Source: Chryseobacterium gleum
Lineage (GTDB): Bacteria; Bacteroidota; Bacteroidia; NS11-12g; UBA955
Direction of reading: 5' to 3'
Length of the DNA: 35,352 nt
Assembly (NCBI GenBank): GCA_945870885.1
Contig: CAMBTR010000005.1
Location: 1-35,352 of the forward strand
Shown here: positions 1 through 35,352 of the stretch, in pieces
How the letters are laid out: each line of letters begins with the position of its first letter
Numbering within the stretch: position 1 is the first letter of the stretch
Translations under genes and position numbers: made by a program
Notes under the pieces: generated by a model
Databases searched by the model: none
Seen by the model: only the letters and a program-made list of their open reading frames with translations
What the model was told of the DNA's origin: nothing

Positions 1-1129
1 AAGCGATATTATCGCCTGGAAACAAGCGTAGATTCACAATTGCTTCAGCTGTTGGTGGTACCACATTTTCTTTTGTGCCGGATTTGATAATCGTAGTAAC
101 ATGCGTAGTTCGGATAGTAGCTGCGGTTTTTTCACCCCCTAGCAGTACCGATTTGACAAGGGGAGCCGTTATCCATAAATTACTAAACAAGGTTCTATAA
201 CCTAAATCCATATAAGGTGCTGCTTCGCTGAATAGGCCGCGCACGGGTCCATCTAAGTGGGCGGGGAATTGGTAATTTTCTAATTTACTTAAGCCCCGAC
301 TTAAAATAGATGTCGCATTTTCTGGATTTGGCCATGCAGAATGTCCGCCCAATTGGTTGACAGATAATTTGATGCTGACATTTCCTTTTTCGCTCAGGCC
401 AATGATGGCGCAGTTGTTTTTTAAGCCAGGCACGATGCCTTTCATGACACCAAATCCTTCATCGGCAATAAAAGCAACGGGGATCTTATTTGTGATTAAA
501 TGCTTGGCGATAGCCGCCGCACCGTTTTTCCCTCCCGTTTCTTCGTCGTGACCAAAAGCGAAAATCAAAGTTCGTTTTAAGGGTAGGCCTTTCGCCAAAC
601 TGTATTCTGCGGCTTCTAGTAGGGCCACAATTACATTTTTATCGTCAAGAGCGCCTCTGCCCCAAAGTGTATCCTTGGCAATGGTGCCTTTGAATGGCTT
701 GTGCTTCCAATCCGCGCTGTCTGGGGTTGGGACGACATCAAAATGGCCTATGAACATCGCGGCGGCCTTGTTGCTTTGGCCTTTTAACGTAATCAATAAA
801 CTATGCTGGTTGATGATCTCCCATTTGGCGCTTTTGGCTATCAATGGATAGGTATTCTTTAACCATTGGTGAAAATTTAGGATGGTTTGGTGGTTGATAC
901 TATCGTTGTTCGCATCGTCGTACCCAATTACTGGAATGGTTATGGATTGGGCGAGGTGTTCGAGTGCGATCTTATTTATTTTGAGGTAATCTTCGCCTTC
1001 AACCAAAGTTACCGGTTTGGAAAGTAATGATTTGGGAGATTTTACGAAGGTGACGATAAGCATCGTCGATAATAGGGCTAAGACAACAAGACCCGCAATT
1101 TTTAATGTTCGCAGTAACATTTTTTTCAT
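1..1129 (-). CDS. M20 family metallopeptidase (carboxypeptidase S / PM20D1-like), 3' end outside window
   Basis: This gene is absent from the ORF track because it runs off the window edge; I translated it from the minus strand. It begins MKKMLLRTLKIAGLVVLALL, an N-terminal membrane anchor or signal sequence, and stays open to base 1 (about 376 codons). M20 metal-site motifs are visible in order: GHFDVVP, WGRGALDDK and FGHDEETGG, followed by GGHSAWP of the dimerisation/substrate region. The family consists of dinuclear zinc amidohydrolases that cleave or condense N-acyl amino acids or peptides; the hydrophobic N-terminus suggests action in the envelope. The exact substrate cannot be read from the sequence. 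The start lies 2 nt after the porZ stop codon, so it is probably co-transcribed with porZ and sprA. A second in-frame ATG lies three codons downstream. The family call is secure; the PM20D1-like subgroup is inferred. Confidence 0.9.
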   Translation of the reverse strand, partial: MKKMLLRTLKIAGLVVLALLSTMLIVTFVKSPKSLLSKPVTLVEGEDYLKINKIALEHLAQSITIPVIGYDDANNDSINHQTILNFHQWLKNTYPLIAKSAKWEIINQHSLLITLKGQSNKAAAMFIGHFDVVPTPDSADWKHKPFKGTIAKDTLWGRGALDDKNVIVALLEAAEYSLAKGLPLKRTLIFAFGHDEETGGKNGAAAIAKHLITNKIPVAFIADEGFGVMKGIVPGLKNNCAIIGLSEKGNVSIKLSVNQLGGHSAWPNPENATSILSRGLSKLENYQFPAHLDGPVRGLFSEAAPYMDLGYRTLFSNLWITAPLVKSVLLGGEKTAATIRTTHVTTIIKSGTKENVVPPTAEAIVNLRLFPGDNIA

Positions 1130-1131
1130 CG

Positions 1132-3369
1132 TCAGTGAATATAGATGAATTTCCCCATCGCAGTTTCAGACCCGTCTGAATTTATCGCAAAAACAAACAG
1201 AACACCAGAGTTGGGTTTGCTGCCATCCAATCGTAATCCATTCCAAGTGGCCTTTCCACCGTTGGCTTTGGTTTGATAAATGAGTTTACCGGTAGCATCC
1301 GCGATTTTGACTTCGGCATTGCTAGTAAGACCTTCAATGGTGATAATCCCATCGTATTTGGCTGTCACGGGGTTGGGGTAAATCTTGATTTTTTCGAAAC
1401 TTTCAGAGGCTTCACTCGCATCGCTTCGATAACTAATAATTCCTTTATCGGTTCCGGCAAAAACCTCACCTGTGGTATTCACTTGACCAACACAAATCAC
1501 GCGGTCCGACAAAAGAGGACTATTTTCTTTATTGAAATGTTTGAGAACGCGCTGACCGTATTCATCAACCAAAAACAATCCATTGTTGGTTGCCATCCAT
1601 TTCCTGTTCCCGCCGTCGATACAAATGTCGTTGATGGTCTCTTCCCCCATGAGATATCCAACGGATCCATCTTGGTCAATAATGTATCGGTCCAATTTGG
1701 GGTTGGTAAACAGCGTGCTTCCGCCGGCATAAACGTTTAATCCTTGGTTGGTCCCAATCCAGACATAGCCTAATTCATCCGCTTTTATAGAAAGGACTTC
1801 ATTCGTTAGCAATCCATTTTTTGTTGTGATCGTTACCAGTTTGTCGTCAAACGGCGCATCCATATTTTTCCCTTCATCAAAAACCAAAATACCACCCGTT
1901 TGGAGGATCATCCATTTTCTTCCTTGATTGTCGATGGTGATATCTCGCACTTCCGATGTCCCAATATCGAACGATTTCCATTGACCGGCTTTGGTATAGC
2001 ACATGAGTGGCACATCGGATCCAAACGAGCCAATCCATAAATTGCCTTTTGCGTCTTCTGCCATGCCCGATATTTTGATCAAATTGAGTGGGGCTTGACG
2101 TTTGAGTGGGCTGTTTGCATCATCAAATCGATTGATGATTTTATTGTTTTGAATTACCAGTATACCATTGGAATGGGTGGCGGCCATATACCAATCTTTG
2201 GCTTTATAATATTGCACGAAAGTAAAATCGTACATGTTGGTGTTGAAGGCAGACCATAGGTTATTGATCCACCCCGTGGGAGTATAGATGTAAAACCCGG
2301 CGTTGTTAAATGTATTTCCAAATGTGCTACTTACACCACCTCCGGTTCCCAGTATTTGCGGGGCGTTTTGGGTCATCCTAAAAATGGTGGGGTAGGCCGG
2401 ACCGTCGGGCATGTAAGAAATTTCGCCATTGGGGTCCTTCTTAATGATTCCTGGACCGATGCCTGTGCTGAACCAGAAAATACCGTCATTGAATTGGGTT
2501 GCTCCAGAGATGAGATTTACCGATTCTGTTGTGCTGATACCATTTGAAATGGTTCGTATTTCACTTTGTCTTGCGATGTGCGTGCCTCGTTCATTGTTCC
2601 AAATGCGTGCTACAAATCGTTTGTCGTTTAGGTAGGTGGTTGTTTTTCCTTTTTCTAAAACGAGAATCAGGCTGTCCATTTCGAAAAGCAGTTTGCCATC
2701 GAATTGACAAAGATTTTGAGCGGCGTTGCCTTGGTATGACCAGTGCCATTGCAAATAATCGTTAAGATTTACAGATTTAGACCACTTGGCAGACCGAACG
2801 CCTTTATCGCTCCCAACAAAAACTGAATCGCCCACAACTGCAGATGACAGTACAGGAATTGCAGTTCCATTTGGACCGATATTGCTATAGCTGTCGTTAA
2901 TTTCATGAGAAATCAGATCTACCGTGAGAAGCCCAAAGTAGGTGGAAATCAGCGCTTGATCTCCTTCAATACAAATATGTAAAATGCGTTTGTCACCTTG
3001 TAACAACTTAGAATAAAATCCGGGGACATTGATGACCTGCCTATCGTTTATTAGTAAGTCGATATTGCCATCGTTATACCCAATTACTAACGCATCTTGG
3101 CTCTGACTATAGGTGAGTGCTGTTATTTCTACGCCACTAAATCCCTCGTCCTTACCCAGTTTCTCCATGTCGCCATAGTTCATCAGAACCCGGAAGAAAC
3201 CTTGGTCTGATGCAGCGTAGACGTATCGTTGGGTGGCTTCGCAAATTTTGACATCCTTATAACTTTGGTGTGTCCGCCATTTGCCCGTTTGGATCAACTG
3301 ACTCTGTGCATTTCCAATGATTCCCAAAAACAGTAGGGCGAAACTCAGAATTGTTCTCATCATCAGCAT
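1132..3369 (-). CDS. porZ: Type IX secretion system attachment-complex protein PorZ
   Basis: PorZ is a surface protein of the T9SS attachment complex (PorU-PorV-PorQ-PorZ). In Porphyromonas it supplies anionic LPS to the PorU sortase. The 745-aa product starts with a signal peptide (MRTILSFALLFLGIIGNAQS). The body is built of two-component-regulator-like beta-propeller blades, for example 'GNLWIGSFGSD', 'GYVWIGTNQGLNVY' and 'NRKWMATNNGLFLVD'. The last 88 or so residues form a T9SS C-terminal sorting domain starting 'FEKIKIYPNPVTAKYDG' and ending 'MGKFIYIH'. Length and layout match PorZ (about 750-800 aa). There are three near-adjacent ATGs (MLMMRT); the third gives the cleanest signal peptide, and the longest is reported. 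The start is 9 nt after the sprA stop. Other propeller/CTD proteins exist, but the N-terminal 'GKWRTHQSYKD' and the CTD wording favour PorZ. Confidence 0.88.
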   Translation of the reverse strand: MLMMRTILSFALLFLGIIGNAQSQLIQTGKWRTHQSYKDVKICEATQRYVYAASDQGFFRVLMNYGDMEKLGKDEGFSGVEITALTYSQSQDALVIGYNDGNIDLLINDRQVINVPGFYSKLLQGDKRILHICIEGDQALISTYFGLLTVDLISHEINDSYSNIGPNGTAIPVLSSAVVGDSVFVGSDKGVRSAKWSKSVNLNDYLQWHWSYQGNAAQNLCQFDGKLLFEMDSLILVLEKGKTTTYLNDKRFVARIWNNERGTHIARQSEIRTISNGISTTESVNLISGATQFNDGIFWFSTGIGPGIIKKDPNGEISYMPDGPAYPTIFRMTQNAPQILGTGGGVSSTFGNTFNNAGFYIYTPTGWINNLWSAFNTNMYDFTFVQYYKAKDWYMAATHSNGILVIQNNKIINRFDDANSPLKRQAPLNLIKISGMAEDAKGNLWIGSFGSDVPLMCYTKAGQWKSFDIGTSEVRDITIDNQGRKWMILQTGGILVFDEGKNMDAPFDDKLVTITTKNGLLTNEVLSIKADELGYVWIGTNQGLNVYAGGSTLFTNPKLDRYIIDQDGSVGYLMGEETINDICIDGGNRKWMATNNGLFLVDEYGQRVLKHFNKENSPLLSDRVICVGQVNTTGEVFAGTDKGIISYRSDASEASESFEKIKIYPNPVTAKYDGIITIEGLTSNAEVKIADATGKLIYQTKANGGKATWNGLRLDGSKPNSGVLFVFAINSDGSETAMGKFIYIH

Positions 3370-3378
3370 CGATTGGTA

Positions 3379-6300
3379 TTAGTTAAAGGTATAACGCGCT
3401 TCTAGGCCAAAATCGGTAAGTGCGGTATAAAATTGATTTGCCACTTTGGGGTCCATCACTACGCGATTGTATTTCAGGGCCAAATTGATTTTTTGGTTGA
3501 CTTGATAAGTGATGCTTGGGCTAATCCTAATATTTTTCATCCCCGCTGTGTATTTATTGATATTCAAATCCACTTTGCGAATTACTGTAACATTGTCTGT
3601 AACCGAAACGGTTAGGTCAAATCTGAAATCATTGGGGATGTACAACCAACGACCATTTTTCTTAAACGGCAAGGTGAGTCCTGTTGTTCTATAACCCGCG
3701 TTCAATTGGAATTCATTGCTACGCATTTCTGTTAGGTTGAAACTAGCAGCAAAGAGTTTAAGCGTTCTTGAGCGTTTGTATTCTGCCCCAACAGTCCAAT
3801 TGTTTTTGGTGGTTAAGTTTACCCCAACCAATGGATAGAATCCTTCCGTGATTGTTGCATCTGCAATCTGATATTTTGGGGTTAGGTCTTTGCCAAGCAT
3901 CGCCACTTCATCCGATTTGTATTTGAGGTTTTGGGTGTAATTGCCAATGCTGTATCTACCGGTATATGCGTGCTTTAGGTTTATGTTGCTAAAGATGTTC
4001 CCTAGGAATTTGATTTTGGTTAAACCGTTGTAATTAACATTCCAGTTGGGTAGGGGAATAGATGGGAAACCGCTAACGTCGGAGTAACCAGGGTCTTTCC
4101 CAGCGTATGAAGCATTGAAAGCTCCCACCAAAACGTCTTGAGAGTTTTTGCTATATCCGATAGGGAATTTGGTTACCGTATCGGTGCCATTGAAGCCAAG
4201 TCGTTGCGAGGATAGTTTTGACGCCGTTGTGTAGCGATTATTCAGGAATTGATCAAACACAGGGTTGGTATGGTTGTCGGTTCCTATGGTTACGTCTTTC
4301 ACAAAATGCGTATTAAAGAACCACCCAGTTACATTGAAGTTACCGGTTTGTGTTAATCCTTGATCCATCCATTCAAAGCCATCGTATTTGAAAACGACTT
4401 GCGTTCCAACCGTCATGCTACGCGAGAAATCCAATCGAATCCTGAAATTTTTAATCGGTTCAACCGTGATATTTCCCGATAAGTTCTGGTTTTTATTGTT
4501 TCGATAAAAGTTGGACTGACGTGGATCCTTTTTAAGAGCACCTAAATCGGCGAGTTTATAACGGAGTTTAGAATCCTGCATGCCCAAAACGAATTTCAAC
4601 CCCGGCTGCATGTGGTTAAAGTTGTTGCCGAAATAATCAGGCTTGTATGCGAATCCGGGCATCTCGGTGTTTTCTTTCAACTGATAACTGAAGCTTGCAT
4701 TTTTTAACATGCTGATTAAATTGCCTACAAATACTTTAGCAGGGTTGGCCTTTTTGGTTGTTGGGGCTCCTTTTTGAAGTGCATTTTCGAATACTGGGGC
4801 TTCATCGCCTTCCTTTTTAACCGCTGTTTTAAGTTGCTTTGGTTTCTCCAAGTCTCTCAACCACGGAATTTGTTGGTACAATTGCGTGAAATTCATCTGG
4901 CCAGCGAAATTGATATCTTGTCCATTTTGAATCCGGTTGCCCAAACTTGCAAATGCCGGTGGCGCTTGATTCCATTCGTAACTTCCGGTATATGTAACGG
5001 TGCTGCTAATCCAACGGGTCCACTTCATTTTGCTAAACGGTACGGTATAGTTGGCATTAATATTTTGATAAAACTTAGTCGTTCGGCCAAGAGATAAAAA
5101 TTCCTTTTTCACCGAATCCAACTTGATCTCGTTATCCAATCTGCCATAGGGTTCCTGAATCCTCGATGAAACATTGGCGGTATAATTCAATTTTAAATTT
5201 TCAGTGAGTGGAATGTTGGTGTTGAAGTTTCTTAAAATCGTAAAGTTCTTGTCGAACAACCTAGGATTCACCTGTATAAACTTGTTGTTGTTCCTTGACT
5301 GTGTTTCACTGTACAAACGGTTCGCCTGAATCTGTGTACTAAAGCTAGATGGAATAAAGTTGAAGTTAAAATCCTTGATTAGGTTCAATTTCTTCGACTT
5401 CATCTTTCTAAATGGTTTAATATACTTGGTGCCTTTTGAATAGGAATATCCAATGGTTGCTTGGGTGGTTTTCAAAAAGTACTCTTCGATCTGCTGATTG
5501 CGACGTGAATTGTTTTGATAACTATATCCCAAGACAAAATTAGAAGGCGACCATGGTTTAGGGGCTTTGCCCATCGCACTTGCCACCCTCACGTTATTGA
5601 AGTTTAGACTATAAAGGGAGTTGTATTCTTCCGCAGCCTTTTTTACTGTGGCTCGTGTTGCAGCATCAGCAAGACCCGAAAGATAACTCTGCATTTCCAA
5701 ATCAGGGTTCAAAGGGAAGTATTTGGGTCTAACAAAACTCTCTGAGTAACCAATATACATTGGAATACTAATACCTGATTTCTTGGGGAAGAATTTTCCC
5801 AATTCTAAGTTTGATGCAATGTCATAGTTTAAATTAGTGCTCAGACTTCGATCGTTTAGCTTCTTGTCAACATCACCAAATCCGATCGTTCTCACGGTTC
5901 CGCTTAAGTTCAGTTGACCAAAATCGGCCAATTGCATTTGTATGTTTGCTAAGGATGCCCATCCGCCTTTGTTGGCAATTTCCTTTACTCTCAACTCATT
6001 GAACCAGGCTTCAAAACACTTAGGACTTGTTGAATTGTTTTTCAGTCCCACCATCATCACGCGCAAATTGCTAACATCGGGAAGTCCCATCACCGTAATT
6101 TTACCTTTGCCCATGAATCGAATGAAGGGAGCGGTCATTGGCCACGCCGCATTCTGTCGAACAATTTTTAAGTTATAAAGCGAATCAAATGGAATATCAA
6201 TGAAGTTCTCATCGGGCCAGATTGATTTGTCTGCATTGGCGGAATTCATATTGATATAGCCTCGAGTCAATTTGAGGGGAATTTCGTATTCGTAATAATT

Positions 6301-9300
6301 TGATGTAAGGTCGGTTCCGAATCGGATAAAAGCAGATACTTCGCCATCGGCTACCGGGTTGTTTAAACTCTCTTCGGCATGGACAAACATCTGCATGCGC
6401 TTGTAGTTTCTTGCATCAAAAGTTGTTGTTTTGAAGGCAGCACGAGAGTCGCCGGCTTTTAGTTCGCAGACTTTCAACGACAATGATTGTTCGTTTTCTA
6501 AAACTGTACCCAAGCTGGCCATATTCTGAACCCTTACGATACCTGGAGGTGAAACATAGGCAACAGGCAAACGTTTGCTGTTCTCTTCTATGTTAACCGT
6601 ACTTACAACGAATTTGGTTCCGTCGTTTGGATCCTGCGGTACAATGACCCCGGGAGTTTTCAATGAGTTGGTATATCTGCGCCAATCGGCCTTTACGATA
6701 TTGATGTAACCCAATCTCAAAATCGCTGAATCATTAAAGCCCGTCATCACCATGCGCATGAAACGGATGCTCTTGAAATCGCTGATATTTCCTACCGCTT
6801 TTTCAAATTCGCGAATTGGAATTTTTAATTGATACCAAGTGATATCGCGAGATTTGCCATTGCGTAATTTGACATTATTCTTTACGATATCTGCGATATA
6901 GTTTCGACCCATTTGCATGTCGGCCGCGTTGATCTTGATTCGATATTGGAAATAGTCTTCGCTTTGGTTCAACGTGAAATCGCGGTTTACGTCTTCATCA
7001 CTTGGGACAGGTGTCGTTGACTTAGGCATTCCGGCATATTGGCCGGTATATTGCTCATTGTTTGAATTGCCTTGAGGGCCTTGAATTCTGGTGTAACGAC
7101 CTATGATGTCAGCATCTACACCATCGAAAAATCCATCCAAATAGTGACGATAGTTGTCGTTGCTTGGGTCTTGGTAAGCATTCTGATAGTACTGTGACGA
7201 TGTTCCAAAGTTGGTTGCGATGCGTTTTAGGAAGACCGTATCGAAATGCAACTTTTCGTTGCCATCATCCATTCCATCTAGCCCAACGTCTTGCGCTTTC
7301 AAAGTCCCATTGTTGTTATCGAAAGCGAAGTTGATCTGCGGTCCTTCTGGGATAAAAGCGTAGTTGGTAGTGTCGGTGGCATTGCTGGCCGAGGATGATG
7401 AGGGCAATCCGTTTTCGAACGATTTTCTTCTGTCGGGCAAAATGTCTTCGCTTACGTTACCCAATTGCAATAAGAATTCTCCCTTCAAGTTAGGGTTGTT
7501 CGCCATTGGGTCCAACATCCAAATCTCTATATAGTCTATGTTCGCAGCCTCAAAATCATTTTGGTCGATCTTTCGCGTTACGCCCGCCCAACTCAATTCT
7601 GGATTCAGCAATTCACCATTGGCGTTGACTTCGTTTGGATTGCTATTGAAATTATACAATCCGCGCATTTTGGGTCTGAAGAATAAATCCAAAGTGGGCA
7701 AAATGGTAGGGGTTCCTTGAGGGAAATTCCTTTGGGGGAACAATTCACGTTGGTCTACTTGTCGCTGAAAGGGGTCGCTAAGAATCGCATCAACCCTTTT
7801 CTTGATGTTGTCTGGCATATCAACATCGCGGTAAAATAAGTTGTCAATGGTGTAAAAACTCAATGCCGCGTGGTGGTTCATCCAGTTGAGTCGATCAGCA
7901 TTTTTGGTATCGGGGAATTTGTCTTCTTGTTTCTGAGGGACAGCTCCTATGGACCAGTTACTTACAGTTTTTACGTCGTTTGTTAATTCTGCGGATTCAA
8001 AATCTTCCAAATTCGATACCCCTCGCTGGTCGCCTTGTGATTTGTGGTTGTGAGGATAAATCTTCGCGATTTCGGCATATGCCGTTATGTTCGATACTTC
8101 TTTGGTCTCTAGAAAGGGCAGTTGGTCGATCACTTTTGTGATAAACCTAGACTTGGAACTAAATGCCATATCGGCGCCAACAATGGTATTTAAGAGTGGC
8201 TCTTCGTTGAAGTTGGTTTTGGTTGTTAGGGGTCTTTCGTACATGTGGAGTAGTGTACCGCCGACCAATAGCTTTTTATTGAATTTGTGCTCTACACGAC
8301 CTCCCACCAATGTTTTCTGTTGGATATTGAAGAAGCTCTGTCCGTTTGCACTTGCTCTAATTTCTGCTCCGCCCTGCAATAATCCTTGATTGGTGATACG
8401 AACTCTACCCAAGGCATAATCCACTTCGTAGTCCATGCCCTCTGTTAGTGGCCTTCCGTTGGCCGTTACCCTCACTGATCCACGTTGTAAGTTGGTAGTT
8501 CCTAGGAATAATTCTGCGCCGTTGCTGGATTTATAGCTCCCTTGTAAGAAGAATTTGTTATGCTTTACATCCTGTTGAGCAAGCCATTTTGTACTGTCGT
8601 ACAGGGCATCGTAGCAGTAATATTCGCCTAAGTCGTTTCTGCCATTGAACTGCTCTCGCAAATAATCGCCAAAGGGATCAGTGACTGGGAAAATGATTCT
8701 GGCGAATTGGGTGTTGACTGTTAATCCTTCGATTGCATCAAAAATCCCGTCGGGTTTTGCCTCTTGCTGACGGTTTAATTTATCTAGGCCGAATACACGA
8801 ATCAGTGGATTTCCATTCGCCAATGAGGGGCAATTTGCATTTCCGATGGGCAAGTAGTTGTAATCACCACCTGTGGTATCATCTGCATAAATGACATTGA
8901 GTTTGAAGTCTTCCAAGCTCAAGCTATACGTGTTTAGGGCATAAATGTTCTTCATCATCAGGCGCCACATTGGCAACTTTGTTCTGATGGTGTTGCCCTT
9001 AAGCATTTTTAAGAACATCAATTTCTGATTTCCTGGCGGTATATCACGCGAAAATTCACCCACTTGGTATGTCTTGCCTTCGTAGGTGTATTCAAAAGCC
9101 ACAGCCAGAATTTCGTCGTTGTTGAGCGGTTGATTTAACGAGATATAACCCAACTGCTGGTTGAGTGAGAATTCTTTATCAGTGAGCTGGCGTGCATAGT
9201 TAAGTATGTCGAAATCTATCGTTTGCTCAAAATAGGGCAGGGTAGCATAGATCTTGTCGATGGCTTGTCCCGTAAAGCGCGTATTGGGATCTGCCGTAAT

Positions 9301-10455
9301 GGTAGCGTACAAATTGTTTGCTGCGTTGTCCGATGCTGGATCTGATGAACCTCCCAATCCGGGTCTAAATGGCTTTGCTTCACCTAAATCTTGAAATGCC
9401 AGGATATCACGCGGTGTTTCAACGTTGGCGTTTTTGTTGGTGACCCATGCTTCTACACGGTTGATAATCACCCCGCTGGCAATAATGGGTAGGTTTTCTA
9501 AAGATTTGTTATAGTTTTCTCTGAAAAATTGAGATAGGAAATAGTGCTTGTTTTGGTCGTAATTGTCTGCGGTGATTTTGAATTCATTCATCTGCGCACC
9601 GCCTTTAAGCACCGTCTCTGTGCTCTGCCCCTTATTTTGACTAAAGACTGTTTTGATGGTAGTTTTTCCGAATTGCATCGTATTGGAAAATCCAAACAAA
9701 TTGTTTGCAGGCTTAATTAACTGGGTTGGTAGGTTTAGATTGACATTTCCCACTTGGATGTCTTTTAGGATTCCATCGGGCTTGCCTTTCCATCCCAAAT
9801 TGGTTTGATTGTCGAATTCAAAAGCCGCTTCTGTATCGTAATTTATGCCCAACTTCACAAATTCACCTACACTCCCGTTGGCGCTGATTTGCATCTGCTG
9901 GTCAAATACGGGAACAAAATATTTTTGCTGACGTTTAGAGAAATTGGGATTCCTGTTCACGTTCATGCTCCCGCCCAATTTTACCATGGCGGACCCGTTC
10001 AACTGAAAATCAACACCCCCTTCTCCAAAAATCTTAGAAACTGTTGGGTTATTTAGTTCGGCTTTGATTAAATCCGTTACGCTTTTATTGTTGCCGCCCA
10101 ATGAGTAAGCGCTCTGCGTCTTTCCGCGGAAGTACTTCTCATTTTCGATTTTCGATTGTTTTTGGAAGTACTCAGCAACCGATAGGCTTTCGCCGGTAGC
10201 GTAACTGAGCGATCCTAAATTGCGGAAACCTTCGTATCGATTGGCTCTGGCGTTGTATCGCCATTCGGTTTTAACGGGATTTTCAAGATCCACATGGGAG
10301 CCCGTAGTGCCATTTTTCTGTAACCGATACCGCAGACTGTTTGTGTCTAATTGGCCGAAAAGGGGATTGCTAATTACCGCCAATAAAATCAACAGCATCG
10401 CACCGAATGTTGCACGCAAAATACGTGCGGTTATGGATTGACCATTAAATCTCAT
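3379..10455 (-). CDS. sprA: Type IX secretion system outer-membrane translocon SprA (Sov)
   Basis: SprA is the giant outer-membrane beta-barrel through which T9SS cargo leaves the periplasm; in Flavobacterium it also supports gliding. The 2358-aa length fits the family (about 2400-2500 aa). An N-terminal signal peptide ends near residue 35 (…AVISNPLFGQ). The rest is dominated by beta-strand segments typical of a very large barrel, and the chain ends in a barrel-like strand 'LTDFGLEARYTFN'. Family wording such as 'NLEDFESAELTNDV' and 'DYEVDYALGRVRI' is visible. It is the longest gene in the window, with no internal frameshift. It follows ruvA after a 70-nt gap and is followed 9 nt later by porZ. 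The nearest upstream sequence shows no good TAnnTTTG box, so it may be transcribed from gldA/ruvA or from a promoter I cannot see. The ruvA-sprA neighbourhood, as I recall, recurs in other Bacteroidota. Confidence 0.96.
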   Translation of the reverse strand: MRFNGQSITARILRATFGAMLLILLAVISNPLFGQLDTNSLRYRLQKNGTTGSHVDLENPVKTEWRYNARANRYEGFRNLGSLSYATGESLSVAEYFQKQSKIENEKYFRGKTQSAYSLGGNNKSVTDLIKAELNNPTVSKIFGEGGVDFQLNGSAMVKLGGSMNVNRNPNFSKRQQKYFVPVFDQQMQISANGSVGEFVKLGINYDTEAAFEFDNQTNLGWKGKPDGILKDIQVGNVNLNLPTQLIKPANNLFGFSNTMQFGKTTIKTVFSQNKGQSTETVLKGGAQMNEFKITADNYDQNKHYFLSQFFRENYNKSLENLPIIASGVIINRVEAWVTNKNANVETPRDILAFQDLGEAKPFRPGLGGSSDPASDNAANNLYATITADPNTRFTGQAIDKIYATLPYFEQTIDFDILNYARQLTDKEFSLNQQLGYISLNQPLNNDEILAVAFEYTYEGKTYQVGEFSRDIPPGNQKLMFLKMLKGNTIRTKLPMWRLMMKNIYALNTYSLSLEDFKLNVIYADDTTGGDYNYLPIGNANCPSLANGNPLIRVFGLDKLNRQQEAKPDGIFDAIEGLTVNTQFARIIFPVTDPFGDYLREQFNGRNDLGEYYCYDALYDSTKWLAQQDVKHNKFFLQGSYKSSNGAELFLGTTNLQRGSVRVTANGRPLTEGMDYEVDYALGRVRITNQGLLQGGAEIRASANGQSFFNIQQKTLVGGRVEHKFNKKLLVGGTLLHMYERPLTTKTNFNEEPLLNTIVGADMAFSSKSRFITKVIDQLPFLETKEVSNITAYAEIAKIYPHNHKSQGDQRGVSNLEDFESAELTNDVKTVSNWSIGAVPQKQEDKFPDTKNADRLNWMNHHAALSFYTIDNLFYRDVDMPDNIKKRVDAILSDPFQRQVDQRELFPQRNFPQGTPTILPTLDLFFRPKMRGLYNFNSNPNEVNANGELLNPELSWAGVTRKIDQNDFEAANIDYIEIWMLDPMANNPNLKGEFLLQLGNVSEDILPDRRKSFENGLPSSSSASNATDTTNYAFIPEGPQINFAFDNNNGTLKAQDVGLDGMDDGNEKLHFDTVFLKRIATNFGTSSQYYQNAYQDPSNDNYRHYLDGFFDGVDADIIGRYTRIQGPQGNSNNEQYTGQYAGMPKSTTPVPSDEDVNRDFTLNQSEDYFQYRIKINAADMQMGRNYIADIVKNNVKLRNGKSRDITWYQLKIPIREFEKAVGNISDFKSIRFMRMVMTGFNDSAILRLGYINIVKADWRRYTNSLKTPGVIVPQDPNDGTKFVVSTVNIEENSKRLPVAYVSPPGIVRVQNMASLGTVLENEQSLSLKVCELKAGDSRAAFKTTTFDARNYKRMQMFVHAEESLNNPVADGEVSAFIRFGTDLTSNYYEYEIPLKLTRGYINMNSANADKSIWPDENFIDIPFDSLYNLKIVRQNAAWPMTAPFIRFMGKGKITVMGLPDVSNLRVMMVGLKNNSTSPKCFEAWFNELRVKEIANKGGWASLANIQMQLADFGQLNLSGTVRTIGFGDVDKKLNDRSLSTNLNYDIASNLELGKFFPKKSGISIPMYIGYSESFVRPKYFPLNPDLEMQSYLSGLADAATRATVKKAAEEYNSLYSLNFNNVRVASAMGKAPKPWSPSNFVLGYSYQNNSRRNQQIEEYFLKTTQATIGYSYSKGTKYIKPFRKMKSKKLNLIKDFNFNFIPSSFSTQIQANRLYSETQSRNNNKFIQVNPRLFDKNFTILRNFNTNIPLTENLKLNYTANVSSRIQEPYGRLDNEIKLDSVKKEFLSLGRTTKFYQNINANYTVPFSKMKWTRWISSTVTYTGSYEWNQAPPAFASLGNRIQNGQDINFAGQMNFTQLYQQIPWLRDLEKPKQLKTAVKKEGDEAPVFENALQKGAPTTKKANPAKVFVGNLISMLKNASFSYQLKENTEMPGFAYKPDYFGNNFNHMQPGLKFVLGMQDSKLRYKLADLGALKKDPRQSNFYRNNKNQNLSGNITVEPIKNFRIRLDFSRSMTVGTQVVFKYDGFEWMDQGLTQTGNFNVTGWFFNTHFVKDVTIGTDNHTNPVFDQFLNNRYTTASKLSSQRLGFNGTDTVTKFPIGYSKNSQDVLVGAFNASYAGKDPGYSDVSGFPSIPLPNWNVNYNGLTKIKFLGNIFSNINLKHAYTGRYSIGNYTQNLKYKSDEVAMLGKDLTPKYQIADATITEGFYPLVGVNLTTKNNWTVGAEYKRSRTLKLFAASFNLTEMRSNEFQLNAGYRTTGLTLPFKKNGRWLYIPNDFRFDLTVSVTDNVTVIRKVDLNINKYTAGMKNIRISPSITYQVNQKINLALKYNRVVMDPKVANQFYTALTDFGLEARYTFN

Positions 10456-10525
10456 TCTGATAAACTTCTAAACGTTGCGTAGCGGTGTGGCTAATAGGCG
10501 GTTGCTTAATTTGCGAACTTGCAAG

Positions 10526-11125
10526 TTACAATATTTTCAATGAATTTTTTATCAATTCTTCAATGGTTGCAGTGCCTCCCAATTCTTTACTAACTTTCAT
10601 AAGTGCTTTTTCTGCATTGGCTTTTTGGTAGCCTAGTGTGGTAAGGGCCGATAGCGCTTCACTAAAGTTGTCGCTCACCCCAGAAAGCATACCCAATCCC
10701 ATGGATTTTTTCCCCATCATTTTGTCGCGAAGTTCTAAAACAATGCGTTGCGCACCTTTTTCTCCGATGCCTTTGATGCTTTTCAATAAACCTACATTCC
10801 CATTAACAATGGCCGCGGCCAAATCGTCTGGTTCTAGGCTACTTAGCATAAGCATTGCCGTGTTGTTTCCTACGCCAGAAACTGATGTGAGCATACGAAA
10901 CATATGCCTTTCGTCGGGATCGGAAAATCCAAATAAATGCATTGAAACGGGACTTTGATTTTCTACTTTAAAAAGCAAATCGATAAATAATCGTGCTGTT
11001 TTATGACCTTTGATTTTCTCGTAGGTCGTTAAACTAATCGCAGCAATATAGCCCAAGCCTTGATTGGAAATAATCACGTGCGTGGGGTTGAGAGATTCTA
11101 TTGGACCTTCTATGAAATCGTACAT
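10526..11125 (-). CDS. ruvA: Holliday junction branch-migration protein RuvA
   Basis: RuvA binds four-way DNA junctions and loads the RuvB motor during recombinational repair in the cytoplasm. The 199-aa product has the three expected parts: an N-terminal OB-fold starting MYDFIEGPIESLNPTHVI, a middle region with tandem helix-hairpin-helix motifs ('MLTSVSGVGNNTAML' and 'LKSIKGIGEKGAQRIVLEL'), and a C-terminal RuvB-binding helical domain ('EALSALTTLGYQKANAEKAL'). The ORF track starts 18 codons earlier (MAWLTISIANENTK…), inside gldG. I chose the ATG at 11125 because RuvA proteins begin this way and it sits 4 nt after the gldG stop. The tight spacing implies translation together with gldAFG upstream, which joins a DNA-repair gene to the envelope operon. 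Confidence 0.96.
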   Translation of the reverse strand: MYDFIEGPIESLNPTHVIISNQGLGYIAAISLTTYEKIKGHKTARLFIDLLFKVENQSPVSMHLFGFSDPDERHMFRMLTSVSGVGNNTAMLMLSSLEPDDLAAAIVNGNVGLLKSIKGIGEKGAQRIVLELRDKMMGKKSMGLGMLSGVSDNFSEALSALTTLGYQKANAEKALMKVSKELGGTATIEELIKNSLKIL

Positions 11126-11129
11126 TTTG

Positions 11130-12902
11130 TTATCTGATTTGGTATTTTCGTTTGCGATAGATATTGTTAGCCATGCCAAAAATCATCATACTTAATAAAG
11201 GCGCGATGATGTTGAACCACTGCCAATAGGTGTGCTCAAGTCGAGTTTTTTCGCTATCTAACAATCTCAATGTCTTTTCTTTGGCTCTGATTTCAATCAA
11301 ACCATTATCGTCTATTAAATAATCGATGCAATTCAATATGAACTTCTTATTCGCAAAGGTTGTCTTCGTAAATCGATCGTAACCCGTTGGGTAAATTCCG
11401 CCTCTGCCACTCACCCCATTTCGTATGATATCGCCATCGGCAATTACCACCATTTTACTTTCACCGTTGGGTAAGAAAGCAGATCCTGTATAGTGTTTTT
11501 GGTAGATAAAAGGCGATTGGAATTTGCCTTCCATCAATACGCCCGTTAGCTTGCTGCCACCCCTCAAAGTATTCCTGAATCGGTCGTCCCTGGATTGCAT
11601 GTAAGCGTTTTCTAGGTCGACGTTTGCTGGGGCCTGAATTGTTTTTGTATAGGGGCTGCTGCTCAATAAAGGTGTTACATTAAGGTCCGTTTTTGATTTG
11701 GCAGTAAGTGTTGCTGGGAATTGACCCCAAACCGGACCTACGTTTTTGTTGATGATGTGGGGTGAACTAACCGACATAAACACGGGGAAATAATAGAAAT
11801 CGATCATTTCCGGACGGTTGCCCACGGGAATCGGAATTTGATTGCAATTGGCGTCCATTAACAGGGTGGATTCCATTTTTACGCCGTAATTAAACAACGA
11901 TGCATTGATGTTTTCCAACTGATTGTCCATGGCGGCGATAGAGCTGTTGGTTTCGAAACTGTCGATTTCCACATGCACCGGATCAATCATCCAAATCACC
12001 TTGCCTCCCTTTAATAGGAATTGGTCAATCAAATACAATTCAGAAGGAGAGTAGTCTTTTATCGGTTTAATGATGAGCAATAAATCGTTGTTGTTTAATC
12101 GCTGCTGTAGACTATTAATCAGAACACTGCCCATTTCTTCTGGGTTGCTCAGTGATTTTAGCTTGTCGATAAATGGCTCCGCAGATTTTGGGTCGGCCAC
12201 GTTAATATTCAACGCAGAAACATCGTAATATTTACCCAATTCTGCAGCGAAATCTCCTACGCGATTGTCGATCATCTCTCCCGAACCATCCGCAACGGCA
12301 ATCTTCTTGGGTTTGTCTAATGTGCACTGCCTTAACCCATTGGCGATTTCATACTCCACGTTATCAATCGCTCTTTTGATGTTGTTGTCGGCGTCCAAAG
12401 CCACATCGTGCTCATAGAAATTAATCGCAACAGTTTTTCCGGCATACATCATTTCCGCACCCGGAATAATATTCTTTATGGTAGTGCTGTTGCCTCCCTC
12501 ACCTTCAATATCGCGCTGATGAATCACCCCGCGCTGATTAAAATCGTCCAGAATGCCGCTGACTTCGGATAGTTGCTTTCCTTCGAAAGGGTCGATGACT
12601 TCGATTTCGATTTTTCTGCCGCTGAGTTCGCGAAATTCATAGGCCACATCGCGGATTTCATTGCGAAGGTTTTTGAATCGGGCCGACATATCGCCGTCTA
12701 GATATAGGCGGAAGTAGCACTTTTCTTTCAGTTCTTTGCTGAGTTTTTTGCTTGTTTCGCTTAGGGTGTAACGTTTTTCCTCTGTTAAATCGATCCGCAA
12801 ATAATAGAAATTGCCCAGGATGTTTACGACGATGATAATTACCAACAGCGTGGTAAATTCCAAGATGGATTGAATGCGTGCTCCGTACTTTTTCATCACC
12901 AT
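11130..12902 (-). CDS. gldG: Gliding motility-associated ABC transporter auxiliary protein GldG
   Basis: GldG is the membrane-anchored extracytoplasmic partner of the GldA-GldF ABC transporter linked to gliding motility in Flavobacterium; its transported substrate is unknown. The 590-aa chain has one N-terminal membrane segment ('LEFTTLLVIIIVVNILGNFYY'-like, residues about 14-34) followed by the family hallmark 'RIDLTEEKRYTLSETSKKL'. A long extracytoplasmic domain follows, and a second membrane helix lies near the C-terminus ('WFNIIAPLLSMMIFGMANN') before a basic tail. It overlaps gldF: ATG codons exist at 12902 and at 12896, the latter in a TGATG stop/start overlap with gldF. Either start leaves the protein essentially unchanged. 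Confidence 0.93.
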   Translation of the reverse strand: MVMKKYGARIQSILEFTTLLVIIIVVNILGNFYYLRIDLTEEKRYTLSETSKKLSKELKEKCYFRLYLDGDMSARFKNLRNEIRDVAYEFRELSGRKIEIEVIDPFEGKQLSEVSGILDDFNQRGVIHQRDIEGEGGNSTTIKNIIPGAEMMYAGKTVAINFYEHDVALDADNNIKRAIDNVEYEIANGLRQCTLDKPKKIAVADGSGEMIDNRVGDFAAELGKYYDVSALNINVADPKSAEPFIDKLKSLSNPEEMGSVLINSLQQRLNNNDLLLIIKPIKDYSPSELYLIDQFLLKGGKVIWMIDPVHVEIDSFETNSSIAAMDNQLENINASLFNYGVKMESTLLMDANCNQIPIPVGNRPEMIDFYYFPVFMSVSSPHIINKNVGPVWGQFPATLTAKSKTDLNVTPLLSSSPYTKTIQAPANVDLENAYMQSRDDRFRNTLRGGSKLTGVLMEGKFQSPFIYQKHYTGSAFLPNGESKMVVIADGDIIRNGVSGRGGIYPTGYDRFTKTTFANKKFILNCIDYLIDDNGLIEIRAKEKTLRLLDSEKTRLEHTYWQWFNIIAPLLSMMIFGMANNIYRKRKYQIR

Positions 12903-13624
12903 TTTCTGCTTTCAAATGCCATTTTCGTTGCCCCTAAGAAGGTTGCGATGAATCCAAAGAAGTAAATTACATCGCGGGTGTCTAGTACGCCACGACTAAT
13001 GGATTGATAGTGAAAATCAAGACTGAACCACTCTAAGCTTTTGCCGATGGCGTCCAGGGCTTTGATGTCTCCCAATAGACTCAATACGCCATACCAGAAA
13101 AAACACAATACCATTGAAATTATTAACGAAACAATTTGATTGTCGGTCAGTGAACTAGCAAACAACCCAATGCTCGCATAGCTAGCGGCCAAAAGTATCA
13201 AACCAAAATAGGAACCCCATGTAGCTCCGGCATCAGTGCCTTGTAAGGGATCGGCAAGTTGTTGAATCGTATAGTAATAAAATAGGGTGGGTAAAAGTGT
13301 GAAGACGATCAATGCCACCGCTGCCAAATATTTTCCCATCAAAATGGATAAATCACTCACGGGACGGGTGGTCAAAATTTCTATCGTACCCAATCGACGT
13401 TCTTCGCTGAGGCTTCGCATCGTAATGGCAGAAACCAAAAAGATTAAAATATAGGGAGCGATGTTGAACATCACTTGCAGGCTAGCCACGCCCAAATCAA
13501 GGACGTTATTCCCTTTGATGATCCACATGAACAATCCAGTGATTGCCAAGAAAACGCCCATTACTATATAGGCAATGAACGAGCCCAAGAAACTGCGAAT
13601 TTCCTTTTTAAATACTTCCCACAT
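12896..13624 (-). CDS. gldF: Gliding motility-associated ABC transporter permease GldF
   Basis: GldF is the membrane-spanning subunit of the GldAFG ABC transporter. The 242-aa protein begins MWEVFKKEIRSFLGSFIAYI and has about six hydrophobic segments. Between the second and third helices lies the characteristic cytoplasmic stretch 'MRSLSEERRLGTIEILTTRP', shared with ABC-2 type permeases. It ends with a charged tail (TKMAFESRKW). Its start overlaps the end of gldA by 17 nt and its stop overlaps the gldG start region, so the three are almost certainly translationally coupled. Size and segments match the family, and nothing appears missing. Confidence 0.94.
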   Translation of the reverse strand: MWEVFKKEIRSFLGSFIAYIVMGVFLAITGLFMWIIKGNNVLDLGVASLQVMFNIAPYILIFLVSAITMRSLSEERRLGTIEILTTRPVSDLSILMGKYLAAVALIVFTLLPTLFYYYTIQQLADPLQGTDAGATWGSYFGLILLAASYASIGLFASSLTDNQIVSLIISMVLCFFWYGVLSLLGDIKALDAIGKSLEWFSLDFHYQSISRGVLDTRDVIYFFGFIATFLGATKMAFESRKW

Positions 13625-14330
13625 GGCTTGTCAAATTTCTAAAAATGGTCTCTAAACTGTCCGATGGCGCTGTCTCTTTTAAGCCTTCCAACGTATTGTC
13701 GGCAATGATCTTGCCCTTATTTATTAATATCACTCGGTTACACATGGCTTCTACCTCTTGCATGATGTGGGTACTCAAAAGAACTGTTTTTTCGCTGCCC
13801 AAATTTTTAATAACGTTTCTAATCTCAACCACCTGGTTTGGATCGAGTCCAGAGGTGGGTTCATCCAAAATCAACACTTTTGGGTCGTGGATAAGCGCTT
13901 GGGCTAATCCAACGCGTTGACGGTAACCTTTAGATAACTGTCCGATTTTCTTATTCCTTTCTGGTCCGAGGTGTGTTAACTCGATGACCATTTCTAGCGC
14001 CTTCTTGGTGTTTTTAACTCCAGCAATTCCCGCTGCAAATAACAAGTATTCTGAAATGTACATATCCAGATACAAAGGATTGTGCTCGGGAAGGTAGCCA
14101 ACCAGTTTCCTCACTTCTAAACTTTGTTCTGCCAAATCCAATCCGCAAACCGAAGCATCGCCGCTGCTTGCAGGTATATATCCGGTGAGGATTTTCATTG
14201 TGGTAGATTTTCCGGCGCCGTTGGGACCTAGAAATCCAACCACCTCTCCCGATGGAATGGAAAATGAAATACTGTCTAACGCCAATTGATGGCCGTATTT
14301 CTTGGATAAATTGTTAACTTGAATGCTCAC
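13608..14330 (-). CDS. gldA: Gliding motility-associated ABC transporter ATP-binding protein GldA
   Basis: This is the ATPase subunit of the GldAFG transporter. The 240-aa sequence has Walker A 'GPNGAGKST' (about residues 35-43), a Q-loop region, the ABC signature 'LSKGYRQRVGLAQAL', Walker B 'VLILDEPTSGLDP' and the switch histidine 'LLSTHIMQEVE'. On sequence alone it could be any ABC-2 type ATPase. The call as GldA rests on direct adjacency and overlap with gldF and gldG and on family-like wording. A perfect TAnnTTTG box lies 8 nt upstream of its ATG, so it is the likely first gene of the gldA-gldF-gldG-ruvA(-sprA-porZ-M20) transcript. Confidence 0.92.
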   Translation of the reverse strand: MSIQVNNLSKKYGHQLALDSISFSIPSGEVVGFLGPNGAGKSTTMKILTGYIPASSGDASVCGLDLAEQSLEVRKLVGYLPEHNPLYLDMYISEYLLFAAGIAGVKNTKKALEMVIELTHLGPERNKKIGQLSKGYRQRVGLAQALIHDPKVLILDEPTSGLDPNQVVEIRNVIKNLGSEKTVLLSTHIMQEVEAMCNRVILINKGKIIADNTLEGLKETAPSDSLETIFRNLTSHVGSI

Positions 14331-14338
14331 AGAAAATA

Positions 14339-14346
14339 CAAAAATA
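14339..14346 (-). promoter_or_regulatory. Candidate -7 element (TATTTTTG) for gldA
   Basis: On the minus strand the sequence TATTTTTG matches the Bacteroidota -7 consensus TAnnTTTG exactly and ends 8 nt before the gldA ATG. A convincing -33 TTG at the usual 19-21 nt spacing is missing (the nearest TTG is 12 nt away). Moderate confidence. Confidence 0.45.
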
Positions 14347-14365
14347 GTTGAATCGGATCAACCTT

Positions 14366-15259
14366 TTATACTCTGTATAACGATGAAGACACTTCTTCTA
14401 TTCTAATTTCGTAGGAATATCTTCCGCGCTTGCTTTTGCTAGAGCGCGATCGCCCTCTACGATAGGATCCGCGTCGTTTTTTACCATAATAAGGAGTGTA
14501 TGGCATTTGGAATAAATTGGACGCAATTAAAAGGGTATCGCTCTTTACCGTTTCATTGGGGAAGTCGATGACTGCAGCGGGGTTTAAAGGCCTTCCAAGG
14601 AATCGAATTTCGAAATGTAGATGCGGGCCGGTGCTGTGTCCGGTGGATCCGCCCAGTCCAATGAGTTGACCTGCGTTTACCAATGTTCCAGATTTATGTT
14701 CCAATTTGCTCAAGTGGCCATAAAGCGTTTCCAAGCCGTTGAAATGTCTAATCACCACGCAATTCCCATAGCCATTATAGTATTTGCTCATTCGAATCAC
14801 ACCGTCAAAGGCAGAGTAAACTGAATCGCCGGTTCTGAGTTGCAGGTCTATGCCTGTATGGGGGCGACCATGACGCCAGCCAAAAGGAGAATTCGTCCTT
14901 CCATAAATTGGCATCGCAAAATCACAATCCATTTCAAGGATGTTAATTGGGATGGCATCTTGAAGTTTGCGCAAATCAAATCGATAGGCATCTACGTGCA
15001 TCGTGTCCCAAAAAGCATAGAAATCGTATTCGGGCAGCATGCCAGGGATGATGAATTCACCTTCCTCGTAGTAATAAGCAAGAGTATCGGCGCTGTGCTC
15101 CCACAATGAATCTTGAATGATCCAATCGCCCTCGTCTTCTCCGTAATCTTCTTCGTCGTCTTCGATCTGTGCGATCGCAAAATTGCTGCAAACGAGCATC
15201 AGCGCAAAGACAAAAGTCTTAGTCCAAAGTAACCAATGTTTGGGCTTGCTCTGCATCAA
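14366..15259 (-). CDS. Secreted M23 family (LytM-type) peptidoglycan endopeptidase
   Basis: M23 proteins are zinc endopeptidases that cut peptide cross-links in peptidoglycan, or regulators derived from them. The 297-aa product has a signal peptide ending '…VCSNFAIAQ' (about residue 31) and a very acidic stretch (IEDDEEDYGEDEGDW). The peptidase core carries the full metal site: 'HTGID' (H134, D138), 'YGHLS' (H182) and 'GPHLHFE' (H213, H215). Because all ligands are present it is probably an active enzyme. It ends in an unusual arginine/lysine/serine-rich tail (about residues 259-281). The ATG at 15259 overlaps the end of ribF by 41 nt; the signal peptide depends on this upstream start, with a second ATG one codon later. 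It is 35 nt upstream of gldA's stretch and co-directional with ribF. Confidence 0.92.
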   Translation of the reverse strand: MMQSKPKHWLLWTKTFVFALMLVCSNFAIAQIEDDEEDYGEDEGDWIIQDSLWEHSADTLAYYYEEGEFIIPGMLPEYDFYAFWDTMHVDAYRFDLRKLQDAIPINILEMDCDFAMPIYGRTNSPFGWRHGRPHTGIDLQLRTGDSVYSAFDGVIRMSKYYNGYGNCVVIRHFNGLETLYGHLSKLEHKSGTLVNAGQLIGLGGSTGHSTGPHLHFEIRFLGRPLNPAAVIDFPNETVKSDTLLIASNLFQMPYTPYYGKKRRGSYRRGRSRSSKSKRGRYSYEIRIEEVSSSLYRV

Positions 15260-16157
15260 GTAAGATTTGAGATTTTAACGCTTCGATTGAATCGAACTTC
15301 TGCTCATTTCTCAAATACTGTACCAAAAACAGGGTGAGGTGCTCGCCGTAGATGTTTTTATCAAAATCAAACAAGTGCGCTTCGATGCTAATATTTTCGC
15401 CATCCACCGTGGGCCTTACGCCGATGTTGCAAACCATTTTGAAACGCTTGTTTTCTACCAAACAAATGCCGGCATAAACGCCAAACGAAGGGATGAGTTT
15501 GTAGGGGTCGTTGATGTGGATATTCGCAGTGGGAAATCCTATCGTTCTGCCCAATTGCTTGCCATGAATCACCGTACCAGTGAGTTGGTATGACCTGCCA
15601 ATGAGTTGATTTGCCTCATATAATCCACTATTTGATAGTGCCTTGCGAATTCTGGTGCTGCTAACGGCAATTTCGTCTATTGTAGAAGCCGGAATTTCCT
15701 GTACGGCGAAGTTGAACTGTTTGCTTAGTTGAACAAGAGTGTTGAAATCGCCACTTCTGTTGATCCCAAAGTGGTGGTCGTATCCGATTACGATGGTATG
15801 GACGTTGAGTTGTTTTACCAATATATCCGCCACAAAGGCTTCGGGCGAAAGTTGAGAAAATTCTTGGGTGAATGGAAGGACCAAAACGTAGTCTATGCCC
15901 AAGGCAAAAACGGCTTCGGCTTTTTCTTCGATGCTCGAGAGCATTCGTAGTTCACGGTTGTTGGGTTCTACGACCAGTCTAGGGTGGGGGTGGTAGGTGA
16001 TTAATAAGCTTTGGGTGTTTTGTTCCTTGGCTAGGTCAACCACGTGATTTAATACTTTTTGATGACCCAAATGAACGCCATCGAAAGTACCTTGGGTAAT
16101 GACTAAGGGTGAACTCTTAGGGACTTCGGAGGGATTGCGATACAGTGACGTGGTCAT
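15219..16157 (-). CDS. ribF: Bifunctional riboflavin kinase / FAD synthetase
   Basis: RibF phosphorylates riboflavin to FMN and adenylylates FMN to FAD in the cytoplasm. The 312-aa sequence has the N-terminal nucleotidyltransferase motif 'GTFDGVHLGHQKVL' (about residues 23-36) and 'TYHPHPR'. The mid-protein 'SSTRIRKAL' corresponds to the (S/T)xxR-type motif. The C-terminal riboflavin kinase domain has 'LGRTIGFPTANI' and 'GVRPTV'. Length and order match the standard bacterial enzyme. It is divergent from porQ across 65 nt, and its 3' end overlaps the M23 gene. A near-consensus GAAATTTG box lies 8 nt before its ATG. No RFN riboswitch-like leader is possible in the short space available. Confidence 0.96.
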   Translation of the reverse strand: MTTSLYRNPSEVPKSSPLVITQGTFDGVHLGHQKVLNHVVDLAKEQNTQSLLITYHPHPRLVVEPNNRELRMLSSIEEKAEAVFALGIDYVLVLPFTQEFSQLSPEAFVADILVKQLNVHTIVIGYDHHFGINRSGDFNTLVQLSKQFNFAVQEIPASTIDEIAVSSTRIRKALSNSGLYEANQLIGRSYQLTGTVIHGKQLGRTIGFPTANIHINDPYKLIPSFGVYAGICLVENKRFKMVCNIGVRPTVDGENISIEAHLFDFDKNIYGEHLTLFLVQYLRNEQKFDSIEALKSQILLDAEQAQTLVTLD

Positions 16158-16165
16158 GGAAAGTA

Positions 16166-16173
16166 CAAATTTC
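16166..16173 (-). promoter_or_regulatory. Candidate -7 element (GAAATTTG) for ribF
   Basis: This minus-strand box matches TAnnTTTG at all but the first consensus base and sits 8 nt before the ribF start, the same distance seen at other starts in this window. No clear -33 TTG partner was found, so it is weakly supported. Confidence 0.3.
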
Positions 16174-16208
16174 GGTAAAATATCCGCTGAGAGTTCTCGT
16201 TCTTAAAC

Positions 16209-16216
16209 TAAATTTG
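16209..16216 (+). promoter_or_regulatory. Candidate -7 element (TAAATTTG) for porQ
   Basis: TAAATTTG is a perfect TAnnTTTG match that ends 6 nt before the porQ ATG at 16223, so transcription would begin at or just before the start codon. No good -33 TTG is visible at normal spacing. Confidence 0.45.
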
Positions 16217-16222
16217 TTGCTG

Positions 16223-17332
16223 ATGCCCAAACGCTTACTGATTTTATTGTGTGTTCTGGCCTCGGCCAAGGCCTCGGCCCAAGCCGGATCGCAAGGCGTT
16301 TTTCGGATATTGGACATTCCAATGCACAGCAAATCATTGGCTTGGTGCGGTTATTTGATATCTCAACCCTCATCAGATATCCTTCAAACGACCAACAATC
16401 CAGCGTTACTCTCAGATGAACATCGTTTCAAAGCAGGACTTAGCGCTGGTACCATTCTTCCAGGCGTTTTTTCTGCCAATGCGGCGTTTGGAATCGGAAA
16501 TATTTCGGTATCGGGCAAAAAAATATCGCTACAGGGTTTTGCGCAGCACATCGACTATGGCAGCATGGATGGTTACGATGCGGGTGGAAATCCAACGATG
16601 AAATTGGTAGCAAACGAAACAAATATTGGAATGGGCGGATCCATGGCACTATCACCTCAACTAAGATTTGGTGCCCAGTTGGGAATGGTTTATAGCATTC
16701 TAGGACCCTTTATTTCCAGTGGCGTGTATGTCAATTTGGGGTTCAATCACATCAAAAAAGATTCAACTTTATCGGCTGGATTGCTTATTAAAAATCTGGG
16801 CGCACAAGTGATGAGTTATCAAGATGCAGGCAGAGAACCTTTGCCTTTTAATATCCAAGCGGCCGTGGCAATTATGCCCAAACACATGCCTTTTAAATTT
16901 CATCTGGTGGCGCATAGTTTGCAAAAATGGGATTTGACCTACGATCAGTATCTAAATAGCAACGGTCAGATAGATATCAATGGTCAGGCGGTGTTGCCAA
17001 CCGAAGCGAAGTTTGCGGATAAATTGGGTCGACATTTAGCGGTGGGTACGGAATTGGCGTTGGGTAAGAATTTTGGCATTTATGTTGGGTATAGTCAGCA
17101 AAGAAGAAAAGATATGATTACCGATGTAAGGCGGGGTACGGCGGGATTTGGCTGGGGTTTGAAATTCAAAATGGCCAAGTTGGATATTACGTATTCTAGT
17201 GCCAGTTATTTCAGCAGTCAGAATTCGAATATGTTCTCCATCATTATCGATCCCAATCGGTTTTCCAAGAAAAAATCTGTTGCCTTTGTTCAGTTAAATC
17301 ATACGCCTTGTCGCGGAATCCCTGAGTTGTAA
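16223..17332 (+). CDS. porQ: Type IX secretion system protein PorQ
   Basis: PorQ is an outer-membrane barrel of the FadL/PorV type that belongs to the T9SS attachment complex and, in Porphyromonas, anchors PorZ. The chosen start gives 369 aa beginning with the signal peptide MPKRLLILLCVLASAKASAQ. Next comes the family-typical opening 'GVFRILDIPMHSKSLAWCG' and the 'NNPALLS' motif found near the N-terminus of PorV/PorQ proteins. The remainder is glycine- and aromatic-rich beta-strand. The ORF track starts 26 codons earlier, inside the ribF 5' region; I rejected that because it buries the signal peptide and passes over the promoter-like box. The gene stops 6 nt before cmk. The porQ-cmk pairing, as I recall, also occurs in Porphyromonas, which supports the call. 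Confidence 0.9.
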   Translation: MPKRLLILLCVLASAKASAQAGSQGVFRILDIPMHSKSLAWCGYLISQPSSDILQTTNNPALLSDEHRFKAGLSAGTILPGVFSANAAFGIGNISVSGKKISLQGFAQHIDYGSMDGYDAGGNPTMKLVANETNIGMGGSMALSPQLRFGAQLGMVYSILGPFISSGVYVNLGFNHIKKDSTLSAGLLIKNLGAQVMSYQDAGREPLPFNIQAAVAIMPKHMPFKFHLVAHSLQKWDLTYDQYLNSNGQIDINGQAVLPTEAKFADKLGRHLAVGTELALGKNFGIYVGYSQQRRKDMITDVRRGTAGFGWGLKFKMAKLDITYSSASYFSSQNSNMFSIIIDPNRFSKKKSVAFVQLNHTPCRGIPEL

Positions 17333-17338
17333 CAGAAA

Positions 17339-18028
17339 GTGGGACAGAGAAAAATCAATATCGCAATAGACGGTTATAGCAGCTGCGGAAAAGGGACTTT
17401 GGCGAAAGCGTTGGCTTCGGCGTTGAATTATGTTTTTATCGATAGCGGGGCGATGTATCGCGCGGTGACGTTGTTTTTGATGCGTCATTCAGTGAATTTG
17501 GATGATATGGCTCAAGTGGAACAAGCGTTGGCTAAAGTAACAGTGAAGTTTGATGTGAACGATGCTGGGGTGTCCGTTGTGCTGTTGAACGGTGAAAATG
17601 TGGAGCATGAAATTCGCACAATTGCGGTTGCCTCGAAAGTGAGTGAAGTGGCGAAAATCCAAGCTGTGCGCGATAAGTTGGTGTATTTGCAACAGCAAAT
17701 GGGAGTACAAAAAGGCGTGGTGATGGACGGTCGCGATATCGGAACAGTAGTTTTTCCGGATGCGGAATTAAAGATTTTCATGACGGCTTCGGTTGAGGTT
17801 AGGGCTCAGCGCAGATTTTCGGAGTTGGTCGCCAAGGGCGATGCGGTGACGTTGGAGGAGATTTCGGCGAACTTAAAACATCGTGATGCGGTGGATTCTT
17901 CTCGGGAAAATAGTCCGCTCACAATGACATCGGATTATCGGGTTTTGGACAATTCGGAAATGGATAGAGACTCGCAATTTGCATTGGCGATGGCTTGGGC
18001 GGACGAGGTGTTCTCGTTGATATCTTGA
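17339..18028 (+). CDS. cmk: Cytidylate kinase
   Basis: Cmk phosphorylates CMP and dCMP with ATP in pyrimidine nucleotide metabolism. The 229-aa protein has the P-loop 'GYSSCGKGTLAKAL' (about residues 12-25), 'IDSGAMYRAVTLF', the core 'VMDGRDIGTVVFPDAELKIF', and the C-terminal 'HRDAVDSSRENSPL' that contacts CMP and ATP. The start codon is GTG: an in-frame TAA (which is also the porQ stop) lies three codons upstream, and no ATG lies between it and the P-loop. The 6-nt gap after porQ implies one transcript. Normal length, with no oddities apart from the start. Confidence 0.96.
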   Translation: MGQRKINIAIDGYSSCGKGTLAKALASALNYVFIDSGAMYRAVTLFLMRHSVNLDDMAQVEQALAKVTVKFDVNDAGVSVVLLNGENVEHEIRTIAVASKVSEVAKIQAVRDKLVYLQQQMGVQKGVVMDGRDIGTVVFPDAELKIFMTASVEVRAQRRFSELVAKGDAVTLEEISANLKHRDAVDSSRENSPLTMTSDYRVLDNSEMDRDSQFALAMAWADEVFSLIS

Positions 18029-18068
18029 GAATAACGTTTGATTTAGATTTTGTTATTTCGCTGTTATT

Positions 18069-18833
18069 ATGAATCGTCAGAAAATTGTCGCGGGTAACTG
18101 GAAAATGCATAAAACCTTGGAAGAGAGCCAAGCGTTGATTACCGAAGTAAGAGGAATTGTTAGAGATGAATATCGCGGAGAAGGTAAAGTAGTTTTAATC
18201 CCAACATTTTTGGCTTTGCCATCTGCCGTTCGATTGCTAGAAGGCAGTGGATTGTTGGTTGGGTCACAAAATGCACATCAAGAAGATCAAGGGGCATTTA
18301 CGGGTGAAATTTCAGCAGGTATGCTTAAGTCGTTGGGTATTCAATATTGTTTGGTAGGGCATTCGGAACGACGTCAATTCTTTGGGGAAACCAATGAAGT
18401 ATGTGCGTTGAAAGTAAAATCGGTGATTCGCCATGGCATGAAGCCCATTTTTTGTATCGGCGAAACGTTGGAACAGCGCGAAAGCAAGCAATATTTTAGG
18501 GCTATCGAAGAGCAAATCGTTCAAGGATTGTTTCATTTGGATCGCAAGGAATTTGCCGAAGTTGTTATTGCATATGAGCCAGTTTGGGCTATCGGTACCG
18601 GTTTGAATGCATCGCCGGAGCAAGCGCAAGAAATCCATGCTTATATCAGAAAACTATTGGCCAACCAATACAATGAAGAAATTGCTGCAACTACCTCTAT
18701 CCTTTACGGTGGAAGCGTGAAGCCAGAAAATGCTGCGGCGTTGTTTATGCAGGCCGATATCGATGGTGGATTGATAGGTGGTGCTAGCTTAAAAGCCCGC
18801 GATTTTATTGATATCGTGAAAGCGATGCGATAA
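18069..18833 (+). CDS. tpiA: Triosephosphate isomerase
   Basis: TpiA interconverts dihydroxyacetone phosphate and glyceraldehyde 3-phosphate in glycolysis and gluconeogenesis. The 254-aa TIM barrel shows all key residues: 'AGNWKMH' with the active-site Lys12, 'VGHSERR' with His98, and 'AYEPVWAIGTG' with the catalytic Glu170 and loop 6. The phosphate-binding 'YGGSVKPENA' and 'GLIGGASL' follow. The ATG at 18069 is the only sensible start (MNRQKIVAGNWK). It follows cmk by 40 nt; the gap contains TTTGATTTAGATTTTG, a near match to a promoter box with one extra base. It could be read from porQ-cmk or from its own weak promoter. Confidence 0.98.
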   Translation: MNRQKIVAGNWKMHKTLEESQALITEVRGIVRDEYRGEGKVVLIPTFLALPSAVRLLEGSGLLVGSQNAHQEDQGAFTGEISAGMLKSLGIQYCLVGHSERRQFFGETNEVCALKVKSVIRHGMKPIFCIGETLEQRESKQYFRAIEEQIVQGLFHLDRKEFAEVVIAYEPVWAIGTGLNASPEQAQEIHAYIRKLLANQYNEEIAATTSILYGGSVKPENAAALFMQADIDGGLIGGASLKARDFIDIVKAMR

Positions 18834-18906
18834 GCCTCTCGAGCTTGAATTAATAGACTGCGAACAATGAAACGCAAGTTGGTGCGTTATTTGTAATCTC
18901 ACCCTG

Positions 18907-21900
18907 ATGATAAAAAAACTCTGCTTTATCCTACTTTCTGTTTTTGCGCTGAAATTGACAGCCCAAAGTGGAAGTTTTAGCCCAGTGCCTGCTACCTTTA
19001 TTGCTGAGTTTGAGACATTTGTCAACCGCCCTGGAGATAAGAACCTCACCAAGAATTTCAATATTTTTAAGCAGAATTGGGAAATGGGTAAATTTTCGCC
19101 CAGTCAGCAGAAATTTATCATCGATATTTCAAATCAAATGCTGGCCGAAAAAATGGCCGTTCAACCGCATTTCGAATTATACATCGCAACGGTAGCGGCA
19201 TTTTTGCAAAATAACTTGCCCGATAAAGTACTCGTTCAATGGCAAGGCATCACCAAGTCTTTGCTGGGAAATTCCAACAAAGAGTACCTCGAATTTCTTC
19301 AAACTACCGCCAATTTGTTCGCCGATAAAGTCATTTATAAATCGGGTACGGCAGTTTGGAGCGTGGATACGCTGGATTTTGACTTATACTACAATAATGA
19401 AATCGAAATACGCTTTGGTGAAGTTGCCCTAATCTGCACTGGGTTTATGGACAAAATGGTAATTAGCGCTACCAAAGGAGTGTATAAGCCGTTGAAGAAT
19501 GTTTGGGTTGGTGATTACGGCACCGCGGATTTCAAACGATGCCTACCCACCGAATCGGCTTGGGTGAAGTTTGGGAAATATCGCTTGAACATGGATCAAA
19601 ATATCTATTCGGTGGACTCAGCTCAGTTGGTCTACGGTAGGTATTTTAAAACACCGGTTTTGGGTAAGTTTACCGATAAATTGAGTACTGCCACGGATTC
19701 TTTAAAAGTAAAGAAATCGGGATTTCCGCAGTTCAATTCCTATGATAACGAATTGTTGGTGAGTGGAATAGTGGGTGATGAATCTTTCTTTAGAGGGGGA
19801 TTTTCGATGCAAGGTCATTCCATTACAACGGCCACTGCCAACGGCAAACCATCGGTGATCGACGTGTTCTATAAAGGCAAAAAGAAGGTCACCTTAAAAA
19901 GTAAATCGTTCAAAATCCAAGACGGGATTGCAGGGACTTTGCAGAGTGAATTCACGATGTATTTGGACAGCGTCACCACAATCTACCATCCCTTTGTGAA
20001 GGTGAATTTTATCTTCAAGGACAATAAATTAATTATCGATAGGGGTGAGGAAGGATTGATGCGCGTGCCGTTTCAAGACAATTTTCACAATGTAAATATT
20101 GATGTTCAGCAGGTTCGTTGGATTGTTACGGAGCCTTTTGTGGATTTTGATAACGTGAATAACGAGTTGGAAGCAAGAATTTCATCGGACGATTTTTTTC
20201 GTGACATTCTATACAATCGATTGCAAGGTCCTTTGAGGTCGCATCCGTTGGAAGGTTTGGTAGCCTACTATAACCGACAGCCAGAAGATCCCATTGCCAA
20301 GCAAATGGAGAAGGATATCAAAAACTTGATGTTGTCTAAGGATCCAGCCGATAAAGCAAAATTGGATGCCAAGCTCAAGCAGTTGCAAGCGCAGAAAGCC
20401 AAAACGCGTGAGTTTTACAAGGCAGATCAGCGCATCAAATTTTCATTGGATGACTATGCATTTTTTCAGCAAACCCAGAAAGAATATTTGGTAGTTCCGT
20501 TTCTTGAATTGCATGATCAAGGTTACATCAATTATTTACAAGATCAAGACAGTGTTACCTTGTTGCCAAAAGCGTTTCGATATGTGCAAGCGCATCAGAA
20601 ATTAAGGGATTACGATGTGATTCGAATTTCTTCCATCATTGGAAAGCGATCCAATTTTACGTTGAATCTGCTGAGTAATGAAATGAATTTGGAGGGTGTT
20701 TCTAAGTTCTTCTTTTCCGATTCTCAAAACGTAATTGTGGTGCCAACGGAGCAGCAAGTGACATTGACCAAGAATCGTGGTTTGCGTTTTGGTGGACAGT
20801 TGAGGGCGGGGAGATTCGATTTTTACGGTAAAAAGTACGTTTTCAATTACGGTCAGTTCAACATAGCGATGTCGGCCGTGGATTCCCTAAGAATGTACTT
20901 TCCAGATTCTTCTGGACGTAGATTGGTGCCCATCAAATCGGTGTTGCGGAATGTGAGTGGTACGTTATACATCGACAAACCCAACAACAAATCGGGGAAT
21001 AAGGATTATCCAGAGTATCCGATTTTTGTTTCAGACAAAGGAAGTGAGGTGCTTTACGATAAGCCACACATTCATGGCGGGGCCTACGAAGGCGATAAAT
21101 TTAAGTTTGTGGTGGATCCGTTCACAATCGATAGTTTGGATAATTTCACAATAGCGGGTTTGCGGTTTGAGGGTAATTTTATTTCCGATGGAATTTTTCC
21201 TGAGTTTAGGCATTATGTGACCATTCAGAAGGATTACTCTTTGGGTTTTATAAAACACACGCCTCCCGGTGGTTATTCGATGTATCGCGGCAAGGGATTG
21301 GGTGATATGACCATGAATTTGAGTGAAGAGGGTTTTTATGGAACTGATGGTACGATTGGGTATCAGGGTTCAAAAAGTGAGTTTTCAAAGATTTTGTTAT
21401 TGCCCAAAAAGGCTGTGGGTGTGTTGAATCGATATGATTTGACCGAGAATACCAAGTTTCCAGAAACCCATGCAGTGATGGCTAACATGGAGTGGAATCC
21501 TTATCAGGATGAATACAAAGTGACCAATGGGGCAACGCCAATCAAAGTGTTTAAGGTGGGTCATGATTTCACGGGTACAATGACACAATCGCCAAGTGTG
21601 ATGAAGGGCAATGGTACTTTGGCTTGGGAACAGGCGAGATTTACTAGTGCTGAACAAATCTTTGGTCCCAAAAAGACATCTGCCAAGCAAGCCAGTTTGC
21701 AGATTTACGCGGCGGATTCTTCTCGGATGGCTTTTGAGACTAGCAATATCAATGGAACGATGGACTTTAATACGCGCATCGGGACATTTACCAAGAACGA
21801 GGCGGGTTCTATGACCAAGTTTGATTACAATATGTATCAGACCAATCTCACGGATTACAAGTGGGATATGGACAAGAAGATTATTCAGGCTAAGGTAGGT

Positions 21901-23418
21901 CCTTCGTTGGCCGGTCAAACGCCCATTTTTGCCAGTACGAATCCAACCCAAGGGGGCTTGAGTTTTGAAGCCAAAAAAGCCGATTACAGTTTGGTGGATT
22001 ATACGCTTAAGATCAGTGAAATACCGTTTATCGATATCGCTGATTCACGACTTTTCCTGAAAGATGGAAAGGCTACCGTGAGGGCAAATGCGAATATGGA
22101 TCAGTTGGATAGCACGCGATTGGTGGCTGGAAGGGATAATAAATTCCACGAGATTTATAAGTTGCGGGTGAAGGTGTATGGTAAGAATAAGATACGTGGA
22201 AACGGGTATTATCAGTATGTCAATAGTAGGGGTGTAAGGCAAGAGTTTTTCTTGGATAGTGTGATCGTGAACGACAATCAGCGTGTAGAAGGGGTGGGTA
22301 AGATCGCGGAGGAAAGCAACTTTACTTTGGAGACCAAAATCGGATATAAGGGTTTCGCTCAGATAGAAAGCACGGAAAAATTGATTCGCTTTACAGGTTA
22401 TGTGAAACCTTTGCATACGTTTAAAAACATTTATCCTTCGGCTTGGATTCGGTTCGATAACCGTGTGGATCCCAAAGACGTTGTGTTGGATATGAGTGAT
22501 CCGCGCGACAAAGACAATAAGAAGCAATACGTGGGTTTATTTGTTGCCAACGATTCAAGTCACGTCTATCCGTTGATGTATTCTTGGAAGCGCAGGTATT
22601 CCGACGATGATGTTACCAACGATACAGGTATTTTCTACTACGACCACAAGACGGAGAGTTTCTATGCCGGCAGTAAGTCGAGGTTGCGCGATGGTGGATT
22701 GAAAGGCAGTTGGATTCAGTTTAACGAGAAAGATCACACCATTCACGCGGAAGGACCTTTAGATTTTGGATTGGAGACGCCCAATATTCATTTCAAGAAT
22801 GCGGGTACGGCGGATTTATATCGCGGGGATAGCTCGTTTGTTTTCAACATGGCGATGATGTTGGATTTTCCGATGCCTCAGGATTATGTGACGGCGTTGG
22901 TGGCTTTGATCAATGAGAACGGTGGGACAACTTCCTCGGTGAATACGGACTTCTTTAAGCGGTGTTTGGGCGAGATGATGGAAAATGAGAAGAGTGCACG
23001 TCAGGCCTTGGCCAATTTGGAAAAGAACGGCGAACTAACAGGCAAAGACGAGGCGAATTATGCCTTTGTTTTGAGCGATGCAACCTTCCGTTGGGACAGT
23101 AAAATGCGGGGTATGTATTGCGACGATATCGTTTCGGTGGCCAGCATCGCAGGGAAGCCTATCAACAAGAGTTTAAGGGCGACGATGTTGCTGGAGCACA
23201 AGCGAAGTGGACAGAATATGTATATGTATTTGGAGCTTGGGGCGAAGGATTATATCTATATCAATTTGACGAAAACGGTGGCAAATATTTATTGCTCGGA
23301 TGAGAAGATGCAGGGTGTGTTGGCTGCTACGATGAGCAAGATTAAGGCCGAAGGCTTCTATATCAGACCCGCTACTGAACGTCAGGCTGAGAAGTTTATT
23401 CGTCGATTTGAGGAGTAA
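18907..23418 (+). CDS. Large exported protein of unrecognised family, 1503 aa
   Basis: I do not recognise this family with confidence. A clear signal peptide (MIKKLCFILLSVFALKLTAQ) shows export. Residues about 21-140 look helical. From about 145 on, alternating hydrophobic/polar strands dominate, with segments of similar style such as 'EVALICTGFMDKMVISATKG', 'GGQLRAGRFDFYGKKYVF' and 'MKGNGTLAWEQARFTSAEQI'. A charged helical stretch near 459-510 interrupts them. The C-terminal 170 residues turn mixed alpha/beta and end 'FYIRPATERQAEKFIRRFEE'. There is no T9SS sorting domain, no TonB box, and no C-terminal aromatic barrel strand. Strand style loosely recalls OstA/LptA-like or AsmA/TamB-like beta-solenoids of the periplasm, but that is only an impression. 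It follows tpiA by 73 nt and ends facing truA. An intact long reading frame with a signal peptide makes it a real gene. Confidence 0.9.
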   Translation: MIKKLCFILLSVFALKLTAQSGSFSPVPATFIAEFETFVNRPGDKNLTKNFNIFKQNWEMGKFSPSQQKFIIDISNQMLAEKMAVQPHFELYIATVAAFLQNNLPDKVLVQWQGITKSLLGNSNKEYLEFLQTTANLFADKVIYKSGTAVWSVDTLDFDLYYNNEIEIRFGEVALICTGFMDKMVISATKGVYKPLKNVWVGDYGTADFKRCLPTESAWVKFGKYRLNMDQNIYSVDSAQLVYGRYFKTPVLGKFTDKLSTATDSLKVKKSGFPQFNSYDNELLVSGIVGDESFFRGGFSMQGHSITTATANGKPSVIDVFYKGKKKVTLKSKSFKIQDGIAGTLQSEFTMYLDSVTTIYHPFVKVNFIFKDNKLIIDRGEEGLMRVPFQDNFHNVNIDVQQVRWIVTEPFVDFDNVNNELEARISSDDFFRDILYNRLQGPLRSHPLEGLVAYYNRQPEDPIAKQMEKDIKNLMLSKDPADKAKLDAKLKQLQAQKAKTREFYKADQRIKFSLDDYAFFQQTQKEYLVVPFLELHDQGYINYLQDQDSVTLLPKAFRYVQAHQKLRDYDVIRISSIIGKRSNFTLNLLSNEMNLEGVSKFFFSDSQNVIVVPTEQQVTLTKNRGLRFGGQLRAGRFDFYGKKYVFNYGQFNIAMSAVDSLRMYFPDSSGRRLVPIKSVLRNVSGTLYIDKPNNKSGNKDYPEYPIFVSDKGSEVLYDKPHIHGGAYEGDKFKFVVDPFTIDSLDNFTIAGLRFEGNFISDGIFPEFRHYVTIQKDYSLGFIKHTPPGGYSMYRGKGLGDMTMNLSEEGFYGTDGTIGYQGSKSEFSKILLLPKKAVGVLNRYDLTENTKFPETHAVMANMEWNPYQDEYKVTNGATPIKVFKVGHDFTGTMTQSPSVMKGNGTLAWEQARFTSAEQIFGPKKTSAKQASLQIYAADSSRMAFETSNINGTMDFNTRIGTFTKNEAGSMTKFDYNMYQTNLTDYKWDMDKKIIQAKVGPSLAGQTPIFASTNPTQGGLSFEAKKADYSLVDYTLKISEIPFIDIADSRLFLKDGKATVRANANMDQLDSTRLVAGRDNKFHEIYKLRVKVYGKNKIRGNGYYQYVNSRGVRQEFFLDSVIVNDNQRVEGVGKIAEESNFTLETKIGYKGFAQIESTEKLIRFTGYVKPLHTFKNIYPSAWIRFDNRVDPKDVVLDMSDPRDKDNKKQYVGLFVANDSSHVYPLMYSWKRRYSDDDVTNDTGIFYYDHKTESFYAGSKSRLRDGGLKGSWIQFNEKDHTIHAEGPLDFGLETPNIHFKNAGTADLYRGDSSFVFNMAMMLDFPMPQDYVTALVALINENGGTTSSVNTDFFKRCLGEMMENEKSARQALANLEKNGELTGKDEANYAFVLSDATFRWDSKMRGMYCDDIVSVASIAGKPINKSLRATMLLEHKRSGQNMYMYLELGAKDYIYINLTKTVANIYCSDEKMQGVLAATMSKIKAEGFYIRPATERQAEKFIRRFEE

Positions 23419-23445
23419 GTAAACGTAATTTTTATTTTGATTTAA

Positions 23446-24201
23446 TTATCCCAGAGGGTTGGCTACGGCGATGGCTGTGGGATAATTCACATCCGTTAGG
23501 TGGAGTCCTTGGGCCGGCGCGGACGCGCCGGCCTCACTTCTTGAACCGCCCACGAAAATGGCTTCAAAATCCGCGGGTGAGATTTTCCCTTGTCCAACTT
23601 CTACCATCGTTCCTACCAAAGCCCTTACCATATTTCGGAGGAATCGATTGGCCTGAATCTGAAAAGTGTATCCCGCTTCGGTGATGGTCCACTCGGCAAT
23701 AAATACTTCGCATATGGGGTTGCCATTGGGGATTTCTCCCTTGCAAAAGGCTTGAAACGGGTGTTTCCCAACAATTGAGGCAGCACATTGATTCATTGCG
23801 GCCACGTTGAATTCTGCGGCAAGCCACCAAGAAGTATTTGTGGTGAAGGGGTTCTTTGATCGATGAATGTGATAGTGATATTCACGTTGTATCGCGGAAA
23901 ATCTTGCATGAAAATCCTCATTTACGGCCGTGATTTTTTTGATGCCAATGCTGTTCGGGAGCATCTTGTTTAATCGGATGTCTAAATCAACGGGAATATT
24001 TTCGGGGCCATCAAAATGGGCGACAAAGTAGCTCGCGTGGACGCCGGCATCAGTTCTTCCGCAACCCATCGTTTCGATTGTTTGATTACAGACTTGACTC
24101 AGCGCTTTGTCGATTTCGCCCTGAACGGTAATCGTATTGTTCTGAACTTGCCAGCCCCCAAAATGGGTTCCTTCATAGGCCAATTCAATTTTATAACGCA
24201 T
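23446..24201 (-). CDS. truA: tRNA pseudouridine(38-40) synthase TruA
   Basis: TruA converts uridines 38-40 in the anticodon stem of tRNAs to pseudouridine. The 251-aa protein begins MRYKIELAYEGTHFGGWQVQ and has the catalytic motif 'GCGRTDAGVHA' with Asp51. 'ANRFLRNMVRALVGTMVEVG' lies in the C-terminal half, and 'GASAPAQGLHL' near the end corresponds to the family's TAPAxGL motif. The ORF track extends 22 codons further upstream into the thiolase gene; I chose the ATG at 24201, 1 nt after the thiolase stop, because it gives the family N-terminus. The two genes are therefore probably co-transcribed. The 27 nt between this stop and that of the 1503-aa gene are A/T-rich with no clear hairpin. Confidence 0.97.
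   Translation of the reverse strand: MRYKIELAYEGTHFGGWQVQNNTITVQGEIDKALSQVCNQTIETMGCGRTDAGVHASYFVAHFDGPENIPVDLDIRLNKMLPNSIGIKKITAVNEDFHARFSAIQREYHYHIHRSKNPFTTNTSWWLAAEFNVAAMNQCAASIVGKHPFQAFCKGEIPNGNPICEVFIAEWTITEAGYTFQIQANRFLRNMVRALVGTMVEVGQGKISPADFEAIFVGGSRSEAGASAPAQGLHLTDVNYPTAIAVANPLG
23512..23533. repeat. Perfect 10-bp GC-rich inverted repeat inside truA
   Basis: GGCCGGCGCG and CGCGCCGGCC flank a two-base centre. On the minus strand it encodes the conserved AGASAPA segment of TruA, so coding constraint explains part of it, but the perfect symmetry in a gene of moderate GC stands out. No T-tract follows, so it is not a standard terminator. Confidence 0.6.
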
Positions 24202-24202
24202 G

Positions 24203-25405
24203 TTACAAATTTTCGTAAATGATAGCGCAGCCTTGTCCAACCCCAATACACATGGTTGCCAAGCCATATTTTAACGACTTATTGCGATTCATATGGTGTA
24301 TAAGTGTGGCTGAAATGCGTGTTCCAGAGGCGCCTAAGGGATGACCGATGGCGATGCTTCCCCCATTGGGGTTAACAATGCTGCGATCTATACCTAGTGT
24401 TCTCATGCTAGCCAAAACCTGTGCGGCGAAGGCTTCGTTGAGTTCGGCAACATCGAGGTCTTGAATGGTGAGGCCTGCATTTTTTAACGCTTTTTGTGTC
24501 GCCGGAACAGGTCCGATTCCCATTATACTTGGGTCTACACCCGCAGCACCAATTCCAGCCACACGAGCCATGGGGGTAAGTCCCAATTGTTTTACCATTT
24601 CTTCAGAGGCTAGAATGCAAACGGCTGCACCATCGTTGATGCCCGAGCTATTTCCAGCGGTCACTGATCCTCCTTCTTTGAAGGCGGGTTTTAGCGATGC
24701 AAGGATACTTACTTCGCTAAGTCTTGGATGTTCGTCGGTGCTAAAAAGTATCGCATCGCCCTTTTTTTGAGGAATGGGGACGGCTACAATTTCTTGGTTA
24801 AAGAGTCCGGCTGCTTGCGCATTTTTCCAATTGAGTTGGGTTTCATAGGCAAACAGATCTTGGTCTTCCCGGGAAATATTGAACTGCTGGGCGACATTTT
24901 CTGCGGTTTCACCCATCGAAAATGGATGATACATCTTGGCCAACGTTTTATTTGTAAATCTCCAACCGATGGTTGTATCGTAGATTTCTGGCGTTCTGGA
25001 GAAAGCAGCATCGGCTTTGGCCATCACAAAAGGGGCGCGTGTCATACTTTCTGTGCCTCCGGCAACTACCAAATGGGCTTGGCCTGATGCAATCGACATA
25101 GCACCGTTCATGATGCTTTGTAATCCACTGGCGCACAATCGGTTTACGGTGTATCCTGGAACAGAAGTAGGGATTCCAGCCATCAAGGATGCCATTCTCG
25201 CTACGTTTCTATTGTCTTCACCGGCCTGGTTTGCCGCACCCAAAATCACCTCGTCTATAGCGGCAGGGTCAATATTGGGGTTTCGTGCTAAAATCGATTG
25301 AATTACATGCGCTGCAAGATCATCGGGTCTAATTGCGGCGAGGGTGCCACCAAATTTGCCTACGGGCGTTCTCAGAATGTCAATCACATAAACCGGAGTC
25401 TTCAT
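24203..25405 (-). CDS. Acetyl-CoA acyltransferase (thiolase), 3-oxoadipyl-CoA thiolase-like
   Basis: Thiolases cleave 3-ketoacyl-CoA with CoA, or condense two acyl-CoAs. The 400-aa sequence has the nucleophile Cys91 in 'NRLCASG', 'VVAGGTESMTRAPFVM', 'NEAFAAQ', the catalytic His in 'GHPLGASG' and the second Cys in 'MCIGVGQG'. 'GAANQAGEDNRNVARMA' and 'TIGWRF' are wording I associate with PcaF/PaaJ, the 3-oxoadipyl-CoA thiolases of aromatic degradation. No other aromatic-degradation gene is nearby, however, so a general role in fatty-acid oxidation or acetoacetyl-CoA metabolism is equally possible. The ATG at 25405 faces the TonB receptor across 59 nt. A near-box GAATTTTG lies 4 nt upstream of the ATG on the minus strand. 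Confidence 0.93.
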   Translation of the reverse strand: MKTPVYVIDILRTPVGKFGGTLAAIRPDDLAAHVIQSILARNPNIDPAAIDEVILGAANQAGEDNRNVARMASLMAGIPTSVPGYTVNRLCASGLQSIMNGAMSIASGQAHLVVAGGTESMTRAPFVMAKADAAFSRTPEIYDTTIGWRFTNKTLAKMYHPFSMGETAENVAQQFNISREDQDLFAYETQLNWKNAQAAGLFNQEIVAVPIPQKKGDAILFSTDEHPRLSEVSILASLKPAFKEGGSVTAGNSSGINDGAAVCILASEEMVKQLGLTPMARVAGIGAAGVDPSIMGIGPVPATQKALKNAGLTIQDLDVAELNEAFAAQVLASMRTLGIDRSIVNPNGGSIAIGHPLGASGTRISATLIHHMNRNKSLKYGLATMCIGVGQGCAIIYENL

Positions 25406-25427
25406 TCTGCAAAATTCAACAATTTCA

Positions 25428-25457
25428 TTGATTACGCATCGGTAAATTTTATATTTG
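25428..25457 (+). promoter_or_regulatory. Promoter of the TonB-dependent receptor (TTG-N19-TATATTTG)
   Basis: A TTG at 25428-25430 and TATATTTG at 25450-25457 are separated by 19 nt, a full match to the Bacteroidota housekeeping promoter. Transcription would start near 25462, immediately before the ATG at 25465, or about 30 nt before the alternative GTG at 25492. Confidence 0.7.
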
Positions 25458-25464
25458 CTTCTTT

Positions 25465-27768
25465 ATGCAGCAAAGGCGTTCTACAGGGGGGGTGAAATTC
25501 TTAAACCAAACGATGGCCTTGCTTTTGTTGCTGCTGATCCCAGGCATAGTTTACGGCCAAGAAAATAGTTCGCCAAGGGAGGACAGTACAAAAGTAAATA
25601 GGGCCGACACAACAGACGTTGAATCGTTTGATGAAGTGTTGGTTTCATCGCAGCGTTTTGCGCAAAAAAGGAAGGATTCGCCACGACAAATTGAAGTGGT
25701 TAGTGCCAAGCGCTTGGCAGAATTGCAACCCGCTACTTTGGGTGACGCGTTGATCAATACAGGTCAGGTGTTTGTTCAAAAGAGTCAAATGGGTGGTAGT
25801 TCTCCTGTGTTAAGGGGTTTTGAAGCCTCTAGGGTACTCATGGTGATAGATGGCGTTCGTATGAATAATGCAACGTATCGTGCTGGTCACTTGCAAGACA
25901 TCATCACCATTGATCCATTTATTTTGGATCGGATAGAAGTGAATTTTGGTGCGGGTTCTACATTGTACGGCTCTGATGCTTTGGGCGGTGTACTTTACTT
26001 CAAAACGAAAGATGCTACCCTTGGAAAATTTGAGGTAAAACCCAATGCCGCGGTTCGATACTTGTCGGCGAGCAACTCTGTGATTGGAAACGCGGGGTTG
26101 AAGATTCAAAGTGAGAAAGTAGGACTGTTATTGTCGGCCACACGCAGTCAATTTGGCGATTTGCGCAGTGGGAGTAAAAATTACTCGGATTGGGATACTT
26201 TTGGATTGTTGTCTAAATATGTGACCCAAATCAATGGTCGCGATACGGTTTTGGTAAACGATGATCCCCAATTGCAGAAAGGGACTGGCTACTCTCAAAC
26301 GGACTTATTCGCCAAGGTATTTGCCAAAACAGGTAAAATCGAACATACTGTGAATTTTCAAAAGTCGATGTCTGATTTGATTCCTCGCTACGATCGTATG
26401 TCGCAGTTTGATAATGGCAAGCCCGTTTATGGTCGTTGGGATTACACGCCGCAGAATCGCAATTATCTATCGTACATCGCAAAAACGGGAAGTGTGGATC
26501 ACCATATTCGTTTGACGTTGGCTCAGCAGAGTACGGAAGTGGCGCGTGTGACCCGCAATTTTGGAAGTAAAACGGAGCGAACGCAGAAGGATGATGTAAC
26601 GATGAGAACGGTGAATTTGGATCGACATGATCAATTGAGCGAGTTGTTTACATTGAATTCGGGCATTGAGATGGTTTGGAATGATGTGACATCGGTGGGA
26701 ATCAATAAAAATATTTCCACGTTGGCGGAAACTGCAACAAAAGCGCGTTACAGCGATTCGGGTGCAACCACTCAGATGCATTCGGTTTTTGCGCAGGGAA
26801 TTTATCGCATCGCATCAACAGGGACAGTGATTCAGGGAGGATTGCGGGTTTCTAAGTATTCATTGGAGGCTTTGTATTCCAAGGCGAATCCATGGAAATT
26901 GCCCTACAGTTCGATTTCTTTTGCTTCAACCACGCCAAGTTTTGATTTGGGGCTTACGCAGCAGCTCAAGAAGGGATTATTGTTGAAGGCGAGTGTGAAT
27001 CAAGCATATCGCAATCCGAATGTGGACGATATGACCAAGGTGTTTGATAGCAAGCCCGGCGTAAAGTTGTTGGTGCCAAGTCCTGATTTGAAGGCCGAGC
27101 AGAGCACAACGCTGGATTTGGGGGTGTTATGGAGGAAGGATAGGTCATTTGCGTTTGAGGCGGGTGTTTTCAGTAGCGCGGTGAAGAATTTGTTATTGGA
27201 CCAGCTAGGTACGTTAGATGGTGCGGATTCTTTGATGTATGATGGTCGTTTGACGCCGGTTTATCAGATAAAGAACGTGGCGGTTGGGAATATATCTGGG
27301 ATGTATTTGAATGCGAAGTTTAGGTTGATGCGCGAATTGTGGTTTACGGGTTCGGTGACACAGACAAAGGGCGTTTATCTGTTGGATGGTGCGGCTGCGG
27401 AGCAGCCGCTGGATCACATTCCTCCAGTTTACGGTCAGGCCGCATTGCGCTGGAATGGCCAGGGTTGGTTTGTTGAAGGACAGTGTTTGTTTAATGGCAA
27501 AAAGAAGGCGGAGGATTATTCGAGCAGTGGGGAGGATAACCAGGACAAGCAGCCAGTAGGTTTGGCAGATATCAATGGCGATGGCAAGGCCGATGGATTC
27601 AATCCTGCATGGCAGTGTTGGAATTTGCGAGGGGGTTATCAGCATAAGTCGGGTTTAACAGCAAATATTGCGATTGAAAATTTATTGGATTTGCATTACC
27701 GATATTTTGCCAGTGGGATGAGTGCTGGGGGAAGAAGTGTAAATGTGAGTGTAGCGTATCAGTTTTAA
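25465..27768 (+). CDS. TonB-dependent outer-membrane receptor, haem/haemoglobin-receptor type
   Basis: This is a ligand-gated outer-membrane barrel energised by TonB-ExbB-ExbD. The 767-aa product has a signal peptide (core ALLLLLLIPGIVYG, cut near residue 31) and a TonB-box-like 'DEVLVSSQR' (about 56-64). A plug domain follows (about 60-182) with 'SSPVLRGFEASRVLMVIDGV' and 'YGSDALGGVLYF'. The barrel carries the receptor motif 'YRNPNVDDMTKVF' and ends '…VNVSVAYQF' with the terminal Phe of outer-membrane barrels. Plug wording resembles HmuR/TonB-haemoglobin receptors, but the ligand is an inference. Near residue 702 there is a DINGDGKADG loop like a calcium-binding motif. The start is ambiguous: ATG 25465 gives a long basic n-region, while GTG 25492 (after a G-run) gives MKFLNQTMALLLL, a more typical signal peptide. 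A strong terminator follows the gene. Confidence 0.92.
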   Translation: MQQRRSTGGVKFLNQTMALLLLLLIPGIVYGQENSSPREDSTKVNRADTTDVESFDEVLVSSQRFAQKRKDSPRQIEVVSAKRLAELQPATLGDALINTGQVFVQKSQMGGSSPVLRGFEASRVLMVIDGVRMNNATYRAGHLQDIITIDPFILDRIEVNFGAGSTLYGSDALGGVLYFKTKDATLGKFEVKPNAAVRYLSASNSVIGNAGLKIQSEKVGLLLSATRSQFGDLRSGSKNYSDWDTFGLLSKYVTQINGRDTVLVNDDPQLQKGTGYSQTDLFAKVFAKTGKIEHTVNFQKSMSDLIPRYDRMSQFDNGKPVYGRWDYTPQNRNYLSYIAKTGSVDHHIRLTLAQQSTEVARVTRNFGSKTERTQKDDVTMRTVNLDRHDQLSELFTLNSGIEMVWNDVTSVGINKNISTLAETATKARYSDSGATTQMHSVFAQGIYRIASTGTVIQGGLRVSKYSLEALYSKANPWKLPYSSISFASTTPSFDLGLTQQLKKGLLLKASVNQAYRNPNVDDMTKVFDSKPGVKLLVPSPDLKAEQSTTLDLGVLWRKDRSFAFEAGVFSSAVKNLLLDQLGTLDGADSLMYDGRLTPVYQIKNVAVGNISGMYLNAKFRLMRELWFTGSVTQTKGVYLLDGAAAEQPLDHIPPVYGQAALRWNGQGWFVEGQCLFNGKKKAEDYSSSGEDNQDKQPVGLADINGDGKADGFNPAWQCWNLRGGYQHKSGLTANIAIENLLDLHYRYFASGMSAGGRSVNVSVAYQF

Positions 27769-27822
27769 ACTCGGCTTTCAGGGATTTGCATCTATGTAAA
27801 GCCTAGATCAACGGATATGTCG

Positions 27823-27836
27823 GCCTGAATTCAGGC
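27823..27836. repeat. 14-bp perfect palindrome GCCTGAATTCAGGC
   Basis: This is a perfect palindrome in the 157-nt gap between the receptor and yebC, a few bases before the terminator hairpin. Its core CTGAATTCAG recurs at 29876-29885 in the gap before rpsL. Its function is unknown; it may be a binding site or chance. Confidence 0.4.
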
Positions 27837-27845
27837 TTAGTTAAC

Positions 27846-27882
27846 AAAAAGGGAGGGCGGCCGCAGGCCGCCCTCCCTTTTT
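27846..27882 (+). terminator. Perfect intrinsic terminator after the TonB receptor gene
   Basis: A 17-bp perfect stem (AAAAAGGGAGGGCGGCC and its complement) closes a 3-nt GCA loop and runs into a T-tract. The A-tract on the 5' side would allow function in both directions. It separates the receptor from yebC. Confidence 0.92.
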
Positions 27883-27884
27883 TC

Positions 27885-27916
27885 TTGACCACGTCCGCGG
27901 AGGTTTTGTATCTTTG
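27885..27916 (+). promoter_or_regulatory. Promoter of yebC (TTG-N21-TATCTTTG)
   Basis: TTG at 27885-27887 and TATCTTTG at 27909-27916 are 21 nt apart. The box ends 9 nt before the yebC ATG, giving a leader of only a few bases. It lies directly behind the terminator. Confidence 0.65.
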
Positions 27917-27925
27917 CATTTACTT

Positions 27926-28645
27926 ATGGGAAGGATTTTTGAAAAACGAAAGCATACCATGTTTGCTCGCTTCGATCGCATGGCAAAGCAATTTACCCGC
28001 ATCGGAAAAGAAATTGCCATCGCAGTAAAGCAAAGTGGACCCAATCCGGAAAATAATGCCAAGTTGCGCACAGTGATGCAAAACGCGAAGTCGGTCAATA
28101 TGCCGAAAGATCGCGTCGACGCTGCCATCAAACGTGCCAGCACCAAAGGAGATTCAGAAAATTACGAAGAAGTTCGCTTCGAAGGATATGCACCTCACGG
28201 CGTGGGTGTTTTGGTTGAAACGGCAACGGATAACAATACTAGAACCGTGGCCAACGTACGCATGCACTTCAATAAAGGCGGTGGAGCCATGGGCAAAACG
28301 GGTTCCCTCGATTTTATCTTCACCCGTAAAGGCGTTTTTAAAATCGAAAAGTCAAAATTGGGCAGCCGCGACCTGGATGAATTCGAATTTGAATTGATCG
28401 ATTTTGGTTTGGATGAGGTTGCTTTCGATGAAGAATTGGTATACGTGTATACTGATTTTACTGACTTCGGTACGATGCAAAAAGCCCTCGAAGATATTGG
28501 CATCGAATACAATACCGCCGAATTGCAATATGTCCCCAATACCTATGTGGATTTAACAGAGGAGCAAGCAAAAGAAGTCTTGGATCTAGTGGATCGCTTA
28601 GAGGGCGACGATGACGTGCAGAACGTTTACCACAATTTGAGGTAA
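27926..28645 (+). CDS. yebC: YebC/PmpR (TACO1) family protein
   Basis: YebC-family proteins were first described as DNA-binding regulators; later work links them to relief of ribosome stalling during translation. The 239-aa product begins MGRIFEKRKHTMFARFDRMA, the form common in Bacteroidota. It contains 'FTRIGKEIAIAVKQSGPNPE', 'NMPKDRVDAAIKRAS', 'YAPHGVGVLVETATDNNTRT' and 'GSLDFIFTRKGVF', and ends 'GDDDVQNVYHNLR', all expected for the family. The ORF track begins four codons upstream; the ATG at 27926 was chosen from the family N-terminus and because the promoter box overlaps the longer version. It stands alone on its strand, and its stop codon directly abuts the stop of the convergent DUF1573 gene. 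Confidence 0.96.
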   Translation: MGRIFEKRKHTMFARFDRMAKQFTRIGKEIAIAVKQSGPNPENNAKLRTVMQNAKSVNMPKDRVDAAIKRASTKGDSENYEEVRFEGYAPHGVGVLVETATDNNTRTVANVRMHFNKGGGAMGKTGSLDFIFTRKGVFKIEKSKLGSRDLDEFEFELIDFGLDEVAFDEELVYVYTDFTDFGTMQKALEDIGIEYNTAELQYVPNTYVDLTEEQAKEVLDLVDRLEGDDDVQNVYHNLR

Positions 28646-29788
28646 TTACTTGGGGCAAGTTTGGCACTGAATCACCTTTGCATCAAATACAGCTTTGATG
28701 GGAATGTTGCGTTCTGGTGAAACGGGGTCGTTACAAACAATCCAAATGTTGTAATTCGCATTACCCTTCTTTAATACGGTATCAAAGAAAACGCGGATTG
28801 GCATTTCCTCGCCGGGGGCTAAGGTCTTTTTATCAAACTTCAAAGTGATACAACCGCAGTCCTGCGTGATGTCGTGGATTTTCAATTCTGTCTTCCCCGT
28901 ATTTTTGAGATGGATGTCGGTGAATAGTAGGTCGCCCGCCTCTTTTTTGCCCCAGTTAATCTCTTTGACATCGACGTCTAATTTGGGTTGCTTGGCTAAT
29001 TGTTTGGCGTTCATCTTAGGGAAATACTGTCGACGTACATAGTTTACAACAATGCTATTAAAAAGAGCCGCGGGGTTGTCGGTGGTGTAAGGCAGTTCAA
29101 TGGCACCAAAGCCAAAGTGTGTGATTTTTGTTCCATCGATTTTGATTTTAAAGGTTCCAATTTCATTTGGCTCCAGGGCGGTGGGGTAGCTTAGTATTTT
29201 AATAAAAGCAGGAATCTGCGATGGATTGATGGGCTCAAAATTGGCAGTATAGGGCGTTTCGTTGGTGATGCGTATGGTTTGCGAGTCCTGCTGATTGTCT
29301 AATAGCTCTAAAAAAGAAAAACTAGGTGCACTGAACGATATTTTACCCATGTCGGGTATCACGGCAGCGTTTGGGTCGATTCGTGGCTTTAAAACCTCTC
29401 CCTCGATATCTAGGTGAACAAGCGAAGCGGTTACGGCATCGGAATAAACGGTGATTGATTTCTGAAACGACCCGATTCGATTGTTTGTTTCGAATCTCGC
29501 TTCGATGAAGCCTTTTCCTCCTGGAGGGATAGAATCACGGGTCCAATCGGGGGTGGTGCAACCGCAAGAAGTATGGACTTGTTGAATATGTAGCGGAGTG
29601 ACACCTATGTTGGTAAATGGAAACCGGTGGATGGCGTAGTGAATTGATTCTTCAATCTTGCCAAAATCATGTTTTGTATGGTCGAATTGGATCTCCGGAC
29701 CTTTCTTAATTGGAGTTGGATTTTGGGCGCCAATTTGGGTGCAAAAAAGTAGCGTTGGAATGAAAATGCGGAAGAATTTTGTGCTCAT
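28646..29788 (-). CDS. Exported DUF1573-repeat protein
   Basis: DUF1573 proteins are abundant in Bacteroidota, have an Ig-like (HYDIN/ASPM-type) fold and lack an assigned biochemical role. The 380-aa product has a signal peptide ending 'TQIGAQ' (about residue 22). At least two copies of the domain are visible. The first has 'HDFGKIEE' and 'HTSCGCTTPDW' with CGC at 75-77; the second has 'INWGKKEAGD' and 'TQDCGCITLKF' with CGC at 311-313. The C-terminus has a third cysteine pair, CQTCPK. The paired cysteines may form disulfides or bind metal after export, which is inference. The stretch between about 140 and 250 is another strand-rich, cysteine-free unit that may be a degenerate third copy. It is convergent with yebC with no gap. 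Confidence 0.9.
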   Translation of the reverse strand: MSTKFFRIFIPTLLFCTQIGAQNPTPIKKGPEIQFDHTKHDFGKIEESIHYAIHRFPFTNIGVTPLHIQQVHTSCGCTTPDWTRDSIPPGGKGFIEARFETNNRIGSFQKSITVYSDAVTASLVHLDIEGEVLKPRIDPNAAVIPDMGKISFSAPSFSFLELLDNQQDSQTIRITNETPYTANFEPINPSQIPAFIKILSYPTALEPNEIGTFKIKIDGTKITHFGFGAIELPYTTDNPAALFNSIVVNYVRRQYFPKMNAKQLAKQPKLDVDVKEINWGKKEAGDLLFTDIHLKNTGKTELKIHDITQDCGCITLKFDKKTLAPGEEMPIRVFFDTVLKKGNANYNIWIVCNDPVSPERNIPIKAVFDAKVIQCQTCPK

Positions 29789-29816
29789 TGGAGGTTTAGA
29801 ATGTGTTTTAAGTTGT

Positions 29817-29824
29817 CAAAAGTA
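29817..29824 (-). promoter_or_regulatory. Candidate -7 element (TACTTTTG) for the DUF1573 gene
   Basis: This is an exact TAnnTTTG match on the minus strand, 28 nt before the ATG. No TTG occurs at the normal distance upstream, so the call is tentative. Confidence 0.35.
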
Positions 29825-29977
29825 GTGCCAAAATGGGAGACGTTAAAAAAAAGATGAAAGTTGCCCGATGGGTTACTGAATTCAGCGTTTTAGGGCGGTG
29901 CAACCCTTAGAATGGCCCAAATTTGAAGGATATTTGGGTTTCTTTTGAATTCAGTGCTATATTTTTTTGACATGGTC

Positions 29978-30008
29978 TTGATTTTGACAAATAATAGGCG
30001 TAATTTTG
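29978..30008 (+). promoter_or_regulatory. Promoter of the rpsL operon (TTG-N20-TAATTTTG)
   Basis: TTG at 29978-29980 and TAATTTTG at 30001-30008 are 20 nt apart. The box ends 20 nt before the rpsL ATG, leaving a leader of about 15 nt. The rest of the 240-nt gap to the DUF1573 gene shows no other gene or clear hairpin. Confidence 0.65.
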
Positions 30009-30028
30009 CCGTCCTTTTTGGGAAAAAT

Positions 30029-30409
30029 ATGCCAACAATTCAACAGCTAATTAGAAAGGGACGGCAGGAAACTGTTTGGAAGAGCAAGTCACCTGCACTT
30101 GATTCTTGTCCGCAGCGCAGAGGTGTTTGTACCCGCGTATACACAACTACACCAAAGAAGCCGAATTCGGCTCTTCGTAAGGTAGCTCGTGTACGTTTGT
30201 CGAACGGAAAAGAAGTGAACGCCTACATTCCAGGTGAAGGCCACAACTTGCAAGAACACAGTATCGTTTTGGTACGTGGAGGCAGGGTGAAGGATTTGCC
30301 GGGTGTACGTTATCACATTGTACGAGGAGCATTGGATACTGCCGGAGTAGAAGGCCGTAACCAGCGCAGAAGTAAGTATGGCACAAAGAAACCAAAGGCT
30401 AAGAAATAA
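30029..30409 (+). CDS. rpsL: 30S ribosomal protein uS12
   Basis: uS12 sits at the decoding centre of the small subunit and affects accuracy. The 126-aa protein starts [20 protein letters not shown] and contains the invariant '[19 protein letters not shown]', '[10 protein letters not shown]' and '[17 protein letters not shown]'. The lysines at the two classical streptomycin-resistance positions (in PKKPN and GRVKDLP) are both wild type. The ORF track extends 28 codons upstream to 29945; this is rejected because that stretch covers the promoter and does not belong to uS12. It is the first gene of the str/S10 run and is 12 nt before rpsG. Confidence 0.98.
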
Positions 30410-30421
30410 TCACAATCAGTT

Positions 30422-30892
30422 ATGAGAAAGGCGCGCGCTAAAAAACGCATATTGTTACCCGATCCTAAGTTCAACGACGTAGTAGTTACTCGTTTTGTGA
30501 ACGGGATGATGTATGATGGTAAGAAATCATTGGCATACAACATTTTTTATTCAGCATTGGACTTGGTAGAAGCCAAAGCCACAGAGGAGCCAGGTATTGA
30601 GACCTTCCGCAAAGCGTTGAACAACGTAATGCCTACGGTTGAGGTTAAGGCACGTCGTGTTGGTGGTTCTACTTTCCAGATCCCTACAGAAGTTCAACCT
30701 CGCCGTCGTATGGCCGTTGGAATGAAGTGGATGATCGGATATGCTCGCAAGCGCAACGAAAAATCAATGGCTGAGAAATTGGCTGGTGAAATTTTGGCTG
30801 CATCGCGCAACGAAGGTTCTGCGGTGAAGAAGAAAGAAGATACACACAAAATGGCTGAAGCAAACAAAGCTTTCGCACACTTTAGGGTTTAA
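30422..30892 (+). CDS. rpsG: 30S ribosomal protein uS7
   Basis: uS7 binds the 3' major domain of 16S rRNA, nucleates head assembly and contacts the E-site tRNA. The 156-aa protein begins [20 protein letters not shown] and carries '[20 protein letters not shown]', '[19 protein letters not shown]' and '[11 protein letters not shown]', with the C-terminal '[16 protein letters not shown]'. Full length for the family. It lies between rpsL and fusA in the usual str order; the ATG has no Shine-Dalgarno sequence. Confidence 0.98.
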
Positions 30893-30909
30893 TAAGAGAA
30901 ATTAATAGC

Positions 30910-33012
30910 ATGTCACGCGATTTATCGTTTACAAGAAACATTGGTATTGCAGCCCACATTGATGCGGGTAAGACAACTACTACGGAGCGTATTCTTTACT
31001 ATGCTGGTGTAAACCACAAGATTGGTGAGGTACACGACGGAGCGGCTACCATGGACTGGATGGCTCAAGAGCAGGAGCGTGGTATTACCATTACTTCAGC
31101 GGCTACCACAGTTTTCTGGAAATACTTAGATAACAATTATCACATTAATATCATCGATACTCCAGGTCACGTAGATTTTACCGTTGAGGTGAATCGTTCT
31201 TTGCGTGTATTGGATGGTTTGGTGTTCTTGTTTAGTTCAGTTGATGGTGTAGAGCCTCAATCTGAGACAAACTGGCGTTTGGCTAATAACTACAACGTTG
31301 CTCGTATCGGATTCGTTAATAAAATGGATCGTGCCGGTGCGGATTTCTTAAATGTAGTAACACAAGTAAAAACGATGTTGGGTAGCAACGCAATTCCATT
31401 GCAGTTGCCCATCGGTGCGGAAGACAATTTCACAGGTGTTGTTGATTTGATCAACTTCCGTGGAATGGTTTGGAACGAGAAAGATCAAGGGATGACCTAT
31501 GAGACTATCGATATACCAGCTGATATGTTAGAGGAAGCGACAATGTGGAGAGAGAAGTTGTTGGAAGCTGTATCTGAGTATGATGATACATTGATGGAGA
31601 AATTCTTCGAAGATCCAACTTCAATTACTGAAAGAGAAATTTTGAATGCATTGCGTCCAGCAGTTATCGACATGAAAATTGTTCCGATGATGTGTGGATC
31701 TGCGTTTAAGAATAAGGGTGTACAAACAATGTTGGACATGGTGATGGAATTGATGCCGTCTCCAATCGACAAAGGGGGTGCAATCGGAACAAACCCAGAC
31801 ACAGGGGCTGAGTTGATCCGTAAGCCTGATTACAAAGAGCCTTTTGCCGCTTTGGCATTTAAGATTGCAACAGATCCTTACGTAGGTCGTTTGTGTTTCT
31901 TGCGTGCATATTCAGGTAAATTAGATGCTGGTTCTTATGTGTTGAACATGCGTACTGGAAACAAAGAGCGTATTTCACGTATCTTCCAAATGCATGCTAA
32001 CAAGCAGAACCCCATTGATTATTTGGGAGCGGGCGATATTGGAGCAGCAGTAGGTTTCAAAGACATCAAAACTGGTGATACATTGGTAGCTGAAGGCCAT
32101 CCAATCGTATTGGAATCAATGGTATTCCCTGAGCCAGTAATTGGTTTGGCTATCGAACCAAAAACCCAAGCAGATTCTGACAAGTTGGGCAACGCGTTGT
32201 CGAAGTTGGCTGAAGAAGATCCTACATTCCGTGTTCATTCAGATAAGGAAACTAGTCAGACCATCATCAGTGGTATGGGTGAATTACACTTGGAAATCAT
32301 TTTGGATCGTTTGAAGCGTGAATTCAAGGTTGAATGTAACCAAGGTGCGCCTCAAGTAACTTATAAAGAAGCAATTACTGCAGATTACACTCACCGTGAG
32401 ACATACAAGAAACAGACTGGTGGTCGTGGTAAATTTGCGGATATCCAATTCACTATTGGTCCAGCCGACGATACGTTCGTGGGTGAAGGTCTTCAGTGGG
32501 TGAATGATGTAGTGGGTGGTTCTATCCCTCGTGAATTCATTCCTTCAGTAGAAAAAGGTTTCAAAGCAGCCATGTCGAATGGTGTGTTGGCAGGTTATGC
32601 AATCGATCGCATGAAAGTGCGTTTGTTTGATGGTAGCTTCCACGCGGTGGATTCAGATTCATTGTCGTTTGAAGTTGCAGCGCGCAGCGGTTTCCGTGAA
32701 GCAGCCCGTCGTTGTAATCCAGTATTGTTGGAGCCCATCATGAAGTTGGAAGTAGTAACTCCTCACGAAAATAGTGGTGATGTTATGGGTGACTTGAACC
32801 GCCGTCGTGGTCAATTAGAAGGGATCGACGAGCGTGCAGGTGCTCAGATTGTTAAGGCAAAGGTGCCATTGAGTGAAATGTTCGGATATGTAACTACATT
32901 GAGAACGATCACTTCTGGCCGTGCAACGTCAACTATGGAATTCAGTCACTTTGCTGAAACTCCAAAGAGCATTGCAGATGAAGTATTGAAAAAAGCTAAC
33001 GCTACGAGTTAA
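30910..33012 (+). CDS. fusA: Translation elongation factor G
   Basis: EF-G is the GTPase that drives translocation and, with RRF, ribosome recycling. The 700-aa protein has the P-loop '[19 protein letters not shown]' (about residues 15-33), switch I '[12 protein letters not shown]', 'DTPGHVDFT' and '[10 protein letters not shown]' in the G domain. Domain III has '[19 protein letters not shown]', and domain IV '[14 protein letters not shown]' plus '[18 protein letters not shown]'. This is the canonical copy in the str operon, 17 nt after rpsG and 11 nt before rpsJ. No tuf gene follows it. Confidence 0.98.
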
Positions 33013-33023
33013 TAAATTACAAA

Positions 33024-33332
33024 ATGGTAAGTCAAAAAATCAGAATTAAGCTCAAGTCTTTCGACCACAACCTTATCGACAAATCTGCCGAGAAGATTGT
33101 GAAGGCCGTGAAGACCACTGGGGTTGTGGTGAGTGGGCCAGTGCCGCTACCAACACGTAAAAGGATTTTTACAGTGTTGCGTTCACCTCACGTAAACAAA
33201 AAAGCTAGGGAGCAGTTTCAATACTGCACATACCAACGCTTGATCGACATTTTCAACGGTTCTACAAAGACGGTTGATGCGTTGATGAAGATTGAGTTGC
33301 CTAGTGGTGTTGAAGTTGAAATCAAATTGTAA
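33024..33332 (+). CDS. rpsJ: 30S ribosomal protein uS10
   Basis: uS10 is a small-subunit head protein, also known in some bacteria as the antitermination factor NusE. The 102-aa sequence [20 protein letters not shown] contains '[20 protein letters not shown]', '[15 protein letters not shown]' and '[18 protein letters not shown]'. It is the first gene of the S10 operon, here joined directly to fusA by 11 nt. Its stop codon overlaps an AGGAGG motif serving rplC. Confidence 0.98.
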
Positions 33333-33337
33333 GGAGG
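33332..33337 (+). promoter_or_regulatory. Shine-Dalgarno sequence AGGAGG before rplC
   Basis: AGGAGG overlaps the last base of the rpsJ stop codon (TAAGGAGGG) and lies 9 nt before the rplC ATG. Most genes in this window have no such motif, and Bacteroidota ribosomes generally do not use it. Confidence 0.7.
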
Positions 33338-33346
33338 GTAGTTGTT

Positions 33347-33964
33347 ATGAATGGAATTATTGGAAAAAAATTGGGTATGACCAGTATCTTTAACGAAGGC
33401 GGCAAGCGTTTGGCTTGTACTGTTGTTGAAGCTGGACCATGCGTAGTTACCCAGGTAAAGACAAAAGATACGGACGGTTACGAAGCTGTTCAATTGTCAT
33501 GGGGCGAAAAGAAAGACAAGCATACTTCTTCAGCAATGAAGGGTCACTTTACTAAATCAAACACTACTCCTAAGCGTGTAGTAATGGAATTCCGTGATGT
33601 TGAAACAGCTCCAGAGTTGGGTTCTATCATCGATGTGAGTTTGTTTGAGGCGGGCGAGTTTGTTAGCGTGGTTGGAAAAGCCAAAGGAAAAGGTTTTCAG
33701 GGTGTTGTAAAACGTCATGGTTTTGCGGGTGTGGGTGAAGCAACTCACGGTCAGCACAACCGTTTGCGTGCACCGGGATCTATTGGAGCTTGTTCATTCC
33801 CAGGTCGTGTATTCAAAGGAATGCGCATGGCGGGTAGAACAGGTGGACATCGCGTTAAGATCCAGAACTTGGAAGTGTTGAAAATAGATTCAGAAAGGAA
33901 CCTAATCGTCATCAAAGGTGCGATTCCAGGTTACAATGGTTCAACCGTAATAATTGAGCGTTAA
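33347..33964 (+). CDS. rplC: 50S ribosomal protein uL3
   Basis: uL3 binds near the start of 23S rRNA domain VI and reaches into the peptidyl transferase centre; it is an early assembly protein. The 205-aa protein begins [20 protein letters not shown] and has the long extension '[20 protein letters not shown]' followed by '[20 protein letters not shown]' and '[19 protein letters not shown]'. Normal length. It is unusual in this window for having a full AGGAGG ribosome binding site. The stop is 2 nt before the rplD start. Confidence 0.98.
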
Positions 33965-33966
33965 TC

Positions 33967-34593
33967 ATGGAAATTAAAGTATTAAACAAGCAAGGGTCTG
34001 AGACCGGAAGAACGGTAACGTTGTCTGAGTCTATATTTGGATTGAGTCCAAATGACCACGCCATATATTTGGATGTAAAGCAGTTCTTGGCAAATCAGCG
34101 TCAGGGTACACACAAAACCAAAGAGAGAAAAGAAATACACCGTTCTACCAAGAAGATTTTCCGTCAGAAAGGTACAGGAGGTGCACGTCACGGTTCATTG
34201 AAAGCAGGTATTTTTGTAGGTGGTGCTCGTATTCACGGTCCCCGTCCACGTGACTACTCTTTCAAGTTGAACAAAAAGTTGAAGCGTTTGGCTCGTTTGT
34301 CGGCCCTTTCTTATAAGGCAAGAACAAACAATATCATGATCGTTGAAGATTTTGATATGGCTACGCCAAAGACATCTGAGTTCGCTAACATGTTGAAAGC
34401 TTTGAAGGTGACTGGTCGTACATTATTTGTAACGTCTGAGATCCAGAAGAACATCGTATTGAGTGGTCGTAACATTGAAGGAAACACAGTAATGCGTGCT
34501 TCAGATATGAACACATATCAAGTGATGAAAGCGGGTCAATTAATTTTAACCGAAAGTTCAATCGCCAAGATTCAGGAGGCAAATACAAAATGA
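33967..34593 (+). CDS. rplD: 50S ribosomal protein uL4
   Basis: uL4 lines the polypeptide exit tunnel and in enterobacteria autoregulates the S10 operon; whether it does so here cannot be seen, since no long leader precedes rpsJ. The 208-aa protein has '[20 protein letters not shown]', the tunnel loop '[20 protein letters not shown]' with '[15 protein letters not shown]', and the C-terminal Rossmann-like part '[10 protein letters not shown]'. Its last codons overlap the rplW start as ATGA and contain the AGGAGG serving rplW. Confidence 0.98.
34574..34579 (+). promoter_or_regulatory. Shine-Dalgarno sequence AGGAGG before rplW
   Basis: AGGAGG lies inside the last codons of rplD (encoding part of IQEA), 10 nt before the rplW ATG. 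Together with the ATGA overlap it would favour coupled re-initiation. Confidence 0.55.
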
Positions 34594-34874
34594 TACTTAA
34601 AAAGCCGTTGATTACTGAGAAAATGACCGCTATCATGGATAAGCGTGGTCAGTATGGTTTCATCGTTGACCCAAAGTCAAATAAGGATGAAATTAAGAAA
34701 GCCATTGAAGAATTCTATGGAGTGGAAGTTGCATCAGTAAACACCATGATCCAACGGGGGAAGTCGCGTCGTAACAGACGCACAGGCCAAATCTCCGGTT
34801 ATACTGCAAAGTATAAGAAGGCCATTGTCACATTAAAAGAAGGATTTAACATAGACTTTTACGAAAACATCTAA
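34590..34874 (+). CDS. rplW: 50S ribosomal protein uL23
   Basis: uL23 sits at the tunnel exit and is a docking site for trigger factor and SRP. The 94-aa protein [20 protein letters not shown] contains '[20 protein letters not shown]', '[19 protein letters not shown]' and ends '[13 protein letters not shown]'. Typical length for the phylum. The ATG overlaps the rplD stop (ATGA); the rplB start is 2 nt after its stop. Confidence 0.98.
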
Positions 34875-34876
34875 TC

Positions 34877-35352
34877 ATGGCAGTACGTCGTTTAAATCCC
34901 ACCACGCCTGGTCAACGCTTTAGAGTTGCCAATGCGTTTGCAGAAATCACTGCTAGCAAGCCTGAGAAGAGTTTGTTGGTATCATTGAGCAAATCCGGTG
35001 GACGGAATAATCAAGGAAAAATCACCTCACCGTATATCGGGGGTGGTCACAAACGTCGCTATCGTATCATCGACTTCAAGCGTAATAACTTTGGAGTAGT
35101 TGGTGAGGTAATGACAGTAGAATACGATCCAAATCGCAGTGCATTTATTGCTTTGGTTCAATTCGGTGAAGAGAAGAGATACATCATTGCTCCTGCGGGA
35201 TTGAAGGTGGGTCAGAAAGTGGAACAGGGTCCAGGCGTATCTCCAGAGATTGGAAATGCAGTGCCATTGGCTGAAATTCCATTGGGAACTTTGATTCACA
35301 ACATCGAAATGAATCCAGGTCAAGGTGCTAAAATTTGTCGCAGTGCTGGTAC
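34877..35352 (+). CDS. rplB: 50S ribosomal protein uL2, 3' end outside window
   Basis: This gene is not in the ORF track because it runs off the window end. Translation from ATG 34877 gives [20 protein letters not shown], then '[20 protein letters not shown]', '[16 protein letters not shown]', '[20 protein letters not shown]' and '[20 protein letters not shown]', all standard uL2 wording. About 158 of some 275 residues are present. uL2 binds 23S rRNA domain IV and is needed for subunit association. The last visible codons (CRSAGT) are intact, so the cut is the window edge and not a break. Confidence 0.97.

Follow-up and report, generated by a model that had tools for sequence, protein, structure and literature searches.

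We propose that a 1503-amino-acid exported protein, which we will call X, is a periplasmic rod of the beta-jellyroll or beta-taco kind, of the same structural type as the Lpt, AsmA-like and VPS13 proteins, and that it carries lipid between the two membranes (we put the probability of this reading at about 0.6). Neither X nor its most distant relatives have a whole-protein match in Pfam, NCBIfam, or PDB sequence searches, and we found no description of the gene in the literature. The features that we discuss are as follows. Positions are those of the window, which is the whole stretch of 35,352 nucleotides that we analysed, and residues are those of X.

18069-18833, + strand: tpiA, the conserved upstream neighbour (domain match, synteny)
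18907-23418, + strand: gene of X, 1503 amino acids (orthologs, purifying selection)
18907-18963, + strand: signal peptide, residues 1-19, signal peptidase I type, with Gln20 as the mature N-terminus (alignment, Q-rule)
18988-19326, + strand: predicted N-terminal six-helix domain, residues about 28-140 (AlphaFold2 model)
19330-20226, + strand: first long beta region, residues 142-440, 26 predicted strands, LptA/LptC-like fold (model, Foldseek)
20275-20427, + strand: lysine-rich helical insert, residues 457-507, lineage-specific (alignment)
20440-20598, + strand: winged-helix module inside the rod, residues 512-564 (AlphaFold2, profile against PDB, Pfam matches of family members, Foldseek)
20623-22872, + strand: second long beta region, residues 573-1322, 60 predicted strands, LptA-like fold (conservation, model, Foldseek)
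21313-21714, + strand: internal repeats, residues about 803-848 and 892-936 (profile-profile comparison)
22879-23415, + strand: predicted C-terminal helices (1325-1385) and a small beta/alpha domain (1387-1503) for which no match is known (model)

The initial annotation, which was made without database searches, described a complete frame with a clear signal peptide and no type IX secretion (T9SS) sorting domain, and all of this held. The frame starts with ATG and is far longer than expected by chance, and its length is kept from the genus up to the class. Relative to an ortholog with 87% amino acid identity (L011), pN is 0.09 and pS is 0.78, at which synonymous sites are saturated, so X is under strong purifying selection. 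The cleavage site (LTA followed by Q) fits the Q-rule for signal peptidase I substrates of Bacteroidetes (PMC10653852): Gln20 is invariant across 89/89 diverse relatives, and 87 of them have A, G, or S just before it. We did not find a transmembrane segment after the signal peptide (the best 19-residue window past residue 30 has a mean Kyte-Doolittle score of 1.24), and domain searches did not find a T9SS sorting domain.

To describe the architecture, we used two AlphaFold2 models, built from 86 relatives (about 22-90% identity), that cover residues 20-830 and 504-1503. Mean pLDDT was 90.5 and 90.3, respectively, and the secondary structure of the two models agrees at 94% of the positions where they overlap. 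Between residues 140 and 1322, there are 88 predicted strands (the two beta regions account for 86), whose average length is under 7 residues. Comparing sub-profiles within X gave significant internal repeats (E = 8e-8 for residues 803-848 against 892-936, and another at 2e-7), and one of these includes MKGNGTLAWEQARFTSA, which the initial annotation had quoted when it called the protein strand-rich and repetitive; both descriptions are borne out. The amphipathicity of the strands is only slightly above that of shuffled strands (p = 0.04). A charged helical insert had also been reported, and it does exist at about residues 457-507, but it is not a conserved feature: it is missing from most relatives (occupancy 0.28). 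The C-terminus had been described as conserved-looking, but the most conserved part of the alignment is residues 600-800.

The local fold of X is predicted with high confidence to be LptA-like, and we consider this to be well supported. When we compared the models to PDB with Foldseek, the N-terminal model matched LptH (probability 1.00) and LptC (0.96), and the C-terminal model matched LptA (2r1a; probability 1.00, TM-score normalized by the target of 0.62, rmsd of 3.4 Å over 124 columns). These are local matches to the twisted beta-jellyroll fold. TM-scores over the whole length are low, and the likeness to LptA spans about 125 residues at a time; low overall scores are expected for a long rod that is bent or flexible, and we therefore regard the likeness as a local one that recurs along X. 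ApoB was also among the PDB matches, and in the Foldseek viral library, chorein-domain (VPS13-like) proteins were in the top four for the C-terminal two thirds of X.

The lowest E-value for the C-terminal model was to LptD (3.8e-7), which might suggest a beta-barrel in the outer membrane, like LptD, or a beta-solenoid at the cell surface, such as an adhesin. We think that this is very unlikely, as the match to LptD has a TM-score of about 0.1-0.17 and an rmsd of 46 Å, and the strands are short. Furthermore, X has no C-terminal barrel signature, it has helical and winged-helix inserts, and its match to LptA is compact.

By sequence, X does not match Pfam's LptD_N (PF03968), OstA_2 (PF13100), TamB (PF04357), or AsmA domains, and profile-profile comparisons of X to alignments of OstA_2 and of TamB were also negative; the resemblance is therefore one of fold, and kinship with either family is not demonstrated. 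The initial annotation had guessed at a long repetitive beta-structure in the periplasm of OstA or AsmA/TamB style. The guess about the fold stands, in that Lpt proteins are the best solved matches, but X belongs to neither family by sequence, it lacks the anchor of TamB, and it has extra helices at the N-terminus as well as the winged helix. What we add to that guess is the winged helix and the absence of a membrane anchor.

Comparisons to the known systems show how X resembles and departs from each. Like LptA, LptH, and LptC, which form the periplasmic bridge for lipopolysaccharide (LPS), X has a cleavable signal peptide and is expected to be periplasmic, and it shares their jellyroll fold as predicted; unlike them, it is a single chain about ten times longer, with added helical, winged-helix, and C-terminal domains. 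AsmA-like proteins such as TamB are similar to X in size (about 1500 amino acids), in the long beta rod that is predicted for X, in their wide conservation, and in presumably bridging the inner and outer membranes. However, an N-terminal helix that anchors the protein in the inner membrane defines the AsmA-like proteins (PMC8593681), and X has none, as its signal peptide is cleaved; a separate TamB is present in the same genome. VPS13 and other chorein proteins may share with X a long groove-type rod, but those proteins are cytoplasmic and eukaryotic, and X has no chorein domain by sequence. The unit of these repeating-beta-groove proteins is five strands and a loop that together form the groove (PMC7613979); the sign of a repeated structure in X is the internal repeats from profile comparison.

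Although no domain had been named in X, and none can be for the protein as a whole, a winged helix at residues 512-564 was overlooked. The profile of this region matched almost exclusively winged helices in PDB (the best was TFE, at E = 6.5e-4; others were MarR, PadR, SmtB, and IclR). Single members of the family match Pfam's winged-helix models at 4e-6 to 2e-4 (TFIIE_alpha at 4e-6, HTH_Crp_2 at 5e-5), and distant relatives that were scanned singly had weak matches to winged helices and to nothing else in Pfam. Foldseek matched this part of the model to AspA (TM-score 0.52). By both profile and fold, this is a module of the winged-helix superfamily, with three helices followed by a wing.

X is a single-copy core gene in most lineages of its class. 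Within the order, 103 of 108 genomes carry it (63 of 64 when restricted to good genomes), and a profile search across the class found it in 207 of 247, again as a single copy. Orthologs are usually about 1460-1600 amino acids long, and a few families reach 1857. Outside the class we found none: in a sample of 297 genomes from the phylum, for which the share from outside the class is not shown, the 11 genomes that matched were all of the same class. The initial annotation had suggested modelling the fold and surveying conservation, and an LptA-type fold and a core gene are what these gave. The 40 genomes of the class that lack X include whole families and also scattered members of others. A deeper, class-level profile found nothing in these 40 genomes, and with this result we reject an overlooked divergent X. 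The absence from several families may be why X has escaped notice, even though it is nearly universal in many lineages of the class and still has no family in Pfam or NCBIfam.

The neighbourhood that prevails class-wide, judged from 74 loci at the order and class levels, is tpiA - prmA - X - plsY, sometimes with clpS after it. Where they are adjacent, the genes are nearly contiguous: prmA is directly upstream of X in 41 of the 74 loci (median gap of 2 nt), and plsY is directly downstream in 32 (median gap of 5.5 nt). PlsY makes the first intermediate of phospholipid synthesis. In the genome of the window, the next gene upstream is tpiA, as had been noted, which ends 73 nt before X, and plsY is not adjacent.

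Genes for T9SS are also in the window: porZ (1132-3369) and sprA (3379-10455), which together span 1132-10455, and porQ (16145-17332). X might thus be taken for a component of type IX secretion or gliding, but 34 of the 40 genomes that lack X retain sprA. Besides, having T9SS genes nearby is particular to this order, whereas tpiA, prmA, and plsY are the neighbours of X throughout the class, and X has no sorting domain. We reject this role, which is largely refuted already and is the least probable of those that we considered. Between these T9SS genes, we also see an ABC transporter (13608-14330) and a gliding-related (GldG-like) ABC_transp_aux protein (11130-12902).

Could X be a part or a partner of LPS export, such as an extension of LptA or LptC? 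Its fold matches are LptA, LptH, LptC, and LptD; the genome of the window has no recognisable OstA_2 (LptA-like) protein; and in two distant lineages, an OstA_2 gene is no more than about 5 kb away from X (at 875-2386 in L058 and 3030-4703 in L069). But OstA_2 has HMM matches in 239 of the 247 class genomes, both with and without X. The presence of X is therefore not tied to that of OstA_2 in either direction, and we reject a replacement of LptA by X. There is also no sequence relation by profile-profile comparison, and no conserved adjacency to lpt genes. We consider a role in LPS export to be improbable. A congener (G086) of the window's genome has a marginal match to OstA_2 (E = 8e-4), whereas the matches are clear in other genera of the family.

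MlaD (242 of 247), TamB (242), and SprA (240) are, like OstA_2, nearly universal in the class, so X does not replace any of them. The number of TamB matches does vary: at least two were found in 31 of the 40 genomes that lack X and in 57 of the 207 that have it (p = 7e-9, Fisher test, uncorrected for kinship). At the level of families, the excess has p = 0.004, and it is seen in large genomes (16/17 versus 22/51 for those of at least 4 Mb) and in smaller ones (15/23 versus 35/156). As a control, the copy number of MlaD did not differ significantly. The extra TamB matches include open frames of about 1650-1760 amino acids. An excess of TamB is expected if another bridge takes over where X is missing.

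The main rival to a lipid bridge, however, would predict this excess equally well. In this view, X is a TamB-like rod that handles proteins: it would serve in the periplasm as a scaffold or chaperone for proteins of the outer membrane or for lipoproteins of the surface, and its winged helix and helical domains would bind these clients, or partners from BAM or TAM. TamB-type rods have been proposed to serve protein assembly, and in Flavobacterium, TamL and TamB act on outer-membrane proteins, with little effect on lipids (PMC12045153). A winged helix would be a plausible module for docking to proteins, too. On the other hand, the best fold matches of X are the lipid carriers of the Lpt system, and its closest conserved neighbour is plsY rather than bam, tam, or skp. 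We view the scaffold as unlikely, but as more plausible than the other alternatives.

We therefore return to the lipid bridge, and suggest how it might work. X would be exported by Sec and cut by signal peptidase I, and would not be anchored in the inner membrane. The rod most likely forms a groove that shields lipids and has the length to span from the inner to the outer membrane. If the 86 strands form two sheets, or about 43 layers at 0.47 nm each, then the rod would be about 20 nm long, in agreement with what has been reported for bacterial lipid bridges (PMC7613979). It would move lipid between the membranes, and because the gene directly adjoins plsY in many relatives, the most plausible cargo is newly made glycerophospholipid. 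Partners at the inner and outer membranes may dock to the helical domain at the N-terminus, to the winged helix, and to the domain at the C-terminus. That the groove is continuous, that the cargo is lipid, the direction of its movement, the partners, and the envelope-bridging function itself are what we infer for X. As counterpoints, the strands are barely more amphipathic than shuffled ones, plsY does not adjoin X in the genome of the window, and LptA (OstA_2), TamB, and MlaD accompany X nearly everywhere, so X is not the sole candidate for a carrier.

More tentatively, and with somewhat less than even odds, X might found a class-wide family of trans-periplasmic bridges that is soluble instead of anchored, has an exported winged helix for docking, is tied to phospholipid synthesis via plsY, and is partly interchangeable with a second TamB. 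Even for E. coli, the route by which phospholipids arrive at the outer membrane is known only in part, and for Bacteroidota it is known less well still. If X is a lipid bridge, then the Lpt/AsmA/VPS13 group gains a family and a testable target (a soluble rod in a plsY operon), and lineages would have a choice between X and a second TamB.

Downstream of X, the window encodes a TonB-dependent receptor (25465-27768), whose best match in NCBIfam is a heme/hemoglobin subfamily (below the cut-off), and a protein with DUF1573 and HYDIN-like Ig domains (28646-29788), which lies opposite yebC.
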